Below, one piece after another: positions 1 through 64,000 of a stretch of DNA of 64,000 nt. A model generated the notes under the pieces. That model was not told the origin of the DNA. It worked only from the letters and a program-made list of their open reading frames with translations, and did no database searches. The position numbers were made by a program, and so were the translations under genes. How positions within the stretch are numbered: the first letter of the stretch is position 1; the number at the start of each line of letters is the position of its first letter. The DNA lies in the NCBI RefSeq assembly GCF_002283555.1, contig NZ_MVOI01000006.1, forward strand, positions 762,040 through 826,039, read 5' to 3'. This stretch comes from Rubrivirga sp. SAORIC476 (lineage in GTDB: Bacteria > Bacteroidota > Rhodothermia > Rhodothermales > Rubricoccaceae).

Positions 1-966
1 CGTGGGCTCGCCGTCCTCGTTGGAGAGCACCGAGATGCGGAGCTCGACGTAGCGTGCCTCCTCGCCGTCGCCTAGCTGGAACGCCTCGCCCGGTGCGGTT
101 TCGATGGCCTCGGCCAGCGCGGGGGCGGTGTCGCGCAGCGGACGGCCGCGCACGGCGGCGTCGGCGCCCAGCACCTGCAGGCACTCCGGGTTGGCGTCCG
201 CCACGCGGCCGGTGGCGTCGAGCACGAGCACGCCCTCGCGCAGGTTGTCCACGAGCGCCTCGCGTGCGACCGGGAGCAGGTCGAGGAGTTTGTAGCGGGT
301 CAGCCCCAGGGCGAACGCGCCTGCCGAGACGGCGAGCGCGAGCGGCGTGAAGTCCTTCCCGTACGGCCCGATCTCGAAGACGAAGACCACGTTGGCGAGG
401 AGGGGCACGAGCACCCCAGCGACGATCCAGCGCATGAGCACGCGCTGCTTGGGCTCGGCCGTCGCGAACTCCCACAGCGCCAGGCCCAGCGATGCCGCAA
501 CCGTGACCCAGGACAAGGCCATCTGGATGAACGACAGGGGAGCCCGCTCGAAGATGACATCCAGGAAGGGGCCGTCGTAGAACGTCTCCGTGCTCGTCCA
601 GACCCAGTGGTGGGCGTCGTTGGTGAGGCCCAGCGCGACGAACACCGCGGTCCAGGACGCGAGCAGCCCGACGCCCCATCGGGCCGCGCGGGTGAGCCGC
701 CCGGTGTAGCTCAGCAGAAACGCGATCCACGCGACGCTGGGCAGGGCGCTGATCGCCGCGGCCGTGCGGGCCAGCCCGAGGGTCGCCTCCGTCCCAGGGA
801 CGAGGAGACTGAGCGCATCGAAGGTGAGCCAGCTCGCCGCGGTCACGCAGATCACGGCCAACTCCTGCCCTCCGGGAACGGGCCGCCGCCGCCACGCCAC
901 GACGCCGACCGCCCCCATGAGGGTGAGGGCGAACGGGGCGAGCGCGATGAAAACGAAAGACTCCAC
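1..966 (-). CDS. 7TM-PAS sensor histidine kinase, 3' part beyond window
   Basis: Partial gene of 322 codons running off the left edge. The start is a GTG at 966, giving MESFVFIALAPFAL, which matches the start of the paralogue immediately upstream (MESLVFIALTPLAI). About seven hydrophobic segments fill residues 1-225 (HisKA_7TM-like). The linker KLLDLLPVAREALVDN follows, then a PAS-type region (LVLDATGRVADANPE). The catalytic domains would lie outside the window. By family, this is a membrane-bound sensor that autophosphorylates a histidine. The similarity to the neighbour along the whole visible length indicates tandem duplication. Ligand and partner response regulator are unknown. Confidence 0.85.
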   Translation of the reverse strand, partial: MESFVFIALAPFALTLMGAVGVVAWRRRPVPGGQELAVICVTAASWLTFDALSLLVPGTEATLGLARTAAAISALPSVAWIAFLLSYTGRLTRAARWGVGLLASWTAVFVALGLTNDAHHWVWTSTETFYDGPFLDVIFERAPLSFIQMALSWVTVAASLGLALWEFATAEPKQRVLMRWIVAGVLVPLLANVVFVFEIGPYGKDFTPLALAVSAGAFALGLTRYKLLDLLPVAREALVDNLREGVLVLDATGRVADANPECLQVLGADAAVRGRPLRDTAPALAEAIETAPGEAFQLGDGEEARYVELRISVLSNEDGEPT

Positions 967-1090
967 AGGATGGCAGCAGCAGTCCGTCAGGGTATCGGCG
1001 GCGTGGCACGCGTCGATAACCTCCCCCCTGGAGCCGAGGCGGGCACCCTCCGTCCGGTAGGGTCAGACGGCCGTGGTCAGTCCGTCACGG

Positions 1091-2863
1091 TCAGGCGACC
1101 GCGGTGAGCGCGAGGGGCGCCCGGGCCGAGGTCTCCGAGGCGCAGGGAAGCGCAAACCAGAAGCGTGTCCCGGTCTCGGGGCTGCTCTCGACGCCGCACG
1201 TCCCGCCCAGGCGCTCGGTGATCCGGCGGACGATGGACAGGCCGAGGCCGTGCCCCTCGACGCCCCCCGTGCCGACGCGGGAGAACGGGACGAACAGGGA
1301 GGCCTGGGCCTCCGGCGTCAGCCCCGGACCGTCGTCGTGGACCCAGAACCGGGCCTGGCCGGTCGCGGTGGTGTCGGCCCCCAGCGTGACCGCCGGCCCG
1401 CCGTACTTGGCCGCGTTGCCGAGGTAGTTGGCCCAGATCTCCTCGATCCACGGCGCGTGACCGAGCGCCACGGGCCAGTCGGCGGGCTGGACCGGGGCGA
1501 GGGCATGGGCCAGGCGGACGCGTGCCATCGCCTCCTCCACGACCGCGCCCATCGGGACCGGCAGGATCTCGACGGCCGCCTGCCGGACGCCCGCCAGCAG
1601 CAGCAGCTCGTGGACGATGGTGCCCATCTTGCCGGCCGAGGTCACCACGTCGCCCGCGATCTGGCGGAGTTCATCGGCCGCGAGGTCGGGGCCCTCGTCG
1701 CGTAGGATCTCGGCCCAGCCCAGCACGCCCTGGATGGAGTTCTTGAGGTCGTGGGCGACGGTGTGGGCGAACGCGTCGAGTTCGTCGTTGCGGGCCTGGA
1801 GCTCGGCGTTGGCGTCGTACAGGTCCGCGTTGGCGCGGTGGAGGGCGGCGCGCTCCAGGCGGCGGCGGGTGACGTCGTGGAGCAGCACGAGGCGCCCGGA
1901 GTCCTGGCCCTGGCGGTCGGTCAGGGACGAGACTCGGAGATCGACGTACCGGGCGTCGGCACCCTCCCCGAGGCGGAACGTGGCGTCGGGTTCCGAGGCG
2001 ATGGCCTCGGCCAGTTCGGGCGCGGAGTCGCGGAGGAGGCTTCCGAGGGCGACGCGGGACGCGCCGAGGGCCTCCTGGGCCGCCGGGTTGACGTCGGCGA
2101 CGCGCCCGCGGGGATCGAGCACCAGCATCCCCTCGCTGAGGTTGTCGACGAGCGCCGTCCGCGCGATGGGCAGCAGGTCCAGGAACTGGTAGCGCGCCAG
2201 CCCGACCGCGAACGCGGCCGACGAGACGGCCATCGCGATGGGCGTGAAGTCCTTCTCCAGCGGCCCGAGCCCGACCAGGAACGACACGCTGAGCGCCATC
2301 GGCACGAGCGCGCCGGCCACGATCCAGCGCGACAGGTCCCGTGACCGGGCGCCGGTCCCGGCGTACGCCCACAGGAGGACGCCGAGCGAGATCGTGACGG
2401 CCGTCCAGGCGAAGACGGTCTGCGCCCACCCGAGCGGGCCGAGCGTGTAGGCGATGCGCGACAGCGAGCCGTCCGGGACCACCTCCCACGTGTCCCACAC
2501 CAGCCGGTGCGCGTCGTTGGTGAGCGCCATGAGCGCGTACACCCCGGACCACGCCGAGAGCGCGACGATCGCGAGGCGCGCGGTGAGGGTGAAGCGCTCG
2601 GTGTAGCTCAGCACGAACGCCAGCCACGACACGCCCATCAGGGGGCCGAACAGGCAGGTGACCTTGACGATCCACACCGTCGACGCGGGCGTCGGCGCGA
2701 GCAGGGCCAGCGCGTCGAACAGCAGCCACCCGAGGCCGGAGGCGGAGAAGGCGAACAGCGCCCAGCCGCCCGGCGCCTCGCGGCGGCGCCACGAGACGAG
2801 ACTCACCACCATCATCAGGACGATGGCGAGCGGAGTGAGGGCGATAAAGACGAGCGACTCCAC
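1091..2863 (-). CDS. 7TM-PAS sensor histidine kinase
   Basis: 590 residues. Residues 1-225 hold about seven membrane segments of the HisKA_7TM type. A PAS domain spans roughly 240-335 and a coiled linker 335-365. The H-box AHDLKNSIQG has the phospho-acceptor His371. The N-box (NYLGNAAKYGG), G1 (DDGPGL) and G2 (GHGLGLSIV) ATP-binding motifs follow, so it should be an active kinase. It acts at the inner membrane and would phosphorylate a response regulator not encoded nearby. It lies 124 bases upstream of a partial paralogue on the same strand and downstream of the DUF4126 gene, so co-transcription is possible. Confidence 0.93.
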   Translation of the reverse strand: MESLVFIALTPLAIVLMMVVSLVSWRRREAPGGWALFAFSASGLGWLLFDALALLAPTPASTVWIVKVTCLFGPLMGVSWLAFVLSYTERFTLTARLAIVALSAWSGVYALMALTNDAHRLVWDTWEVVPDGSLSRIAYTLGPLGWAQTVFAWTAVTISLGVLLWAYAGTGARSRDLSRWIVAGALVPMALSVSFLVGLGPLEKDFTPIAMAVSSAAFAVGLARYQFLDLLPIARTALVDNLSEGMLVLDPRGRVADVNPAAQEALGASRVALGSLLRDSAPELAEAIASEPDATFRLGEGADARYVDLRVSSLTDRQGQDSGRLVLLHDVTRRRLERAALHRANADLYDANAELQARNDELDAFAHTVAHDLKNSIQGVLGWAEILRDEGPDLAADELRQIAGDVVTSAGKMGTIVHELLLLAGVRQAAVEILPVPMGAVVEEAMARVRLAHALAPVQPADWPVALGHAPWIEEIWANYLGNAAKYGGPAVTLGADTTATGQARFWVHDDGPGLTPEAQASLFVPFSRVGTGGVEGHGLGLSIVRRITERLGGTCGVESSPETGTRFWFALPCASETSARAPLALTAVA

Positions 2864-2955
2864 GAGGCCAGGGAGGGTACCCCCTTGGAATCGGTCAGCC
2901 TGGATGCCGCTTAATCATCCGTCGCCGGATCGGGGGATCCCACGAGAGGCCGTCG

Positions 2956-3537
2956 CTACGCCGGGCCTCGGCGGAAGAGGCGCCGGATGCCGCGGGCCAG
3001 TTTCGGCAGCACCAGCAGCGAGCCGAGGAGGGCGAGCGTCACGAGCACGATCGCGACGACCGGCAGGAAGAGAGCCGTCAGGATGGCGCCGAACGCGATG
3101 CCGTCCTCGGCCGTGCTGACGAGGACGTTCGAGACCGGCTCCGGCGACGCGTTGACCGCGAGCCGCGTGGCGGCCTTCGTGCCGTGGGCGCTGAGGGCCG
3201 CGCCGCCCCCGAGCAGGACCGCCGCTGCCTGCCACGCCGGGTCGTAGTCGCCGAAGGCGAGCGCGGCCAGCGCCGCCCCGGCGGGCACCCGCACGAACGT
3301 GTGGATGGCGTCCCACGCCGAGTCCACGACGGGCACCTTGTCGGCCACGAACTCGACCACCAGCAGCACGACGGCCAGCCCGATCACCCAGGGCGTCTCG
3401 ACGACGGCCAGCGCGCCGGGCAGGTCCAGCCCCGCGAACCGCCCGAGCAGGCCCAGCGTGGCGACGGCCGCATAGAGCCGAAGGCCGGACGCCCAGGAGG
3501 CGCCGAGGGCGAGGCCGAGCGTCGAGACGAGTCCCAT
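2956..3537 (-). CDS. DUF4126 family integral membrane protein
   Basis: 193 residues with four to five hydrophobic segments. The start MGLVSTLGLALGASWASGLR and the internal motifs VVEFVADKVPVVDSAWD and LSAHGTKAATRLAVNASPEP are typical of DUF4126 proteins, whose function is unknown. The C-terminus is basic (ARGIRRLFRRGPA), as expected for a cytoplasmic tail. It is transcribed towards the two histidine kinases and divergently from the AraC-type regulator, with about 150 bases between the two starts. Confidence 0.8.
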   Translation of the reverse strand: MGLVSTLGLALGASWASGLRLYAAVATLGLLGRFAGLDLPGALAVVETPWVIGLAVVLLVVEFVADKVPVVDSAWDAIHTFVRVPAGAALAALAFGDYDPAWQAAAVLLGGGAALSAHGTKAATRLAVNASPEPVSNVLVSTAEDGIAFGAILTALFLPVVAIVLVTLALLGSLLVLPKLARGIRRLFRRGPA

Positions 3538-3578
3538 GTCGTGAGCGGCGGGTGGGCCTCGAAGGTAGGCGCGAGGGC

Positions 3579-3598
3579 CCGCCTCGGGGCCGAGGCGG
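3579..3598. repeat. CCGCCTCGG/CCGAGGCGG inverted repeat
   Basis: Perfect 9-base arms with GG between them, in the divergent gap between the DUF4126 and AraC-type genes. The identical 20-mer recurs at 7331-7350. It belongs to a family of intergenic hairpins with this core seen several times in the host part of the window. Confidence 0.7.
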
Positions 3599-3684
3599 AC
3601 CGGGCGACGTCTGCGCGCGCTCGCCTCCGAGGCATGGCGGCGCCGGTACTTTGCGACTGACGCTCGCCGCCTCCCTCGACGCGA

Positions 3685-4854
3685 ATGGACAGCCCCACGT
3701 TCTCCGACGGTATAGCGGTGCTCTGCCTCCTAGGGGCCGTGCAGGGCGTGTTCCTGGCCGCCGTGCTGGCGAGCCGTCACCGAAACGCAGTGCCGAACCG
3801 GCTCCTGGCGGGCCTCATGCTCGTCTTCTCGCTCGACCTCGCGATGGCGGTCTACCACGCCTCGGCGGTGAGCGTCCGGGTCCCCGCGCTGATCGGGCTG
3901 GACCTGCCCATCGCGTTGCTCTACGGGCCCCTGCTGTACCTCTACGTCCGCACCCTCACGTCTGAGCGACCGGCGCTGCGCCGCGCCGACCTGTGGCATC
4001 TCGTGCCGTTCGCCCTCGTCACGCTGTTCCTGGTCCCCTTCTTCCTCCGGTCCGGTGCCGAGAAGCTGGTGTTGATGCAGGACCCGAGCGGGAGCCTCCA
4101 GACGCGGGCGCTGGCCGTCCTCAGCCCGTTCAAGCTGACCCACGGGTGCGTGTACCTGGCGCTGGTCGTCCGCCGCTTACAGCGGCACCGGCGGCGCGTG
4201 CTCGACGGCGGGTCCGAGGCGGAGCAGGTCATGCTCGGCTGGCTGCGGACCCTGACCGCGGGCGTGGTGGGGCTGCTCGCGATCTCGGTGGTGCTCTACG
4301 TCGTCGGCGCGCGTGGCCGTGCAGCGGTCGTGGGCATGGACCCCACCGGGATCTACGACGACCTGACGCTGCTCGGCGTGACGGTCTTCGTCTATGCCTT
4401 CGGGTACGTCGGCCTGCGCCACCCGTCGCTGTTCGCGCCGACGACCGACGAGGGCCCGGCCTCGGATGCCGTCCCCTATGCGCGTTCGGGGATGCGGCCG
4501 GAGGAGGCCGCGCAGCACCGCGACCGCCTCGTCGCGCTCATGGAGACAGAGCACCTGTACCGGCGTGGGGACCTGACCCTCCAGGACCTCGCCGACGCGC
4601 TCGGCATCTCGGGTCACAACCTGACCGAGGTGCTCAGTACCCAGCTCGGGCAGAGCTTCTACGAGCTTCTCAACGGCTACCGGGTTCGCGAGGTGCAGGC
4701 CCGGCTGCTGGACCCGGCGGACGCCCACCTGACGGTGCTCGCGATCGGCATGGAAGCGGGCTTCAACGCCAAGTCGTCGTTCAACGCGGCGTTCAAGCGT
4801 CACACGGGGATGACGCCCTCGCAGTACCGCCAGCGGCAGCGAGAGGCGGTCTAG
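3685..4854 (+). CDS. Membrane-anchored AraC-family transcriptional regulator
   Basis: 389 residues. The first ~255 residues contain about seven hydrophobic helices (for example GIAVLCLLGAVQGVFLAAVL). The last ~100 residues are an AraC/XylS DNA-binding domain with two helix-turn-helix units: LQDLADALGISGHNLTEVLS, and TVLAIGMEAGFNAKSSFNAA followed by FKRHTGMTPSQYR. Such proteins probably sense an envelope or membrane signal and bind DNA from the membrane. The gene precedes a TonB-dependent receptor by 135 bases on the same strand, which makes that receptor an obvious candidate target. That link is inference. Confidence 0.9.
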   Translation: MDSPTFSDGIAVLCLLGAVQGVFLAAVLASRHRNAVPNRLLAGLMLVFSLDLAMAVYHASAVSVRVPALIGLDLPIALLYGPLLYLYVRTLTSERPALRRADLWHLVPFALVTLFLVPFFLRSGAEKLVLMQDPSGSLQTRALAVLSPFKLTHGCVYLALVVRRLQRHRRRVLDGGSEAEQVMLGWLRTLTAGVVGLLAISVVLYVVGARGRAAVVGMDPTGIYDDLTLLGVTVFVYAFGYVGLRHPSLFAPTTDEGPASDAVPYARSGMRPEEAAQHRDRLVALMETEHLYRRGDLTLQDLADALGISGHNLTEVLSTQLGQSFYELLNGYRVREVQARLLDPADAHLTVLAIGMEAGFNAKSSFNAAFKRHTGMTPSQYRQRQREAV

Positions 4855-4989
4855 GAGGTCCAGACCCGCGGGCGTGGACCTGGACGGTGGTCCCGGCAGG
4901 CGGGCACGGTCGATACCGGGCGGGCGAGCGAGATAGGCTGGCCGACGCGTGCCGACCCCGGTCCGCGTCATCTACCCCTGTCTCTCGCG

Positions 4990-7326
4990 ATGCGTCTCTC
5001 CTCTGTCGGGTTCGTCCTGGTCCTGCTGCTCGCTCCTTCTGCTCTGGCGCAGGGCGGCGGGCAGACCGTCCGCGGCGTCGTGATGGACGGCGACACGCGC
5101 GTGCCGCTCGTCGGCGCGACCGTCGTCGTAGCGGGCTCCGAGCCGCTGATCGGCGCGGCCACGGACGCCGAGGGCCGGTTCGTGCTCCGGGCCGTCCCGC
5201 TGGGTCGGCACACGCTTCAGGTCCAGAGCCTCGGCTACGCGCCGCGGCGGCTGCCCAACGTGCTCGTCCAGTCCGGACAGGAGACCGTCTTGGAGGTCGC
5301 GCTCCGCGAGGCGGTGCTGACCGGCGACGAGGTGGTGGTCCGCGCCGCGGCGCGCGATGGGCAGCCGCTGAACGACATGGCGGCCGTGAGTGCGCGGTCG
5401 TTCTCTGTCGAGGAGAGCCGACGCTACGCCGGGGCCGTGGACGACCCTGCCCGGCTGGCCGCGGCCTTCCCCGGCGTCGCCGCGACGGGGACCGGCGTCT
5501 CCGACAACGCGCTCGCCATCCGGGGCAACGCGCCGCGCGGGGTGCTCTGGCGGCTCGAAGGCGTCGAGATCCCGACGCCGAGCCACTTCGCCGGGCTGTC
5601 GGTCGCGGGCGGCGGCGGGCAGACGCTGTTCAGCAGCCAGCTCCTCGCCGACTCCGACGTGTTCACAGGCGCCTTCCCTGCCGAGTACGGCAACGCGCTC
5701 TCGGGCGTGTTCGACATGCGCTTCCGGACGGGCAACCCGGGCCGGCGTGAGCACACGGCGCAGGTCGGCCTGCTGGGCCTGGAGTTCGCCTCCGAGGGGC
5801 CGTTCCAGCGCGGCGCGCCGTCCACCTACCTGGTCAACTACCGGTATTCGACGCTCGGCCTGTTGATGCCGCTGCTCCCGACCGACGGCGCGACGACCTA
5901 CCAGGACCTCTCCTTCAAACTGGCGTTTCCCACGCGCCGCGCCGGACGGGTCGAGGTGTGGGGGATCGGTGGGCTCGATGGTCAGACGCTCGCCGAGACC
6001 CCGGACTCGTCCGCCTGGGAGTTCGACTTCTGGGACCGGACGCGGATGGACTTGACCCTCGGCGTCGGGGCCGCGGGTGTGTCGCACCACCTCGTGCTCG
6101 GCGGCCGGACGTACCTGCGCACGAGCGCTGCCGTCACCGCCCAGCGGACGGTCTGGGACCAGCAGCGCCTCGCCGACGACCTGACGCTCCGGCCCGACTT
6201 CGCGCTCCGCAGTACGAACGGTCGCGCCAGCCTCGGTGCGACGCTGACTCACAAGCTGAGCCCGCGCCACGTCAGCCAGTCCGGGGTGAGCGTGCAGCAG
6301 CTGGTCTACGACCTCGACCTGCGCGCAGCACCCGATCACGTCCCGCCGCTGGTATCCGTGGCCGAGGGCGACGGCAGCAGCACGCTCGTCCAGGCGTTCA
6401 CCCAGTCGCGCCTGATGCCCGCGCGCGGCGTCGACCTGACGCTGGGGCTGCACGCCCAGCACCTCGCACTGACCGGCCACACGGCCGTCGAGCCACGGCT
6501 CGGCCTGACGTGGGCGGTGTCCGGTCGACAGGAGGTGCGCCTGGGCTACGGGCTCCACAGCCAGATCGAGGACCTGCGGATCTACCTCGTCCAGCCCGAC
6601 GGGACGGCGCAGCCGAACCGGGACCTGGACGCGGCGCTGGCCCACCACCTCGTGGTGGGGACGACGCGGCAGCTCTCCGAGACCCTGCGCGTGGGCGTCG
6701 AGGGCTACGTGCAGCGCCTGTTCGACGTGCCGGTCGTCGCCGATCGCTCCTTCTCGCTCCTCAACGTTCGTCAGGACTGGACCTTCGCCGAGGCGCTGGT
6801 GAACGAGGGCGCGGGCGAGAACGTGGGCGTCGAGGTCACGCTGGAGCGCCCGCTGCGGGACGGCGTCTACGCGCTGCTCACCGGCTCGCTCTTCCGGTCG
6901 CGCTACCGCGGGGGCGACGGCGTCTGGCGCCCGTCCCGGTTCGACCAGCGCTACGCCGTCAACGCGCTCGTGGGGCGCGAGGTGCGGGTCGGCGCCCGCA
7001 ACCTGCTGGGCCTCAACGTGCGGGTCGCGGCGCTCGGCGGCGAGCGGCGGAGCCCGATCGACGAGGCGGCGTCGGCGCAGCGCGAGGAGGTCGTGTACGA
7101 CGAGACGCGCGCCTTCGAGGACCGCGCGCCGGGCGTCTGGGTGGTGGACCTGACGGCGACCTACCGCATCAACGGCCGCCGCGTTTCCCAGGTCTGGGCG
7201 CTCCAGCTCAAGAACGCGCTCGGCGCGACCGACTCGGCGCTCGACTACAGCTTCCTGCGGGATGCCGTGGTGGACGTCGACGAGGGCTTTCCGCTGCCAG
7301 TGCTGAGCTACACCGTCGAGTGGTGA
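4990..7326 (+). CDS. TonB-dependent receptor with carboxypeptidase-like regulatory domain
   Basis: 778 residues. A signal peptide (MRLSSVGFVLVLLLAPSALA) is followed by a CarboxypepD_reg-like beta-sandwich at residues 25-105 (VRGVVMDGDTRVPLVGATVV). Next comes a plug region (SDNALAIRGNAPRGVLWRLEG) and a long beta-barrel ending in an aromatic residue (LSYTVEW). This is the Bacteroidota type of outer-membrane active transporter, energised by TonB. The substrate cannot be told from sequence; no SusD partner gene follows, so polysaccharide import of the SusCD type is less likely. A membrane-bound AraC regulator lies directly upstream. Confidence 0.92.
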   Translation: MRLSSVGFVLVLLLAPSALAQGGGQTVRGVVMDGDTRVPLVGATVVVAGSEPLIGAATDAEGRFVLRAVPLGRHTLQVQSLGYAPRRLPNVLVQSGQETVLEVALREAVLTGDEVVVRAAARDGQPLNDMAAVSARSFSVEESRRYAGAVDDPARLAAAFPGVAATGTGVSDNALAIRGNAPRGVLWRLEGVEIPTPSHFAGLSVAGGGGQTLFSSQLLADSDVFTGAFPAEYGNALSGVFDMRFRTGNPGRREHTAQVGLLGLEFASEGPFQRGAPSTYLVNYRYSTLGLLMPLLPTDGATTYQDLSFKLAFPTRRAGRVEVWGIGGLDGQTLAETPDSSAWEFDFWDRTRMDLTLGVGAAGVSHHLVLGGRTYLRTSAAVTAQRTVWDQQRLADDLTLRPDFALRSTNGRASLGATLTHKLSPRHVSQSGVSVQQLVYDLDLRAAPDHVPPLVSVAEGDGSSTLVQAFTQSRLMPARGVDLTLGLHAQHLALTGHTAVEPRLGLTWAVSGRQEVRLGYGLHSQIEDLRIYLVQPDGTAQPNRDLDAALAHHLVVGTTRQLSETLRVGVEGYVQRLFDVPVVADRSFSLLNVRQDWTFAEALVNEGAGENVGVEVTLERPLRDGVYALLTGSLFRSRYRGGDGVWRPSRFDQRYAVNALVGREVRVGARNLLGLNVRVAALGGERRSPIDEAASAQREEVVYDETRAFEDRAPGVWVVDLTATYRINGRRVSQVWALQLKNALGATDSALDYSFLRDAVVDVDEGFPLPVLSYTVEW

Positions 7327-7330
7327 CGGT

Positions 7331-7350
7331 CCGCCTCGGGGCCGAGGCGG
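7331..7350. terminator. Hairpin between convergent genes
   Basis: CCGCCTCGG-GG-CCGAGGCGG, identical to the copy at 3579. It lies 4 bases after the receptor stop and 6 bases before the oxygenase stop. The position suggests a bidirectional terminator, although there is no T-run. Confidence 0.6.
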
Positions 7351-7356
7351 GCGGGG

Positions 7357-8520
7357 TCAGGCGGGGCGCAGGCCCGGTGGGGCCGCGGGCGGGTCGCCGG
7401 TGTTCCAGATGCCGTCCGCGACGGCGCGCTTGAGGAGCGCCTGGAAGTGGTGGACGCCCGCCTCGCACTCGACCGAGAAGCGGCCGCGGTCGTAGCCGCG
7501 CGACGCCAGGCCGCGCTGGACGGCCTCACAGATCTCGATGTCCTCCTGCTGGACCGCGTCGCTGAAGGCGAGGTCGCCCGCGATCTGGTCCGGGGCCGTG
7601 CCGTCGGCGTAGAAGAAGTCGAACAGGACGCGGCACCGGCCGGGACCGTCGGGCAGGACCACGTTCGTCTGGAGGCGCCCCGGCAGGATGTTGAGCATCA
7701 CGTTGGGGAAGACGAAGTAGTAGAACGCGTCGCCCTCGCCGTAGACGCCGCCGTCGGGCGTCTCGCGGATGGGGCTGTGCTGCAGGCTGTGCCACTCGAA
7801 CGTCTCGGTGACGTAGGCCGACACGTCGAGCGTCTTGCACAGCTCGGGGTGGACGAGCGGCAGGTGGTAGCCCTCCAGGAAGTTGTCCACGTAGACCTTC
7901 CAGTCGCAGGCGACGGCGTACTCGACGCGCGAGTGGAAGCGGACGCCGGTCAGGTCCTGGGGCGCGATCCGCTCGGCGATGCCGTCGAGCGTCACCGCCA
8001 GCGGGAGGGCGGGCTCACCGACGCAGACCCAGACCAGCCCCTCCCACACGTCCACGGCGACCGGCACCAGGGCGAAGTCGGCGCGGTCGAATAGCTCGGT
8101 CCGGTCGAAGCGGGGGACGCCGCGCAGAGCGCCGTCGAGCGTGTAGGTCCAGCCGTGGTACCGACACTGGAGCATCCGGCACGCGCCGTGGTCGTCCATC
8201 GCCAGCGGGCCGCCGCGGTGGCGGCAGACGTTGTAGAACGCCCGGATCTCGCCGTCGGCGTTGCGGACGACGATGATGGGCTCACCCGCGACGGTCGCGC
8301 AGACGTAGTCACCCGCGTTCGCCACCAGCGACACGTGGCCGACGACCTGCCACGAGGGCCGAAACACGGCGCGTTGCTCGAAGGGGCCCAGGCGTGCGTC
8401 GGTGTACCAGCTCGACGGGATCGTGTCGGCCCGTTCGAGCGGGTCCACGCGGAGCGTGTCCGGGGTCAGGTCGGGGAGGAGCCCGTCGGGGCCGGCCGAG
8501 AGGGGCGTGCGTGTCGTCAC
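7357..8520 (-). CDS. Rieske aromatic-ring-hydroxylating/choline monooxygenase-type oxygenase alpha subunit
   Basis: 387 residues. The Rieske [2Fe-2S] ligands are C99-x-H101 and C119-x2-H122 (CRHRGG and CRYHGWTY). The catalytic mononuclear iron site is visible as DNFLEGYHLPLVH, with D212, H219 and H224. Length and motifs fit the alpha subunit of a Rieske non-haem oxygenase, in the branch that includes choline monooxygenase and carnitine or glycine-betaine oxygenases. No ferredoxin or reductase gene is adjacent, so electrons must come from elsewhere. The substrate is not predictable here. It is convergent with the TonB receptor. Confidence 0.92.
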   Translation of the reverse strand: MTTRTPLSAGPDGLLPDLTPDTLRVDPLERADTIPSSWYTDARLGPFEQRAVFRPSWQVVGHVSLVANAGDYVCATVAGEPIIVVRNADGEIRAFYNVCRHRGGPLAMDDHGACRMLQCRYHGWTYTLDGALRGVPRFDRTELFDRADFALVPVAVDVWEGLVWVCVGEPALPLAVTLDGIAERIAPQDLTGVRFHSRVEYAVACDWKVYVDNFLEGYHLPLVHPELCKTLDVSAYVTETFEWHSLQHSPIRETPDGGVYGEGDAFYYFVFPNVMLNILPGRLQTNVVLPDGPGRCRVLFDFFYADGTAPDQIAGDLAFSDAVQQEDIEICEAVQRGLASRGYDRGRFSVECEAGVHHFQALLKRAVADGIWNTGDPPAAPPGLRPA

Positions 8521-8754
8521 AAGCGCGAGGGGCCCGCGGGGACCGTCGAGGCCGGCAAGGTACCGTCGGGGCCTGCGGACGGTCAGCCCGGCCCCTACCG
8601 TTCGTCGGCTAGCGAGCGTGGAAGCCCTCCCGGAAGCGGTTCGCTGTTAAGCTGTTGTGCAGGAAGGGCTTTTGGTGGCGACGCCAGGCGACTTCTGGCG
8701 GGTCGGCACGTTGGGTGGAGTGACCGACTCCTGACCTCCCGACCCCGATCTGCC

Positions 8755-8901
8755 ATGCTGATCCTCAGCATCCTCCTCTTCCCCCCGTTCCTGTTCCTCC
8801 TCCTCGGCTTGGCCGTGCGGGGCCTGCAGGCCGTGGGCGACCTGCTGACCTCGCTCGCCGGGCTCAACGAAATGCCGACCGGGTCGACGCACAGCTTCTG
8901 A
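8755..8901 (+). CDS. Small single-span membrane protein, hypothetical
   Basis: 48 residues: hydrophobic residues 2-22 (LILSILLFPPFLFLLLGLAV), then a short polar tail ending in GSTHSF. It sits alone between the divergently read oxygenase and the convergent alcohol dehydrogenase and is followed by a strong hairpin at 8931. A longer open frame exists upstream in the same phase, but it is antisense to the oxygenase and looks non-coding. No family recognised; the call rests on the transmembrane pattern and gene spacing. Confidence 0.4.
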   Translation: MLILSILLFPPFLFLLLGLAVRGLQAVGDLLTSLAGLNEMPTGSTHSF

Positions 8902-8930
8902 CGGCGCGACCGCGTCGGACGATGAGGGCG

Positions 8931-8962
8931 TCCGCCTCGGGGCACCGAGTCCCCGAGGCGGA
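8931..8962. terminator. Strong hairpin between convergent genes
   Basis: Perfect 12-base arms, TCCGCCTCGGGG and CCCCGAGGCGGA, with an 8-base loop. It ends 8 bases before the stop of the alcohol dehydrogenase. It belongs to the CCGCCTCGG family and is probably a bidirectional terminator. Confidence 0.7.
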
Positions 8963-8970
8963 CGGAGGCG

Positions 8971-10146
8971 TCAGGGCTTGAGGACGACCTTGATGCAGTC
9001 GTCCTTCTTGTCGCGGAACGTCTCGTACATCTGGGGCGCGTCGTCGAGCGGCGCCGTGTGTGTGATGATGAACGACGGGTCGATCTCGCCGTCCTGGATC
9101 TTCTTCATCAGCGGGTCGAGGTAGCGCTGGACGTGGGTCTGGCCCATCTTGAACGTCAGCCCCTTGTTCATGGCCGCGCCGAAGGGGAGCGTCAGCGTCT
9201 TGGCGTAGACGCCCGGCACCGAGACCGTGCCGCCCTTGCGGCACGCCATGATGGCCTGCTGGAGCGCGTAGCCCTGGTCGCTCTGCAGGTGGACGGCCTG
9301 CTTGGCCTTGTCGAGCAGCGCCTGGGCGTCGTTGGCCGCGTGGGCCTCCGCGCCGACGGCGTCGATGCACCGGTCCGGGCCGCGGCCGCCGGTCATCTCG
9401 ATCAGGTGCTCGTGGACCGGCCCGTCGATCTCCTCGAAGTTGACCGTCTCGGCCTTCGAGTTCTCCTTCGCCATGCGCAGCCGCTCGGGCTCGCGGTCGA
9501 TGGCGATCACGCGCCCGGCGCCCAGCATCCAGGCGCTCTGGATGGCGAACTGGCCGACCGGCCCGCAGCCCCAGACGGCGACCGTGTCGCCGGGTTCGAT
9601 TTCGGCGTTCTCGGCGGCCATGTAGCCCGTCGGGAAGATGTCCGAGAGGAAGAGGACCTGCTCGTCGGTCATCCCGTCCGGCACGACGATCGGGCCCACG
9701 TCGGCGTGGGGGACGCGGAGGTACTCGGCCTGGCCGCCGGGGATGCCGCCCAGCAGGTGCGAGTAGCCGAACACGCCGGCCGGGCTGTGGCCCATCGCGT
9801 CGCGCGCGTTCTCGGGCTTGGGGTTGGTGGTGTCGCAGAGCGAGTACATCGTCTGCTCGCAGAACCAGCAGTGCCCGCACGAGATGGTGAACGGGACGAC
9901 CACGCGATCGCCCTTCTTGAGGCGGGTGACGCCGCTTCCGACCTCCTCGACGATGCCCATCGGCTCGTGGCCGATGATATCGCCTTCCTTCATCATCGGG
10001 ACGAAGCCGTCGAAGAGGTGGAGGTCGGAGCCGCAGATGGCCGTCGAGGTCACCTTGATGACGATGTCGGTCGGCTCTTGGATCTCAGGGTCGGGATGGG
10101 TGTCGACGCGGACGTCGCCTTGGCCGTGCCAGGTAAGAGCTTTCAT
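8971..10146 (-). CDS. Zinc-dependent alcohol dehydrogenase (formaldehyde-dehydrogenase-like MDR family)
   Basis: 391 residues from the ATG at 10146 ([16 protein letters not shown]). An ATG 33 bases upstream is possible but would add an atypical leader. The catalytic zinc region is [11 protein letters not shown] with GHEPMG. The structural zinc cysteines are [15 protein letters not shown]. The NAD(P)-binding GxGxxG-type motif is [11 protein letters not shown], followed by IDREPER. The order and the [13 protein letters not shown] segment match the glutathione-independent formaldehyde/threonine-dehydrogenase-like branch of medium-chain dehydrogenases. The enzyme is cytoplasmic; the true substrate is not determinable from sequence. 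Confidence 0.92.
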
Positions 10147-10264
10147 GGAGAGAGGGGAGAGAGAAGGGACCGCGTCCACCGGCGCCAGGGCCTGGCTGTT
10201 CCGTCCCGCGCAGAGATGGGGAAAGGCTTGATGGGTCGCTCAGGCCGGAGGAGGGCCCACTCCA

Positions 10265-10300
10265 TGGCGTCGGTTGAGCCTGGCACTTCGGCCGACGCCA
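10265..10300 (-). terminator. Hairpin after T9SS substrate gene
   Basis: Arms TGGCGTCGG and CCGACGCCA (9 perfect pairs), 4 bases past the stop codon of the leftward gene. No T-run follows. Confidence 0.5.
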
Positions 10301-10304
10301 GACC

Positions 10305-12167
10305 TCAGAGCCGGGTCACGAGGTGGGAGCGCACCGCTGCGGCGGTCTCGACACGGACCACGTAGACGCCTGCCCCGAGACGGCTCAGGTCGACCTCGCT
10401 CGTCGACGCTGCCCCCAGCCGGACATCTCGTGGGGGCAGGACCTGACGGCCGAGGGCGTCGAGCACCGTCACCCGGGCCTCGACCGGCGCCGAGGACGCG
10501 AGGCCGATCCGCACGCGGCCTGCCGTCGGGTTCGGTCCTACCCTTAGCGCATCCTCTGCCGCCTCCGGCGCGTCCTCGGAGGCGACGAGGACCCACGCCG
10601 GGGTGCCGGTCACCTGGCCGCCGATCTCGGCGTAGACCAGCTCGTCCACCCATCCGTCGGCCTGCTCCTGGCGCACGAGCCCGAGGCCGGCAGCATACGT
10701 GAGCGTGCGAGGCGCGTACGAGGGGCCGTTGCGGAACTGCGTCACCGACCAGACCTCGGCGGTCCGGGTCGGGATGCCGGCGAGCGTGTCGCTGCCGATG
10801 ACCACCGTGTCGTTCGGGGTCACGGTCCACGTAATGCCCTGGCTCGCGTGGTACGGGGCGGAGGCGAAGGGGGGGCACACCGGGCTGACGCCGCCGGGGC
10901 CGTTCAGCGGACAGGGGGTGGGCGGAAGGTCGATAGCGTAAACATCGGCCGGGGAGTAGGGGGCGTTCGCGCCCGCCTCCACGACCGTGCGGAGCCCGGC
11001 GTCCTGCCGGAGCGTGCGTTGGTAGACCACGTCGGTGGTGCTCAGCCAGGACCCCGTGCGCCTGACCGCAGGCTGTCCCTCGTCGTCGACGGTGGCGGAC
11101 AGCCGGAACAGCTTGTAGTCGACCGAGGCGTCGCAGTCGGTGGAGCCCGGGCACCCGGGCGGGGTGCTGCGGTAGTGCCAGACGTCGCCCGGGGCGAGGG
11201 GCGCATAGGCCCGCCAGTCGGTCGGGTCGAGCACGCTGGCGGCGCCCTCAGAGAGGCCCGAGACGGAGATCGTCGCGTGGTCCACCACGGCCTCGTCGAG
11301 GGCGGTGATCGAGACCTGGTGGACGCCTCGCTGGAGCGAGAAGGGCTCTGAGACGGCGGCCCACGCCCCTTCGCCCGACGAGCGGCCGGGGATCTCGCCC
11401 AGGGCGGCACCGTCCAGCTCCATGGCGAAGCGCGCCCCTTCGGGCGCGCGGTACACCGCAGTCAGCAACGCGGGCCAGGCGATGGCCTCGCTGCCGGGCC
11501 AGTCTGGGACCTCCACCGTCCACGAGATGCGGGTGCCGGGCGCGAGCCGGAGAGAGGTGCCGTCGAGCACGTCGCCTGTGTCCCAGTCGAACCGGGCGTT
11601 GAGGACGCGGGCCCGGGCGGCCGGCAGGACGGCCAGGACGGCGCCCGCCTCGCTCACGAAGCGGACCGCCGAAAACGCCTGCCCGGCCTCGTTCTCCCTG
11701 ATGTCGACCGTCCAGTACGCCGCCTCGGTCGGGTCGACGCCGAAGTCTGCCTCGACGGGGCGGACGGCCAGTCCGTCGGCCCGGGACATCGGTGCCGGGC
11801 AGGCGGGAGCGGCAGCCGTGCAGAAGCGAAGCGGGCCGCCATCGTCCGGGTCGGCGATTGTGGCTCCGTTGACTCTGAGAGTCTGGCGCCGGTCTGGAGT
11901 CCCGCGCAGGTCCGTGACGATCTCCAGCCGGGCGACCCCGGCGGGCACGAACACGGGGTCCCAGGTGATCCACCCGACCCCATTCTGCGAGTGATCGAAG
12001 GTCAGGACCCCCACGGGCACCGACTGCCGCTCTGCCGGAGCCGTCAGGGTGGTCGTCTCGGCTTCGAGGACCGTGCGTGGGTACTGGACCTCCTGAGGCG
12101 CGGGTTGGGCTCGCGTGCCGAGGGCGAGCAGCACCGGGACGACGAGTGGAGCCCAACGATGGTTCAT
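10305..12167 (-). CDS. Secreted protein with C-terminal T9SS sorting domain, function unknown
   Basis: 620 residues. I place the start at MNHRWAPLVVPVLLALGTRAQ, the only start that gives a signal peptide; the upstream in-frame extension overlaps the divergent promoter region and is not credible. The body is beta-rich without a recognised catalytic motif. Residues ~220-280 include a bonding-domain-like stretch (LRLAPGTRISWTVEVP), and a cysteine pair occurs in CPGSTDC. The last ~75 residues (RVGPNPTAGRVRIGL, VTVLDALGRQVL, LGAGVYVVRVE) form the type A T9SS sorting signal. It is therefore exported and probably attached to the surface or released. Confidence 0.8.
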   Translation of the reverse strand: MNHRWAPLVVPVLLALGTRAQPAPQEVQYPRTVLEAETTTLTAPAERQSVPVGVLTFDHSQNGVGWITWDPVFVPAGVARLEIVTDLRGTPDRRQTLRVNGATIADPDDGGPLRFCTAAAPACPAPMSRADGLAVRPVEADFGVDPTEAAYWTVDIRENEAGQAFSAVRFVSEAGAVLAVLPAARARVLNARFDWDTGDVLDGTSLRLAPGTRISWTVEVPDWPGSEAIAWPALLTAVYRAPEGARFAMELDGAALGEIPGRSSGEGAWAAVSEPFSLQRGVHQVSITALDEAVVDHATISVSGLSEGAASVLDPTDWRAYAPLAPGDVWHYRSTPPGCPGSTDCDASVDYKLFRLSATVDDEGQPAVRRTGSWLSTTDVVYQRTLRQDAGLRTVVEAGANAPYSPADVYAIDLPPTPCPLNGPGGVSPVCPPFASAPYHASQGITWTVTPNDTVVIGSDTLAGIPTRTAEVWSVTQFRNGPSYAPRTLTYAAGLGLVRQEQADGWVDELVYAEIGGQVTGTPAWVLVASEDAPEAAEDALRVGPNPTAGRVRIGLASSAPVEARVTVLDALGRQVLPPRDVRLGAASTSEVDLSRLGAGVYVVRVETAAAVRSHLVTRL

Positions 12168-12381
12168 GGTCGGTTGCAGAGGGATCGCGCCCATGATACC
12201 TCTCGGCTCCTGCAGGCAAATCAGGAGGGGCGGTGCATGGCCGCCGGGACCGGGACCAGGCGATCGAGGAGCCCACGGGCTCGGGAGCCGACGGGACATT
12301 CCTGAGTGACGGCGGAGGGCCAGCGTCGGGGAACGCTGATGGTTGTTACAACGTGTTTTTGACTCCTCACACGCTCCTCCC
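12168..12381. promoter_or_regulatory. Divergent intergenic region
   Basis: 214 bases between two divergent genes, so it must hold both promoters. The only AT-rich stretch is GTTGTTACAACGTGTTTTTG at 12341-12360, just upstream of the hydrolase start. I cannot assign boxes with confidence. Confidence 0.35.
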
Positions 12382-13308
12382 ATGTCTGCTTCGTTCTCCC
12401 GCCGCGCTGCCCTTCGGGGCCTCGGGGCTCTCGGCCTCGGCGCCGCGCTGCCGGCCACGGCCGCCTCCATGCCGACGCCCGTCCGCCGGGACCACCACAC
12501 GCTCACGGCCCACACCTTCTCCGTCGGCGACGCGACCGTGACGGTGATCCGCGACACCGGCTTCCAGTTGCCGCTCGGCGCCATCGGCGTCAACGTGGAC
12601 TCGTCGCGGGTGCTCGCCACGCTGCGGGAGTACGGGCTGCCGACGGACAACGTCCCGGTGGACGTGAACCAGCTCGTCATCGACCACGGCGATGTGCGGA
12701 CGCTCATCGACACGGGCACCGGGCAGGGCCACCTCGTGTCCACAATGGGCGCGCTCGGCATGGACCCCGGCTCGGTGGATCGTGTCGTGGTGTCGCACCA
12801 TCACGGCGATCACATCGGCGGTCTCTCGATGGACGGCACCCCGACGTTCCCGAACGCGAGCGTCCACATCGGCGCGACCGAGTTGGCGTTCCTGGACGGC
12901 TTCACGGGTGAGAACGGGCAGGTGACGGCGGCCCTCGCCAAGCTGGCGCCCGTCCGCGACCGCCTCCAGACGTACCGCTCGGGCGACGCGCTGATGCCGG
13001 GCCTGACGGCGATGGCGGCGTTCGGCCACACGCCGGGCCACATGGCGTTCCAGCTCGCCTCGGGCGGCGGCAAGCTGATGATCGTGAGCGACGCGGTCGC
13101 CCACCCGGTCGTGTTCTTCCGCCACCCGACGTGGCTGTTCGGCTTCGACATGGACGGCGCCACGACGGTGAACACCCGCCGCCGCCTGCTGAGCCAGGCC
13201 GCACGTGAGGGGACGACGCTGTTCGCCAGCCACATGCCGTTCCCGGGCACCGGCCGCGTGTCGGTGGACGGGGCGGGCTTCCGATACACACCGTTCCCGA
13301 TGGGGTAG
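12382..13308 (+). CDS. Tat-exported MBL-fold metallo-hydrolase
   Basis: 308 residues from the ATG at 12382. This start gives a twin-arginine signal, SRRAALRGLGALGLGAALPA; an ATG 39 bases upstream would bury it. The zinc motif HHHGDH is complete (VVSHHHGDHIGGL). Later metal ligands are GHTPGH and the aspartate in IVSDAV, with a final His in FASHMPFPGTG. This is the classical metallo-beta-lactamase superfamily fold, in the branch of periplasmic hydrolases related to N-acyl-homoserine-lactonase and organophosphate hydrolase types. The substrate is unknown. Export as a folded, metal-loaded enzyme is implied by the Tat signal. Confidence 0.9.
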   Translation: MSASFSRRAALRGLGALGLGAALPATAASMPTPVRRDHHTLTAHTFSVGDATVTVIRDTGFQLPLGAIGVNVDSSRVLATLREYGLPTDNVPVDVNQLVIDHGDVRTLIDTGTGQGHLVSTMGALGMDPGSVDRVVVSHHHGDHIGGLSMDGTPTFPNASVHIGATELAFLDGFTGENGQVTAALAKLAPVRDRLQTYRSGDALMPGLTAMAAFGHTPGHMAFQLASGGGKLMIVSDAVAHPVVFFRHPTWLFGFDMDGATTVNTRRRLLSQAAREGTTLFASHMPFPGTGRVSVDGAGFRYTPFPMG

Positions 13309-13322
13309 CCGTCCGGCCCCCT

Positions 13323-13348
13323 CCGCCTCGGTGCCGGTGCCGAGGCGG
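13323..13348. terminator. Hairpin after MBL hydrolase gene
   Basis: CCGCCTCGG and CCGAGGCGG arms around an 8-base loop, 15 bases past the stop at 13308. Same family as the copies at 3579, 7331, 8931 and 18068. Confidence 0.6.
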
Positions 13349-13501
13349 GGGCGCAGGACGAGAGTCCGGGCGCGGTTCGGGATGCACGAACGGCGTGCGT
13401 GTGTGGAGACGTCGTGTAGGACGATGCCGACTTGGGCGGGGGGGCGGGTCCGACGGGGACTCGGCGGGCGGTCCGCTTCCGGAAGTCGAGGCGGACCGGG
13501 A

Positions 13502-13524
13502 GGTTGGGGGTCTCTCTCCCAACC
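13502..13524 (+). promoter_or_regulatory. Leader hairpin before the double protease
   Basis: GGTTGGG and CCCAACC arms (7 pairs, 9-base loop) end 11 bases before the GTG start at 13536. It could affect translation initiation or mRNA stability of the protease gene; this is inference from position. Confidence 0.4.
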
Positions 13525-13535
13525 CCGTTCCACCT

Positions 13536-16500
13536 GTGAGACATTCTCTACTGCTCCGGCCCGCGCTTCTGCTGCTGGCCCTGTTCCTGACCGCCGACCT
13601 CGGCCTCGCGCAGGCCCGCCTCGGGCCCGGCCTCCTCGACGAACTCGGCGCGCTCGCGCCCGGCCAGACGACGACGGTCGTGGTGACCTTCGACAGCGAG
13701 GGGCCGCTAACGGCGGCTCAGCGGTCGCTGCTGACCGGCCTCGGCATCACGCAGGGCATGACGTTCCAGTCGCTGCCCATCGCGGGCGTGCTGGCGACCC
13801 CGGCGCAGGTGGCGTCGCTCCAGAACACGGCAGGCGTCGTGTCGATCTGGCCCAACCACGCGCTGACGTACTCCAACGCCGACGCGACGGAGCTGACGGG
13901 CGTGGACGGGGCGCGGACGAACGCGCAGTTCCGGAACCTGAACGGCGGGCTGCCGATCTCCGGCCGCGGCGTCGGCGTGGTGGTGAACGACTCGGGCATC
14001 GACGGGCTGCACCCGGACCTGACGTACGGGCAGAACCTCGTCCAGAACGTCCTCGGGTCGACCAACCTGAACGCGTACTCGGGGCTGCTGCCGATCACGT
14101 ACCTCGGGGATCAGCCGTCGACGGACACCAACTCGGGGCACGGCACGCACGTCGCGGCGACGGTCGGCGGGACCGGCGCGGCGAGCGGCGGGCTCCATGA
14201 GGGCGTCGCGCCGGGCGCGGACCTGATCGGCTACGGCTCGGGCGGCGTGGTGCTGGTGCTGGACGGCATCGGCGGCATCGATTACGCCATGACGCACCAG
14301 TTCCAGTACGGCATCCGGATCGTGACCAACTCGTGGGGCTCCTCGGGCGACTTCGACCCGGCCGACCCCATCAACCAGTCCTCGTACCGCGCGTACCTGC
14401 GCAACATCTCGGTCTTCTTCGCGGCGGGCAACGACGGCCCCGGCGCCGACACGCACAACCCGTATGCCCAGGCGCCCTGGGTGATGTCGGTGGCGGCGGG
14501 CAACAAGGACGGCGAGACGCTGGCGGACTTCTCGTCGCGCGGCGTCGACGGCGAGTCGGGCACGTTCACGATGTTCGACGGGACGACGTGGACGTACCGC
14601 AACGAGCCCGTGATCACGGCGCCGGGCGTCGGGATCATCTCGGCGTGCGCGACGGGGTCGCCGATCTGCGCGACCGGCATCCAGCCCGACAACCCCCGCT
14701 ACGCTTCGCTCCAGGGCACGTCGATGGCGACGCCCCACGTGGCGGGCGTCGCGGCGCTGATGTACGAGGCCGACCCGACGCTGACCCCCGCGGAGGTCCG
14801 CACGATCCTGGAGGAGACGGCGACGGTGCTCGACTACGAGGCCTGGGAGGCCGGCTCGGGCTACGTGAACGCGTACGCGGCGGTGGCCGTGGCGCTCGGC
14901 CTCGACCCAACGCCCTACCTGCGGACGATCGGCGAGGGGGAGGGCGAGACCCCGCTCCCGGCGGGCGTCGTGCTCGTGGACGACGCGGGCGACACCGACC
15001 AGGCGGGCACCGACATCCTGGACGTGTCCTTCGCCGAGGTGGACGCGAGCGCGTTCACGGTGACGCTGCGGGTGGCGGACCTCGACCAGGCGACGCCGAG
15101 TTCGCTGCTCGCGGCGGGCTTCCAGATCGGCGCGATGCAGGACTACGGGGTCGAGTTCGACCTCCAGAAGGCCGACCTGCCGACGGTCCGCTACTCGCTG
15201 ACGGCGCGGCGGACGCTGGCGACGGTCGGGCTGGGCACGGTCGGCTTCGACGAGCCCTCGTTCGACTACGGCGTCCGCGCGGCGGACGGCGCGGGGCGCG
15301 GCATCGGCGACGTGGCGGGCACGTGGGACAGCGAGGCGGGCACGATCACGTGGACCGTCCCGGTGGGCGTGCTCACGGTGGCGGCGCCCCCGGCGGACCT
15401 GACCGGCGACATCGACCAGACCGGGCGTCCGGCGCAGGCGGGCGACAAGCTGGCGGCGTTCGGCGCCGACGTGGCGACCTCGGTGTGGGGCGGCGTCGTG
15501 GGCCTCTCGCCCGCGCAGACGCAGTACGACACGGCCTCCGGCACGACCCGGACGACGCTCGGCGGCGACTCCGGTGAGGAGGAAGAAGAGGAAGAGGAGG
15601 AAGAAGAGCAAGAGCCCGGCGAGTCGGGCGCGCAGGTGGTGGTGTCGGTGATCGACTCCGGCATCAACCCGTACCACGCCTTCTACCATGCGGGCAGCGA
15701 GATCTATCCGACCGACGCTCCGAGCGCCGTCACCCCGGCGATCAAGGAGCAGTTCGGGATCGACGCGGCGCACACGCTCTCGCTGACGCGCACGGGCGAC
15801 TTCAACGCCGACTTCGCGGCGGACGCGGCCCAGTGGGCGAGCGTCCAGCCGGGCGAGGTGTACTGGGTCGAGGGGACCAACATCCTGGCGGTCTCCTTCG
15901 ACCCCGGCACGCGGATCCTCATGCCGGACGACGAGGACGACACGCACGGGGTCGGGACGAGCGCGGCGGTGCTGCGCGCCAACCCGGAGGCGGTGATGCT
16001 CTTCGTGGAGGGCATCACGGACGCGTCCGAGACCTTCGCGTTCACGCACCCCTCGGTCGACATCGTGTCGACGTCGTACGGGGCCATCGGGAGCCTGCCG
16101 CTGCCAGGCCACATCAACGACAGCTACACGGGCGTGGTGACGAACGGCAAGCTGCACCTCGGCGCGGCCGACAACTCGCCGTCGACGGCCATCCAGGACG
16201 GCACCGCCGGCCCGTGGTGGAGCATCGGCGTGGCGGGCTACGAGGAGGAGACCTCGGAGGGCAAGCAGCTCGTGAGCGGCACGCTGCCCGACGTGGTGGC
16301 CGACTTCACGCAGACGCTGCCGTACTGCGCGTCCTGCGAGGACGGCCAGCAGAGCGTCGGCGGGACCTCGTTCGCGACGCCGCGCACGGCGGGGACGCTC
16401 TCGGCGATCCTGCTGACCGCGCGCCGCGAGGCGGGCCACCTCGGGCCGATCGCGGACGTGGACGGCGTGATGACGATGGCGGCCGGCAACGGCTTCTCGA

Positions 16501-17174
16501 TCACGAACTGGGACCTGCGCCGCGCCATGGAGGAGGCGGCCTACATCCCGACGCTCGACGAGTACGACCCGGTCGAGGGCGCCTTCGACACGATTGGGCT
16601 GCCGGTGCCGCCCGCCGGCGCCTACGCGCTGGTCGGCTGGGGCGCCATCACGACGGACCCGGCGCACGGCGTGGTGACGGAAGCCCTCGCGCAGCTCGGC
16701 ATCGGCGACGCGCCGACGCGCTCGAAGTCGGTCGACACGTGTGAGTTCATGGCCTCGGTGGTGACCGCCCGGCACGTGTACTGGGACAACCTCAACGTGG
16801 GCAGCCAGAGCTTCCTGATCGGGGGGCCGGACGACTACCGGTACTGCAACGCGACGGACGGCGGGGCGTCGGTGCTCGGCGGCGGCGCGGCGCTGACGGC
16901 GTCGGAGGCGGGGGCGCTCTCGCTGGGCCTGCCGTTCCCGAACCCGGTGCGGTCGCAGGCGACGGTGGCGTTCGAGCTTCCGGCCGACGGCGCGGTGCGG
17001 CTGGCGGTCTACGACCTGCTGGGCCGCGAGGTGGCGGTGCTGGCCGAGGGCGTCCGCCCGGCGGGCGCGCACACGGCGCGCGTGGAGGCCGGGTCGCTGG
17101 CGAGCGGGGTGTACCTCGTGCGCCTGGACGCGGCGGGCCAGGCGCTGACGCACCGGATGACGGTGGTCCGCTAG
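13536..17174 (+). CDS. Secreted double subtilisin (S8-S8) protease with T9SS sorting domain
   Basis: 1,212 residues from a GTG at 13536. That start gives a signal peptide (VRHSLLLRPALLLLALFLTA), whereas an upstream in-frame ATG gives an implausible basic leader. Residues ~20-100 resemble an inhibitor-type propeptide. Domain 1 carries a full S8 triad: D152 (VVNDSGIDG), H202 (GHGTHVAA) and S396 (QGTSMATPHVAG). A 500-580 region of beta type follows, then an acidic linker of eleven glutamates at 681-691. A second S8-like domain follows with D707 (VIDSGIN), H804 (THGVGTSAAV) and S945 (GGTSFATPRTAG). The last ~80 residues (FPNPVRSQATVAFEL, YDLLGREVAVL, SGVYLVRLDA) are a T9SS type A sorting domain. 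It is an extracellular or surface protease; domain 2 is more divergent. Confidence 0.9.
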   Translation: MRHSLLLRPALLLLALFLTADLGLAQARLGPGLLDELGALAPGQTTTVVVTFDSEGPLTAAQRSLLTGLGITQGMTFQSLPIAGVLATPAQVASLQNTAGVVSIWPNHALTYSNADATELTGVDGARTNAQFRNLNGGLPISGRGVGVVVNDSGIDGLHPDLTYGQNLVQNVLGSTNLNAYSGLLPITYLGDQPSTDTNSGHGTHVAATVGGTGAASGGLHEGVAPGADLIGYGSGGVVLVLDGIGGIDYAMTHQFQYGIRIVTNSWGSSGDFDPADPINQSSYRAYLRNISVFFAAGNDGPGADTHNPYAQAPWVMSVAAGNKDGETLADFSSRGVDGESGTFTMFDGTTWTYRNEPVITAPGVGIISACATGSPICATGIQPDNPRYASLQGTSMATPHVAGVAALMYEADPTLTPAEVRTILEETATVLDYEAWEAGSGYVNAYAAVAVALGLDPTPYLRTIGEGEGETPLPAGVVLVDDAGDTDQAGTDILDVSFAEVDASAFTVTLRVADLDQATPSSLLAAGFQIGAMQDYGVEFDLQKADLPTVRYSLTARRTLATVGLGTVGFDEPSFDYGVRAADGAGRGIGDVAGTWDSEAGTITWTVPVGVLTVAAPPADLTGDIDQTGRPAQAGDKLAAFGADVATSVWGGVVGLSPAQTQYDTASGTTRTTLGGDSGEEEEEEEEEEEQEPGESGAQVVVSVIDSGINPYHAFYHAGSEIYPTDAPSAVTPAIKEQFGIDAAHTLSLTRTGDFNADFAADAAQWASVQPGEVYWVEGTNILAVSFDPGTRILMPDDEDDTHGVGTSAAVLRANPEAVMLFVEGITDASETFAFTHPSVDIVSTSYGAIGSLPLPGHINDSYTGVVTNGKLHLGAADNSPSTAIQDGTAGPWWSIGVAGYEEETSEGKQLVSGTLPDVVADFTQTLPYCASCEDGQQSVGGTSFATPRTAGTLSAILLTARREAGHLGPIADVDGVMTMAAGNGFSITNWDLRRAMEEAAYIPTLDEYDPVEGAFDTIGLPVPPAGAYALVGWGAITTDPAHGVVTEALAQLGIGDAPTRSKSVDTCEFMASVVTARHVYWDNLNVGSQSFLIGGPDDYRYCNATDGGASVLGGGAALTASEAGALSLGLPFPNPVRSQATVAFELPADGAVRLAVYDLLGREVAVLAEGVRPAGAHTARVEAGSLASGVYLVRLDAAGQALTHRMTVVR

Positions 17175-17208
17175 GCGGCTCGTTCCAGCCCCGTACGGCT
17201 GGAGAGTG

Positions 17209-17244
17209 GGGGCGTCGGCCGAGAGGTCGGCGCCCCGCTTTTTT
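17209..17244 (+). terminator. Rho-independent terminator
   Basis: Stem GGGGCGTCGGCC and GGTCGGCGCCCC, loop GAGA, then GC and six Ts. This is the clearest intrinsic terminator of the host part and ends the protease transcript 35 bases after its stop. Confidence 0.85.
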
Positions 17245-17431
17245 GGCGGGGTGAGGGGCAGCCTCGGGGAGGGGGGGGCGCCCTCCCCCTGTCCCCCTCC
17301 CGCTGGGAGGGGGGACGCGGGCTGGTGGGTGAGTCGGGCGGTGTGCGGACCGAGGCGGGCGGGGTGAGGGGGGCGATCCGGGGCGAGGATGGGGCGTAGG
17401 AGGGGACACCCTTTCCCTTCCCCCGCCTCCG

Positions 17432-18058
17432 ATGCATCTCACCAGCACCTCGCTGGCCGACGGCCAGCGCTTCGACCCCGCCTTCGTCTTCTGCCAGCCG
17501 TCTGCGGAGGGCCACACCACCGACGGCGGCAACCGGAGTCCGCACCTCGCCTGGGGGGACGCGCCGGGCGGGACCCGGTCGTTCGCCGTGGTCGTCCGCG
17601 ACCCGGACGTGCCGGCCGACGCGAGCGACGCCAACACGAAGGGCAAGACGATCCCGGCCGACGCCGCGCGGGTCGACTTCTTCCACTGGCTGCTGGTGGA
17701 CGTGCCCGCCTCGGTGTCGGAGATCACGGAGGGCGTGGCGTCCGACGGCGTGACGGCGGGCGGCAAGGCGCCGGGGCGGACGGTGCTGGGCCTGGAGGGC
17801 ACCAACACGTTCACGGACTTCCTGAAGGGCTCGCCGCGGGAGGGCACCTACGGTCGCTACGACGGCCCGTGCCCGCCGTGGAACGACGAGCGGCTGCATC
17901 ACTACCACGTGACGGTCTACGCGCTCGACGTGCCGACGCTGGGCCTCCCGGAGGACGGCTCGTTCACCGGCGCCGACGTGCTGGCCGCCATCGAGGGGCA
18001 CGTGCTCGGGCAGGCAGAGATCGTCGGGACGTACAGCACGAACCCGGACGTGCGGTAG
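17432..18058 (+). CDS. YbhB/YbcL family Raf-kinase-inhibitor-like (PEBP) protein
   Basis: 208 residues with the PEBP signatures: AWGDAPGGTRSFAVVVRDPD near 35-60, the DFFHWLLVDVP segment, and YDGPCPPWNDERLHHYHVTVYALD towards the C-terminus, where the His and the Pro-rich loop form the ligand pocket. There is no signal peptide, so it should be cytoplasmic. Bacterial PEBP proteins of this family have no settled role. It is a stand-alone gene between two terminator-like hairpins. Confidence 0.9.
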   Translation: MHLTSTSLADGQRFDPAFVFCQPSAEGHTTDGGNRSPHLAWGDAPGGTRSFAVVVRDPDVPADASDANTKGKTIPADAARVDFFHWLLVDVPASVSEITEGVASDGVTAGGKAPGRTVLGLEGTNTFTDFLKGSPREGTYGRYDGPCPPWNDERLHHYHVTVYALDVPTLGLPEDGSFTGADVLAAIEGHVLGQAEIVGTYSTNPDVR

Positions 18059-18067
18059 GCTCGGCCT

Positions 18068-18093
18068 CCCCCGCCTCGGTGCCGAGGCGGGGG
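18068..18093. terminator. Hairpin between convergent genes
   Basis: Perfect 12-base arms CCCCCGCCTCGG and CCGAGGCGGGGG with a TG centre, 9 bases after the PEBP stop and 30 bases before the transporter stop. CCGCCTCGG family. Confidence 0.65.
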
Positions 18094-18122
18094 GCACCCG
18101 TCACGATGGCCCTACGGCCTGC

Positions 18123-20240
18123 TCACCCGCGCATCCGGGCCTCCAGGGCCGCGATGCCCGCCGGGTCGCCGAGGATGGTGAGGCGGTCGCCGCGGCGCAG
18201 GACGGTGGCGCCGCTGGGGACGGCCACGGCGCCGTCGCGGTGGACGAGGGCGACGAGGACGCCGCGGGGCAGCGGCACGTCCTTGAGGGCGCGGCCCACG
18301 AGGTCGGCGGTGGGGCCGTCGCCGGTGAGGGCGAGGGCGAGGAGGCGGTCGTTGTGGAGGAGGACCTCTTTGAGGTCCTGCTCGGTGTCCGCCGCGCGCC
18401 AGTCGTCCATGAAGGGCGCCTCGTCGATGCGGCTGGCGATGCTGGCGAGGGTCCGGAGGTGGCGGCCCGGCGGCTCCTTGGGGCTGAGCAGGAAGAAGAC
18501 CGCGTAGACAGTGTGGTCGGTGTCGGGCCGCTCGTCGCCGACGGTGTCGACGCCGATCGAGAGGCCGCTCTGGGAGCGGACGATGACCAGCTCGGGGCGG
18601 TCGACCTCGGGGAGGCGGAGGTGGGGGAGGGCGACGCCGCGAGAGACCGGCGTGGCGCCGGTGCGGGAGCCGTCGAGGAAGGCCGTCTCGAGGCGGGCGG
18701 CGGGGAGCCCGGCGCGGGCGGCCAGGCTGGCGGCAGCGCGGCGGGCGACCGACTCGAAGGAGGCGTCGGCGTCCACGTCGAGCACGGTCGAGCGCGTGAC
18801 GAGGTGCTCGAAGGGCGTCTCGTCGGGGAGGCCCTTGTCCTTGAGGATGGTCCGCAGCTCGGAGTCGAGGCCCTCGTAGCGGGAGCGCCCGAGGCGCTCG
18901 AAGAGGTGGTAGATGGCCCCCTCGCGCTCGACGCGCGGGTTGTCCTTGACGTACCAGACGTACCACGCCACGCCGCCCGCGATCATGACCATCGACAGGA
19001 AGATGGCGAAGCCGCCGAGCTGCGCGATGAGCACGATGGGCAGCAGGATGCCGACGATCTGGACCCACGGGTAGAGGGGGCTCCGGTAGCCGGGCACGTA
19101 GCTCGGAATCCGGCTCTCGCGCATCACGATGACGGCCACGTTGAGCAGGCCGAACAGCAGCAGCTGGAAGGCGCTCGCGAGCTTGGCGATGCCCTCCACG
19201 TCGAGCGCCACGATGACGAACACCATCAGCGCGGAGGTCACGACGACGGCCGTCGTGGGCGTGCCGAAGCGGCCGAGGACGCCCAGCTTCTGGGTCACGA
19301 GCCCGTCGCGGGCCATCGCGAGCGGGTACCGGCTGGCCGAGAGGATGCCCGCGTTGCCGGTGGACGCGAACGCGGCGATGGCGGCGGCCACGATCAGGCC
19401 CAGGCCCCACGGCTCGGGCAGCCAGGTGAAGAACTTCTCGGCGGCCGTGGCGACGGGCGTCAGGTCGCTCCGCAGCTCGGACGGGTCCAGCACGGCGATC
19501 ATGATGAACACGCCGACGCAGTAGATGGCGGTCGCGGTGGCCAGCGAGAGGAACATGCCGAGCGGCAGGTTGCGGTCGGGGTTCTGGACCTCCTCGGCGA
19601 CGCTCGCCACCTTCGTGAGCCCGGCGTAGGACACGAACACGAGGCCGACGGTCGCCAGCAGGCCCTCGACGCCGAACGGGCTGAACGGGGTGAACTGCTG
19701 GGCGAGGTTGTCGCCCCCGAGGCGGCCGACCTCGACGAGCCCCTGGACCACGAAGAACGCCAGCACGCCCACCAGCACCGTCACGAGGACGCGCTGGAGG
19801 CCGCTCGTCTCTTTGGCGCCGACCACGTTGAGCACCGCGAACGCGACCGTCAGCGCGACGGCGAGCGGCTTGACGGGGATGTCGATGAAGAAGACGAGGT
19901 AGGCGCCCATGCCGACGAGCGCGAAGGCGCTCTTGAGCACCAGCGCCAGCCACGTGCCGATGCCGCCGACGGTGCCCGCGAGCGGCCCGAGGCTGCGGTC
20001 GAGGAAGTAGTACGCCCCGCCCGCCTTCGGCATGGCGGTGGACAGCTCGGCGGCGCTGAAGAGGGCGGGCAGGATGAAGACGCCCGCGAGGAAGTAGGCC
20101 AGCACCGTCGCGGGGCCCGCCTGGGCGGTCGCGAGGCCGGGCAGGAGGAAGAAACCGGAGCTGAACATGGCCCCTGTGCTGATCGCGTAGACGTCGAACA
20201 GCGTCAGCTCTTTCTTGAGGCGTGGGGCGTCGGCAGGCAT
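18123..20240 (-). CDS. APC-superfamily transporter with C-terminal EIIA-like and TrkA_C-like domains
   Basis: 705 residues from the ATG at 20240 (MPADAPRLKKELTLFDVYAI); the open frame continues upstream but overlaps the divergent gene's promoter. Residues ~10-450 hold about twelve membrane segments with the amino-acid-permease signature (STGAMFSSGFFLLPGLA, AGGAYYFLDRSLG). Residues ~520-640 resemble a PTS EIIA type 2 domain with a conserved His (VSRGVALPHLRLPE). The last ~65 residues (VALVHRDGAVAVPSG, TVLRRGDRLTILGDP) resemble a TrkA_C/RCK_C ligand-binding module. This suggests an amino-acid or cation/amino-acid transporter gated by cytoplasmic signals. Substrate unknown. Confidence 0.88.
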   Translation of the reverse strand: MPADAPRLKKELTLFDVYAISTGAMFSSGFFLLPGLATAQAGPATVLAYFLAGVFILPALFSAAELSTAMPKAGGAYYFLDRSLGPLAGTVGGIGTWLALVLKSAFALVGMGAYLVFFIDIPVKPLAVALTVAFAVLNVVGAKETSGLQRVLVTVLVGVLAFFVVQGLVEVGRLGGDNLAQQFTPFSPFGVEGLLATVGLVFVSYAGLTKVASVAEEVQNPDRNLPLGMFLSLATATAIYCVGVFIMIAVLDPSELRSDLTPVATAAEKFFTWLPEPWGLGLIVAAAIAAFASTGNAGILSASRYPLAMARDGLVTQKLGVLGRFGTPTTAVVVTSALMVFVIVALDVEGIAKLASAFQLLLFGLLNVAVIVMRESRIPSYVPGYRSPLYPWVQIVGILLPIVLIAQLGGFAIFLSMVMIAGGVAWYVWYVKDNPRVEREGAIYHLFERLGRSRYEGLDSELRTILKDKGLPDETPFEHLVTRSTVLDVDADASFESVARRAAASLAARAGLPAARLETAFLDGSRTGATPVSRGVALPHLRLPEVDRPELVIVRSQSGLSIGVDTVGDERPDTDHTVYAVFFLLSPKEPPGRHLRTLASIASRIDEAPFMDDWRAADTEQDLKEVLLHNDRLLALALTGDGPTADLVGRALKDVPLPRGVLVALVHRDGAVAVPSGATVLRRGDRLTILGDPAGIAALEARMRG

Positions 20241-20371
20241 AGGCGGGCGATGGGGGAAGGCCCCCAACCCGCGCCGGGCATTCTGGGGTCCCCGGGTGTC
20301 CCCGCATCCGCCGCCGGACCCCATCGGCGTAGGTTTGCGGACGCTCTCTTCGTCCCGCCACCCGTCTCCGT

Positions 20372-22000
20372 ATGCGTCGCTTCGTTCCGTTCCTCCTCGC
20401 TGTTCTCGTCCTTGCACCCGTCGCCCTCGCTCAGTCGCTGTCTACCGACGCACCCACGCGGGCTTCGTTTATGCGCTCCGCTACGTCTTTCGCTCCGGGC
20501 GATACGACGTACCTGACCAACATCCCCCCAGGGACGACCTCCATCTCGACGTTCTCGAATGGCAACGGTGACTTTCTCTTCGGGACCGGGGGACCCAACA
20601 TCGGAGTCGATGCCTTTGGCGCGGGCTACGTCTTGCCTGATGACGGCGCGGTCTATGAGATCATCGGGGGCACGCTTTTCGTAACTGCCACGCCGGACGA
20701 AGCTGTCCCCGGACAGACATTTGAGGTGCTCGTGTACGAAGGGACGATCCAGGACGGCCCCCAGGGCGACCCGGTCTATTCGGAGGTGTTCCCGTCCAGC
20801 ACGGTTCCTCCCGTGTCCGAGGCAGGTGTGGCGCCGACCGAGACGTTTTTCTCAGAGCCAGTTTCGGTCAGCACGTCCGCCTTCTTCATTGCCTACAATG
20901 TCGACGGGATCACGACCCAGTTCGGTGGGGGCTCCACGAACATCCTCCCGAACCCGACTCCGGAAACAGTTTTCTTGAGCGACGGCGACTGGCTCCGGGT
21001 GGATGAGGAGTTCTCGACTGGCGGTGAGAACCCTCAGGCAATCCAAGTCCAGTTGTTCTCGGAGGCAGTCATCCGCCAGTTCGATCCGGACGGCAATCTG
21101 TCCACCATCGGCGAGGCGCGGGCGGCGGGCGACGGCGCCACGGTGACGGTCGAGGGCGTCGTGACGCGCTCCGCCGGCGCGTTCACGTACCTGCAGGACG
21201 AGACGGGCGGCCTCGCGATCCGCCAGACCTCGGGCGCCTTCTTCGACGAGGTCCAGTCGACCAGCATCCGGCCGGGCCGCATCCTCCGCGTGACGGGCAC
21301 GCTGTCCGAGTTCAACGGCCTCCTCCAGATCAACGGCGGCGCGCTGGAGAGCTACGCCATCCGCGGGGCGACCGCCGAGCCCCTGCCGCAGGAGGTCACG
21401 CTCGCCGAGCTGGCGAGCAACGGCGAGGCCTACGAGAGCGAACTGGTGCTCGTCCCGGACGTGACCTTCACCGACCTGGCGGACAACGCCCCGTTCGAGG
21501 CCGCGACGACCTACGCGGTCTCGGACCCGACCGACGCCTCGAACGCCGTCTCGGTGCGCGTCCCGAACGCGGAGGACTCGGACGCCGACGGGACCGACTT
21601 CACGGGCAGCCCGGCGCGCGTGCGCGGGGTGCTCGGGCAGAACTCGGCGGGCGCGGCGGACGTGGGCTACCAGATCCTGCTGATCCGGGGCGGCGACGTG
21701 CAGCCCAACGCGGTGGCGGTGGGCGAGAGCCCGGAAGGCCGCCTCGGGCTGAGCGGCGTGGCGCCCAACCCGTCCGCCGAGGCGGGCACGGTGACGGTCT
21801 CGCTGGCCGCGGCGGGTCCGGTGACGCTGACGGTGGTGGACGTGCTCGGCCGCGAGGTCGCCCGCGTGCTCGACGGTCCGCTGGCGGCGGGCGCCCACCC
21901 GGTCCGCCTCGACGTGTCGGCGCTCCCGGCCGGGACCTACCTCGTGCGGCTGACGGCGGACGGCGCGACGGCGGTGCGGCCGTTCACGGTCGCGCGGTAG
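20372..22000 (+). CDS. Secreted OB-fold protein with T9SS sorting domain
   Basis: 542 residues. A signal peptide (MRRFVPFLLAVLVLAPVALA) is followed by a beta-rich segment at 25-220 with less GC-biased codons than its neighbours. Residues ~240-320 resemble the OB-fold modules found in secreted nucleases and DUF5689-type proteins (VTVEGVVTRSAGAFTYLQDE, LRVTGTLSEFNGLLQING). The last ~80 residues (LSGVAPNPSAEAGTVTVSL, VVDVLGREVARVL, PAGTYLVRLTA) are a T9SS type A sorting signal. No catalytic motif is seen. It is probably a surface or extracellular protein that binds a polymer; this is inference. Confidence 0.82.
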   Translation: MRRFVPFLLAVLVLAPVALAQSLSTDAPTRASFMRSATSFAPGDTTYLTNIPPGTTSISTFSNGNGDFLFGTGGPNIGVDAFGAGYVLPDDGAVYEIIGGTLFVTATPDEAVPGQTFEVLVYEGTIQDGPQGDPVYSEVFPSSTVPPVSEAGVAPTETFFSEPVSVSTSAFFIAYNVDGITTQFGGGSTNILPNPTPETVFLSDGDWLRVDEEFSTGGENPQAIQVQLFSEAVIRQFDPDGNLSTIGEARAAGDGATVTVEGVVTRSAGAFTYLQDETGGLAIRQTSGAFFDEVQSTSIRPGRILRVTGTLSEFNGLLQINGGALESYAIRGATAEPLPQEVTLAELASNGEAYESELVLVPDVTFTDLADNAPFEAATTYAVSDPTDASNAVSVRVPNAEDSDADGTDFTGSPARVRGVLGQNSAGAADVGYQILLIRGGDVQPNAVAVGESPEGRLGLSGVAPNPSAEAGTVTVSLAAAGPVTLTVVDVLGREVARVLDGPLAAGAHPVRLDVSALPAGTYLVRLTADGATAVRPFTVAR

Positions 22001-22027
22001 ACGCGGAGCGTCGGGAGGGTATCGAAA

Positions 22028-22056
22028 ACGGCCTCCGGCGCGGTGCCGGAGGCCGT
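22028..22056. terminator. Bidirectional terminator hairpin
   Basis: Perfect 12-base arms ACGGCCTCCGGC and GCCGGAGGCCGT with a 5-base loop, between convergent genes. Read leftward it is followed by TTTTC, so it fits the leftward lipoprotein gene best and may serve both. Confidence 0.75.
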
Positions 22057-22178
22057 CAGTGGCCGTCCCACGTGTCCCGGATGTCATCGGGATGCGCGAA
22101 AGGAACGGCGCGGTAGAGGCGCGCGCCTCCCCCGAACGGGGGAGATTGCAGGTCAAACATGATCTCGGTCGGTGCCGC

Positions 22179-22919
22179 CTAGCGCACCGGGTAGAGGCCG
22201 TCCGCCTCGGGCGCCACGCGGGCCGAGGCGGGGCGGGTCGCGGTGGTGAGGTCGTACCGGACGAGCGAGACGGGCGTGAACGTGGAGTCGGTGACTGTCC
22301 CGAAGCGGACGTACGAGACCTCCAGCGCGACGGGGCCGCGCTCGGGCGAGAACAGGTCTTGGGTCACGGGCATCGGGTCGATGGGGCCGCGGACGACCGG
22401 GTTGATCACCAGCCGCTTCCAGGTCCGGTCGTACTGGCGCACGGTCGCGGGGCCGGAGGGGAGGTCAGCGGTGGCGTCGTCGTCGGTCAGCACGGCCGTG
22501 ACGATGTTGGTCGTGAGGAAGGGTGTGCCGTCGGGGACGCCGATGGCATAGACACGCTCGGCGTCGGCGGTGCCCTCCGGCCCGACCTGGAGGCGGTAGA
22601 GGCCGTCCGCACGGTTGGCGAACCAGCCTCCGCGGCGCGTGAACACGCAGTGGTCGGCGGTGGACTCGACGAGGAACCACGTCTCGCCTGCGACGACCGT
22701 GTCCCGGGGGATGGTCAGCGAGAGGCCGGGCCGGTCAGCCCGGGTGGTGTCGAGAAACGCCCCTTGCTCGTCGTACTCGAGGGTGTACGACCGGGCGAAC
22801 GTCCACTCGGCGCCGACGGCGAGGGGGAGGACGGGGGCGATCTCGGGCGGCGTGACGGCCGGTGTGCTGTCACAGCCGGCGGCGACGACGAGGAGAGCGA
22901 GGAGGCTAGCGGTCCGCAT
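22179..22919 (-). CDS. Putative lipoprotein, function unknown
   Basis: 246 residues from the ATG at 22919. The N-terminus MRTASLLALLVVAAGCDSTP has a lipobox ending at Cys16, so it should be lipid-anchored in the envelope. An earlier in-frame ATG would remove the signal and is rejected. The mature part is beta-rich (VLPLAVGAEWTFARSYTLEY, GETWFLVESTADHCVF), reminiscent of small Bacteroidota lipoproteins that open with a 'PL..G..W.Y' segment. No enzyme motif seen. It is convergent with the T9SS substrate gene and divergent from the FAD/Fe-S gene. Confidence 0.75.
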   Translation of the reverse strand: MRTASLLALLVVAAGCDSTPAVTPPEIAPVLPLAVGAEWTFARSYTLEYDEQGAFLDTTRADRPGLSLTIPRDTVVAGETWFLVESTADHCVFTRRGGWFANRADGLYRLQVGPEGTADAERVYAIGVPDGTPFLTTNIVTAVLTDDDATADLPSGPATVRQYDRTWKRLVINPVVRGPIDPMPVTQDLFSPERGPVALEVSYVRFGTVTDSTFTPVSLVRYDLTTATRPASARVAPEADGLYPVR

Positions 22920-23112
22920 GGTGTGTGTCGGAGGGTGAGCGGGGGAGTAGCCTCGGTCGAATGGCGTCGGGGTCGGATCGGCGGGGGAGTCGGGAGATAC
23001 GGCGAGGCGAGGGGGCGGGCAAGGCACCTGGCGTTCCCTGGGGGGAGCCCCCAGGGAGCACTCGGGCGAGAATCGGCAGGCCGGTCGTCGGCCGCGGGCG
23101 GTACCATTCGGG

Positions 23113-26043
23113 ATGCAGATCGACCGCCCTCGCCTCGACGCGTTCGCCGCCGCCGTCCGCCCCCGGATCGCGGGCGACCTCCGCCTCGACGCCCTCTCGA
23201 CCGCCCTCTACGCGACCGACGCGTCGCTCTACCGCGAGCCGCCGCTGGGCGTCCTGGTCCCGCGCCACGCCGACGACATCCAGGCGGCGCTGGAGGAGGG
23301 CGCGCGCTACGGCGTCCCCATCGTGGCGCGCGGCTCGGGCTCCAGCCTCGCGGGCTCGGCGGTGTCGGGCGGGCTCGTGGTGGACACGACGAAGCACCTG
23401 CGCGACATCGTCGCCATCGACGCCGAGGCGCGCACGGCGACGGTCCAGCCGGGCGTGGTGCTGGACGACCTCAACCGCGCCGCGGCGGCCCACGGGCTGA
23501 CGTTCGGCCCGGACCCGGCCTCGTCCAACCGCGCCACGCTGGGCGGGATGCTGGGCACGAACGCGACCGGCACGCACTCCATCCAGTACGGCGCCGTGGT
23601 GGACTGGGTCGAGGCGGCCGACGTGCTCCTCGCCGACGGCACGCCCGCGAGGTTCTCCGCGCTGACGCCCGACCAGTGGGCCGCGAAGGTCGGCGCGACG
23701 GGGACCGAGGGCGAGATCCTGAAGCGCGTCGACGCGCTGCTCAAGGTCCACGAGCACGCCATCCGCGCGGACACGCCGCGGTGGTGGCGCCGCGCGGGCG
23801 GCTACCGCCTCGAACGCATGATCGAGGCGCCCGAGGTGGACCGCGGGCCGGGCCGGGCCTGGGACGGCACGCGCAACCTCGCCCAGCTGCTGGCGGGCTC
23901 GGAGGGCACGCTGGCGTTCGCGACCGAGATCACGGTCGGGCTGACGGAGCGCCCGGCGCACGCGGCGCTCGGCGTCGTCCACTTCCCCTCGCGGGCGTCG
24001 GCGCTGGAGGCCGTCGCGGGCATCATGGAGACCGACCCGACGGCCGTGGAGCTGTTCGACCGGATCGCGCTGGCGCGGGCGCTCGACGTGACGGAGTACG
24101 CCCCGAAGCTGCACTTCGTCCAGCGCGGGCCGCACGGCGAGCTGCCCGGCGCGCTGCTGATCGTGGAGTACAGCGGGGCGTCGATGGCCGAGGTGCGCGA
24201 CGGGCTGGCCCGCCTCGGTCGGCACCTGGGGCCGTCCGCCGTGATCACGCAGCTGGAGGAGGAGGCGCGGATGGCCGACGTGTACGCGGTCCGCAAGGTG
24301 GGGCTGGGGCTGGCGATGAGCGCGCGGCTGCCGGTGCAGGCCGCCGCCATCATCGAGGACGCGGCGGTGCCGGTGGAGCACCTGCCCGCCTACATCCGCG
24401 AGCTGGAGGAGGTGATGGCCGAGTGGAACGTCGAGGCGGTCGCCTACGCGCACGCAAGCGCGGGCTGCCTCCACGTCCGCCCGTTCCTCGACCTCCGCGA
24501 GCCCGCCCAGGTCGAGGCGCTGGAGGCCGTCGCGCGGGGCTCGGCGCGGCTGGCCCGGAAGTACGGCGGCGTGATCGCGTCCGAGCACGGCGACGGCCGG
24601 GCCCGCGGGGCGCTCGCGGAGGACTTCTACACGCCCGCCCTCTACGCGGCCTACCAGGCCACCAAACGGGCCTTCGACCCGACCGGCCAGCTCAACCCCG
24701 GCAAGATCGTCGACGTGCCGCCGTTGACGGAGGCGCTGCGGATGGGGCCGGACTACCACGCCCGCTCGGTGTCGACGGCGATGACGTTCCCCGACGTGAC
24801 GGGCCGCGACGTGGGCTTCCTGGAGGCCGTCGAGGCGTGCAACGGCTCGGCCGTCTGCCGCAAGACGGACGTGGGGACGATGTGCCCGCCGTTCATGGCG
24901 ACGCGCGAGGAGAAGGACGCGACGCGCGGCCGGGCCAACGCGCTCCGCGAGGCGCTCTCGGGCGGCCTGCCGTCGCTGACCGGCCCCGAGGTGGCCGAGG
25001 CGCTGGACCTGTGCCTGTCCTGCAAGGCGTGCAAGGCCGAGTGCCCGGCGTCGGTGGACATGGCGGCGCTCAAGTCGGTCTGGCTGGAGCAGAAATACAA
25101 GGAGGCGGGGCCGAGCGCGCGGGCGCGGCTGTTCGGGTTCATGCCGCAGATGGCGAAGCGCGTGGCGGGTCCGCTGGCGGCCATCGCCAACCGGGTCAAC
25201 GCGCTGGCGCCCGCGCGGGCCGCCTTCGCCCGCCTCGGCGTGGCCCCCCAGCGCCCCATGCCGACGTTCTCGACGAAGCCGTTCAAGTCGTCCGAAGCCG
25301 GGGCGGCCCCCGCATCCCCCGAGGCACCCCGGGTCGCGCTCTACGTCGATACGTTCGGGCGCTTCCAGGAGCCGTCCATCCCGCGCGCGGCGCTGGCGGT
25401 GCTGCAGGCGGCAGGCGCCCACGTCGAGGTCCCGGCGTACCGCTGCTGCGGGCGGACGTACCTGTCGAAGGGCTTCGTCCCGCAGGCCGAGAAGCTGGCC
25501 CGCGAGCTGGTCGCGACGTACGCGCCGCTGGCGAAGGCGGGCGTCGTCATCGTGGGGCTGGAGCCGTCGTGCATTCTGACGCTCCGCGACGAGGTGCCGC
25601 GCCTGGTGCCGGGGGACGACGCGAAGGCGGTCGCCGCCGCCGCGGTCACCTTCGAGGAGTGGTGCGATGCCCACGCCGACCGCCTCGCCGCGCTCGACTG
25701 GCAGACGCCAGCGGGTGAGGGGAACACGGCGCTCGTGCACGGCCACTGCCACCAGAAGGCGCTCTCGCGGATGTCGGCCAGCCACGCCTGCCTCGGCGCG
25801 GCCGGGCTGTCGGTGACGGAGTCGGGCGCGGGCTGCTGCGGCGTCGCCGGGTCGTTCGGCTACGAGGCCGAGCACTACGACGTGTCGATCGCCATCGCGG
25901 AGGACCGGCTGGCCCCGGCCGTCCGCGCGGCGCCCGAGGCGGTCGTGGTCGCGGCGGGGACGAGCTGCCGCGAGCAGATCCACCACACGACCGGGCGGAC
26001 GGCCCTCCACCCGGCCGAGGTGCTGGCGGCGCGGCTGGGGTAG
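23113..26043 (+). CDS. FAD-linked oxidase / Fe-S oxidoreductase fusion (GlcD-GlcF type, D-2-hydroxyacid dehydrogenase)
   Basis: 976 residues. Residues ~35-240 are a FAD_binding_4 (PCMH) domain (VARGSGSSLAGSAVSGGLVV, GMLGTNATGTHS). Residues ~270-530 are the FAD-oxidase C-terminal domain (HASAGCLHVRPFLD, SEHGDGRARG). Then come Fe-S ligands in CNGSAVCR and MCP, the ferredoxin-like CLSCKACKAECPAS, and two CCG domains (YRCCGRTYLSKGF; SGAGCCGVAGSFGYE). This is the single-chain D-lactate/glycolate dehydrogenase architecture, membrane-associated and feeding electrons to the respiratory chain. The substrate could be D-lactate, glycolate or 2-hydroxyglutarate. Confidence 0.93.
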   Translation: MQIDRPRLDAFAAAVRPRIAGDLRLDALSTALYATDASLYREPPLGVLVPRHADDIQAALEEGARYGVPIVARGSGSSLAGSAVSGGLVVDTTKHLRDIVAIDAEARTATVQPGVVLDDLNRAAAAHGLTFGPDPASSNRATLGGMLGTNATGTHSIQYGAVVDWVEAADVLLADGTPARFSALTPDQWAAKVGATGTEGEILKRVDALLKVHEHAIRADTPRWWRRAGGYRLERMIEAPEVDRGPGRAWDGTRNLAQLLAGSEGTLAFATEITVGLTERPAHAALGVVHFPSRASALEAVAGIMETDPTAVELFDRIALARALDVTEYAPKLHFVQRGPHGELPGALLIVEYSGASMAEVRDGLARLGRHLGPSAVITQLEEEARMADVYAVRKVGLGLAMSARLPVQAAAIIEDAAVPVEHLPAYIRELEEVMAEWNVEAVAYAHASAGCLHVRPFLDLREPAQVEALEAVARGSARLARKYGGVIASEHGDGRARGALAEDFYTPALYAAYQATKRAFDPTGQLNPGKIVDVPPLTEALRMGPDYHARSVSTAMTFPDVTGRDVGFLEAVEACNGSAVCRKTDVGTMCPPFMATREEKDATRGRANALREALSGGLPSLTGPEVAEALDLCLSCKACKAECPASVDMAALKSVWLEQKYKEAGPSARARLFGFMPQMAKRVAGPLAAIANRVNALAPARAAFARLGVAPQRPMPTFSTKPFKSSEAGAAPASPEAPRVALYVDTFGRFQEPSIPRAALAVLQAAGAHVEVPAYRCCGRTYLSKGFVPQAEKLARELVATYAPLAKAGVVIVGLEPSCILTLRDEVPRLVPGDDAKAVAAAAVTFEEWCDAHADRLAALDWQTPAGEGNTALVHGHCHQKALSRMSASHACLGAAGLSVTESGAGCCGVAGSFGYEAEHYDVSIAIAEDRLAPAVRAAPEAVVVAAGTSCREQIHHTTGRTALHPAEVLAARLG

Positions 26044-26159
26044 GCCCGCGTCAGGAGACCGTCTCCGCTTCGTCCGAGGAGCCCGCGGCTGGTACAGGAG
26101 ACACAGGCGGGGGCGGTCTCGATGGCCGATCTTCCCGGTCTCCCACTCCGCTTGCTTCC

Positions 26160-27209
26160 ATGCGCCGACTCTCCCTGGCCCTGTGCGGCCTCGCCCTCCT
26201 CGCTCTCTCCACCGGCTGCGATTCCAGTGGCACCACCGGCACGGTCCGCGTGATGAGCCAGAACCTGTACCTCGGGGCCGACCTGTTCCTGGTCGCCAAT
26301 GAGCAGGACCCCAACATGATCCCGGTGCGCGTGGCGCAGCTCTACGGGAGCGTCCAGGCGTCCGACCCGGCGGCGCGGATGGCGGCGGTGGCGGCCGAGA
26401 TCGCCCGCGTCAACCCGGACCTCGTCGGGCTCCAGGAGGTCACGACGTACTACGTGCAGTCGCCGGGCGACAACCTGCCGGGCGCCGCCAACACGACCGC
26501 GACGACGGTCACCTTCGACTTCCTCCAGTTGCTGCTGGATGCGCTCGCCGACGAGGGCGTCTCGTACACGGTCGCCGCGCGGGCGGACAACGCCGACGTC
26601 GAGTTCCCGGCTACCACCGACGGCATGACGTTCTTCGACGTCCGCTACCGTGACGCCGACGTGATCCTGGCCCGGTCGGACGTGCAGACCTCCGGAGCCG
26701 TCAACCAGGAGTTCCAGACAGTCCTGACCATCCCCGTCGGGGGCGTCGACCAGACGTTCACCCGGTCCTACCAGTCGGTCAATGCCACCGTGGACGGCTT
26801 TCCGCTGACGTTCTTCAACACGCACCTGGAGGTCGGCGGGCCTGCCGAGCCCATCCAGCGGATCCAGGCGGCCGAGCTGGCCACGGAGGTCCGCGACACG
26901 GGCGGCTCGGTGATCCTGGTGGGCGACATCAACTCGGACGGCAACACCGGCGGGACGAGCTACCAGGATCTGACGGTCCTCCTGCGGGACGCCTTCCCGG
27001 TCGGCTCCGCGGCGACGTGCTGCCAGGCCGCGGACCTCGGCAACGCCACCTCCCAGCTCCAGACCCGCATCGACGTGGTGCTCTCGCGCGGCTTCGACAC
27101 GACGGTCGCGGGCGAGGTGGTGCTGGACACCCCGGCCGACCGTGTCGGCGGGGTCTGGCCGAGCGACCACGCGGGCGTCTGGGCCGAGCTGGAGGGCGTC
27201 GTCAATTAG
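26160..27209 (+). CDS. Endonuclease/exonuclease/phosphatase family lipoprotein
   Basis: 349 residues. The N-terminus MRRLSLALCGLALLALSTGC has a lipobox ending at Cys20. The EEP-fold motifs follow in order: MSQNLYLGADL, PDLVGLQEVTTY, FFNTHLEVGG, VGDINSDGN and the C-terminal WPSDHAGVWAEL. These supply the Asn, Glu, His, Asp-x-Asn and Asp-His residues of the metal-dependent phosphodiesterase site. It is anchored in the envelope and faces outward, so the substrate is more likely an extracellular nucleic acid or phosphoester than chromosomal DNA. Confidence 0.9.
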   Translation: MRRLSLALCGLALLALSTGCDSSGTTGTVRVMSQNLYLGADLFLVANEQDPNMIPVRVAQLYGSVQASDPAARMAAVAAEIARVNPDLVGLQEVTTYYVQSPGDNLPGAANTTATTVTFDFLQLLLDALADEGVSYTVAARADNADVEFPATTDGMTFFDVRYRDADVILARSDVQTSGAVNQEFQTVLTIPVGGVDQTFTRSYQSVNATVDGFPLTFFNTHLEVGGPAEPIQRIQAAELATEVRDTGGSVILVGDINSDGNTGGTSYQDLTVLLRDAFPVGSAATCCQAADLGNATSQLQTRIDVVLSRGFDTTVAGEVVLDTPADRVGGVWPSDHAGVWAELEGVVN

Positions 27210-27217
27210 GACGGCCC

Positions 27218-27243
27218 GCCCGGCCTCCGTGGCGAGGCCGGGC
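27218..27243. terminator. Hairpin between convergent genes
   Basis: Perfect 10-base arms GCCCGGCCTC and GAGGCCGGGC with loop CGTGGC, 8 bases after the EEP-lipoprotein stop and before the cysS stop at 27297. Confidence 0.65.
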
Positions 27244-27296
27244 GACCCGGTCGGGTGGGGGCACGCTGCCGGTGTGCCCCGACCTCGTTGGAGGGG

Positions 27297-28850
27297 TCAG
27301 TGTGTCCGCCGCCACTCCGGCCCGGCGGGCGTGTCCACGACCTCGACGCCGAGGGCGGCCAGTTCGTCGCGGATGGCGTCGGCGCGGGCCCAGTCCTTGG
27401 CCGCGCGGGCGGCGGTGCGCTGGACGACGAGCGGCTCGACCTGTGCCGCGAGGTCATCCGCCGCCTCGGCGGCGTCGGCGGGGACCTGGGCGTGGACGAT
27501 GCCGAGGAGGGCGTCGATCCGGTCGAGGTAGGCGTCGGCGGCGCGGGCCGAGGCGCCGGAGAGCGGCGCCTCGCGGTGGGCCTTGAGGATGGCGGCCGCA
27601 CCCCGGAGCCCGGCCGCGAGCGCGATGGGCGTGTTGAGGTCGTCGGCCATGGCCGCGAGCGCGTCGGCGTAGGCCGCGTCGAGGTCGGCCGAGAGGCCAT
27701 CGTCGCCGGGTCGGTCGGCCTCGGTGCCGAGGCGGGCCGCCTCGACGGCGTCGCGGTAGCGCTGGAGGTTCTTGGCGGCGTCGGCGAGCGTCTTGCGGGT
27801 CAGGTTGAAGGGCTTCGCGTAGTGGCCCGAGATGAGCGCCAGCCGGAGCGCGAGCGGGTCGAGCGGCGCGGCCCAGTCCTCCCGGCCGCCGTCCTCTGGG
27901 GCGGCCGTCAGGTCGCGGACGGTCAGGAAGTTGCCCTTCGACTTGGACATCTTCTCGCCCTCGACCTGGAGGAAGCGGGTGTGCATCCAGTAGCGCGAGA
28001 AGGGCTGGCCGGTGAGTGCCTCGGCCTGCGCGATCTCGCACTCGTGGTGCGGGAAGCGGAGGTCCTCGCCGCCGCCGTGCAGGTCGATGGTCTCGCCGAG
28101 GTACTTCTGCGCCATCACCGAGCACTCGAGGTGCCAGCCGGGGAAGCCCCAGCCGCCCGCCTCGCCCTCGACGAACGGCGAGTACCACTGCATGAGGTGC
28201 CCGGCGTCCTTCTTCCAGAGCGCGAAGTCGCGCGGGTCGCGCTTGCCGTCGTCGCGGACGACCTCGCGCGTGCCCTCCACCAGCCCCTCGGCGTCGGTGT
28301 TGCCGGAGAGCTTGCCGTAGTCCGGGAAGCTGGGGACGTGGAAGTACACGCCGTCGGCCGTCTCGTAGGCGTGGCCGGACGCCATGAGCGCCTCGACGGC
28401 CAGGATCTGCTCGCGGACGTGCTCGGTGGCGCGCGGCCGGATGTCGGGCTCGATCAGGTTGAGCAGGTCCCAGTCGCGCTTGAGCGCCTCGGTGTAGTGG
28501 CGCGCGAGGTCCCAGACGGTTTCGAACGCCTCGCCGTCCTTCGACGCGAGGGCCTTCGCCATCTTGTCCTCGCCCGCGCCGTCGGCCACGTCGTCCTCGG
28601 TGAGGTGCCCCACGTCGGTCACGTTGGACACGTAGCGGACCGCCCAGCCCAGCGCCTCGGCCGTGCGCACGACGAGGTCGGCCGTGAGGAACGTCCGGAA
28701 GTTGCCGATGTGGGCGTAGCTGTAGACCGTCGGGCCGCAGCTGTAGAAGCGGAGCAGCGGCCGCCCGTCCGGGGTGTAGGCGACGGGTGTGACGGTCTGG
28801 ACCTCGCGGGCCAGCGTGTTGGTGAGGCGGAACGGCGGGGACTCGGGCAT
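27297..28850 (-). CDS. cysS: Cysteine--tRNA ligase
   Basis: 517 residues, close to the family norm with a slightly longer C-terminal helical part. It has the class I signatures: [16 protein letters not shown] near 30-45 (HIGN form of HIGH, and the first zinc Cys); the zinc-binding region [10 protein letters not shown], then [14 protein letters not shown]; and [10 protein letters not shown] (KMSKS loop). It charges tRNA-Cys in the cytoplasm and is essential. It is read leftward, with an exported-protein gene starting upstream of it at 29607 on the same strand. Confidence 0.97.
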
Positions 28851-28926
28851 CGGCGCGGGGGGCGAGGCGCCAAGCTACCGAGTCCAGCGGTGAGCGAGGA
28901 GGCAGGAGCGGTGAGGACCGCCCGCC

Positions 28927-29607
28927 TCACCACCTCCGCTCCGACACCGTAAAGCCGACCAGGAGGCTCGTCCGCGGGCCGTCCTGGCCAAGCACGACGG
29001 CGAGGTTCACCGGGATGCTGATCTCGCCAATCTCGTTGTTCATGCCCACCCCGATGGCGTATGCGGCCCCGCTCAGCGACAGGTTCGGTCCGACGCCGAA
29101 CTCGAAGCCGCTCGGGGCGCGGATGCCCGCCAGCAGGGTCAGGCTGGGCAGGAAGAGGCCCTGTTCGGCGCCCCCGACCAGCAGCACCCACTCGGTGACG
29201 CCCGTCAGCCCGGACTCGGTCTGGAACATCCGGTTCTCGAACTGCCAGCCGAACTGGGTCACGACCGGCACGGACTCCGAGAGGCGCGGGTTGTCACACG
29301 GCGAGTCGTAGCACCCGTCGAAGGCCTCGTTGATCTTGCGGACGGTCTCCTGGCTGAGGAGCGTCAGGCCGGTGCGGGGGCCGCCGAGGCGGCGAGGCCC
29401 GTACGTCCGGATGTCGGCGCGCACCGTGCGGACCTCGACGGGCGCGCGCGCCGGGGCCGGGCTCGCCGGGGGGGGCGCCGGGCGCGGAGCGGGCGTCTCC
29501 GCCTCGGTCTCGGCGTCGCCGGTCTCGGGCTCGAAGGGGATGCCCTGGGCGGCGGTGGGGAGGGCGAGGAGGAACGCGAACAGCGCGAGCAGGCGGGACA
29601 TGGCCAT
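28927..29607 (-). CDS. Exported protein of unknown function, probable outer-membrane barrel-like
   Basis: 226 residues. The start is MAMSRLLALFAFLLALPTAA, with an alternative ATG two codons in. A signal peptide of about 20 residues is followed by an acidic and then Pro/Ala-rich linker (residues 25-55). From ~80 the sequence alternates hydrophobic and glycine-rich strands (LPSLTLLAGIRAPSGFEFGV, SGAAYAIGVGMNNEIGEISI) and ends in an aromatic residue (VSERRW), the usual C-terminus of an outer-membrane barrel. Two cysteines (GCYDSPCD) could form a disulphide. No named family recognised. Confidence 0.72.
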   Translation of the reverse strand: MAMSRLLALFAFLLALPTAAQGIPFEPETGDAETEAETPAPRPAPPPASPAPARAPVEVRTVRADIRTYGPRRLGGPRTGLTLLSQETVRKINEAFDGCYDSPCDNPRLSESVPVVTQFGWQFENRMFQTESGLTGVTEWVLLVGGAEQGLFLPSLTLLAGIRAPSGFEFGVGPNLSLSGAAYAIGVGMNNEIGEISIPVNLAVVLGQDGPRTSLLVGFTVSERRW

Positions 29608-29768
29608 TGGTGTGTGTGGACGCCGACAACCTCCCCCGATCTCCGGCTCTGGCCGTGGTGCGGGCGCGGGGCGCGTCTGGTACGATCGGATCAGGCGCTG
29701 CCCGGTCTGGTCGCCTCGGGGGACCCCGCCGCCCGGCCCGCCGTCCCACGCGGCCCTTCTGCTCTGTC

Positions 29769-30773
29769 ATGACCGACCTGCCCGACACCCTCCGCTACGT
29801 CGACGACGCCCGCCCCGGCATCACGCGCACGCGGCGCGGGACGGGGTTCTCGTACCGGCAGCCGAACGGAGAACGGGTGTCGGACGCCGTCCGCGCCCGC
29901 ATCGAGGCGCTGGTGCTCCCCCCGGCCTGGGAGGACGTCTGGATCTGCCCGACTGCCAACGGGCACCTCCAGGCGACAGGCCGCGACGCGCGGGGCCGCA
30001 AGCAGTACCGCTACCACGCTGACTGGACGGCCCACCGCAACCGAGTCAAGTTCGGCCGGATGGTCGGCTTCGGGGAGATGCTGCCGGGCCTCCGCGCCCG
30101 CGTCGAGGCGGACCTGGGCACATCCGGCCTCGGCCGCGAACGCGTGCTCGCGCTGTGCGTCCGCCTGCTGGACGAGACGCTGATCCGCGTCGGCAACGCC
30201 GCGTACGCGACCGAGAACGGCTCCTACGGGCTCACGACGATCCGCGACAAGCACGTCGCCTTCGACGGGGCCGAGGTCCGGTTCTCGTTCGTCGGCAAGA
30301 GCGGCAAGGAGCAGGAGCTGTCGGTCCGCGACCGGCGGCTGGCGCGGCTGGTCAAGGCCTGCCGCGACATCCCCGGCTACGAGCTGTTCCAGTTCTACGA
30401 CGAGCGCGGCGACAAGCAGGACGTGGAGAGCGGCCACGTCAACGGCTACCTCCAGGAGACCACCGGGGAGGACTACACGGCGAAGGACTTCCGGACGTGG
30501 GGCGGCACCGTCGCCGCGGCCGAGGCGCTCGCGGCGCTCGACGAGGTCGAGGACGCCGACGCGTGCATCGTGCAGGCGGTCAAGGACACCGCCTCGGTGC
30601 TGGGCAACACGCCGGCCGTCTGTCGCCAGTACTACATCCACCCGGACGTGCTGGACGCCTTCCGTGAGGGCGACCTCCGCGACCGCGTCCGGCGGCGCAA
30701 CGCGGGCAACACGCCCGCGGGCCTGCGCCCACCCGAGGCCGCCGTGCTGGACCTGCTCCGCGAGCGGAGCTGA
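29769..30773 (+). CDS. DNA topoisomerase IB
   Basis: 334 residues from the ATG at 29769 (MTDLPDTLRYVDD); the upstream in-frame region overlaps the divergent gene and is rejected. The poxvirus-like bacterial TopIB layout is visible: the N-terminal domain with YRQPNGE and PPAWEDVWICP; ARGRKQYRYHADWTAHRN; the catalytic core with LLDETLIRVGNAAYATENGS and YGLTTIRDKHV (active-site Arg and Lys); and the nucleophile Tyr in CRQYYIHPDV. It relaxes supercoils by single-strand cleavage. It is tightly convergent with dxs, with 4 bases between the stops. Confidence 0.93.
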   Translation: MTDLPDTLRYVDDARPGITRTRRGTGFSYRQPNGERVSDAVRARIEALVLPPAWEDVWICPTANGHLQATGRDARGRKQYRYHADWTAHRNRVKFGRMVGFGEMLPGLRARVEADLGTSGLGRERVLALCVRLLDETLIRVGNAAYATENGSYGLTTIRDKHVAFDGAEVRFSFVGKSGKEQELSVRDRRLARLVKACRDIPGYELFQFYDERGDKQDVESGHVNGYLQETTGEDYTAKDFRTWGGTVAAAEALAALDEVEDADACIVQAVKDTASVLGNTPAVCRQYYIHPDVLDAFREGDLRDRVRRRNAGNTPAGLRPPEAAVLDLLRERS

Positions 30774-30777
30774 ACGG

Positions 30778-32718
30778 CTACGCCGCCTCGGCCTCGGCGC
30801 CGACCAGCGCGCGGGCGGCCCGCACGAGCCCATCCGGCCCGATGCCCACCTCGTCGTGGAGCTGCCGCTGGGTGCCGTGCTCCACGAACCGGTCCGGCAG
30901 CCCGAGGCGGACCACCTGGGTGGCGTCCAGCACGCCTGCGTCGGACGCCCACTCCAGCACCGCCGAGCCCGCGCCGCCGTCGCGGACGCCGTCCTCGACC
31001 GTGATCACGCGGCTGTGGCGCCCGAAGACCTCCGTCAGCAGCGCCGCGTCGAGCGGCTTGACGAACCGCAGGTCGTAGTGCGCCGCGTCGACGCCCTCGG
31101 CCGCCAGGCGGTCGCAGGCCTCGATGGCGTACTGGCCGATGGCGCCGTACGTCACGAAGGCCACGTCGGTGCCGTCGCGGACCTTGCGCCCGGTCCCGAT
31201 CTCGATGGGCTCGAAGCCCTCGCGCAGCGGCATGCCGGTGGCGGCCCCGCGCGGGTAGCGGACCGCGAACGGGCCGTCGTACTGGAGCGCCGTGTAGAGC
31301 AGGTCGCGGAGGTCCTGCTCGTGCAGCGGCGCCGCGCAGACGAGGCCCTGGACCGCCCGCATGTAGGCCACGTCGAGCGCGCCGTGGTGCGTCGGGCCGT
31401 CGGCCCCGGCGACGCCGGCGCGGTCCATGCAGAACACGACGGGCAGGTTCTGGAGCGCCACGTCGTGCACGACGCCGTCGTAGGCGCGCTGCATGAAGGT
31501 CGAGTAGATGGCCGCGAATGGGCGCATGCCCTGCGTCGCGAGGCCGGCCGCGAACACGACCGCGTGCATCTCCGCGATGCCCACGTCGAAGGCGCGGTCG
31601 GGCATCTGCGCCATCATCTTGCCCAGGCTCGTGCCCGACGGCATCGCCGCGGTCACGCCCACCACGCGCTCGTCGGCCTCGGCCAGCTCGATCACGGCAT
31701 CGCCGAACACGTCCTGCCACTTGGGCGGCTTGGTGCCCGCGGCGGTCGGCGCGGCGAGGCTCTTGCCGGTCAACTTGTCGAAGGGGCTCGACTGGGCGTG
31801 CCACTTGACCTGGTCCGCCTCGGCGGGCGCGAAGCCCTTGCCCTTGACCGTGAGGGTGTGCAGGAGGATCGGGCCCGGCAGGCCGCGCAGCTTCTTGAGC
31901 TGCGTCGCCAGGGAGACCACGTCGTGCCCGTCGACCGGCCCGATGTAGCGGAAGCCGAGCGCCTCGAACAACATGCCGGGCGTGAGGACCGCTTTCAGGC
32001 CGTCCTCGACGCGCGACGCGAGCCGCTGGAGGTGGCCGCCGCCGAGGCCCTTCATCTTGTCGAACAGCTCCCAGACCTCGCCCTTGAGCGCGTTCCACGA
32101 GCCCGACGACGAGACCTTGGCGAGGTACTCGTGCAGCGCGCCGACGTTGGGGTCGATCGAGATCCGGTTGTCGTTGAGGACCACCAGCAGGTCCGCGTCG
32201 CTCGCCCCGGCGTTGTTGAGGCCCTCGAAGGCGAGCCCGCCCGTCATCGAGCCGTCGCCGATCACCGCGACCACCTTGCGGTCGTTGCCGGTCAGCTTGC
32301 TGGCCGTCGCCATGCCGAGGGCGGCCGAGATCGACGTGCTCGCGTGCCCCACGCCGAACGTGTCGTACTCCGACTCGTCGCGCTTCGGGAAGCCTGACAG
32401 CCCGCCGTACGTCCGGTTCGTCGGAAACACATCCCGGCGGCCGGTCAGGATCTTGTGGCCGTACGCCTGGTGCCCCACGTCCCACACGAGCTGGTCCTCG
32501 GGCGTGGCGTAGGCCCAGTGCAACGCCACCGTCAACTCGACGACCCCCAGCGAGGCCCCGAAGTGGCCGCCGTGCACCGACACGATGTCCACGATGTACT
32601 CCCGGAGTTCGTCGCAGAGCTGCGGCAGGCGCTCGGCAGGGAGGGCCCGCAGGTCGGCGGGCGAGTCGATGGAGGCCAGCAGGGGGCCGGGTGTGAGGGT
32701 CGGGGCGACCGGGGGCAT
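30778..32718 (-). CDS. dxs: 1-deoxy-D-xylulose-5-phosphate synthase
   Basis: 646 residues, a normal length. It has the thiamine-diphosphate motif GDGSMTGGLAFEGLNN, the substrate-site segment VHGGHFGASLG, GHQAYGHKILTGR, and the transketolase central domain (DRAGVAGADGPTHHGALD) with C-terminal RLGLPDRFVEHG. It makes DXP from pyruvate and glyceraldehyde 3-phosphate, the first step of the MEP isoprenoid pathway. The start is at MPPVAPTLTPGPLLASIDSP. It is the last intact host gene before the prophage junction. Confidence 0.97.
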   Translation of the reverse strand: MPPVAPTLTPGPLLASIDSPADLRALPAERLPQLCDELREYIVDIVSVHGGHFGASLGVVELTVALHWAYATPEDQLVWDVGHQAYGHKILTGRRDVFPTNRTYGGLSGFPKRDESEYDTFGVGHASTSISAALGMATASKLTGNDRKVVAVIGDGSMTGGLAFEGLNNAGASDADLLVVLNDNRISIDPNVGALHEYLAKVSSSGSWNALKGEVWELFDKMKGLGGGHLQRLASRVEDGLKAVLTPGMLFEALGFRYIGPVDGHDVVSLATQLKKLRGLPGPILLHTLTVKGKGFAPAEADQVKWHAQSSPFDKLTGKSLAAPTAAGTKPPKWQDVFGDAVIELAEADERVVGVTAAMPSGTSLGKMMAQMPDRAFDVGIAEMHAVVFAAGLATQGMRPFAAIYSTFMQRAYDGVVHDVALQNLPVVFCMDRAGVAGADGPTHHGALDVAYMRAVQGLVCAAPLHEQDLRDLLYTALQYDGPFAVRYPRGAATGMPLREGFEPIEIGTGRKVRDGTDVAFVTYGAIGQYAIEACDRLAAEGVDAAHYDLRFVKPLDAALLTEVFGRHSRVITVEDGVRDGGAGSAVLEWASDAGVLDATQVVRLGLPDRFVEHGTQRQLHDEVGIGPDGLVRAARALVGAEAEAA

Positions 32719-32919
32719 AAGCGAGGCGCAGAACGGCCGAAGATACCGGGGCTCGGTGTGACCCCGAGGCGTCCGCGCGGTTTCGGGAAGAACCGGAGGG
32801 GGCGCTGGCTGGGGCGTGGGGCCGGGAAATGGGGAAATGGAAGGAGGATCCTGACGTGCGGTGGCGCCGGGGGGCTGGGCCTGTCATCTTCCGCACTCCT
32901 CCACTCTACCGGCTTCCCC

Positions 32920-32994
32920 GTGCCCGACCGTCCCGTCCGCGTCCTGTTCGTCTGCCTGGGCAACACGCGAAGGGTAGTCGGGACGACGGCCTGA
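32920..32994 (+). pseudogene. 5' fragment of low-molecular-weight protein-tyrosine phosphatase, cut by prophage
   Basis: A GTG at 32920 begins VPDRPVRVLFVCLGNT. This is the N-terminus of LMW protein-tyrosine phosphatases up to the CxGNxCR catalytic loop (family form VLFVCLGNICRSP). Immediately after GNT the similarity stops (RRVVGTTA, then a stop), so the catalytic loop and the rest of the enzyme are missing. The break coincides with the start of phage genes. The remaining gene body is expected at the far end of the prophage, outside the window. Confidence 0.75.
32955..32968 (+). other. Probable left attachment site (attL) core region
   Basis: The conserved LMW-phosphatase coding sequence ends within CCTGGGCAACACGC. 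To the left lies host (dxs and the gene's 5' end), to the right phage. The exact core cannot be set without the right junction. Confidence 0.55.
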
Positions 32995-33119
32995 AAACAG
33001 CCAGCAGGGGAGGGGACGCCCGAACTGGGCGAGGTACAGCCGACGTGCTGGAGACGGGGTTTCAAAATCCTCCCCAATCGGGTCCGGATTGATGTGGTAC
33101 GGGGTGAGGCGGAGCGACC

Positions 33120-33383
33120 TCAGGCGTCACGATCGACGTCGAGATCGACCAGGCGGTAGACGGTCTCGGCACCGAGCCCGGCGTAGTACTCGACCACCCG
33201 AGCGTTGACCGTCGGGAGGTCCTCCGCACCGGAGAGCGCGCGGCTCATCGTGCTCCGCCCGACGCCGACCTTCGCGGCCGCCTGGGACTGGTTGTCGGGG
33301 GAGTCGTCGATGAGGCGGCCGGCGAGCTGGCGCAAGTCGTCAGACGTGAGGATGTCGCCAGCGGCGGGAGAGTCGGGAGGCAT
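33120..33383 (-). CDS. Small helix-turn-helix protein, prophage left-end regulator
   Basis: 87 residues from the ATG at 33383 (MPPDSPAAGDILTSDDLRQL). A helix-turn-helix of XRE type is visible at about 33-53 (NQSQAAAKVGVGRSTMSRAL), followed by a short helical C-terminus (VVEYYAGLGAETVYRLVDLD). It is divergent from the gene at 33510, with a pair of inverted operator-like sites in between. It probably represses one or both directions. It is the first phage gene next to the attachment site. Confidence 0.75.
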   Translation of the reverse strand: MPPDSPAAGDILTSDDLRQLAGRLIDDSPDNQSQAAAKVGVGRSTMSRALSGAEDLPTVNARVVEYYAGLGAETVYRLVDLDVDRDA

Positions 33384-33431
33384 GGAGGTGGGGATTAGGG
33401 AGCGCGCGAGAAGACACGGCGCCGAGCCCTT

Positions 33432-33483
33432 TTGTTTCGGAATCGCGGAACTCGGTCCGCTATGTTCCGTAGATACGAAACAA
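33432..33483. promoter_or_regulatory. Paired inverted operator sites
   Basis: TTGTTTCG-N6-CGGAAC at 33432-33451 is mirrored as GTTCCG-N6-CGAAACAA at 33464-33483, with 12 bases between. Each half is itself an imperfect dyad (GTTTCG..CGGAAC). The pair lies between the divergent regulator gene (33383) and the rightward gene (33510), the right place for a repressor's operators. Confidence 0.65.
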
Positions 33484-33509
33484 CAAGCCAGCCGACCACG
33501 GCACCCACG

Positions 33510-34067
33510 ATGAACGCTCTCGACGCCGCCGCCCGCTCCCTCTCCGACGCTCAGTTCGAGATGGCGCACGCGACCACCCGCTTCGACCTCGCCTCGGCCG
33601 CCTTCCAGGCCGACCCCACCGAGCGCAACGCCCGCCGCCTCCGCAACGCGACCAGCCTAGCGACCGCCTGCCGTCAGGTCCTCGATGCCGCCGAGCGCAA
33701 GATGGAGGCCGCCGAGGCCGACGCGGTCTTCGAGGCCGACTGGGCCGCTGCCGTCGCCGCCACGACGCCCGCCCCGTCCGTCCGGCTGGTTCGCCTTGAT
33801 GAGACCGGCCCGAGCCCCTGGGAGAAGATGCGCCGCCTCCTCAACGCCCGCTGCGGGGAGGCCGCGAAGCACTTCGACGCCGACCACGACAATCTCCGCC
33901 ACGCCGCGGCCGAGTTCGCGTCGAACGGCCGCACCGACTCGTCGATGAAGCTCACCGACGCCGAGATGGGGCAGGCCGTCAGCTACGTCGAGGAGGTCCT
34001 GCGCGTGCTGGGCTTCGACCTCGACAAGGCCGACGCCGAGTACGCTGCGCGCCGCCTCGCGGCCTGA
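33510..34067 (+). CDS. Prophage protein of unknown function, helical
   Basis: 185 residues from the ATG at 33510 (MNALDAAARSLSDAQFEMAH); an earlier ATG at 33432 lies within the operators and is unlikely. The sequence is Ala-rich and strongly helical (residues 1-80, AERKMEAAEADAVFEADWAA), then a basic-aromatic segment (PWEKMRRLLNARCGEAAKHF) and a C-terminal helix (MGQAVSYVEEVLRVLGFDLD). No family recognised. It is driven from the operator region at 33432-33483, so it is probably controlled by the adjacent helix-turn-helix protein. Confidence 0.65.
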   Translation: MNALDAAARSLSDAQFEMAHATTRFDLASAAFQADPTERNARRLRNATSLATACRQVLDAAERKMEAAEADAVFEADWAAAVAATTPAPSVRLVRLDETGPSPWEKMRRLLNARCGEAAKHFDADHDNLRHAAAEFASNGRTDSSMKLTDAEMGQAVSYVEEVLRVLGFDLDKADAEYAARRLAA

Positions 34068-34089
34068 GTCCGGCAGATCCTAGATCCGC

Positions 34090-34116
34090 CCCGCCTCGGA
34101 TGACACCCGAGGCGGG
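34090..34116. repeat. CCGCCTCGG-family hairpin in the prophage
   Basis: Arms CCCGCCTCGG and CCGAGGCGGG (10 pairs, 7-base loop) between two rightward prophage genes. It has the same core as the host intergenic hairpins. Confidence 0.6.
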
Positions 34117-34132
34117 CACCTCCCTCGACTCC

Positions 34133-34408
34133 ATGCTCCGTCCTCTCTTCGACCTCGGCCGCACCCTCGCCACGCCCGGCGCGCTCTCGCTGGCCTCCCG
34201 CGCCGGGGTCTCCATCCCGGCCCTCCTCGAAAGGCACGCCGTCGGCGACTGGGGCGACATCGGCGTCGGCGACCGGCTCGCCAACGAACTGGCGCTGCCC
34301 GGCGGCGCCCGCCTCCTCTCCGCGTTCCAGACCGACGCCGGGCGCCTCTGGATCATCACCGAGGCCGACCGCTCCAGCACGACGGTCCTCCTGCCCGACG
34401 AGTATTGA
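34133..34408 (+). CDS. Small conserved plasmid/phage-associated protein (ITEADRS family)
   Basis: 91 residues from the ATG at 34133; an ATG 33 bases upstream overlaps the hairpin. The motifs LFDLGRTLATPGAL, ALLERHAVGDWGDI, ARLLSAFQTDAGRLWIITEA and DRSSTTVLLPDEY match a small family I recognise from plasmids and integrative elements, often left as hypothetical or misnamed. Function unknown. It is followed by a strong hairpin at 34432 facing the leftward late genes. Confidence 0.75.
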   Translation: MLRPLFDLGRTLATPGALSLASRAGVSIPALLERHAVGDWGDIGVGDRLANELALPGGARLLSAFQTDAGRLWIITEADRSSTTVLLPDEY

Positions 34409-34431
34409 GCCCCGAGACCGGGCCACACGAA

Positions 34432-34464
34432 TACGCCGGAGCCGGGTGGGGCGGCTCCGGCGTA
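34432..34464. terminator. Strong hairpin between convergent phage operons
   Basis: Perfect 13-base arms TACGCCGGAGCCG and CGGCTCCGGCGTA with a 7-base loop. It separates the rightward left-end genes from the end of the leftward late operon. Confidence 0.75.
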
Positions 34465-34562
34465 CGGCCTGTGCAGTGCTGTACCCCGCACAGAGGCACT
34501 CGCAACGGGCCGACGTTCGACCTGTTCCGCCTGCGCTGAAGACAAAACTGGGGCGGACGGTG

Positions 34563-34814
34563 CTACGCCGTCGAGGGCTGCGGCGCCCTCGACGGCGCCG
34601 CGGGCACCTCGAACGCTTCGTAGCACTTCTCCAGGTCGAGGCCGGGGTCGGTCACCTGCCAGGTCTCGCACGGGTGAGGCGGCGGCGGTCGCTCCAGCAC
34701 GCCGGTCGCGTAGCCCAGTTGCAGCAGCAGCGCGCCGACGATGATCAAGAACCCGATCACGACGCCAAAGCCGAAGAGCGGCGCCTCGAAATCCGCAGGG
34801 GAACGGGTGTCCAT
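34563..34814 (-). CDS. Small single-span membrane protein, phage
   Basis: 83 residues from the ATG at 34814 (MDTRSPADFEAPLFGFGVVI). One membrane segment spans about 15-37 (GVVIGFLIIVGALLLQLGYA), followed by a Pro-rich stretch and a polar tail with two cysteines (PCETW, EKCYEAF). A longer open frame upstream overlaps two other genes and is rejected. It is the last gene of the leftward late operon. The role is unknown; holin-like or superinfection-exclusion functions are possible from position but not shown. Confidence 0.55.
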   Translation of the reverse strand: MDTRSPADFEAPLFGFGVVIGFLIIVGALLLQLGYATGVLERPPPPHPCETWQVTDPGLDLEKCYEAFEVPAAPSRAPQPSTA

Positions 34815-34849
34815 GTAGACATAGACCCGCGAGAGGCGAAGATCTAACC

Positions 34850-35113
34850 TCAGTACAGCTCCGGTCGCCCGCGCTCCACGTCGCGCGAGGTCCGCACCGG
34901 GATCTCGCCGACCACCATGCCGACCTTGTCGGCTGGGATGATCGCCGACATGCGATGCCGCCCGAAGAGGTCGCCCCAGTCGTCCGGATGGATCACGACG
35001 ATCAGCGGAGGGCGTCCGTTGTCGTCCTCGAGTCGGCGAGCAGGGTGCGGAGCATGTCGGTCGGGCAGGTGGCCGCCCAGAGTCACGCTCGCCCGTGCCG
35101 ACTGCCGTGTCAC
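34850..35113 (-). CDS. Phage protein of unknown function
   Basis: 87 residues. The first ~30 residues are polar (MTRQSARASVTLGGHLPDRH); the rest looks like a compact alpha/beta domain (PPLIVVIHPDDWGDLFGRHR, AIIPADKVGMVVGEIPVR). It lies between the tail fibre and the membrane protein on the same strand, with short gaps, consistent with one operon. The start is uncertain because there is no clear ribosome-binding site. No family recognised. Confidence 0.5.
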   Translation of the reverse strand: MTRQSARASVTLGGHLPDRHAPHPARRLEDDNGRPPLIVVIHPDDWGDLFGRHRMSAIIPADKVGMVVGEIPVRTSRDVERGRPELY

Positions 35114-35151
35114 CAGCCTCGGCGCCTACGTCGGCATCAAGGTCGGCGAGA

Positions 35152-37557
35152 TCAAGTCGCCAGCGCGTAGCGATGTCGCAGCGGGAAGATGTCTCCCCGG
35201 CGGAAGTCGCTGACCGTCGGGACTGTAGGCCAGCGCGTTGCCGGGCGTCGCTGCCCGACGCCCGACGCCGACAGATCTGTCCCCGACACATAGGCCCGGC
35301 GGATGCGCGCGTCGCCGCTGTCGAGAATGTCCAGTGCCGCCTCGGCGTCGGCGCCCGTCAGCACGACCGAGTGCGTGTCCTGCCCCGTCGCCGCCTGGAG
35401 TGCGGCCAGCGACGTGTAGGTCGTCCCGTTGACGGCCCACCGCGTCAGCGTGCCGAGGAAGAGGTAGAGGTTGTAGTCGGAGATCAAAGTGCCCGTCACG
35501 TTGAACGCCTGACCCTCGCTCCGGAACACCGAGTAGAGCGCTGTCAGCCCCGAGGGCGCCCGAACGCACCCGAATCCGCCTGTGTCGTCGATCGTGCATC
35601 GGTCGACCGAGAGCGCGACACCCGTGGGTGGTTGGATGGGACGGATCCCACCCGTGCGGATGTGCATCTCGGACATCGTCCACGTCCCCACCGAGACCCC
35701 CGACGGCAGCACGGGCGCCAAGTTGTCGGACCCGTCGCTGCGTACCACCATGCCGACTGTCACCAGCTCGGCCGTCGTCGGCTGGAGCGGCGAGCGGACG
35801 TTCTCGACGTAGAGGCCCTCCACCTCGACGCGGTCAGCAACACAGTACACGCCGCCGTCGCAGTCTGCCACGAGCCCGCCGACCACCCGAGCGAGGCCGG
35901 GGTTCGGGCTGCCCGGGGCGAGCGCAGCGTGAGTGTAGAACGCCCGTGACGCGTCTTGGGTGTAGTCGCCCGCCGCCGACGGCATCCCGAACCCCGCGTA
36001 CACGTTGCGCTGGAACAGCGCGACCGCGTCCTCGGCCGTCGGCGTGGCGATGGTGTAGACGAAGCCGCGCCCCTTTCCGCTGTCGGTCGCTGGCACCATC
36101 TCGAACCCCAGGCAGTCCCGGATGACCGCCTGCTCGGTAAGGTCCACGATGGTCACGCCGTGGACGGGCATCCGCCGGAACTGAGCGCGCTCGATCGTCA
36201 CGTTGCCGGTGCCCTCCAGCCCGTTCTCGTGGACGTAGCCCTGCGCGGCCAGGCCGGACACCAAGGCCCGCTCGCCCGCCCGGATCGGGTTGCGGTAGTG
36301 GCTGTAGGTGAAGAACGCCTCTCCGAGCGTGGGGTCCTCCGCACCGGTCGGCTGGAGCGTGATGGTGACCGTGTGGGTGCCCGGACCCGTCCCCGACGAG
36401 TAGTCGACGTGGTAGGTCCCGGCCGTCACCGAGGCCGCCGCGTCCACGCGCCCGTACTGGTCGAACGAGGGAGACAGGTTCGTCGCCGAGGGCACCTCCC
36501 AGACCTGCACAAGCCCCTTGTCGGAGTTCGTGTCGTCGATCGTGACGGTGGCCTGGTAGCGACCGCCCGAGATGGCCGACCAAGCGCCCGCCGGGATCGC
36601 GAGCATCCCGGTGAGCAGCGGGAGAGGGTCCGCCGAGTCCTGGCCGCCCTCGAGCACGTCGGAGATCTGCACGCCAGCCGTCACGGCGTCGGAGAGCGTG
36701 CCTGTGGCCCTGTAGCCGCGGGCCAGCGCGAGGACGTGATTCGTCGCCAGCGTCGGCAGCGCGTCGCTACCGCGGAGGCGCGTCGGGGCGGCCTGCCCGC
36801 GGACGTGGTCGAGCATCCGTGCCACCACGTCGGGGTCAGCGGCCAGGTCGCCCGCCGCGTCTGCAAGAGGCGTCACCGGCTCCAACTCGGCGGCTGCATC
36901 CTCAGCGGCCTGGATGCGCCCCCCGAACGTCGCGACATCGGCGCTGGCCTCCTCAGCCTCGGCTGATGCCTCGGCCACCAGGGTCCGCTTGGTCAGAGCC
37001 CGCATCGAGAGAGGGAGCGCGCGCGCGATCGTGGTGAAGGAGTTCAGCCCGGCCGTGAGCTGCGACCAGTCCACCTCGGCCGTTCCGCTGACACCCGAGG
37101 AGTTCTCCGGGTTGATCGTCACGAGTGACGGCGGGTCTCCCGACGCCAGGTAGAACTGAGCCGCCAGCGTCCCCGCATCGAGGTCGGCGAACTTGACCGA
37201 CGACACCCCGCTCACCTTGTGGTCGACTCGGTACACGCCGATCCGCTTGCCGACGGCGCCGTCCAGCGAGAGGTCCACCAGTAGCCTCTCGATGACCTCG
37301 TAGAAGTCGAGTGTGGCCTGAGGGACCGTCGGCAGGAGGTCCTCCTTGGCCGCGGAGTCGACCCACTGCGGCGCCCGCGCCTGCCGAACCGCCGCGGCGC
37401 CGTCGAACGAGATGGTCTCGGCCGTCTCCTCTGCGGTGTCCGCCGCCGCTTCGGCGCGCGCCGCGCCTGAGTTGGCGGCGTCCTTTGCAGCGGTGAGATT
37501 GGCCAGCTCTGCCGCCAGCGCGGCGTCGCTAAAGCTCTGTCCGGGTCGGGATCCCAT
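35152..37557 (-). CDS. Tail fibre / tail-spike-like protein
   Basis: 801 residues from the ATG at 37557, which shares one base with the stop of the upstream hub gene (TAATG). The N-terminal ~60 residues are an Ala-rich coiled coil (AAKDAANSGAARAEAAADTA). A beta-rich middle follows, and residues ~430-740 have repeated short strands with G/N turns (IERAQFRRMPVHGVTIVDLT, VVGGLVADCDGGVYCVADRV) suggestive of a right-handed beta-helix, as in receptor-binding spikes. Position at the distal end of the tail gene block supports a host-recognition fibre. The receptor is unknown. Confidence 0.7.
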   Translation of the reverse strand: MGSRPGQSFSDAALAAELANLTAAKDAANSGAARAEAAADTAEETAETISFDGAAAVRQARAPQWVDSAAKEDLLPTVPQATLDFYEVIERLLVDLSLDGAVGKRIGVYRVDHKVSGVSSVKFADLDAGTLAAQFYLASGDPPSLVTINPENSSGVSGTAEVDWSQLTAGLNSFTTIARALPLSMRALTKRTLVAEASAEAEEASADVATFGGRIQAAEDAAAELEPVTPLADAAGDLAADPDVVARMLDHVRGQAAPTRLRGSDALPTLATNHVLALARGYRATGTLSDAVTAGVQISDVLEGGQDSADPLPLLTGMLAIPAGAWSAISGGRYQATVTIDDTNSDKGLVQVWEVPSATNLSPSFDQYGRVDAAASVTAGTYHVDYSSGTGPGTHTVTITLQPTGAEDPTLGEAFFTYSHYRNPIRAGERALVSGLAAQGYVHENGLEGTGNVTIERAQFRRMPVHGVTIVDLTEQAVIRDCLGFEMVPATDSGKGRGFVYTIATPTAEDAVALFQRNVYAGFGMPSAAGDYTQDASRAFYTHAALAPGSPNPGLARVVGGLVADCDGGVYCVADRVEVEGLYVENVRSPLQPTTAELVTVGMVVRSDGSDNLAPVLPSGVSVGTWTMSEMHIRTGGIRPIQPPTGVALSVDRCTIDDTGGFGCVRAPSGLTALYSVFRSEGQAFNVTGTLISDYNLYLFLGTLTRWAVNGTTYTSLAALQAATGQDTHSVVLTGADAEAALDILDSGDARIRRAYVSGTDLSASGVGQRRPATRWPTVPTVSDFRRGDIFPLRHRYALAT

Positions 37558-40226
37558 TATCCGAGGGTGCTCTGGACGGTCACGCCGTCCGTGTACAGGT
37601 CGAGGCCCGACGCGTCGATCGCGATCGTGCCCTGGAGGAAGTCGCGGCCGAAGGCATCCCACCAGTAGTGCCGGTCCACGTAGAGGCGGTCTCCCGGAGC
37701 GATGCCCACGCCGAACGCAGACGAGATCGTCACCAGGTAGCCGAGCGACGTCGGCTCCACGTCCGCCACCGTGCGATCCGTCACCGTCCCGTCGCCGGCG
37801 ACGTGGCGGAGGGTGCCGCCCACCCGTGGCGCGACGTAAGTCTCCAGCATCGTGCTGGTGGCCACCACCGCGTTTCGCACCGTGGTTCGTGGCCAGTGGC
37901 GAATGACCTGGTGAGGATGCAGCTGCCGAGCGCCAGCGGCGGTCCCGTCGCCCTTCAGCTTCAGGGTGCCACGCAGCGCGGTTGCGCGCGCCGCCTGGCG
38001 GACGGCCTCGATGGCGTCGAGCGCGTCGATCGTGTCGCCGCTGGAGGGCGCGCCCGACCCATAGGCGCCCACCGTCCATCCGGTGTTGTCGCCCCACGTC
38101 GTCGTCTGCCAGGCGAACGCCCCGTCCTGGACGACGAGCGCAGTGTCGGACTCCGCCACCGGTCCGTCCCCGATCTCGTGCGCCTCGGCACGCCCGGCGA
38201 GCGCACCCGGCACGCCGCCCGACAGCATCGCCGCCGCGCCCGTCTTCGAGGCTGGCCGGGTGCGCCCGTCCTCGGCGACCAGGTAGCCCACCTCGACGCG
38301 GTCGATCGACCAGACTTCGGACCCTTGCTCGGCATTGGCCACCGGCACGCCCGACGCCAACGCGAGGCGCGCGCCCTCGAACCAGGTCACGAACGCCCCG
38401 TCGATGGCGAGGCCGTCCGGTGTCACCGCGTAGGTCTGCACGTCCATGTCGATCGGCGCCGTCGACTCACCGGTCTCGTCCAGGAGCCGGATTGCCGTCC
38501 GGTCGAGGTCCTCCGAGAAGTAGTAGAGGGCCGCGGTCGCGCCGCTGTCCAGGTCGTCCGAGATGTCGCCCTCCAACTCCGTCGCGCCCACCACGACCGC
38601 CTTCGTCAGGGTGAGGACCGGAGACGCCGACGCGTGGGTACCGCCGACCGGGTTCGAGAAGCGGACCTTGATGCCGGCCGGCACGATCGCCGTTCCGTCG
38701 ACGTGGTCGGGGTAGCTGGCTAGGAACGGGTCGATGGGGATCCGGACGCTGTCGCCGGGGAGGCTTGGGGCGGTCGCTGTCACGACGCTCCGCTTCACCG
38801 AGTACGTGTCTCCGTCGCGCGTCTCGACGCCGACCGCGAGGTAGGCCGGTCGCGCCTGCTTCGTGTCGTCGAACGCGCCCGTGTAGGGCTGCCACTGGAG
38901 GCGCGACCGGAAACGGATCACCGCGTTCGGGTCCGAGGGGATGCGCACGACGCCGCCCTGAGCGATCACCGGGCGCGATGGCGTTGCGCGGTCGTCCGAG
39001 AACCGAGCGGCCCACACGTCGCCAGCCGTCGGCTGGAACGGGGGCGTCCCGGTCGTGAGGCTGAACCGCTGGCAGACCGTCGGCCCCGTCGCCGAAGTCA
39101 CCCCTCCGGAGCCAGTCCCTCCGCCGGTCATGCTCCATCCCTGCGCAACGGTCGCGCCTGCTGAGCCTGCCGTCTCGAACGACCCGTTCGACATCAGGTC
39201 GTCCAGGTCCGGCCGGAAGTCGTACTCCACCTCGACGCGTCGCATCGGCACGCCGCCGCTGTCGTCCGGCGCCCCCTGCCAGTTCCAGCCCCACGTGTCC
39301 ACGACCGGATTCCGTGCGGCGGCGGTCTGCGCATCGTTGTCGATCGCCCCGGAGTTCGCGTCGTACGCGAACTCCGGAATGGTACCCGCCCCGCCGCTGG
39401 CGAGGGCGCGCGCCAGAGCCGAGCGCTGGGTCATGTACCAGCGCCCCTCGCTCTGATACAGCCTCGCCTGGAGGCGCCGAGCGATCGTACGGACGGCGTC
39501 CCGCTCCGAGACGCTCGCGCCGTCCACGAGCCACGCCCGTTGCCGGGCACCCACCGCGCGCACCGGGTCCACTGAGGCCGGGACATGGGTCGTCGGCACC
39601 CACGGCCTCCAGTCGACGCAGGTCGTCAGCCCGGTCCACAGGTCGTCCGCCGACCCGATGGCCTGGAGGATGCGAGCCAGCCCCGTCTGGAACCGCTCGA
39701 TGGTGTCCAGGTCGTCCGAGTCTCCGAACGCCCCGGCCGGCGCCCCGCTTCCGGCGAACGCGCGCCCGGCCGACACATGCAGCCCGCCTGCGAACCGCAG
39801 CTGCAGCGCGTCGGAACCCGCGTAGGTCCTCGCGTCGACGGACTCCGGGAGCAGGAAGCCAGCGAACTGAGTCGTCCAGCCGCTGTCGTCGAGGCCGTAC
39901 GACACGCCCGGCGTGACTGTCGTGGACCTCTGGATCGCGAGCGCCACGAACCCGTCCGGACGCCCGGCGAGAGGCAGCGTCATACCGGCCTGCCCGAAGC
40001 CCGGCGCCTGGCGGAGCATGAGCTGTGCCGCCGCCGGAGCCGCCGGGCCCAGCGACGGCACGCCACCCGACTCTCCCATCGACCACTCTGCGACGCACTG
40101 GAGGCACGGCAGCACCGTCGTCCCACCGAGGTAACCCGCCACCAGAACGAGCGCGCGGTAGAGCGGCCCGTCCTGGCCGACCCATTCGGCTGCCAGCGCC
40201 GTGCCGTAGGTGGTGCTCGGTGTCAC
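37557..40226 (-). CDS. Tail tip / hub structural protein
   Basis: 889 residues from a GTG at 40226 that overlaps the tape-measure stop (GTGA), which indicates translational coupling. The N-terminus (MTPSTTYGTALAAEWVGQDG) and the long beta-rich body have no catalytic motif I recognise. By position between the tape measure and the fibre, and by size, it should be the distal tail/hub component that joins tube and fibre. A role in DNA ejection is inference from synteny. Confidence 0.65.
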   Translation of the reverse strand: MTPSTTYGTALAAEWVGQDGPLYRALVLVAGYLGGTTVLPCLQCVAEWSMGESGGVPSLGPAAPAAAQLMLRQAPGFGQAGMTLPLAGRPDGFVALAIQRSTTVTPGVSYGLDDSGWTTQFAGFLLPESVDARTYAGSDALQLRFAGGLHVSAGRAFAGSGAPAGAFGDSDDLDTIERFQTGLARILQAIGSADDLWTGLTTCVDWRPWVPTTHVPASVDPVRAVGARQRAWLVDGASVSERDAVRTIARRLQARLYQSEGRWYMTQRSALARALASGGAGTIPEFAYDANSGAIDNDAQTAAARNPVVDTWGWNWQGAPDDSGGVPMRRVEVEYDFRPDLDDLMSNGSFETAGSAGATVAQGWSMTGGGTGSGGVTSATGPTVCQRFSLTTGTPPFQPTAGDVWAARFSDDRATPSRPVIAQGGVVRIPSDPNAVIRFRSRLQWQPYTGAFDDTKQARPAYLAVGVETRDGDTYSVKRSVVTATAPSLPGDSVRIPIDPFLASYPDHVDGTAIVPAGIKVRFSNPVGGTHASASPVLTLTKAVVVGATELEGDISDDLDSGATAALYYFSEDLDRTAIRLLDETGESTAPIDMDVQTYAVTPDGLAIDGAFVTWFEGARLALASGVPVANAEQGSEVWSIDRVEVGYLVAEDGRTRPASKTGAAAMLSGGVPGALAGRAEAHEIGDGPVAESDTALVVQDGAFAWQTTTWGDNTGWTVGAYGSGAPSSGDTIDALDAIEAVRQAARATALRGTLKLKGDGTAAGARQLHPHQVIRHWPRTTVRNAVVATSTMLETYVAPRVGGTLRHVAGDGTVTDRTVADVEPTSLGYLVTISSAFGVGIAPGDRLYVDRHYWWDAFGRDFLQGTIAIDASGLDLYTDGVTVQSTLG

Positions 40227-42550
40227 TGGAGCACCCCCGGCCCGGAGCCGATCCGAAGCTCCTCCTGGAGGCCCGTGCGTACGCTGGCCACACTCACCTG
40301 GTGCGGAATGAAGATGCCGCCGGGCACAGCTCGCGCGCCGCCCGTGGACACGTTGACGCTGATCGCCGGGATCAGGCCACCGGCCGAGACGCCGCCGCCG
40401 CCCGCGACTGCGTTCGACAGCCCCGCCCCGCCCGCGATCGTCGCGATGGCCGAGCCGATGAACCCGCCGATCCCACCGGTGCCGGCGTTGAAGACCGCCG
40501 AGAGCCCCTTGAGGATGAGCGCCTTCGCGATGGCGGCCGCGATCGAGGCGGCGACGTCGGAGAACACGCCGATGATGCCCTGTCCGAGCGAGACGGCGGC
40601 GGCCTTCAGCGACTCCAGCGGGTTCCGGAACGCGACCATCTCGCCCACGGCGTCTCCCACCGCCTGGGCGACGCCGACGACCGCATCCTCAATGGCGACG
40701 AACGCCGTCCGGTACGCGTACGCCATCTCCAGCTGGCTCTCGTCGAGGCCCGGCGCCTGCTCCCTCGCGAGCCGAGGCAGACGAAACCGTCCGACCACGT
40801 CGTCCGCGGCCAGCTTCGGCGCCCGGCGCTGGATCAGGTCGAACGCCGCCGTCTGCTCCGCCATCATCGAGCGGAACTCGTCTGCGTAGCGACGGAACGC
40901 CGCGGCCCCGTCGCCGCCCGCCACCTGCGCAGCCGAGGCCATGGCTCCACGCAGCGCATCGAGGCGAGCACGCCCGGCATCCAGGGGCGTCATCTGGCCC
41001 GCCTCGGTCATGCGCTCGATGCCCAGCAGCGTCGTCCGGAGCGAGTCGCGGATGCCGTCGAGCTGCGACCGCGTCTCGGCCGTCGCCGTCGACACGTCAC
41101 CCGCTGCCGCGGCGACGCTCTCGCCCACCCCGGACCCGAGGTCATCCATCGTGGCCATCGCCCCGGCCACCGCCGATCGTGCGTCCGCGGTCGCGGCCGC
41201 CAGCTCGGCGCGGATGGAGCCCCCGGCTGCCTGGAACGTGTCCCCGATCTTGTCGCCGGCGGAGCGGAGGTCGGCCGAGAGCCGCGCCACGTTGGCCGCA
41301 CTGGCCGCGACCGCCTCCGGCGAGACGATGTTCTCGATGCGCGCCTGCACGCCCTCGATCGTCGACGCGACGTCGTCCGCTCCGAGCGCCTCCGCCACGC
41401 GCCGCGCGGGCTCCAGGAGCTTAGCCCCCAGGCCCGACATCGTACGGATCAGACGCAGGAACGCGCCCTCGACGCGCGCCTGCACGAGCCCCATCGCGGC
41501 CGTCGTCGCGGAGACCACGCCCTGCCAGAGGTCGCGGAAGAAGGCCGAGATCCCCGCCCAGTTCTTGTAGATCAGGTAGGCTGCCGCCGCGAATGCCGCC
41601 ACCACAGCCGTGATCGCGATGATCTTCGCCGTGAGGATCAGCGTCGATCGGTTCACCGCCAGCAGCGCCGCGCGGATCTTCGGCAGCACCACCAGCAGCG
41701 TGCCCAGCGCGACCAGGAGCGGACCGGCCGCCGCCGCCAGGCCTGCAACCACCAGGATGCTCGCCTTCACCGGCACCGGCAGGGCCTGGAATCGCAGCGT
41801 GAGGTCGTTCAGGAGGTTGATGACCGGGTTCAGCGCCACCAGGATGAGCTGCCCGAACTGCTCCGAGAGGTCGCCGACGTTGTTCGTGAACTGCTTCAGC
41901 GGACCCGTGCCCGCCCGTGCCGCCGCGGCCGCCGTCCCGCCGTACTGCACCTCGAGCTCGTCGAGGATGAGGTTCTGCGCCTCCGCGATGCGTCCCGTCT
42001 CCGCGAGGTTCTTGATCACCTCCTTCTGCGAGTCCGAGAACTGGACACCGGCGCGAGACATCGCCGTGATGCCGCGGACCGGGTCGTTGAGCGCCTTGCC
42101 CACCATGATCGCCGAGCTCTGCAGGTCCGTCCCCAGCTTCGCCGAGAGGTCCAGCACCGCGACCTGCGCCCGGTCGAACTGGTCGCCGGCCACCTTGCCG
42201 AACGTCAGCATCTGCTGCGTGACCCCGGTCAGGATCTCCTCGTCACCGAACAGCGAGGTCTGCTGCAGCTCCGACGCCTGCGCCGTCAGCTGCTCGATGG
42301 TCCGACCGGCGACGCCTCCCGTAGACCGGATGCCGTTCTCGACCGCCGCGATCGCCTTCGCCTGCTTGTCCCATGCCCGCACCGAGAGCGCGCCCAGCGC
42401 CACGATCGGCGCCGTCACGTAGGCCGACATGCTCTTGCCGACGCCCTGCATCTGGCGGCCGAGGCGGACGACGTCGCCGTTCGCCTCTCGAAACGCCTTC
42501 CGCATCGACGAGAGGTCGGCCCCGATCCGGACTTTCAGTTCACCGAGCAT
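40223..42550 (-). CDS. Tail tape measure protein
   Basis: 775 residues. The N-terminal MLGELKVRIGADLSSMRKAF and the KVAGDQFDRAQVAVLDLSAK / SAIMVGKALNDPVRGI segment are hallmarks of siphovirus tape-measure proteins. Hydrophobic segments lie near 275-310 (ILVVAGLAAAAGPLLVALGT) and near 330, followed by long helical Ala-rich coiled coil and a Gly-rich C-terminus. It sets tail length, and at about 0.15 nm per residue the helical part would predict a tail on the order of 115 nm (family rule, not measured). It starts 3 bases after the T-frame stop. Confidence 0.93.
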   Translation of the reverse strand: MLGELKVRIGADLSSMRKAFREANGDVVRLGRQMQGVGKSMSAYVTAPIVALGALSVRAWDKQAKAIAAVENGIRSTGGVAGRTIEQLTAQASELQQTSLFGDEEILTGVTQQMLTFGKVAGDQFDRAQVAVLDLSAKLGTDLQSSAIMVGKALNDPVRGITAMSRAGVQFSDSQKEVIKNLAETGRIAEAQNLILDELEVQYGGTAAAAARAGTGPLKQFTNNVGDLSEQFGQLILVALNPVINLLNDLTLRFQALPVPVKASILVVAGLAAAAGPLLVALGTLLVVLPKIRAALLAVNRSTLILTAKIIAITAVVAAFAAAAYLIYKNWAGISAFFRDLWQGVVSATTAAMGLVQARVEGAFLRLIRTMSGLGAKLLEPARRVAEALGADDVASTIEGVQARIENIVSPEAVAASAANVARLSADLRSAGDKIGDTFQAAGGSIRAELAAATADARSAVAGAMATMDDLGSGVGESVAAAAGDVSTATAETRSQLDGIRDSLRTTLLGIERMTEAGQMTPLDAGRARLDALRGAMASAAQVAGGDGAAAFRRYADEFRSMMAEQTAAFDLIQRRAPKLAADDVVGRFRLPRLAREQAPGLDESQLEMAYAYRTAFVAIEDAVVGVAQAVGDAVGEMVAFRNPLESLKAAAVSLGQGIIGVFSDVAASIAAAIAKALILKGLSAVFNAGTGGIGGFIGSAIATIAGGAGLSNAVAGGGGVSAGGLIPAISVNVSTGGARAVPGGIFIPHQVSVASVRTGLQEELRIGSGPGVLQ

Positions 42551-42553
42551 GGT

Positions 42554-42928
42554 CTACGCGAGGGCCGGTGGTGCGGAGGAGGCATCCGCTGGAGGGAACC
42601 AGTGAGGGTGACGGCGCCGGACGGCCGCCGCGTCCCCGCCTCGGGGAGCGGTCGGGGCGACGAGCCCGAGCATGGGTCCGGCCGCCTCGGCCTTGCCGGC
42701 GAGCGCGTCGGCGACCATCCCGGCGCGGATGCGATCTGCGGCGAGATGGCCCATCACGGCGTCGAGGTACTGGCGGAGGCTGAGGAAGTCGAGGTCGGCG
42801 TCGGTCGGTCGGTAGCCCAGCAGCCCGAAGCACATCCTGTCGCGGACCGTCCGCGACAGGAACTGGCTCAGCGCGGGCGCTTCCGCCGGTCGGCCGCGGA
42901 CTGCGTCTTGCGTTCCGCGGCCGCCGAC
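42554..42928 (-). CDS. Tail assembly chaperone, -1 frame extension (GT-type)
   Basis: The second frame is open from the slippery site at 42928 to the stop at 42554, 124 codons. It continues through LSQFLSRTVRDRMCFGLLGYRP and DLDFLSLRQYLDAVM. The ATG at 42835 could serve as an independent start, but the upstream in-phase coding is continuous and similar in style. As in lambda G/GT, a minority of ribosomes shifting -1 would make a ~245-residue fusion with the G-type chaperone that recruits tail tube subunits and tape measure. Confidence 0.75.
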   Translation of the reverse strand, partial: VGGRGTQDAVRGRPAEAPALSQFLSRTVRDRMCFGLLGYRPTDADLDFLSLRQYLDAVMGHLAADRIRAGMVADALAGKAEAAGPMLGLVAPTAPRGGDAAAVRRRHPHWFPPADASSAPPALA

Positions 42929-43290
42929 TTTCCCTCCGCCTCCTCCTCGGCCAGACCCTGCAGCGGCGCCATGATCTGGGGCAGCAGGCGCCCGAGGTCG
43001 CCGAACGAGATCAGGTCGGTCACGTCCTCCTCGACCAGGTCCTCGTCGAAGGGCAGCATCCCAGCGTAGACGAGCTGCCCGACCTTGCCGAGCATCGGCG
43101 CGAACGCCTCCATCCCGGCGTCGTCACCGAGGCCGTCGAGGTCCTCCAGAATCCTGGGGATGTCGATCCCCTTGGCCGAGGCCAAACGGAACGTCACGTT
43201 GCCGAGAAACCACGGGTGCTCCTCGTGCAGGATGGTGAGCCGGACCGTGTCCGGGTGCTGAAGCAGGCGCTCTGCGCGGGTCTGAGGCAT
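42868..43290 (-). CDS. Tail assembly chaperone (G-type)
   Basis: 140 residues (MPQTRAERLLQHPDTVRLTI), with a helical C-terminus rich in Glu/Lys (EEEAEGKSAAAERKTQ). It lies between the tail tube and tape-measure genes, the standard place of the chaperone. Twenty codons before its stop is the heptamer GGGAAAG in the G-GGA-AAG phase, permitting a -1 shift into the downstream frame. The unshifted product ends in a basic tail (DRRKRPR). Confidence 0.8.
   Translation of the reverse strand: MPQTRAERLLQHPDTVRLTILHEEHPWFLGNVTFRLASAKGIDIPRILEDLDGLGDDAGMEAFAPMLGKVGQLVYAGMLPFDEDLVEEDVTDLISFGDLGRLLPQIMAPLQGLAEEEAEGKSAAAERKTQSAADRRKRPR
42928..42934 (-). promoter_or_regulatory. Programmed -1 ribosomal frameshift site GGGAAAG
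   Basis: Read on the minus strand, G GGA AAG lies in phase with the chaperone frame (GGA and AAG are codons) and fits the X-XXY-YYZ rule. The -1 frame is open across the join and stays open for 124 codons. It is the heptamer reported for phage lambda's G/GT genes. Confidence 0.85.
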
Positions 43291-43315
43291 CGAGGGAAGG
43301 TTTCTGTGGAAACGT

Positions 43316-43335
43316 CTGGGCGGACAGGCGCCCGG
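43316..43335 (-). terminator. Hairpin after tail tube gene
   Basis: CTGGGCG and CGCCCGG arms (one wobble pair), 6-base loop, directly after the tail-tube stop. Read leftward it is followed by CAGACGTTTCC. It may be a partial terminator that lowers expression of the chaperone and tape-measure genes relative to the tube. Confidence 0.45.
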
Positions 43336-43336
43336 G

Positions 43337-44179
43337 TCAGGTGGTGGCCTGGCGGGTGAGGGCGCCGGTGCCCTCCAGCGTCGCCGACACGGTCACCTGC
43401 CCCGCGTAGGGGGCCGTGATCGAGACTGAGGCGGGGTAGGCCGAGCCGGTGTACTCGCTCGCGTCCACCGTCTGCGTGCCCAGGAGCACCGTCAGCGGCG
43501 TCGCGGCATCCGTCGCCAAGAAGGCCGAGAGCAGTCCCGCGAGGCCGGTGCCGAGGCCGCTGGAGTTGTTGATGACAGGGCCATCGGCCACCAGCGTGAC
43601 GCCCGTCTTCACGATGTCCTGCGCCGACTTGGTCAGGCTGGTAGTGGTCGGGCGCGCGTCGAACGTGAACGACAGGCCGCCGACGCTCACGACCACCCCC
43701 AGCGGCTCCGTGCTCACGCCGAGAACCGTGTCCTGGATCGCCTTGAACGCGTCCGAGCCCGTCGCCAGCGGGTCGTAGTAGTCGAACGAGAGCGACAGTT
43801 CGAACGACCGCGTGTTCGGGTCCAGGGTCCGGCTCATGCCAGACGTCGCGTTGACCACGTCGGTCAGGTTGAGCGAGAACGACAGGCCTGCCTCCGTCAG
43901 CCCCTTCAGCGGATCCGTGTCGATCGTCACGGTCAACGGCGCACCGGTGGCGTGTCCCGTGATCAGGTCGCCGCCGCTCGCGTCGACGAGGCCATCAGCT
44001 TGCACCGACCAGGAGCGCACGCCGTCGGTCTTCGCCATCCAGTTGGCCAGCCCGTCGTGCACCGCGTCATCCAGCGCCTGGCTCACGGTGAGCGTGCCAC
44101 CGGTCGTGCAGCCGATCATGTTGCCCGCCGCGAGAAGCGCCAGGTCGAGGGAGGGGAGCGTCGTCGTGGGAGCGGGCAT
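43337..44179 (-). CDS. Major tail (tube) protein
   Basis: 280 residues from the ATG at 44179 (MPAPTTTLPSLDLALLAAGN), 2 bases after the stop of the terminator-protein gene. It is a beta-rich protein with many Thr/Ser/Gly residues (TVTIDTDPLKGLTEAGLSFS). The last ~80 residues (LLGTQTVDASEYTGSAYPAS, VSATLEGTGALT) look like an added Ig-like or sandwich domain. Position before the frameshifted chaperones and tape measure defines it as the tube subunit that polymerises around the tape measure. Confidence 0.75.
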   Translation of the reverse strand: MPAPTTTLPSLDLALLAAGNMIGCTTGGTLTVSQALDDAVHDGLANWMAKTDGVRSWSVQADGLVDASGGDLITGHATGAPLTVTIDTDPLKGLTEAGLSFSLNLTDVVNATSGMSRTLDPNTRSFELSLSFDYYDPLATGSDAFKAIQDTVLGVSTEPLGVVVSVGGLSFTFDARPTTTSLTKSAQDIVKTGVTLVADGPVINNSSGLGTGLAGLLSAFLATDAATPLTVLLGTQTVDASEYTGSAYPASVSITAPYAGQVTVSATLEGTGALTRQATT

Positions 44180-44181
44180 GG

Positions 44182-44655
44182 TTACTCGCCGGGAGCGGCG
44201 GGCTGGTAGAGCGTGTAGCGGAAGCGGATCGGGATGCCCCACGGGCGCGCACCCGGAGGCGGCTCCCGGAAGGGGTCACCGTTGAGGTCGAGCGTCGCGG
44301 CCGTCATCTGGATCTCGGTTGCGGAGGTCCCCTCCGCATCGTCCGGCACGGCGAACCGCCGCCCCAACTGGTTCACCAGGACCTGCACGATGGCCTCGGC
44401 ACCGGCGAGCGTCGAGGCCCGCGCCACCATCGAGAGGGTGGCCGTCACCGAGCGCGTCGTGTCCGAGCGCTGGGTCTCCACCTCGGTTGCACCCTGGACC
44501 TCGACGTAGGGCAGGTCCGAGCCCTGCTCCGGATCGACGGCCACCCCGCCCGCCGCCGGACTGGCGACGCCGGCGGCCACGAGCGCAGCGGCGCCCGCGC
44601 CCGAGGTCAGGCGCGCGATCGCGGCGAGGCGGAGCGGAGGAGCGGTGGAGGTCAC
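44182..44655 (-). CDS. Tail completion/terminator protein (DUF3168-like)
   Basis: 157 residues (MTSTAPPLRLAAIARLTSGA). The segment SDLPYVEVQGATEVETQRSD followed by ATLSMVARASTLAGAEAIVQ fits tail-terminator proteins of the DUF3168 class, which cap the tail tube and bind the head connector. It overlaps the gp10-like gene upstream by 4 bases (ATGA-type) and is followed directly by the tube gene, the usual order. Confidence 0.7.
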   Translation of the reverse strand: MTSTAPPLRLAAIARLTSGAGAAALVAAGVASPAAGGVAVDPEQGSDLPYVEVQGATEVETQRSDTTRSVTATLSMVARASTLAGAEAIVQVLVNQLGRRFAVPDDAEGTSATEIQMTAATLDLNGDPFREPPPGARPWGIPIRFRYTLYQPAAPGE

Positions 44656-45008
44656 GAACTCAGGATGCGGCGGAGGCCGTCGTAGTAGGCGCGGGCGTGC
44701 GCCTCGAAGGCCGGGAAGAGGAAGGGGTGTGCCGAGAGGCGCTTGGTGCCGTGCTCCACGAACCGCGCGTAGAAGACGCCGGCGACGACGTCCGCGACCA
44801 GGTCGGTGAGCACCCGCGTGAGGTCGACCTTGACGGAGTCGCGGAGCGTGCCCGAGCGCTTCGGCGCAGCGGCCGCGGCGTCGCGCTCGATGTCGGCCGC
44901 GATCCGGCCCAGGAGCGCCTGGATCTCCAGACGCTTGCGCTGCTCCCAGAGCTTGAGCGCGCCCGCGAACTCCTCCTCGCCGTCGAGATCGACTGTGAAG
45001 GTGGGCAC
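44652..45008 (-). CDS. HK97 gp10-family head-tail protein
   Basis: 118 residues. The family pattern is clear: an N-terminal MPTFTVDLDGEEEFAGALK, then a helix with AADIERDAAAAAPKRSGTLR, and the YARFVEHGTKRLSAHPFLFP segment (in the family, 'Y...vEfGT....aqPFl.PA'). The final helix is AFEAHARAYYDGLRRILS. HK97 gp10-type proteins act at the head-tail joint. It lies 4 bases after the closure gene. Confidence 0.85.
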   Translation of the reverse strand: MPTFTVDLDGEEEFAGALKLWEQRKRLEIQALLGRIAADIERDAAAAAPKRSGTLRDSVKVDLTRVLTDLVADVVAGVFYARFVEHGTKRLSAHPFLFPAFEAHARAYYDGLRRILSS

Positions 45009-45012
45009 TGCA

Positions 45013-45345
45013 TCACGCGCCCCCGTCGCTGTTGAGCAGGCACAGGAACTCCCGCCCCTCGCGCCGCCGGATCTCGCGGATCGACTCGATGTCGAGGATC
45101 CTCCCGTCGGGCAGCACCAGCCGGTCCGTCGGCGTGAGCGCCTCCGTGTCGGAGTAGCGCGCCGTCACGACCACCGGCTGGCGGCTGTCGACCTGGCCGG
45201 CTCGGATCTGCTCGCGGCCCGTTGCCTCGTCGACGGACGCCCAGAACGGCGTGCCGTCCGACCACGCGTCCGTCGACTCGCCCGCCGACCAGGTCGGCGT
45301 CGAGGACTGAGGCGTCACGAGCGTGTCGAGGCGGCCGACGTTCAC
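45013..45345 (-). CDS. Head closure protein (SPP1 gp16-like)
   Basis: 110 residues from a GTG at 45345, which overlaps the connector stop as GTGA. The sequence VNVGRLDTLVTPQSSTPTWS, the SVDEATGREQIRAGQVDSRQ segment and RLVLPDGRILDIESIREIRR fit the small beta-barrel closure/adaptor family ('R....GR.y.I..i......R...l.l'). It seals the DNA channel after packaging and joins the tail. Position is between the connector and the gp10-like gene. Confidence 0.75.
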   Translation of the reverse strand: MNVGRLDTLVTPQSSTPTWSAGESTDAWSDGTPFWASVDEATGREQIRAGQVDSRQPVVVTARYSDTEALTPTDRLVLPDGRILDIESIREIRRREGREFLCLLNSDGGA

Positions 45346-45926
45346 GAGAGGTGGAGGCGGTAACGGTAGCGGTGCGAGGCGGTCAGGAAGTCGTAGCTGG
45401 CGGGCACCGTCGAGACGGTCGTGCCCGCGACCGCCAGCCCGCGCATGTCGTACAGGTGGAGCGTGAGCGCCTTGATGGCCACCAGAAGGTTGTCCGGGAT
45501 CGGCTCCCCGCCGTCGGCACCGAGGCCGCAGGTGTAGACCACCTCCACCGAGCCCGGCCGCCCGTAGTGCGTCGGCACCGAGCCCGTCAGGCAGACCGCG
45601 CCGGGGCTGCCTGGGATCACCGAGTACTCCTCGGCCGCCAGCGTCTGCATCACGCCGTCGAAGTCGGCCACCTTGACCGACTGGACCGACAGCAGCGGCG
45701 GGCTCGGGATCTCCAGGACGCCGCTGCAGGGCCACCGCTCGATGGTGAGCTTGCGCCGCTGCTCGCCGAGCGCGTAGCCGGTCGTCTCCTCGACCCGGAG
45801 CCGCGCGGCCGTCACCAGCTGCTCGATGAGCGAGTCCTCGGACGTCGCCGTCACACGCAGGTACGCCCGTGCCTCAGCGAGAGACACGGGCTCAGCCTGC
45901 GACGCTTGGACGACGACGATCTGCAT
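45342..45926 (-). CDS. Head-tail connector protein (gp6/gp15-like)
   Basis: 194 residues. The N-terminal part EPVSLAEARAYLRVTATSED followed by SLIEQLVTAARLRVEETTGY is the signature of gp6-like connector proteins, and the rest (LTIERWPC, PLLSVQSVKVAD) matches the longer version of that family. It forms a ring beneath the portal. Its ATG is shared with the stop of the small upstream gene (45926). Confidence 0.85.
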   Translation of the reverse strand: MQIVVVQASQAEPVSLAEARAYLRVTATSEDSLIEQLVTAARLRVEETTGYALGEQRRKLTIERWPCSGVLEIPSPPLLSVQSVKVADFDGVMQTLAAEEYSVIPGSPGAVCLTGSVPTHYGRPGSVEVVYTCGLGADGGEPIPDNLLVAIKALTLHLYDMRGLAVAGTTVSTVPASYDFLTASHRYRYRLHLS

Positions 45927-46231
45927 CAGTCGGAGGACTTCGCGCGCTTCGTCTTGCGGACGGGCTTCGGGTTGGCGTCCGCCGTCTCAGGCGGCGTCAC
46001 GGTGGCGGTCTCGACCGTGGGGCCGGCGGCCTTCTCGGCAGCGGCCTTCTCGGCAGCGAGGCGGTCCGCCATCTCCGGCCACTCGGCCGTGATCTCCTCG
46101 CCGTCTGCGACCTCGGCGTGGCCCGCCTCGATCCAGTCGCGGGCGATGTCGTCGGTCACGTCCAAGACGCCACCAGGACGGAGGGAGAAGTCGACACCGG
46201 CGAGAGCGGTCTTGCGTCGGATGCGAGTCAT
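45926..46231 (-). CDS. Small phage structural-region protein
   Basis: 101 residues. Residues 1-50 (LAGVDFSLRPGGVLDVTDDI, ARDWIEAGHAEV) resemble small head-associated proteins that carry a 'G....d.....a..wi..G.A' motif, common between capsid and connector genes. The C-terminus is an Ala/Glu-rich then Lys/Pro-rich low-complexity tail. It overlaps the connector gene by one base. Function unknown. Confidence 0.65.
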   Translation of the reverse strand: MTRIRRKTALAGVDFSLRPGGVLDVTDDIARDWIEAGHAEVADGEEITAEWPEMADRLAAEKAAAEKAAGPTVETATVTPPETADANPKPVRKTKRAKSSD

Positions 46232-46242
46232 CGAGTCGGGGG

Positions 46243-46644
46243 CTAGGTGACCGGCTGCGTGCGCGCGTCACCGCGGAGCACGAGAGCCGAGATGGGGATG
46301 GTGGGGCTCGTGCCCGACACCGACGGGATCGTGACCCGCAGGAACTGCTTCGAGCCCGAGTAGCCGCGCCGGATGACCGCCGCGTCGTTGCTCGTGTCGA
46401 AGGCCGGGAGCGCGCCCCCGATCAAGTCCTCCGGGCCGACGTTGCCCCACGCCGAGCCGTCGGCCGACTCCTGGATGCGGATGTTGGCGCCCGGCGTCGT
46501 GCCCCCGAACGTGCCCAGGTTGATGACGATGGTCGCCGACTCGAAGCCGGTAAGGTCGACGCTGACGCCGGTGACGGCGCCGGCTGCCACCTGGGGGACG
46601 AGAGAGGAGGCGGGGCTGAGGCCGCTGGATCCGTCGTAGAGCAT
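46243..46644 (-). CDS. Possible capsid decoration / head-associated protein
   Basis: 133 residues (MLYDGSSGLSPASSLVPQVA). It is beta-rich with the segments SVDLTGFESATIVINLGTFG and ANIRIQESADGSAWGNVGPE. This 'F.sati.in.G......i.vqeS.Dg..w..v' pattern is common in small phage proteins next to the capsid gene. It lies 66 bases downstream of the major capsid gene, past a hairpin with a T-run. The decoration role is inference. Confidence 0.6.
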   Translation of the reverse strand: MLYDGSSGLSPASSLVPQVAAGAVTGVSVDLTGFESATIVINLGTFGGTTPGANIRIQESADGSAWGNVGPEDLIGGALPAFDTSNDAAVIRRGYSGSKQFLRVTIPSVSGTSPTIPISALVLRGDARTQPVT

Positions 46645-46659
46645 CGCGGGAGGGGCTGG

Positions 46660-46695
46660 AAAAGGCGCCGACCCGGACTCCTCCAGGTCGACGCC
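46660..46695 (-). terminator. Terminator-like hairpin after the major capsid gene
   Basis: Read leftward: GGCGTCGACC, 12-base loop, GGTCGGCGCC (one mismatch), then TTTT. A leaky terminator here would raise capsid mRNA over the downstream connector and tail genes. Confidence 0.6.
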
Positions 46696-46710
46696 GTGTC
46701 GGTCCGCCGG

Positions 46711-48333
46711 TTAGGACGGCGTGTTCTGGAAGGACTTCACTGCCGTCGTGTCGAGCAGCGTGCCGTCGTGGCGGCTGAAGCCGAGGAAGCCCACCTGCAG
46801 CTGGTTCATGTACTTCTCCCGGAAGATGACCAGCTGCATGCCGAGCACGTCCCGGATGACGTACTCCGCCATGTCACCGAACACGATCGACTTCGCGCCG
46901 GCCGCCATCACCGGCATGTTCTGGTTGATCGTGTAGCGGTAGCTGAGGATCGTGTCCGGCTCGCGGAGCGCGATGCCCGGCACCCACAGCGGACGGCCGT
47001 CAGCGTCCTCCAGCTTCTTCAGCGCGCGGAGGGTCGTGTCGTGGAACTGCCACCCGGTGGACGGCATGCCGCGGTAGTCCGGATCGACCGAGTGCTCCAG
47101 GTCGACCAGGTCGCCGTAGGTCACCGAGGTAGCCTGCCCCGAGCCTGCCACCTTGCCGACCGCCGCCGCTGTCACCAAGCCCTTCGGCTGGCCGCTACCG
47201 GTCCCGGTCGTGAAGAGTCGGGACGTGATCCGCCCGAGACGCTTCGAGATGACACCCTCCAAGAACGTCTCCAGGTCGAACGCCGAGTCCTGCATCAGCT
47301 GGATCGACACCCGGATCAGCTTCGAGCTGAACATGTACGCGCCGAGCGTCTCCTGGCCGAACTCGACATCCTGCTCGCCGGCAGCGGCGTTCTCGGCCAG
47401 CAGCTCGCCCTCGTTCGACGTGTCGTCCGAGGTCGGGATCGGGATCTTGTTGCCCGACGCCGTCGACATGATCGTGACGCCGGACTGACGGATGCCGCCG
47501 AACGCCTTCATATTCTCGACGATGCGGTTGTAGAAGCCCTCCGGGACGGTGTAGCCGCCGGCGGTGTCCGTCCCGACCGAGAGGGCACGCTGCTCCGGGG
47601 TCAGCTGCTCGAACCGCTCTGCCAGCAGCTGGCGGTCCTCCGTCGTCGCCCGGCCTCGCAGGTGCCGCCCGAACGCTTCGCTGTAGCGCTTCTCGGCAGC
47701 CTGCGCCTCGTCGCCCGAGATCTCGCGCGACTCGATCTCGCCCGAGGCCGTCCGGCTGCGGACCTCCTGCGGTGCGTCCATCTCCGCCTGGAGATCCATC
47801 TGGCGCTCCTCGTTGTCGATCTGCGTCCGGAGCTCCTCCACCTCCGTGTGGATGGCATCGAACCGCGTCTGCTCCTCGGCAGACAGCGCGTCTCGCTTCT
47901 CCTCCTTGGCCTTGTCCAGAATGCCGCGCGCCTCCTCGGCGAGCGTCGCCCGCTTCGAGCGCAGCTCCTTGATGCGCGCGACCGGCGCCGCCGCCAGCGC
48001 GAGCCCGACCACGTCGTGGTGCAGCGCGGTCGCGACCAGGTCGACGATCGCGCCCGTGCCGCCGGCGTCACCGACCAGCGTAGCCACGCCGACGGCCATC
48101 ACCGCGCCGACCGCCAACGCCGACAGTGCCCCGGCCGAGCCCGAGGCGGACGCCCGGGGCGCAGGGCCGACGGGACGGCCGTCGGTGTGGTCGGTCCAGC
48201 CGGTGTAGTTCTCGACCGGCACGGTGAACGCGTCCGGAGCGTAGGGCTCAGCGCCGAACGTCTGGGCGTGCACACCGGCGGTCACGAGGAGGAGCCCGAT
48301 GAGGGCTGCGAAGAAAGAGCTGAGCGCTCGCAT
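46711..48333 (-). CDS. HK97-fold major capsid protein with signal-peptide-like N-terminal extension
   Basis: 540 residues from the ATG at 48333. Residues ~118-245 are a coiled-coil delta (scaffold) domain (RIKELRSKRATLAEEARGIL, RFDAIHTEVEELRTQ). The HK97 fold follows from about 260 (DTAGGYTVPEGFYNRIVE, IPIPTSDDTSNEGELLAENA, VFGDMAEYVIRDVLGMQLVI). Unusually, residues 1-23 (MRALSSFFAALIGLLLVTAG) look like a classical signal peptide with an AHA-Q cleavage site, followed by a second hydrophobic stretch at 66-90. The capsid proper would start near residue 118, so either a downstream start is used or the extension is real and removed by the prohead protease. Confidence 0.88.
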   Translation of the reverse strand: MRALSSFFAALIGLLLVTAGVHAQTFGAEPYAPDAFTVPVENYTGWTDHTDGRPVGPAPRASASGSAGALSALAVGAVMAVGVATLVGDAGGTGAIVDLVATALHHDVVGLALAAAPVARIKELRSKRATLAEEARGILDKAKEEKRDALSAEEQTRFDAIHTEVEELRTQIDNEERQMDLQAEMDAPQEVRSRTASGEIESREISGDEAQAAEKRYSEAFGRHLRGRATTEDRQLLAERFEQLTPEQRALSVGTDTAGGYTVPEGFYNRIVENMKAFGGIRQSGVTIMSTASGNKIPIPTSDDTSNEGELLAENAAAGEQDVEFGQETLGAYMFSSKLIRVSIQLMQDSAFDLETFLEGVISKRLGRITSRLFTTGTGSGQPKGLVTAAAVGKVAGSGQATSVTYGDLVDLEHSVDPDYRGMPSTGWQFHDTTLRALKKLEDADGRPLWVPGIALREPDTILSYRYTINQNMPVMAAGAKSIVFGDMAEYVIRDVLGMQLVIFREKYMNQLQVGFLGFSRHDGTLLDTTAVKSFQNTPS

Positions 48334-48385
48334 GGATCCGGGGGGATGGAAGAAGGCTGCGCGGGGAACCGCGCGGTTAAGGCCG

Positions 48386-49135
48386 CTACGCTGAGGCCTG
48401 GCGGAGCTCGCGCTCCAGCGTGTCGATGGATCGGCCCGCCGGGGCCGAGATGCCGGCGCCCGCCAGCAGCGCGTCCAGCGCCGCGCGGGAGTCGTCTGAG
48501 AGGTCGCCCGAAGCGCACCGCGCCTCGACGAAGGCCTCCAGGTCGCGGACACCGATCTCGGTGTCGTCGTAGGCCGGGAAGGTCACCGGGCTCACGTCGT
48601 AGAGCCGGACCGAGAGCAGCTCGCGGAGCACCGTCCGGACGCTCCGGCCCTCGGCATCCTCGGAGACCTCCTCGGTCCAGCGCTCCTCGATGACCACGAA
48701 CGCGAACGACATCTGGTCGACGTCGCCGCGCTCGATGCTCGTGCAGAGGTCGCGCGCCAACTGCGTGTCAGGCAGCGTGATCTCCACCTTCAGCCCGACG
48801 GCGTCCTCGCGGAGCGTGAGCGTGCCGCTCTTCGTCCGGCCGAGGACCAGGTTGACATCGTGGTTGAACAGCGCCCGGACGTCGTCGCCCTCGTCGATGG
48901 CCACCGAGAACGCGCCCGCGCGGATCACCTCGGTGAAGTAGCGGAGGTTCGACGGCTTGTCGAACTTGGCCGCGTAGCCCACCAGCACCTTCGGACCATC
49001 GTCCTCGCCCGCGCGGGTCTCCAGGCCGGTCACGACAAACCGGCGCTCGACGAGCGGGTTCGTGCGGCGGAGGGCTGGGCGGTCGCCGGACGTGCGCGTT
49101 TCGGGGATCACGAAGGGGGGAGCCTGTGAGCCCAC
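48386..49135 (-). CDS. HK97-family prohead maturation protease
   Basis: 249 residues. The family motifs are: VLVGYAAKFDKPSNLRYFTE, IRAGAFSVAIDEGDDVRALF followed by NHD (catalytic His), LGRTKSGTLTLRED, the serine in DVDQMSFAFVV, and LYDVSPVTFPAYDDT. It assembles inside the prohead and cleaves the capsid delta domain. It lies between portal and capsid genes as in HK97. The C-terminal ~40 residues (SDDSRAALDALLAGAGISAP) are a helical tail probably used for encapsidation. Confidence 0.92.
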   Translation of the reverse strand: MGSQAPPFVIPETRTSGDRPALRRTNPLVERRFVVTGLETRAGEDDGPKVLVGYAAKFDKPSNLRYFTEVIRAGAFSVAIDEGDDVRALFNHDVNLVLGRTKSGTLTLREDAVGLKVEITLPDTQLARDLCTSIERGDVDQMSFAFVVIEERWTEEVSEDAEGRSVRTVLRELLSVRLYDVSPVTFPAYDDTEIGVRDLEAFVEARCASGDLSDDSRAALDALLAGAGISAPAGRSIDTLERELRQASA

Positions 49136-49180
49136 AGGATCTCCCTTGGCTGGATCAGCCTGTGGCCATCGTCGTGGCCA

Positions 49181-51502
49181 TCACGATGTGCCGATGCGGC
49201 GGATCTGCCGTTCGCCGATCGTCGCCCACCCTTCGGCCTCCGCGTTCCGGGTGATGTAGTCTTCGATGTGGGCGATAGCGGGACCCATCCCAATGCTCTC
49301 GACGAGTGGGGCGTAGGTCCGGCGGATGTAGGCATTCCGAGCCGCATCGGGGTTCGGCTCCCTCGCGCGCCGCGCTTGCGCCTCCATCCCGGCCGATGCC
49401 AAGAGCCCTCTCCATAGGTCCCGCACCTCCGCCTCTGTCGGCCGAGAGCGAGCGCCGGTACCCGGCATCATGATGCAGTCGCACCCGTCGTGGATCGGCG
49501 GATGCGTCACCCGGCCCGACACGTCGAGGTCGGCCACTGTGTCGCCGTCCGCCGCGAACGACCCAGCGATCCGCGACGTCCGCCCGTCCATCTCGTTGCA
49601 GATCGGGCAGCTCTTGCCGACGGTGCGCCACGTCAGCGTGGCCACGCCCAGCACCGCCCACACCGCCCGCGTCATCGCGTTGCTGGAGCGCTGGCGCTCG
49701 CGCCGTGCCGTTGTCTCCGCCCGGCCGTCCTCCCACTCCGCCAGGCGCTCGGCGACCGCGTCCGCCTCGGTGCCCGCCTCGACCTCCTCGACGAGCCCGA
49801 GGATCTGCCCGCGCATCGAGCCCGCGTGCCGCTTCGCGAACACCTTCGAGTACTGCCGCACGAACGCGTCGATCTCGTCGCCGGACACGTCCTCGTCGAG
49901 CTCCGCGCCGGCAGCCTCGACCATCGCGTCCGCCATCGCCTGGAACACGGGCCGCATCCGGCCCTCCGTCCAGGTCTCGTGCTCGCCCGCGAACGTCACG
50001 AGCCACTCGCCGAACCCGGCGACGTCCGGCTCGTCGCCCGCCAGGCGCTCGTCGACGGCGCCGCCGATCTCGCTCACCTCGCGCGCCACGATCTTCTTCA
50101 ACGCGGCCCGGAACGTCGTCTCCAGCGCCTTCGCCGTGCGGTACCGGTCCGGGAGCGCACGGCGCTCGATGGAGCGGCGAGTCTCCCCGCCGACCGGCCG
50201 GAAGCGTGCGGAGAGGTCCTCGTCGCCGGCGGCCATCGGGTCGGTCCCCGCCTCCACCATGTTGAGCGGCTGCAGGTAGATGTCTCCGCCGTCGACGGGG
50301 TTCATGTCCTCGCTCTCTCGGATGTCGTTGACCGAGAGCCATCCCCAGTTTCGACCCACCGCGTACGCCTCGTTCCGGCTCTTCACGTCGCCGCGGAGGA
50401 GCGCGTCGACGGAGTGCTTCACGAACAGGTCCGTCTCGTCCTCCAGCAGGCTCGCCTCGATCTCCTGCTCAATGCGGACCAGCCACGGGCCAAGCGTGTG
50501 CATCACGAACTCCAGCCCCTGATGCTCGATGTTGGAGAACGTCGCCCGCTCCAGGTCCCCGACCATGTGGGGCGGCACCCGGTAGATCGCCGCGACGTCG
50601 CGTGCCTCGAACTTCCGCGTCTCGATGAACTGAGCGTCGCCGGGTGGCAGGCCGACCTGTGCGACGTCCATCCCCTCCTCGAGGATCTTCACCTTCCACG
50701 CCTTGTCGACGCCCTGGTGGCCGTCGGCGAAGTCCCGCTTCAGCCGGTCATAGGCCGTGTCGCTGAGCTGCTGAGGGTGCTTGACGTAGATCCCCGGCCT
50801 GGCGTCGTTGGCGAAGAACTTGGCGCCGTACTTCTGCGCCGAGATCGCGATGCCCAGCGACTCACGCATCAGCTGGATGGGGCTCTTCCCCACGTAGCCG
50901 TCGAACCCGAGCCCTGCGATGTGGACGATCTCATCCTCCCGGAACGGGCGGCTCACCCCTTCGACGCGGTACGTCTTCGTCGGGCGGATCTTGTCGGAGC
51001 CCTTCTCCACCCGAACGCACCGAGGCGGAAGGGGCCAGAGCCCGACCACGCGCCCGGCGCCGTCGAGCTGCTTCTCCCAGTACGCGTTGCCCCAGAGCGC
51101 CAGGTGAACCATGGTCACCTCGCGCAGCTGCATCGCCGTCATCAGCGGGTTCGCGCGCCGGTGCAGCACGCCCGCCAGCGGATGGTCCGTCACCCGCTCC
51201 CGGGCCCGGCCGTTGCGGCGGTACAGCTTCAGGGGGAGCATCGACACGCCTTCCGCCAGCACGCGAACGCACGCGTAGACGGCCGTGAGGCGCATCGCGT
51301 GCTCCTCCGTCACCGCCTGCCCGGACGCCGTCGGTACCGCGCCGAGCGCCGACCGGAGCCAGGCCGACGGCTCCGCCAGCGTGCTGGTCGCGCCCGAGGA
51401 GCGTTCGTCCAGGACCAGCGTCCCGCCGGCCTCGGCGAACGCCTTGAGGTCGATCGGTGCGCCGGACGTGGTCCGGGTGGTCTGCGCTTGGGTGGTCGTC
51501 AT
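49181..51502 (-). CDS. Portal protein fused to MuF-type minor head protein
   Basis: 773 residues. Residues ~60-430 are an HK97-type portal (LTAVYACVRVLAEGVSMLPL, LWGNAYWEKQLDGAGRVVGL, HIAGLGFDGYVGKSPIQ, YRVPPHMVGDLERATFSNIE). Residues ~560-740 resemble the Mu gpF head-morphogenesis domain. They include the zinc-finger-like CPICNEMDGRTSR and HPPIHDGCDCIMMPGTG, where Cys/His spacing fits a metal site. Portal and MuF are usually separate genes. It is a single uninterrupted frame, 4 bases overlapping TerL, so the fusion looks real. The MuF part may travel into the head or be ejected. Confidence 0.88.
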   Translation of the reverse strand: MTTTQAQTTRTTSGAPIDLKAFAEAGGTLVLDERSSGATSTLAEPSAWLRSALGAVPTASGQAVTEEHAMRLTAVYACVRVLAEGVSMLPLKLYRRNGRARERVTDHPLAGVLHRRANPLMTAMQLREVTMVHLALWGNAYWEKQLDGAGRVVGLWPLPPRCVRVEKGSDKIRPTKTYRVEGVSRPFREDEIVHIAGLGFDGYVGKSPIQLMRESLGIAISAQKYGAKFFANDARPGIYVKHPQQLSDTAYDRLKRDFADGHQGVDKAWKVKILEEGMDVAQVGLPPGDAQFIETRKFEARDVAAIYRVPPHMVGDLERATFSNIEHQGLEFVMHTLGPWLVRIEQEIEASLLEDETDLFVKHSVDALLRGDVKSRNEAYAVGRNWGWLSVNDIRESEDMNPVDGGDIYLQPLNMVEAGTDPMAAGDEDLSARFRPVGGETRRSIERRALPDRYRTAKALETTFRAALKKIVAREVSEIGGAVDERLAGDEPDVAGFGEWLVTFAGEHETWTEGRMRPVFQAMADAMVEAAGAELDEDVSGDEIDAFVRQYSKVFAKRHAGSMRGQILGLVEEVEAGTEADAVAERLAEWEDGRAETTARRERQRSSNAMTRAVWAVLGVATLTWRTVGKSCPICNEMDGRTSRIAGSFAADGDTVADLDVSGRVTHPPIHDGCDCIMMPGTGARSRPTEAEVRDLWRGLLASAGMEAQARRAREPNPDAARNAYIRRTYAPLVESIGMGPAIAHIEDYITRNAEAEGWATIGERQIRRIGTS

Positions 51503-53220
51503 AGCTCACGGAGCCCTCGCTCCTCGTAGACGCTCTTCGACTCCACGCCACCGCGGCGGGCCACGTAGAGCGCGATGATGGCCGCCACGGCCCCGTCGAT
51601 CTTCTTGTCCGCCGTCGCCTTGCGCGGGAAGACGTTGTCGTTCGGATCCGACTTCGCGATCACGTTCTCGACCATCCACGACATCGCCGGATTCCCGTCG
51701 TGGTGGAGCCGCCCGCCGAGCACGAGCGCCTCGAACCACTTCATCGCGTCCGAGAGGTAGGCCACCGTCTGGCGCACCTCCAGCGTGTCGATGCCCGACT
51801 GCTCCAGGCGCACGGCCAGGTCGGTCGCGTTCCACGGGTCGTAGCCCAGCGTCACGACGCGGTACGCCTCCGCGTCCGCCTCGAGGTCGTCCTGGATGAG
51901 CTGGTGGTCGATGATGTCGCCGTCGGTCGCGATCAGGTGCCCGTCGGCCGCCCACCCCTGGTAGTGCCGACGGTCCGGATCCTCGACGCGCGCCTCGGGC
52001 AGGTAGTGTTTCCCGTACAGGTCGATGTGCTCGACGCCGTCGACGTCGCGCCGGAAGACCTTGACCGCGCTCGCGACATCCACCTTGCTCGCCAAGTCGA
52101 GCCCGATCCAGCACGGCTCGCCCTCGTGCGACTCGATAGGCGGCGCGTCGGCCTGGCGGTTCCACGCCTCCATGTTCATCCAGGACGTTGCGGCCGACAC
52201 CCACACGTTGCAGTGCTTCGTCTTGACGACGTTCTGCTTCCGGGCGCTGTTGACGGCCTCCCGCACGCGGGCCGCGATGAACGACGGCTTGACCGAGACC
52301 CCGAGGTTCGGGTTCGCCTTGATCCACACCTTCGGATCCGTCCAGTCGTCGCCGGGTGTCTCGGTCCCGTCGGCGTCCTTCACGGGCCCGTCGAGCGTGT
52401 AGATCACCGCGAACAGCTCGTCGTCCTGGACCGTGCCCTGGAGCATCGAGACGGCGTCGCTGCGGAGCGCGTAGCACGGCCCGGCGGAGTCGCTGCCCGC
52501 CGTCGTAATGATCCACATGAGCGGCTGCTCGCGCGCGCCCATGCCGGTCAGCATCGTGTCGTACTGCTCGTCCGACGCGTGCTCGTGGTACTCGTCGATG
52601 ATGGCCAGATGCGGCGAGTCGCCGTCGCCGGGCTTGCCGATGACCGTCTCGAACTTCGAGCTGGTCGCAGGCACCGAGATGTTGGAGGCGAACACCTCGA
52701 CGCCGAAGGCCTCCCGGTACGACGGCGTCCGCTTCGCCATCTGCGACGCGACGTCGAACACGATCTTGGCCTGCTTCTCCGTCGTCGCGCCGCAGAACAC
52801 CTCGGCGCCCTCCTCGCCGTCGGCCGCGAGCATGTAGAGCCCGACCGGCGAGGAGAGCGCCGACTTGCCGTTCTTCCGCGCCACCTCGATGTAGGCCGTC
52901 CGGAAGCGGCGGAGCCCGTCGGCCTTGCGCAGCCAGCCGAAGACGCTGGCCACGATGAACACCTGCCACGGCTCCAGTACGATCGTCTCCCGGCGCCGGG
53001 CCCACTCGCCCTTCGTGTGGGGCATCAGCTCGACGAACCCGCACACGCGAGCGGCCGCGTCTGGGTCGAAGACGAACGGGTACCCGTCCTCCTGCTGGCG
53101 GTCGAGGTTGTCCAAGTGACGCTGGCACGCCTGGATGACCAGGCGGCACGCCAGGGTGTCGCCGGCGACGACGTCCTCGGCGTAGCCCCGCGCGATCGCA
53201 GCGTAGTCGCGCTCAGCCAT
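51499..53220 (-). CDS. terL: Terminase large subunit
   Basis: 573 residues. The ATPase domain has LEPWQVFIVASVFGW, the Walker A-like VARKNGKSALSSPVG, Walker B LAIIDEYHEH and a coupling motif in WIITTAGSD. The nuclease domain has GLDLASKVDVAS with the metal-binding Asp, and later Asp residues in YDPWNATDLAVRLE. It is the packaging motor of HK97-like phages (Terminase_1 family). It overlaps TerS by 8 bases and the portal fusion by 4, so the packaging genes are translationally linked. Confidence 0.95.
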   Translation of the reverse strand: MAERDYAAIARGYAEDVVAGDTLACRLVIQACQRHLDNLDRQQEDGYPFVFDPDAAARVCGFVELMPHTKGEWARRRETIVLEPWQVFIVASVFGWLRKADGLRRFRTAYIEVARKNGKSALSSPVGLYMLAADGEEGAEVFCGATTEKQAKIVFDVASQMAKRTPSYREAFGVEVFASNISVPATSSKFETVIGKPGDGDSPHLAIIDEYHEHASDEQYDTMLTGMGAREQPLMWIITTAGSDSAGPCYALRSDAVSMLQGTVQDDELFAVIYTLDGPVKDADGTETPGDDWTDPKVWIKANPNLGVSVKPSFIAARVREAVNSARKQNVVKTKHCNVWVSAATSWMNMEAWNRQADAPPIESHEGEPCWIGLDLASKVDVASAVKVFRRDVDGVEHIDLYGKHYLPEARVEDPDRRHYQGWAADGHLIATDGDIIDHQLIQDDLEADAEAYRVVTLGYDPWNATDLAVRLEQSGIDTLEVRQTVAYLSDAMKWFEALVLGGRLHHDGNPAMSWMVENVIAKSDPNDNVFPRKATADKKIDGAVAAIIALYVARRGGVESKSVYEERGLREL

Positions 53221-53686
53221 TCCCGAGCCTCGCGAACGGGTTGGTGTCCGCGGTCTTCGGCGTCTCCGCTGCCGACACGCGCGTGCGCGCCGCCGGCGTC
53301 AGCCCGAACTCGACCAAGAACCGCCGCATCGTGTCGAGCGCCTTGTCTCGCATCGCCACCTGTGGCCGCGCGCTCTCCAGCCCGGAACGTGCGTTCAGCT
53401 GGACGTCGCCGTTCTCGTCGATGTCGCGCTCCATCCGCCACCAGGTCGCGTACGCCTGGCAGTAGGCCGCGAGCGCCGCGCGGTCCACCTCCGCCAGCAG
53501 ACCGAGGCGGACCAGCTCGGGGACGATCCGTCGCCACTCGCGCTTCGCCTCCTTGTGCAGCCAGGTCGGGCACGAGGGCGGCTTGACCTCCGGCGTCGGC
53601 TCGTTCGCCGCCGCCCGGTCTTTCCGGTGCGTCCCCTGGAGCAGCTTCAGTGCCGAGGGTTTCGGAGCAGGGCCGCGCTTACCCAT
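53213..53686 (-). CDS. terS: Terminase small subunit (P27 family)
   Basis: 157 residues from the ATG at 53686. MGKRGPAPKPSALKLLQGTH is the typical P27-family N-terminus, followed by PPSCPTWLHKEAKREWRRIV, PELVRLGLLAEVDRAALAAY and YCQAYATWW. It recognises the pac/cos site and stimulates TerL. It overlaps TerL by 8 bases and the upstream peptidase-like gene by 8 bases. Confidence 0.92.
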   Translation of the reverse strand: MGKRGPAPKPSALKLLQGTHRKDRAAANEPTPEVKPPSCPTWLHKEAKREWRRIVPELVRLGLLAEVDRAALAAYCQAYATWWRMERDIDENGDVQLNARSGLESARPQVAMRDKALDTMRRFLVEFGLTPAARTRVSAAETPKTADTNPFARLGNG

Positions 53687-54296
53687 GCGGCAACCCCTTG
53701 GAATCGCTCGGCCGCTCTGCCACTTCAGCACCGAAACCTGACGGCGTAAAAATCTCACTGCCCCCTCGGTCCCGGGGGCCCTGGGGGGCAGAGATCGGAC
53801 CCGCCCCTCCCCCCGCCTCGGTGCCGATGTGGGAGACCAGGTCGAGCGGGCGGACGGCGTAGAAGCTCTCAGGCTCGCCCACGAGACCTCCGCCGCCCGG
53901 GTAGGGGTCGTGGGCCAGCGCGTACGTGCAGTCCGACTGGCGCGCGTACACGACGGCGTGTCCGATCTCCCTGCCGTCGGGTCCTGGCGAGCGGGATGAG
54001 AGGCCACACGCGATGACGTGGGCGTCCTCGATCGGTCGCGACGGGTCCGTGGGATCCACGTCCACCACCTCGAACCCCAGCATCCATAGCCAGCCCTTCG
54101 TTCCGACCCAGTAGCCGAGGGGCGCGTCGTCGTTGTAGGCGTCGATGAGGTCCGCGCCGATGCCGTCGTTGAATCGGGGCCCAGCGAAGTGGGGGACGGC
54201 CGCCTCGGGCAGATCCAGCACGGACGCGAGGCACGCGCTCCAGCATGTGCCGTAGCCGTCGCGGTCGACCAGCTTGCTCTGGGGGACGGGCGTCAT
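53679..54296 (-). CDS. Papain/C39-like peptidase-fold phage protein
   Basis: 205 residues from the ATG at 54296 (MTPVPQSKLVDRDGYGTCWS); an upstream ATG at 54329 would overlap the preceding gene. The segment GTCWSACLASVLDLPEAAVP puts a Cys at the helix start (Cys18), GREIGHAVVYARQ supplies a His, and ALAHDPYPGGGGL an Asp, the Cys-His-Asp set of papain-like C39/transglutaminase folds. I recognise this as a family widespread in phages, usually annotated hypothetical. Its C-terminal ~30 residues overlap the TerS start. Activity is not proven. Confidence 0.65.
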   Translation of the reverse strand: MTPVPQSKLVDRDGYGTCWSACLASVLDLPEAAVPHFAGPRFNDGIGADLIDAYNDDAPLGYWVGTKGWLWMLGFEVVDVDPTDPSRPIEDAHVIACGLSSRSPGPDGREIGHAVVYARQSDCTYALAHDPYPGGGGLVGEPESFYAVRPLDLVSHIGTEAGGGAGPISAPQGPRDRGGSEIFTPSGFGAEVAERPSDSKGLPHG

Positions 54297-54304
54297 CGTC
54301 GCAG

Positions 54305-54661
54305 TCAGGTGGTCCGCGACGGAATCCATCCGCCATCGGTCTCCACCACGAAGTCGGCACCAGGCCGCACCCCGAAGCGAAGGATCTCCCCGCTGTCCTC
54401 GTCCACCTCGACATGCAGGCGCCGTCCTGTCATCGCGTAGACGACGGCATTGATGAGGCCCAGAGCGCGCACGACCTCACCCTCGGACTCAGGCGCGACG
54501 AAGCTCGGACCGACCACCACCAGCGTGTCGTCGCCCAGTGCGTTCGACGTGCACGGCACCTCGTGACGCAACAGCTCCTTCACCGCCACCGGGTCAGCGA
54601 TCAGAGCCGCATTGAGAGCCGCGACAGCGGGCGTAAGCCAGGTTGCAGGGACGCTTGTCAT
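54305..54661 (-). CDS. Phage protein of unknown function
   Basis: 118 residues (MTSVPATWLTPAVAALNAAL). A helical N-terminal half is followed by a beta-type half (DTLVVVGPSFVAPESEGEVV, GRRLHVEVDEDSGEILRFGV). No family recognised. It overlaps the HNH gene by 4 bases and is 8 bases from the start of the C39-like gene, so it is part of the leftward late operon. Confidence 0.6.
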   Translation of the reverse strand: MTSVPATWLTPAVAALNAALIADPVAVKELLRHEVPCTSNALGDDTLVVVGPSFVAPESEGEVVRALGLINAVVYAMTGRRLHVEVDEDSGEILRFGVRPGADFVVETDGGWIPSRTT

Positions 54662-55086
54662 TGCGTACGTCGGGCGATGCGGCCGCCGGCACCGCGGTTC
54701 TCAGCCGCCGTCTTGCGGCTGTGGCAGGACTTGCAGAAGGGCTGGAGGTTGGCCCACTCATTCGTCCCGCCGTCGGCGAGCGGCGTGATGTGGTCTACCT
54801 CGGTGGCCGGGCGGCCACAGCGGGAGCCCTCGACGGTGCCGACGCACACCGGATGTTTCCGCAGAAACATGGCCCGGACGCGGCGCCACTTGGCGTCGTA
54901 GCCACGGGACGCCGCGCTGGGGCGCGCGACGGCGGGCTCGTGGGAGGGGCGCGCGTGCGCGGCACACGAGTAGGCCCCGCGCTCTGCCGAGGCGGGGCAT
55001 CCGGGGTACTGGCAGGCGCGGCGGAGCGTGGGCACGGGCGAGGGGTAGACGGCGGCCGCGGCACGCGTCCCCGTCGCGAGTTGCAC
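54658..55086 (-). CDS. HNH endonuclease
   Basis: 142 residues. An N-terminal zinc knuckle (RACQYPGCPASAERGAYSCA with His) precedes SRGYDAKWRRVRAMFLRKHP. The HNH core follows: CVGTVEGSRCGRPATEVDHI, TPLADGGTNEWANLQPFCKS, CHSRKTAAE, with D-H, N and H in order. HNH proteins directly upstream of terminase genes are typical of HK97-like cos phages and assist packaging. The start may instead be a GTG at VPTLRRACQYPGC. Confidence 0.9.
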   Translation of the reverse strand: MQLATGTRAAAAVYPSPVPTLRRACQYPGCPASAERGAYSCAAHARPSHEPAVARPSAASRGYDAKWRRVRAMFLRKHPVCVGTVEGSRCGRPATEVDHITPLADGGTNEWANLQPFCKSCHSRKTAAENRGAGGRIARRTQ

Positions 55087-55131
55087 CTCCGCAGACTGGG
55101 ACGACGTGCGGCAGGCTCGCCGCCATGTGGG

Positions 55132-55377
55132 TCAGGCGGGGTCCGGCGTGCCGGGGTCGATCCAGTCGGCGACGGCGCCGACCACCTTGGTAACCGCCTT
55201 CTCGACGAGCTTGCCCACGAACGGGCGAAGCACACCGGGCACGGCCGAGAGCGCGAGACGGGTGAAGGCCGGCGCCTCGGCTCGGAGGGCAGCCGCGATC
55301 TGGCGGCGCTGCTCCTCCAGGAGGGCGGAGGTGTGTGCCGTCACGGTAGGGCGAAGAACGGAGGGGAGGGGAGTCAC
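55132..55377 (-). CDS. Small phage protein of unknown function
   Basis: 81 residues ([20 protein letters not shown]). It is mostly helical with a possibly amphipathic or membrane-associating segment ([39 protein letters not shown]). It lies in the lysis region between HNH and the cupin gene. Function unknown. Confidence 0.55.
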
Positions 55378-55389
55378 GAGGACGCGGGA

Positions 55390-55497
55390 TTAGAGGGCGG
55401 GCGCGAGGACGCCCAGGACGAGGCCGACGAGTGCGGCCAGGGCCACCAGCGCGAGCGCCAGCGGGTCGAACGGAGCCGGGTCGGGTGGCGCGGTCAC
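55390..55497 (-). CDS. 35-residue single-span membrane micro-protein
   Basis: A GTG at 55497 begins VTAPPDPAPFDPLALALVAL and ends in a stop at 55390. Residues 12-34 are one continuous hydrophobic span (LALALVALAALVGLVLGVLA). It fits exactly between the cupin gene stop (10 bases upstream) and the next gene. In the lysis block such a peptide could be a minimal holin or pinholin; this is inference. Confidence 0.5.
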   Translation of the reverse strand: MTAPPDPAPFDPLALALVALAALVGLVLGVLAPAL

Positions 55498-55507
55498 CGA
55501 GGCGGGG

Positions 55508-55948
55508 TCAGTCTGCGAGAGGAAGCGGCGGGTGGTAGGCGCACACGATGAGCGTCGGGGCCAGCGCGCGACCGGAGTGCTCTACCCGAGCCCCGATCGT
55601 GATCGACTCGCCAGAGGTCAGCACGTAGGGCACGCCTTCGATCACGACCTCGCAGCGGCCGTGCAGCACGTGGATCGTCTCCTGCTCCCGGTGGACGTGA
55701 CTCGGGAAGGCGCCCGTCCAGTAGAACACGGTGGCGCTCACGTCGTCGGCGAGCGGGCAGTCGGGCGGCAGCGGGCAGTCGCGCCCGACGATGCCGTCCA
55801 CGCCGGGGATGCCCGTCCACTCGTCGCCGATGCGCGCCAGCTCGACGGCGGGTGTCTCGGACGGGCCGAACGCGAACAGGCGCCGGATGCGACGGCGGTA
55901 CTGCTCGGCGGGCTCTCGGAATCGGTCCACGGTCGGGGCGGTCGTCAT
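55508..55948 (-). CDS. Single-domain cupin protein in phage lysis block
   Basis: 146 residues from the ATG at 55948 (MTTAPTVDRFREPAEQYRRR). Cupin motif 1 is complete: HVHREQETIHVLHG, i.e. HxH-x3-E-x6-G. Motif 2 is GESITIGARVEHSG. The N-terminal ~75 residues include a Cys/Pro-rich loop (GRDCPLPPDCPLADDVS). Start and stop overlap neighbours tightly (ATGA with the gene upstream). A metal-binding cupin is not a standard lysis gene. It may be structural, bind sugar, or be metabolic cargo. Confidence 0.75.
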   Translation of the reverse strand: MTTAPTVDRFREPAEQYRRRIRRLFAFGPSETPAVELARIGDEWTGIPGVDGIVGRDCPLPPDCPLADDVSATVFYWTGAFPSHVHREQETIHVLHGRCEVVIEGVPYVLTSGESITIGARVEHSGRALAPTLIVCAYHPPLPLAD

Positions 55949-56283
55949 GGCGAGGAGAGTCGGGCGACCTGGTCGCTCACGTGGGAGCGCATCTGGTCGA
56001 GGTTGTCGCGCATCGCGATCGTCATGCGGCCGTCGTGGTCGCGCACGTCGACGTGGACGCGCTCCAGCACGCCGGCCACGTCGCGCAGCACCTCGCGGTC
56101 GCGGTCGCGCTCCGAGATGCGCGCGTCGTTCAGGCGGCGGATCTCGGCCAGGTGCGCGGCGACCTGCTCCTGGAGGTCGGCCCGAGCCTTGACGAGGTCG
56201 CGCACCACCCAGGCCCCGCCCAGCAGCAGAATGGCCAGGATGGGGGAGAGCTTCTCCAGGAGCGCGAGGAAGGTGGTTTCCAT
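55945..56283 (-). CDS. Membrane-anchored coiled-coil protein, spanin/holin-like
   Basis: 112 residues from the ATG at 56283 (METTFLALLEKLSPILAILL), sharing one base with the endolysin stop. One membrane span covers residues ~8-26, followed by a long charged coiled coil (VKARADLQEQVAAHLAEIRR, LNDARISERDRDREVLRDVA). The layout is that of an inner-membrane spanin (Rz-like) or of phage hemolysin XhlA-like proteins, and it follows the endolysin directly, supporting a lysis role. Confidence 0.65.
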   Translation of the reverse strand: METTFLALLEKLSPILAILLLGGAWVVRDLVKARADLQEQVAAHLAEIRRLNDARISERDRDREVLRDVAGVLERVHVDVRDHDGRMTIAMRDNLDQMRSHVSDQVARLSSP

Positions 56284-57065
56284 CAGCCTCGCCAAGCGGC
56301 AGCGACGCCGCGCGCGTCGCCGTGCACGAAGGTCTTGTAGCGCCCGATGCCGCCGACGTAGGTGTAGCTCGCCCGGTCGGGGCCGGCTTCGAATCCGAGC
56401 TCACTCGCTGAGAACGGCTCACCGAAGACCGATTCGGAGAACGCCGGACCCAGGCTGTAATCCTTGGCCACGGAGGCAAGGACGCGAGCCTGGTCGGCGC
56501 TCAGGTCGACGTACAGCCGACGGAGGGCAGCGTCCACCTCGGCGAGACTGCGGACCGAGCTGCCAACCGGCGCGCGGTCGCGGGCCGTACACGCACGGTG
56601 CGCAGACTTCGACGCACCGCCGATGGCCGCGTTGTACGGGCCATCCCTGTGGATGCTGTTGAAGCGAAGCGGGACGCCCAGATGGTCGCGGACCTTCTGG
56701 TCGTACACGAGAAGCGCCAGCAGCCGGTAGAGGCCCCACGGCGGCGGGAGTCGGTTCTTGACGCCGCCGCGGGTCGTGCGGGCGTGGACGGCGACGATCT
56801 CGCGTCCGGAGATGTTGGGCAGGCGGAGGGCATCCACTGCCTGGGCGACGTAGGTGCCGTAGGCCGCGCGGTCGTCAGGCGCGGGGGGGCCGAAGACGGC
56901 GCCGACGCGGCGGATAGCGTCTGCGTGACGCTCGGCACGGGCGAGGCTGGCCGCAGCGTCCACGGAGAGGGCGGATTCCTCCAAGCCCTCGTTTTCGCCA
57001 GCGTCCACGGCGTCGAGTGGGAGGGCGTCGAGCTGGAGCCCGGCGAGGTCGATGAGGGAGGCCAT
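56283..57065 (-). CDS. Endolysin, peptidase M15-like (VanY/D-Ala-D-Ala type)
   Basis: 260 residues from the ATG at 57065 (MASLIDLAGLQLDALPLDAV). The N-terminal ~60 residues are a helical region. The M15 pattern follows: LRFNSIHRDGPYNAAIGGAS, then KSAHRACTARD (family SxHxxGxAxD, here with Cys in place of Gly), and the last zinc His in YKTFVHGDARG. It would cut peptidoglycan peptide cross-links. No signal peptide is seen, so release depends on a holin. It is the first gene of the lysis block and is preceded by a hairpin at 57077. Confidence 0.75.
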   Translation of the reverse strand: MASLIDLAGLQLDALPLDAVDAGENEGLEESALSVDAAASLARAERHADAIRRVGAVFGPPAPDDRAAYGTYVAQAVDALRLPNISGREIVAVHARTTRGGVKNRLPPPWGLYRLLALLVYDQKVRDHLGVPLRFNSIHRDGPYNAAIGGASKSAHRACTARDRAPVGSSVRSLAEVDAALRRLYVDLSADQARVLASVAKDYSLGPAFSESVFGEPFSASELGFEAGPDRASYTYVGGIGRYKTFVHGDARGVAAAWRG

Positions 57066-57076
57066 AAACGCAGAAA

Positions 57077-57116
57077 CGGCCGGCGCACCGCTCCGGGAGG
57101 AACGGGGCACCGGCCG
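57077..57116. promoter_or_regulatory. Hairpin upstream of the endolysin gene
   Basis: CGGCCGG and CCGGCCG arms, extendable to 14 positions with two mismatches, ending 11 bases before the endolysin ATG. It could be a terminator for the upstream small gene or a leader structure. Confidence 0.4.
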
Positions 57117-57241
57117 AGGGCAGGTGGGGAGGCCCGGCTGGATGTCTCTCCAGCGCGCCGCCGAGGGCGGGGGCTCAGCCTGCAACGTAGGGCCGCGAAC
57201 ACGGGTTCGCAAGGGACGCACTGCCTCGGCGACGACTTCCG

Positions 57242-57433
57242 CTACACCTTCGGAATCGGCAGGCCCTTCGTTACGCGTCGGACCACCACGATCGGGCGAC
57301 GGTCAGCCGCGATCTCCACCGACAGATCCCGGACCTCACCTCGCGCCATGCCGATGGCGGCACTCAGGATTTCGCGGACGATGTCATCGCCGAGGGCGGC
57401 ACCGGCGCCGGCGGCGAGCTGGTCGAGGGACAA
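57242..57433 (-). CDS. Small phage protein of unknown function
   Basis: 63 residues (MSLDQLAAGAGAALGDDIVR). A helical N-terminus is followed by strands (RDLSVEIAADRRPIVVVRRV). Base use is like the phage late genes. It lies between the endolysin leader and the hairpins that end the cargo operon. No family recognised. A gap of about 125 bases to the hairpin at 57116 shows nothing else. Confidence 0.5.
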   Translation of the reverse strand: MSLDQLAAGAGAALGDDIVREILSAAIGMARGEVRDLSVEIAADRRPIVVVRRVTKGLPIPKV

Positions 57434-57440
57434 GCGGCGG

Positions 57441-57477
57441 GCTCACAGCAACGGTGAGCATGGGGGGATACCCCATG
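57441..57477. terminator. Two overlapping hairpins at the end of the cargo operon
   Basis: CATGGGG/CCCCATG at 57459-57477 (7 pairs, loop GGATA), and GCTCAC/GTGAGC at 57441-57459. They lie 50 bases past the stop of the potassium-channel gene, read leftward. No T-run. Confidence 0.5.
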
Positions 57478-57526
57478 ATACAAGACTCGCTCTCATTCTG
57501 CCCCTCGGAGAACTCTCGTGCAAGAC

Positions 57527-58258
57527 TCAGTCCTCATGCTCCTCTCTAAGCACCTCTGTGAGTGACGATGCTACGAGAGCAGTCGGCACCGCGACGACAC
57601 CAAGCCCGACGATTAGCACGAGAACGGTGAAGGCTCTTCCGCCCGCTGTCACGGGCACGACGTCACCGTAGCCCACCGTCGTCAGTGTTGCGACAGCCCA
57701 CCACATCGCATCGAATACAGACGTGAACGCATCTGGCTGGGCCTCGTGCTCGAACTGGTAGATCCCAACCGAAGCCACGTAGACCGCCACGAAGCTGCCG
57801 AGAAGGTAGAGCGTGAGTTCGGCTCGGATCGCTCCAAACGCCATGCGATACCTCCGCATCGCCCGACTGTATCGCAGAAGCTTCAGCATGCGAACCAGTC
57901 GAAGCAGCCGAAAGGCGCGCACAGCCCGCATGTCGAACCCCAGCCCGAGCACGAACGGGAGCACAGCTACTAAGTCGACGACACCCAGAAAGCTCCTGGC
58001 GAACTCAGTCGGCCGCGGCGCCGAGTAGACCCGAAGGCCGTACTCGACAATGAATACCACCATGGAGGCATGCTCGAACCACCTCAGCGCCTCGTGGGCC
58101 TGTGCAGAGATGGTTGGCAGCGTGTCGACTGCAGACGCGACGAGTGAGGCGACGATCAGCCACTGGATGCTGAGGTCTACTGCTCTTCCGACCTGCGTCT
58201 CCGTCTCAAACAGAACGCGGTAAATCGAGGCTCTGCCTGGGCGTTGCAAACGTCTCAA
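57527..58258 (-). CDS. Voltage-gated-type potassium channel (6TM, TVGYGD)
   Basis: 243 residues. The six-segment layout is: S1 near 28-44, S2 62-78, S3 90-106, then S4 with regularly spaced arginines (RAVRAFRLLRLVRMLKLLRY, residues 111-130), S5 147-168, pore helix and selectivity filter TVGYGD at 194-199, and S6 208-232. The short C-terminal tail is acidic (REEHED) with no RCK domain. It should form a tetrameric K+ channel in the inner membrane. Its ATG overlaps the stop of the coiled-coil gene (ATGA), so the two are co-translated. A full voltage-sensor channel is unusual in a prophage. Base composition is less GC-biased than in the phage structural genes. Confidence 0.93.
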   Translation of the reverse strand: MRRLQRPGRASIYRVLFETETQVGRAVDLSIQWLIVASLVASAVDTLPTISAQAHEALRWFEHASMVVFIVEYGLRVYSAPRPTEFARSFLGVVDLVAVLPFVLGLGFDMRAVRAFRLLRLVRMLKLLRYSRAMRRYRMAFGAIRAELTLYLLGSFVAVYVASVGIYQFEHEAQPDAFTSVFDAMWWAVATLTTVGYGDVVPVTAGGRAFTVLVLIVGLGVVAVPTALVASSLTEVLREEHED

Positions 58259-59340
58259 CCCAGCTCGCCAAGGCCAGGGATGTCAGACCGCTTAAGGGGT
58301 TCTACACGGTCGAACCCCTTGGTCTTCTTGAACGACATCCGATGCATGAAGTTGGCGAGGGCGTCCGAGGCATCTGCTCCAGCCAGATTCAGTCGATCCA
58401 TCGTGGTCCGAGGCGTGTAGGCCGAAAGAAGGGCCGTCTCCTCGATGTGACCCGTCGACGGGTTGAGCATCTGGTCCGTTGCTGTCACGATCACGTGGTC
58501 GACTGGAAGAAGGGCCAGGGTCTCCGAAGCGACCCGAAGCACACAGCCCGCCACGTAGTCCTGGTGTATCTCGTTGTACATGCTCGCTGACATCTGGCGG
58601 CGTGACAGCTTCCCGCTCTGCAGCAGCGAAAGTCGCTCTTTCGGCAGGATGTCCTGGCCATGGACTTGAACACTGATGCTGAGGAGCACGTCGTCCAGTC
58701 CTCGGTCGTCTGCACGCGTGAAGCCGAAGGCGACCTCGGTACCGAGGTCGCCGATCTCAGAGAAGGGGTTGAGAGAGGTCAGAGCATCTCGTATGGCCTC
58801 GAGGTCTCCCGCCAGAACGCGCTCTGCCAGCGCGACGTCGCGGTCGATCGCGGCTGCGTCGGCCTCGTACTCTGCGACTGCCTGGTCGTGCCGTTGGTGA
58901 GCTTCCCGTACGGCGCGGTCGTGGGCTGCGTCATCCGCGCGCCTCGCTTCCTGCACGGCGAGCTCGAGCCGAGTCTGCTTCGACTCAGCCCGGCCCAGCA
59001 CCCGGTCGAGGATTCCCGGCTCGTAGGACGCGAGGGCCTGCAGCGCCTGATCCTCCCGGTCTGTAGTCCTCTCCGGGATCGACAAGCGTGGCGACTTCGG
59101 AGGGCGCGACGCGGCGACAGCGTCCCATTCGATCCGCGACGTCGATGCCCGACGATGTACGGAGGTCAGCGTCTCTACGAGGTCCTCGAACGCGGCCACG
59201 GTTTCGGCAGCATGAGCTCGATCGGCCTGCTGCATGAGCAGTCGATAGTGTTTCTGCTGCTCGCGCTCGCGTCGCCGGGCGTCACGCTCAGCTGCACGTG
59301 CGGCGGCCTGTAGAGATCGGACAGTTCCCTTCCAGCCCAT
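58255..59340 (-). CDS. Coiled-coil protein coupled to the potassium channel
   Basis: 361 residues. Residues ~1-60 are a charged coiled coil (MGWKGTVRSLQAAARAAERD, ARRREREQQKHYRLLMQQAD). A second helical region spans ~110-190 (ESKQTRLELAVQEARRADDA). From ~195 comes a globular alpha/beta domain with SLNPFSEIGDLGTEVAFGFT, PKERLSLLQSGKLSRRQMSA, NEIHQDYVAGCVLRVASETL, ALLPVDHVIVTATDQM and HRMSFKKTKGFDRVEPL. I recognise it only as a conserved hypothetical family seen in scattered bacteria and cannot name a function. It precedes the K+ channel with a 4-base overlap, suggesting that it senses something and controls the channel; this is inference. Confidence 0.8.
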   Translation of the reverse strand: MGWKGTVRSLQAAARAAERDARRREREQQKHYRLLMQQADRAHAAETVAAFEDLVETLTSVHRRASTSRIEWDAVAASRPPKSPRLSIPERTTDREDQALQALASYEPGILDRVLGRAESKQTRLELAVQEARRADDAAHDRAVREAHQRHDQAVAEYEADAAAIDRDVALAERVLAGDLEAIRDALTSLNPFSEIGDLGTEVAFGFTRADDRGLDDVLLSISVQVHGQDILPKERLSLLQSGKLSRRQMSASMYNEIHQDYVAGCVLRVASETLALLPVDHVIVTATDQMLNPSTGHIEETALLSAYTPRTTMDRLNLAGADASDALANFMHRMSFKKTKGFDRVEPLKRSDIPGLGELG

Positions 59341-59376
59341 GCTTCCCCTTCAAGTTGATGTTGCCTGTCGGACAGT

Positions 59377-60174
59377 TCAGCAGCCGTAAGTCCTGTTGCC
59401 GTTCGAGTTGATGTAGTACCGCCCGCCGCGTGGGCCGGTGTAGCACGTCCTCGTGGTCGCCGCTCGTCGAGCGCGAGGGGCGGGTCTGGCTCTCCACGTC
59501 GACTCGCAGGCGTCCCCGTCGCCATCCCGGTCGAGGCGGCGCAGGCCGATCGGGTCAGCATCGTAAGCCGCCTGGGCAGCCGACTCGCTGGAGAACGATG
59601 CGCACGTCCGGCTGTCTGTGCTCGGGACTCGCGACCCTGACGAATACGAGCGCCCCGATCGCGCAAAGGCTGCCCGAGCGGCGGGGGACGGATCCTCGTG
59701 CAGAAGGGGCTCCGATACGTAGCCGTCTGACCATCCGTCTCCAGCCCCGGAGACTCGGCACCACCCATCGTGGCAGACCTGCACCTGGACGAAGTCGTCA
59801 CGCTCCAACTGCCCGATCCGGCTGTTGGACGTTCCTGCCCCAGAGCGGACGTTGACGCGGCCGTGTGCGTAGCGGGTAGCTCCCGTAGCCCCTGGCTCGA
59901 CAGCCCACGGGTCCGGCTGCGCGATCCCAAACGCTGCCGCGTCGGTTCGGTGGTAAGGAGCTGTGCCGGACTCGCTGAAGTAGGCCAGGTATCGACCGCC
60001 TTCATCTGAGAGCCGGGAAAGCGTAAACGAGTCGCCGACCTGGAACTCGATGGGTGCTCCAGCACCAGAAGCTGGGAATGCCGTGCTGGACAACACGGCC
60101 GTGATGCGATCGCCGGAGTCAGGCTGCGAGAAGGCAGCTGCCGCTAGCAGGAAGGAGAGCAGGAGGGGTTTCAT
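59377..60174 (-). CDS. Secreted SH3b, Excalibur and PBCV-adaptor-like domain protein
   Basis: 265 residues from the ATG at 60174. A signal peptide (MKPLLLSFLLAAAAFS) is followed by a variable region, then a bacterial SH3 domain at ~105-165 (GRVNVRSGAGTSNSRIGQLE, VCHDGWCRVSGAG). Next is an Excalibur calcium-binding-like motif (DRDGDGDACES, near 220-230). The C-terminus GPRGGRYYINSNGNRTYGC matches the short basic adaptor motif first noted in PBCV viruses. This points to cell-wall or surface binding. It is 36 bases upstream of the coiled-coil gene, in the same leftward cassette. Confidence 0.78.
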   Translation of the reverse strand: MKPLLLSFLLAAAAFSQPDSGDRITAVLSSTAFPASGAGAPIEFQVGDSFTLSRLSDEGGRYLAYFSESGTAPYHRTDAAAFGIAQPDPWAVEPGATGATRYAHGRVNVRSGAGTSNSRIGQLERDDFVQVQVCHDGWCRVSGAGDGWSDGYVSEPLLHEDPSPAARAAFARSGRSYSSGSRVPSTDSRTCASFSSESAAQAAYDADPIGLRRLDRDGDGDACESTWRARPAPRARRAATTRTCYTGPRGGRYYINSNGNRTYGC

Positions 60175-60216
60175 GGTCAAGTGGGAGCCGGACATCGGCT
60201 AGGTGACTGTAGCGTT

Positions 60217-60738
60217 TCAGAGTTGCCCAAGCCCGACTGACACCAACAGATGCTGCTGTCCGGCTTCGAGTCTTGCGAAGTATGGGCCGACGAACTGGGC
60301 GGTAAAGGAGCCCGAAAACCCAGATCCCGTACCTATCCGATAGCCAGCTCCGAAAAGGGCCGCTCCGCCATTCGCGGGGATGCGGACCCCCACTTCAGGA
60401 GTCAATGCCAAGTATGGAGTCCCTGCACACCGTTCCGAGTTCGCGAACTGGCCATTCGCTGTATCCCTGCAGATGCCTCCGCTCTCTAAGACATACCTGT
60501 CGTCTCCTTCCCCGAACGTCAGGGACGCCCGAGCACTTGCAAATGCCGTAACAGTGCCTCCAGTGTGAGTTTGCACCAAGCCGCCGACGCCGAATGAAAG
60601 ACCGCGTCCGTTGTCTCCTACCACGATGTCAGCACCTCCAGTCGCGCTTTGTGCCCGAACATCGGAGACACCAAGCAAGCAGAGTCCCGCGAGGAGCGAG
60701 GCGGCCGCGACGATGTGTCTGGGAAGTTGCAATCGCAT
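60217..60738 (-). CDS. Exported beta-rich protein, outer-membrane-barrel-like
   Basis: 173 residues from the ATG at 60738 (MRLQLPRHIVAAASLLAGLC), with a signal peptide ending near VRAQ. The mature part alternates glycine and hydrophobic residues in short strands (GLSFGVGGLVQTHTGGTVTA, FASARASLTFGEGDDRYVLE, GGAALFGAGYRIGTGSGFSG), as in small membrane barrels. It ends LLVSVGLGQL. There is one possible disulphide (GICRDTANGQFANSERCAG). It is the first gene of the leftward cargo cassette, 42 bases before the SH3b gene. No family recognised. Confidence 0.65.
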   Translation of the reverse strand: MRLQLPRHIVAAASLLAGLCLLGVSDVRAQSATGGADIVVGDNGRGLSFGVGGLVQTHTGGTVTAFASARASLTFGEGDDRYVLESGGICRDTANGQFANSERCAGTPYLALTPEVGVRIPANGGAALFGAGYRIGTGSGFSGSFTAQFVGPYFARLEAGQQHLLVSVGLGQL

Positions 60739-60847
60739 GCCAGAACCTACGTACGTAGGATGTCGAGAATCCAATGCAGTGGCATCGTGATTCCGAATCG
60801 CTCTCACTTCGGCGGACCTGTCGGTCTCGGCAGAAGCGGCGGCGCCT

Positions 60848-61222
60848 ATGACACGATTAGCTGTCACCCCGGACGCGGAGTCTGTCGCCATGCTCGACAT
60901 CCCAGACCACGACGGCAGACCGACGGGCGACCTCGAAGACGCGTTCCGGCGCATCGACGCGGATCGGAGGCTCTACCTGGTGGACGGGGACCGGCGGGTG
61001 TTCCGAGCGGCGGCGGCCTGGGATGCTGGCAGCGCGATGGGCGTCCACCGCGAACTCGCGCTCTCCGTGGCCGACATCGCGGCGCGGCTCCACATGGACG
61101 ACTGGGAAGTCCGGAGACTGCTTATGGGGCCAGAGGACTATGTTCTTGGCGAGGCTCAGCGGATCCTGTACCCACCGCGGAGGCGCGGAGGACGCTCCGG
61201 CGGGGGGTCGGGGCGGCCATGA
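60848..61222 (+). CDS. Possible small DNA-binding protein, convergent with repressor
   Basis: 124 residues (or 110 from a later ATG at 60890). A helix-turn-helix-like stretch is seen at 70-95 (LALSVADIAARLHMDDWEVR), and an Arg/Gly-rich tail follows (PPRRRGGRSGGGSGRP). It is read rightward and overlaps the last ~100 bases of the repressor gene on the other strand, so one of the two 3' ends may be shorter than drawn. Supporting evidence is the sensible N-terminal composition; no family recognised. Confidence 0.45.
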   Translation: MTRLAVTPDAESVAMLDIPDHDGRPTGDLEDAFRRIDADRRLYLVDGDRRVFRAAAAWDAGSAMGVHRELALSVADIAARLHMDDWEVRRLLMGPEDYVLGEAQRILYPPRRRGGRSGGGSGRP

Positions 61223-61616
61223 ACTGGACGCGGACGGCCATCCGGACCTCGCCCGTGGCCGGGTCCACCAACTCGTAGTCCCACGCCTCGCCGACGACCC
61301 CGAGGTGGGCGTAGCGGTCTCGCTCAGGTCGTTCCGGGACCGACACCGCGTCGGCGACCGACCTGCCGAGGAGCGGGCCTGGCTCGGACGTTTCTGTGGA
61401 AACGTGCTTCGCTCCCTTTCCAGTGCGAAGCCATTCTGAGTGCACACCGAGGACCGGGACAACTGACTCGACAACTGCGCCTTCTCTCGGAGGCTCCTCT
61501 CGGTCCAAGTAGCGATCAAGCGTTCGTTTGCTGACCCCAGCGAGCCTAGCCAGTGACCCTGTATCGAGTCCCTTAGCGTTCAGGGCCTGCTGGAGACGGG
61601 AGCCAAATGCTGGCAT
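61122..61616 (-). CDS. Phage repressor (XRE-type helix-turn-helix, CI-like)
   Basis: 164 residues from the ATG at 61616 (MPAFGSRLQQALNAKGLDTG). The N-terminal helix-turn-helix is clear: SLARLAGVSKRTLDRYLDRE. The remainder is a linker (GPLLGRSVADAVSVPERPER) and a C-terminal dimerisation-type segment (WDYELVDPATGEVRMAVRVQ). No Ser-Lys autocleavage (LexA/S24) motif is evident, so induction may not use RecA cleavage. It is divergent from the early genes, with four copies of its likely operator in the gap. Confidence 0.8.
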   Translation of the reverse strand: MPAFGSRLQQALNAKGLDTGSLARLAGVSKRTLDRYLDREEPPREGAVVESVVPVLGVHSEWLRTGKGAKHVSTETSEPGPLLGRSVADAVSVPERPERDRYAHLGVVGEAWDYELVDPATGEVRMAVRVQFMAAPTPRRSVLRASAVGTGSAEPRQEHSPLAP

Positions 61617-61655
61617 CAAGTACGGGCTGGGCCCAGGCAAGACAAAAAGACACGA

Positions 61656-61704
61656 GACAGCTGGCAGGCTGTCATTGACAGCTGCGTGACAGCTGGCGTA
61701 CCCT
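61656..61704 (+). promoter_or_regulatory. Early rightward promoter overlapped by a four-copy operator array
   Basis: GACAGC occurs at 61656, 61677 and 61688, and its complement GCTGTC at 61668. GCTGTC-ATT-GACAGC (61668-61682) is a perfect dyad. TTGACA at 61675-61680 and TACCCT at 61699-61704 (18-base spacing) form a sigma70-like promoter for the rightward genes, with operators on the -35 box and spacer. This is a standard repressor-switch layout. Confidence 0.7.
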
Positions 61705-61751
61705 ACGGGTGGCACTCGCCAAAAGGTTACGTCGCCCCTCCACCCCCTGCA

Positions 61752-62006
61752 ATGACCGACGCCACCCGGGCCCGCATCGACGAGCTCCGCGCCCTCAAGT
61801 CGAAGTATCCCGCCCTCACGCACGGCGAGATCGCCGACGCCTCCGAGTACACCGAGGCCTACGTGAAGGCGGTCCTGAACCACCGCAACGTCCCCGTCGA
61901 GCCTGCGGACACCCTCGCCGAGATCGAGCGCGCCATCGGCGTCGCCCGCGCGGCACGGCTGCCCATCGAGGACCGAGAAGGCCGCGGCCACGCGGTCGCA
62001 GGATGA
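61752..62006 (+). CDS. Small early phage protein with helix-turn-helix-like segment
   Basis: 84 residues from the ATG at 61752 (MTDATRARIDELRALKSKYP); an upstream in-frame ATG at 61686 lies in the operator array and is rejected. The LTHGEIADASEYTEAYVKAV segment resembles a helix-turn-helix (Cro- or transcriptional-regulator-like). It is the first gene after the early promoter, where a Cro-type regulator is expected. It overlaps the next gene by 4 bases (ATGA). Confidence 0.65.
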   Translation: MTDATRARIDELRALKSKYPALTHGEIADASEYTEAYVKAVLNHRNVPVEPADTLAEIERAIGVARAARLPIEDREGRGHAVAG

Positions 62007-62227
62007 GCGGCCGCCCCCGCTGCCTCGCCTACCGCGACGCGCTCGCTAAGCAGGCCACCGCGCACGGCATCGTCAAGGGCCTCCGGGAGCAACTCCGGGA
62101 GCAACTCCGCCCGGACGCGGGCCAGACTCAGCTCGTCTTCGACCTGCTGGACTCGGCCGACACGCTGCTCACGGACTCGGCCGAGGTCATCCTCGGCCTC
62201 CAGAGCACAGACGAGACGCCGACATGA
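62003..62227 (+). CDS. Small early phage protein, helical
   Basis: 74 residues (MSGRPRCLAYRDALAKQATA). It is nearly all helical, with a short direct repeat (LREQLREQL). No family recognised. It is coupled by 4-base overlaps to genes on both sides, so it belongs to the early operon. Confidence 0.6.
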   Translation: MSGRPRCLAYRDALAKQATAHGIVKGLREQLREQLRPDAGQTQLVFDLLDSADTLLTDSAEVILGLQSTDETPT

Positions 62228-62424
62228 ACGGCGACCCCTCCTTCGGGCCCAGCGTCGCGCTCTCCATCCTCGCCGCCCTCATGGTGGCCATGGCCATCTG
62301 GGGACCACCCGGCATGCTCCAGGCCCGTCCAGCTCGCCGCGGCCGACGTCGCGACCCCACCTGCGAAGCCCTCGACGCGGTCGGCGCCGGCCGCGGCTGC
62401 TACGCGCTCATCTCCCTCGTCTAG
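62224..62424 (+). CDS. Small early membrane protein
   Basis: 66 residues (MNGDPSFGPSVALSILAALM) with one membrane span at ~10-30, then a basic stretch (ARPARRGRRRDPT) and a C-terminal hydrophobic end with two Cys residues. Early membrane micro-proteins of this kind are often superinfection-exclusion factors; this is inference from position only. Confidence 0.55.
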   Translation: MNGDPSFGPSVALSILAALMVAMAIWGPPGMLQARPARRGRRRDPTCEALDAVGAGRGCYALISLV

Positions 62425-62439
62425 CCCACGAACCCCGCC

Positions 62440-62688
62440 ATGCGACGACTCCTCCAGCACCTCGCTCTGCTGCTGTTCGCCGACCCGCCCCGGCCGTCGG
62501 CGCCGTACGCCGACCGCGATCGACACGGTTACCTCGACGCGCGCGACTACCGCGTCGACGTGTCCGGCATCGTCGCGGGCCCGCGCCCGGCCGGGCGGCG
62601 CGAGGGTGCCTGGCGGCTCGTGTCGCCGCCGCCCCGTCCCGCCTCGGTCCGCCGCGCGGACGTGTGGCCAGCAGGAGCCGCCCGATGA
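62440..62688 (+). CDS. Small early phage protein of unknown function
   Basis: 82 residues (MRRLLQHLALLLFADPPRPS). A short hydrophobic N-terminus is followed by a polar segment (YADRDRHGYLDARDYRVDVS) and a Pro/Arg-rich tail. No family recognised. It overlaps the next gene by 4 bases. Confidence 0.5.
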   Translation: MRRLLQHLALLLFADPPRPSAPYADRDRHGYLDARDYRVDVSGIVAGPRPAGRREGAWRLVSPPPRPASVRRADVWPAGAAR

Positions 62689-62861
62689 CCGCCCTCGCCT
62701 TCCTGCTCGGCGTGCTCGTGGCCGCCGTTCTCCTTCTCACCGCCGCGCTCGTCGCCACCTCTCGCCGCGCCGGCGCCGAGGCGGACCGACTGGAGCAGGC
62801 CGCCCTCGACGCGCGCCGCCTCCGCGAGTGGCGCGACGAGATGCTCCCCCTCGACTCATGA
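62685..62861 (+). CDS. Small early membrane protein
   Basis: 58 residues (MTALAFLLGVLVAAVLLLTA). One membrane span covers 3-25, followed by a charged helix (SRRAGAEADRLEQAALDARR). It overlaps the genes on both sides by 4 bases. Function unknown. Confidence 0.55.
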   Translation: MTALAFLLGVLVAAVLLLTAALVATSRRAGAEADRLEQAALDARRLREWRDEMLPLDS

Positions 62862-63097
62862 ATGGATACGCCTTCTACCCCGGCTGCGACGCCTCTGGCG
62901 CCTGGCGGAACCGCCTGGTCCGGGTCCACCAGCGAGGCCTCGACAACGCCTCGATCGAGACCGTCCGCGAGGGGCAGCGCGCCTACCCCGAGTTGCGCTT
63001 CGCGGCATCCGTCGCCCGCGCGGCCTTGACTGCCCTGGCCACAGCGCACGCCAGCGACCGCCTTCCCGCAGGACACCCCACCCGGAGCGCCCGATGA
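62858..63097 (+). CDS. Small early phage protein of unknown function
   Basis: 79 residues (MNGYAFYPGCDASGAWRNRL). It begins with aromatic and cysteine residues, followed by helical segments (VRVHQRGLDNASIETVREGQ, FAASVARAALTALATAHASD). No family recognised. It overlaps the replication-protein gene by 4 bases. Confidence 0.5.
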   Translation: MNGYAFYPGCDASGAWRNRLVRVHQRGLDNASIETVREGQRAYPELRFAASVARAALTALATAHASDRLPAGHPTRSAR

Positions 63098-64000
63098 GTT
63101 ACAAGGTTGCCCGCAGGGTTCGCGAGTCGTCGACGGTCGAGGGGGGCGCCCACGCCGTGCTGGTGGCCATCGCCGACGCCGCGCACGAGGACGGCGTCCT
63201 GGCCGACCCGCGCGTCACGGTCGCCGACATCGCGCACTCGGCACGCGTCTCGCCGCGGACGGCGAAGCGCGCCTTCGGAACGCTCACCCAGGCCGACGAA
63301 CTGCTCTACTTCCGCGGCACCGGCGCAGGCCGCGTCGGCGTCTTCGGCGTCCTGGTCGGCCTCGGCCCCGACGACCGGGAGCGGGTCTACGAAGCCGCCT
63401 GGACGCGCGTCGCCATCCACGGCGGACGCTTCGATCTGCTCGACGCCGGGACCCACCAGACCGACCCAAAAGGGTGTCGTGGTGTCACCCTTTTCACCGG
63501 GCGAAAGGGTGACACCGTGACCAAAAAGGGTGTCGTGGTGTCACCCTTTTTCTCCTATAAGGGATTCTTCCCGGTATCCCGGTATCCAGAAGAAGAAAGG
63601 GCTGGAGGGGGGAAGATGCCGAGCGCCGACGTGTCGCCAGCGGAGTCGACGGGGCCTGCCGTGCTCAGCGGCCACCAGCTGGAGCTGTTCCAGCAGCTCG
63701 TCGGGCTCGGTGTCTACGACGCCCCGGCGCAGGCCCTCGTGATGGCCGAGGATCCCGAGCACCTGGCCCAGGCCATCGAGGCCGGGCGCCTGCTCCGAGC
63801 CCGCGGCAACACCCCCCACCTCGGTGCCGCCGTCGTCCGGATGGCGCGAGGGCAACAGCCGCTGCCCGCCGTGGCTCCGCCCGCCGCGTTGCCTCGTCCG
63901 GCTCCCGAGCCTCCGCCTCCCCCGGTGGTCGCGAGCCCCGTCGACTGGGACGCCCTCGCGGCCGAGACCGGCTGGCGCCTGGACCCGACCCTCGCCGCCC
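63094..64000 (+). CDS. Replication-initiator-like protein with winged helix, 3' end beyond window
   Basis: At least 302 residues, open to the window edge. Residues ~15-75 are a helix-turn-helix/winged-helix of the kind in phage replication proteins (VTVADIAHSARVSPRTAKRA, then FGTLTQADELLYF). A middle linker (residues ~125-165) is encoded by the inverted-repeat array and an AT-rich stretch. A second helical region (LSGHQLELFQQLVGLGVYDA) is followed by a Pro/Ala-rich linker. It closes the rightward early operon and is the best candidate for an O/DnaA-like initiator acting on the origin inside its own gene. Confidence 0.7.
   Translation, partial: MSYKVARRVRESSTVEGGAHAVLVAIADAAHEDGVLADPRVTVADIAHSARVSPRTAKRAFGTLTQADELLYFRGTGAGRVGVFGVLVGLGPDDRERVYEAAWTRVAIHGGRFDLLDAGTHQTDPKGCRGVTLFTGRKGDTVTKKGVVVSPFFSYKGFFPVSRYPEEERAGGGKMPSADVSPAESTGPAVLSGHQLELFQQLVGLGVYDAPAQALVMAEDPEHLAQAIEAGRLLRARGNTPHLGAAVVRMARGQQPLPAVAPPAALPRPAPEPPPPPVVASPVDWDALAAETGWRLDPTLAA
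63468..63551 (+). other. Candidate phage replication origin: inverted-repeat iterons inside the initiator gene
   Basis: AAAAGGGTG / CACCCTTTT arms with the same 9-base spacer (TCGTGGTGT) occur at 63468-63494 and 63524-63550. A third half-site, AAAGGGTGACACC, lies at 63504-63516. Distances are short and regular (56 bases between the two full copies). An AT-richer stretch (CTCCTATAAGGGATTCTTCC) follows at 63552-63571. The array lies inside the initiator reading frame, as in the lambda O gene. Confidence 0.65.

Follow-up and report, generated by a model that had tools for sequence, protein, structure and literature searches.

The lambda G/GT frameshift class has reportedly been known since the 1990s, from work attributed to Levin and colleagues in 1993. 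Frameshifting of this class in tail chaperone genes is reviewed in PMC5009743, passages of which give a ratio of 30:1 for the lambda products gpG and gpGT and describe G_GGA_AAG as highly shift-prone in E. coli. For two genes of an HK97-like phage tail chaperone cluster, a section of PMC3711429 gives shifts of 6% and 7%.

Here we describe a similar locus in the window, by which we mean the whole stretch of 64,000 nucleotides of Rubrivirga sp. SAORIC476 DNA that was analyzed. A reading of this DNA made from sequence alone (the sequence-only reading) had proposed that the tail chaperone gene carries a programmed -1 frameshift of the lambda G/GT type. Gene order, an in-phase heptamer, a coding-like -1 frame and the layout found in relatives all support this proposal, which we consider very probably correct, with a downstream stem-loop that probably raises the rate of shifting.

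Layout of the locus

The features of the locus are collected in Table 1. ORF1, which measures 423 nt including its stop codon, and the -1 ORF that follows it are flanked by the genes for the tail tube (PF06199) and the tape measure (PF06791), bearing out the earlier placement of the chaperone gene between these two. The tape-measure ATG at 42550 comes shortly after the stop codon of the -1 frame (42556-42554). Upstream of the tail tube gene and on the same strand, we found genes for an HK97-gp10-like protein, a head-tail connector, a portal and a large terminase. Outside the phage region, past its terminase end, lie a peptidase M15 gene (56286-57221) and, near it, a gene for an ion transport protein (57530-58258; PF00520, E 2e-35). 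ARAGORN detected no tRNA gene in the whole window, and an Rfam scan of positions 40000-46000 returned nothing at the gathering score.

Table 1. Features of the predicted tail chaperone locus, in window coordinates
Feature	Position	Strand	Basis or remark
Major tail tube protein, start codon provisional	43337..44185	(-)	PF06199, E 4e-06; PHROG 1407, E 2.7e-14
ORF1, tail assembly chaperone (G-like), 140 aa	42868..43290	(-)	Position, BFVD matches
Slippery heptamer GGGAAAG, read G GGA AAG	42928..42934	(-)	Phase 2 relative to ORF1 ATG
Predicted stimulatory stem-loop, 10-bp GC-rich stem, starting 4 nt past the heptamer	42891..42923	(-)	Folding energy
Perfect 13-nt inverted repeat with 1-nt centre, predicted hairpin ending at the first -1 ATG	42835..42861	(-)	Repeat search and fold
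-1 frame extension (T-like domain), 124 codons plus stop, predicted fusion of 245 aa	42554..42928	(-)	Open, coding-type GC
Tape measure protein	40223..42550	(-)	Pfam PF06791, E 2.7e-08; PHROG 27166, E 2.1e-68

The sequence-only reading was right that an in-phase GGGAAAG stands near the end of ORF1. The window has two copies of the motif on its minus strand; in the one at 42934-42928, the AAG is followed by 19 sense codons and then the ORF1 stop. A similar script run on lambda finds GGGAAAG in this phase too, close to the 3' end of ORF1, where 5 sense codons of G remain as against the 19 in the window. Lambda ORF1 is likewise 423 nt long including its stop, and the lambda -1 frame is open to the tape measure gene; this likeness is one of layout and site.

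Neither ORF1 nor the -1 part matched a Pfam family, and no PHROG profile was convincing, PHROG 2115 (tail protein) reaching only E 0.086. Sequence and fold searches of the PDB likewise gave no match of use (best Z 3.0). With a four-sequence alignment as input, AF2 gave a best ORF1 model with a pLDDT of 73.7, the other four models scoring 50-61. Compared with BFVD, the ORF1 model was closest to a protein of Salinibacter phage M1EM-1 (E 3.2e-05), the sole match below 0.001 among the 50 listed. Among the names of the matches listed, tail assembly chaperone occurs ten times (E 0.03-0.93), tail assembly protein once (E 0.01), tape-measure chaperone once and tail tube protein four times; many matches carry no informative name. 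The AF2 model of the -1 part was poor (pLDDT 53) and was set aside.

The heptamer and the open -1 frame

Eight X_XXY_YYZ heptamers occur in 14,427 nt of phage genes, two of them in phase, the ORF1 site counted. Across the genome (4.48 Mb, both strands), GGGAAAG is found 200 times, compared with 169 times for a reversed control pattern. From the genome counts, about 0.002 in-phase copies of GGGAAAG are expected in the roughly 256 nt over which ORF1 and the open -1 frame overlap; the in-phase heptamer is unlikely by chance.

A recount of the -1 part agreed with the earlier figure of 124 codons free of stops, giving a predicted fusion of 121 + 124 = 245 residues, and the open frame measures 189 codons from stop to stop. 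The -1 part was said to hold a single ATG; this had to be corrected, as the ATG at 42835 is the first and further ones follow at 42754, 42718 and 42673. The frame had also been offered as evidence for the frameshift. Its openness is real, but it is weak evidence because the DNA is 71% GC and such runs are common: the other 12 phage genes contain 36 stop-free -1 runs, of which 14 are at least 124 codons long and 8 attain 189. On these counts, we rejected the open frame as proof of frameshifting. Past the ORF1 stop, GC at the three codon positions of the -1 frame is 0.79, 0.57 and 0.86, a pattern that resembles neighbouring genes and is unlike that of the other two frames. By its coding-type GC, the -1 frame looks protein-coding up to the tape measure gene.

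The same arrangement in Salinibacter phages

A tblastn search of the phage collection with ORF1 retrieved chaperone relatives in Salinibacter phages only. ORF1 is 31% identical to the protein of M8CR30-2 and 30% identical to that of M1EM-1, while M8CR30-4 equals M8CR30-2 at 100% identity over the compared stretch. Among 395 whole genomes of the same phylum, the one with an ORF1 relative was the window's own genome, and two scans of genome contigs yielded none.

Both M8CR30-2 and M1EM-1 carry GGGAAAG in the same phase as the window, followed by a -1 frame that is open to the tape measure gene. They differ from the window in that the next codon after the heptamer is already the ORF1 stop, and in the predicted downstream stem, for which z is 0.39 in M8CR30-2, no more than chance, and a moderate -2.09 in M1EM-1. 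The -1 part of the window aligns weakly, at 22-27% identity, with the -1 ORFs of the Salinibacter phages and of an IMG/VR locus described below (L015). Between M8CR30-2 and M1EM-1, the stretch from the slip site to the first -1 ATG shows no codon-position signal (6, 4 and 7 changes at positions 1, 2 and 3; 2 synonymous and 9 non-synonymous codons) and therefore lends no support to the -1 frame there. Past the first ATG, the signal is present, with 5, 0 and 14 changes.

The region 4986-5698 of two Salinibacter phage records (L002 and L003; MF580957 and MF580955) likely holds an unannotated -1 frameshift chaperone. Among the titles and abstract openings listed by searches of one open-access library, none reports a frameshift in a Salinibacter phage.

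In the deposited records of M8CR30-2 and M1EM-1, the two ORFs appear as separate hypothetical proteins with no join. Annotation of the downstream ORFs as coding sequences of their own favors a reading in which the locus consists of two separate genes, the second initiating at ATG 42835 so that no fusion is made. The position of this ATG, 32 nt past the ORF1 stop, fits such an arrangement, as does that of the FGLLGY motif of the -1 frame, which lies after it. By eye, however, no Shine-Dalgarno sequence stands at a normal distance from the ATG, which an AGG directly abuts, and the ATG coincides with the end of the perfect inverted repeat, which may hinder separate initiation there. The Salinibacter phages also speak against it: both have the stretch WERFGYQEG upstream of the first -1 ATG, and between the slip site and this stretch there is neither ATG nor GTG nor TTG. 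Given, in addition, the in-phase heptamers of the relatives, we regard initiation of a separate gene as very unlikely and a lambda-type frameshift as the better account of the locus.

In-phase slippery sites in wider relatives

Similarity to the tape measure protein was found in 175 phage records, nine of which were read individually. In eight of the nine, ORF1 has an in-phase heptamer that starts 3 to 9 codons short of its end, and the -1 frame is open. The heptamer is GGGAAAC in RcCronus and R4C, AAAAAAC in S-CBS3, AAAAAAG in BpsS-36, Vibrio 1.240 and FPSV-S1, GGGAAAG in Pseudomonas phage P7869, and GGGAAAA in Bock. The scan detected no canonical heptamer in Eula, though its chaperone coding sequence, like those of RcCronus and Bock, is annotated as joined. 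Rhodobacter phage RcCronus resembles the window in its tape measure (residues 10-262, 46% identical), its in-phase heptamer near the ORF1 end and its -1 ORF reaching up to the tape measure gene; it differs in the letters of its heptamer and in that its chaperone was not retrieved by tblastn with ORF1 of the window. In Flavobacterium phage FPSV-S1 (L006, 1608-2314), the heptamer lies four codons from the end of the gene that precedes the tape measure gene and is followed by an open -1 frame, with no joined annotation.

In locus L001, the in-phase heptamer is CCCAAAA and the -1 frame stays open up to the contig end, which falls short of the tape measure gene, and three genomes of the window's phylum (L095, L096 and L097) have AAAAAAA, TTTTTTG and TTTTTTC in phase, respectively. 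With the two Salinibacter phages and the nine tape-measure records, these make up the 15 relatives read singly, 14 of which contain an in-phase X_XXY_YYZ site.

This layout bears on a reading in which the split is a sequencing or assembly error, or the remains of a decayed gene once in one frame. The data do come from one contig of one assembly, but the Salinibacter phages, which were sequenced separately, show this split with the identical in-phase heptamer, and phages whose coding sequence is annotated as joined share the layout; error or decay is extremely improbable.

A larger sample came from IMG/VR, in which 178 loci were found by tape measure and 80 were kept; 7 of these were incomplete, leaving 73 assessable. 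We required at least 60 codons before the site, a stop within 40 codons and at least 40 open codons after it. An in-phase site with this geometry was present in 61 of the 73 loci (42 of 50 after dereplication), compared with 5 for phase 0, 14 for phase 1 and 21 for a +1 shift in the same loci. The sequence-only reading had named the heptamer and an open second frame as features to check in homologues; most relatives, read singly or in bulk, have a slippery site of the class and an open second frame. TTTTTTG accounts for 51 of the 69 sites in these loci and is the type known from P2-like phages. In the remaining 12 loci the scan detected no canonical heptamer; they include L015 and L016, which are identical to each other here and whose tape measure is 45% identical to that of the window. 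At about 2218-2900, L015 and L016 share this two-ORF layout and have a comparable -1 domain with an FRLLGL stretch, with no X_XXY_YYZ site near the ORF1 end.

Slippage on homopolymers is known in transcription as well, and the site does contain runs of three G and three A from which RNA polymerase might yield the fusion; runs of only three are short for polymerase slippage, however, and the preference of the relatives for the X_XXY_YYZ phase (61 of 73 loci, compared with 5 and 14 for the two alternatives) leaves this account with a negligible probability.

The sequence-only reading had inferred strong conservation of the heptamer itself. GGGAAAG is indeed shared by the window, the Salinibacter phages, P7869 and lambda, but most relatives keep the class of heptamer and use other letters. 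Because it is the class that most of them keep, the comparison suggests a constraint shared among slippery sites, and not one conserved sequence, as the likely basis of the match with lambda.

Predicted RNA structures

Over a 50-nt span, the predicted stem-loop region folds with an energy of -31.6 kcal/mol (shuffle z -3.85), compared with -9.9 kcal/mol for the same span in lambda. A fold as stable or better is reached by 0.33% of 5205 minus-strand segments over 37557-53220 and by 0.99% of 1011 GC-matched ones. For a 111-nt stretch, the shuffle z is -4.83, and the stem in this longer fold takes in the final base of the heptamer. Stimulatory structures usually lie 5-8 nt from the slip site, according to a passage of PMC4066793.

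Across the 15 sites compared, z for a downstream stem ranges from -5.0 to +1.4. Bock, P7869, Vibrio 1.240 and L097 likewise have predicted stems with z below -3.5. Because z lies above 0 in M8CR30-2, FPSV-S1, BpsS-36 and L095, the stem is not a general feature, and we rejected a conserved downstream stem as a property of the family.

Just before the heptamer, the window contains the Shine-Dalgarno-like sequence GAGGAGGAGG, and M1EM-1 has GAGGAGG at the corresponding place. An upstream element of this kind was considered as a part of the mechanism and dropped because M8CR30-2 lacks it and it does not recur generally across the 15 sites.

Host tRNAs

According to a section of PMC5009743, a single tRNA-Lys serves both AAA and AAG in about half of the bacteria known, among them E. 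coli. An Rfam search of the genome to which the window belongs (97.5% complete) found 47 tRNA genes, and ARAGORN, run on loci covering all 47, identified tRNA-Lys with anticodons CUU and UUU and tRNA-Gly with UCC, CCC and GCC. The host therefore differs from E. coli, which by the same section of PMC5009743 lacks a tRNA-Lys(CUU), and since this tRNA is present, slippage on AAG may be lower, a loss for which the stem might make up. One elaboration, which we hold to be rather unlikely, is that tRNA-Lys(CUU) pairs poorly with AAA and so weakens the reason for slippage that applies in E. coli, that the stem is what makes GGGAAAG work, and that the hairpin at the -1 ATG limits the T part to frameshifting, thereby fixing the ratio of G to GT.

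Proposed mechanism and implications

In the lambda-type frameshift that we favor, most ribosomes would end at the ORF1 stop and release the 140-residue G-like protein. A minority would slip back by one base while decoding GGA and AAG, pair anew with GGG and AAA, and read on to complete the 245-residue G-T fusion, at a rate that the stem-loop 4 nt downstream would probably raise. By analogy with lambda, the G part may coat the tape measure protein and the T part may recruit the tail-tube protein, and the ratio of G to GT would matter in tail assembly.

The site adds an ordinary member to the known lambda G/GT class and carries little surprise. The gain is in annotation, not in understanding: a likely GT fusion goes unmarked in two deposited records of Salinibacter phages. 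A rule documented for long-tailed phages is extended here to a prophage whose host bacterium is very GC-rich, and the tRNA-Lys(CUU) of this host makes the locus a modest test case for the dependence of slippage on AAG on host tRNAs.

Follow-up and report, generated by a model that had tools for sequence, protein, structure and literature searches.

Overlapping genes for a coiled-coil protein and a voltage-gated-type potassium channel in a Rubrivirga prophage: a candidate exclusion cassette

The stretch of DNA analysed here, which we call the window, measures 64 kb (C6:762040-826039 of genome G000) and carries part of a genuine prophage. Genes for terminase, portal, protease, major head, tail and tape-measure proteins are located at 40-53 kb, all leftward in the window and all on the strand of the gene pair described below. 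The integrase gene lies past the right end of the window (L035:4292-5551, i.e., about window position 68.3-69.6 kb) and is followed by chromosomal genes. The late genes on the strand of the pair and the integrase bear out the prophage setting proposed earlier from the window sequence alone (the original prediction).

The pair itself consists of two genes on the minus strand. The first (58255..59340) encodes a protein of 361 amino acids with a coiled-coil (CC) region and an alpha/beta domain; the second (57527..58258) encodes a six-helix voltage-sensor K+ channel of 243 amino acids, counted from a TTG start. Their reading frames overlap by four bases, and codon-position GC supports both as coding. 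The original prediction had placed the two leftward frames and the four-base overlap correctly, but the shared bases read TTGA and not ATGA; judged from the sequence, TTG is the likely start codon of the channel gene.

Directly downstream of the pair (to its left) and on the same strand, there are a small gene and a gene for an M15 endolysin-like protein (56283-57221, minus strand). On the other side, a minus-strand gene (59377..60195) located upstream at a distance of 36 bases specifies a secreted-type protein with a bacterial SH3 domain (Pfam SH3_3, 9e-9) and an Excalibur-like domain (5e-4, just under its Pfam cut-off). From the sequence, this gene is possibly a third member of the cassette; in L124, too, the CC gene has an SH3 gene after it, and in L153 the DUF4236 protein next to a channel contains a fused SH3 domain. 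The C-terminal GPRGG-YY motif of the SH3/Excalibur-like protein has a similar counterpart in the SH3 gene of L124. The next minus-strand gene (60217..60738), for a small protein with a signal-peptide-like start, has a low codon bias and no family match in a Pfam search, and its membership of the cassette is doubtful.

Between the cassette and the repressor gene to its right (about 61122-61616, minus strand) lies a plus-strand gene (60848-61222), thus opposite in orientation, which codon-position GC supports as coding. Its codon bias is good, and it shares about 100 bases with the end of the repressor gene. Because this gene intervenes, co-transcription of the cassette with the repressor is unlikely, and we dropped that idea. 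Promoter scans at the cassette found neither a sigma-70 nor a Bacteroidota-type promoter. The GC content of the pair and of its two upstream neighbours is 0.63-0.64 versus 0.71 in the late genes, which fits an acquired cassette; the CC gene is patchily distributed, with a match in four of the 244 genomes of the class and in none of the three congeners.

The channel protein matches Pfam Ion_trans (2e-35) and Ion_trans_2 (7e-18), above cut-off, as well as phrog_7872 (1e-41). Transmembrane segments S1-S6 are all present; S4 carries seven charges, one at every third residue (R111, R114, R117, R120, R123, K126 and R129), and the TxGYGD-type K+ filter reads TVGYGD at residues 194-199. By these features, the product is predicted to be a voltage-gated-type K+ channel. 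Amongst solved structures (PDB), Kv4.2 and other Kv channels are its nearest relatives by sequence, with KvAP lower down. The Pfam matches and the residue check agree with the complete 6TM channel, Arg-rich S4 and filter originally described. The effector had also been called membrane-depolarising, which K+ selectivity does not imply: with selectivity alone, the membrane would settle at the K+ equilibrium potential, a change that could be depolarising or hyperpolarising.

The CC protein has no family match in Pfam (E 0.1) or NCBIfam; against PHROG, it matches phrog_38135 (6.7e-30) over residues 156-348. Scans with the single sequence found no relative in phages or in viral or genome contigs, and such a query was insufficient: an alignment-based profile recovered 117 CC relatives in 84,980 species genomes, ranging from archaea to Bacteroidota. 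The full-length identity of the window protein to many family members is about 30-44%, and the homology, which covers both the coiled-coil and the alpha/beta parts, places it in the CC (phrog_38135) family. An AlphaFold2 model based on 83 sequences (pLDDT 94) predicts a long helical hairpin (about residues 3-176) and an alpha/beta domain (about 180-345; pLDDT 89 when modelled by itself), in agreement with the coiled-coil plus globular protein first proposed. The conserved residues of the family are mostly located in the alpha/beta domain. Fold searches against the PDB, with the whole model and with the domain alone, returned middling CamS-like and prodomain-like matches (Z at most 6.6), and a BFVD search one match (7e-4), to an uncharacterised protein. 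A PADLOC scan of both pair proteins gave no meaningful match; the assignment of the CC protein to JetC (E 0.007) was set aside as coiled-coil noise.

The CC family is wide and patchy, and its domain is joined to various partners. In fusion proteins, it precedes an Mrr_cat nuclease domain (hhalign 99%, E 6.8e-18), and the PADLOC mREase_IV model for type IV restriction (PDLC03663) spans the CC domain together with Mrr (5.8e-58). The window protein shares the homologous coiled-coil plus alpha/beta region with these Mrr-type enzymes, but it has neither the Mrr_cat domain (Pfam) nor the D-G-x-D...QxK motif, and the channel gene comes next instead. In one fusion protein (L225:100-1911), an RNase_T exonuclease domain is followed by the CC domain; in others, the CC domain is followed by FtsK_gamma (L224) or by a zinc ribbon (L111 and L064). 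It also forms the C-terminal half of many DUF4236 proteins, many of them on plasmids, and DUF4236-CC proteins occur in the ter regions of IncHI2 and Klebsiella plasmids. There (L131, L132), the gene is found between StiP/aldolase and TerW/TerY genes; matches related to the DUF4236-CC protein occur in over two thousand plasmid records. Another CC homologue is located directly upstream of SngABC, in a Shango defence operon (L039:4021-10578). Fusion to the Mrr nuclease and proximity to Shango suggest, at the sequence level, a defence-type sensor domain, as expected of the proposed sensor/controller. Proximity to defence genes, which the original prediction proposed to test for the pair, is seen in some family members and not in the window, where the neighbours scanned (phage genes, SH3/Excalibur, regulators) include neither SngABC nor TerB/TerY.

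The two window genes match PHROG 38135 (DUF4236 plus CC) and PHROG 7872 (6TM channel), both annotated as of unknown function; the window CC protein differs from the former in having no DUF4236. Full-length genes of both groups (4.5e-245 and 3.5e-77, respectively) are adjacent in a second provirus, L227, where they share a 4-base ATGA overlap and are located after the tail genes. The order of CC gene and then channel gene recurs in a KSB1 genome (L111, gap 43) and in a further genome from the same phylum (L224, added by a separate search), where the CC domain fused to FtsK_gamma precedes a channel with a gap of about 54. In two gammaproteobacteria (L061 and L065), the CC gene is followed by a gene for a pore-degenerate Ion_trans protein (L061:7346-8029 and L065:7064-7726) from which the K+ filter is absent, and the filter of the L227 channel (L227:4778-5614) is changed to TSVWLGD. 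These altered or absent filters suggest that selectivity may not always be needed, or that some copies may have decayed. A 2TM channel at a gap of about 330 (L099) was left out of the firm cases. In five further loci (L010, L153, L170, L179 and L188), a DUF4236 protein gene is directly before the channel gene; most of these DUF4236 proteins have a predicted membrane helix, and that of L153 the SH3 domain mentioned above.

Amongst 80 CC loci of the genome scan, a channel gene is directly downstream in three (L111, L061 and L065) and elsewhere in one (L098). Three such placements were observed versus 0.06 expected (p = 3e-5, or p = 1.6e-3 with the related cases L061 and L065 counted once). The channel profile was built with the three included, which inflates their E-values; Pfam independently confirms all three. 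The remaining 77 loci have no adjacent 6TM channel, and other viral channels occur without a CC gene, so that CC and channel genes mostly occur separately, an outcome that the original prediction had named as refuting it. The association is beyond chance and conserved in order, but facultative. Since CC genes and viral channels are for the most part unpaired, each functions elsewhere without the other. The tight coupling first proposed is supported by the overlapping frames and by distant genomes, the second prophage among them, that have the pair in the same order.

Might the two be independent accessory genes that are neighbours by chance within a moron cassette, with an unrelated task for the CC protein, for instance in DNA processing or in a stress response of the Ter type? 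Most members of the CC family do stand singly amongst unrelated neighbours, and some occur in Ter operons. We consider this unlikely in view of the overlapping frames, the same order with overlap in the second prophage and the placement statistics.

Lysogenic conversion would be another explanation: the channel would open upon depolarisation and restore the potential or the K+ balance of the host during stress (salt, osmotic or toxin), and the CC protein would regulate the channel. This role would suit a channel whose voltage sensor is intact and whose filter is selective, as is typical for Kv channels. The host has a homologous channel of its own (G000:C15, 34% identical to the prophage channel), as have most of the relatives examined, implying that ordinary cellular uses for such channels exist. 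The same observation also argues the other way, as the host is already provided for. The changed or missing filters in the L227, L061 and L065 partners would be odd for K+ homeostasis, and the CC domain associates with nucleases and defence loci; we regard this explanation as rather improbable.

Full channels of this kind had been supposed to be rare in tailed phages. This is so for isolated phages, but 6TM channels occur in 73 IMG/VR contigs (proviruses). An Acinetobacter "phage MD-2021a" contig with a channel gene was excluded as phage evidence, as it carries bacterial housekeeping genes. Around some 70 viral channels (L151-L223; contigs partly redundant), the 122 adjacent genes include 20 with HTH_3, 11 with Phage_integrase and four with DUF4236; the 110 genes located four or five positions off include one integrase and, amongst the families listed, no HTH_3 or DUF4236. 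This excess of repressor and integrase genes indicates that many such channels lie in the lysogeny region. Genes for secreted thermonuclease-like (SNase) proteins are found near phage-type K+ channels or, in a Geobacillus plasmid, directly after the DUF4236-CC gene (L152:5490-5924, L170:7253-7702, L308:2449-2811, the last called from one weak match to a home-made profile, and L129:6834-7982). That the pair would tune the membrane potential to time holin and endolysin action, or the prophage response to depolarisation, is very improbable: it is directly upstream of the small gene and the endolysin-like gene on the same strand, but the lysogeny module, and not the lysis module, is where the other viral channels are placed, and the L227 pair follows tail genes.

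The known systems with the closest layout are of the RexAB type (lambda, Sbash gp30/31, CarolAnn and RexABpp), in which a prophage gene for a cytosolic protein is followed by one for a membrane ion channel, near the repressor gene (PMC12894663, PMC6426596). The current view is that RexA senses infection and then opens RexB; in RexABpp of P. putida, two genes separate the system from its repressor (PMC12894663, PMC6426596). The window has the same gene order near a repressor gene on the same strand, but with the plus-strand gene lying between the cassette and the repressor gene. RexB types have four predicted TM helices and the window channel six, of the Kv type (Ion_trans); RexA and Sbash gp30 contain DUF4747, whereas the CC protein is unrelated and does not. 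For these reasons, we would say that the pair may work like RexAB, and not that it is a member.

We tentatively favour, at somewhat below an even chance, a prophage moron cassette in which a cytosolic sensor/controller acts on an ion-channel effector by analogy with RexAB. The sensor reading is suggested by one domain that occurs with nuclease or channel outputs in exchange, and the channel reading by the Pfam match and the S4 and filter residues. The alpha/beta domain of the CC protein would detect a phage-infection or DNA-related signal; the protein would then dock on the channel, or release it, so that the pore opens. The resulting K+ flow would shift the membrane potential towards the K+ equilibrium value, upon which the infected lysogen would cease to grow or the incoming phage would fail. 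Against this cassette reading, the pair borders the endolysin gene, and the plus-strand gene separates it from the repressor; most CC relatives and most viral channels are unpaired, the promoter scans were empty, and neither PADLOC nor the fold of the CC protein points to a function. A broader version, which we hold to be doubtful, is that a modular defence sensor domain carries swappable outputs (Mrr nuclease, RNase_T, voltage-sensor channel), that prophages use the channel version for exclusion, and that the repressor-adjacent provirus channels are further members.

Viral K+ channels are already known, namely chlorovirus Kcv and channels of vibriophage, mycobacteriophage and Lactobacillus phage PLE (PMC6163359). 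Like these, the window channel is virus-encoded with a GYGD-type filter, but most of them are small two-TM pores (PLE: four predicted; PMC6163359), whereas the window has a full voltage-sensor channel with a second gene. Our literature searches found no paper on phage-borne K+ channels as defence effectors, nor any on a Kv-type channel paired with this CC domain and recurring in prophages. RexAB-type systems, too, are already known.

If the favoured cassette reading is true, full Kv-type channels would be prophage effectors, their controller coming from a domain that accompanies Mrr-type nucleases. The pair would solve the RexAB problem a second time with unrelated proteins and would point to a role that voltage-sensor channels may have in bacteria. 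For the two PHROG families of unknown function, for DUF4236 and for the CC domain, it would provide a role that can be tested. Should the defence reading prove wrong, the clustering of provirus channel genes at repressors and integrases is still a pattern needing explanation. Recurring in unrelated viruses and bacteria, the pair is a candidate, open to testing, for a device that couples an alarm to an ion leak and may act against rival viruses.
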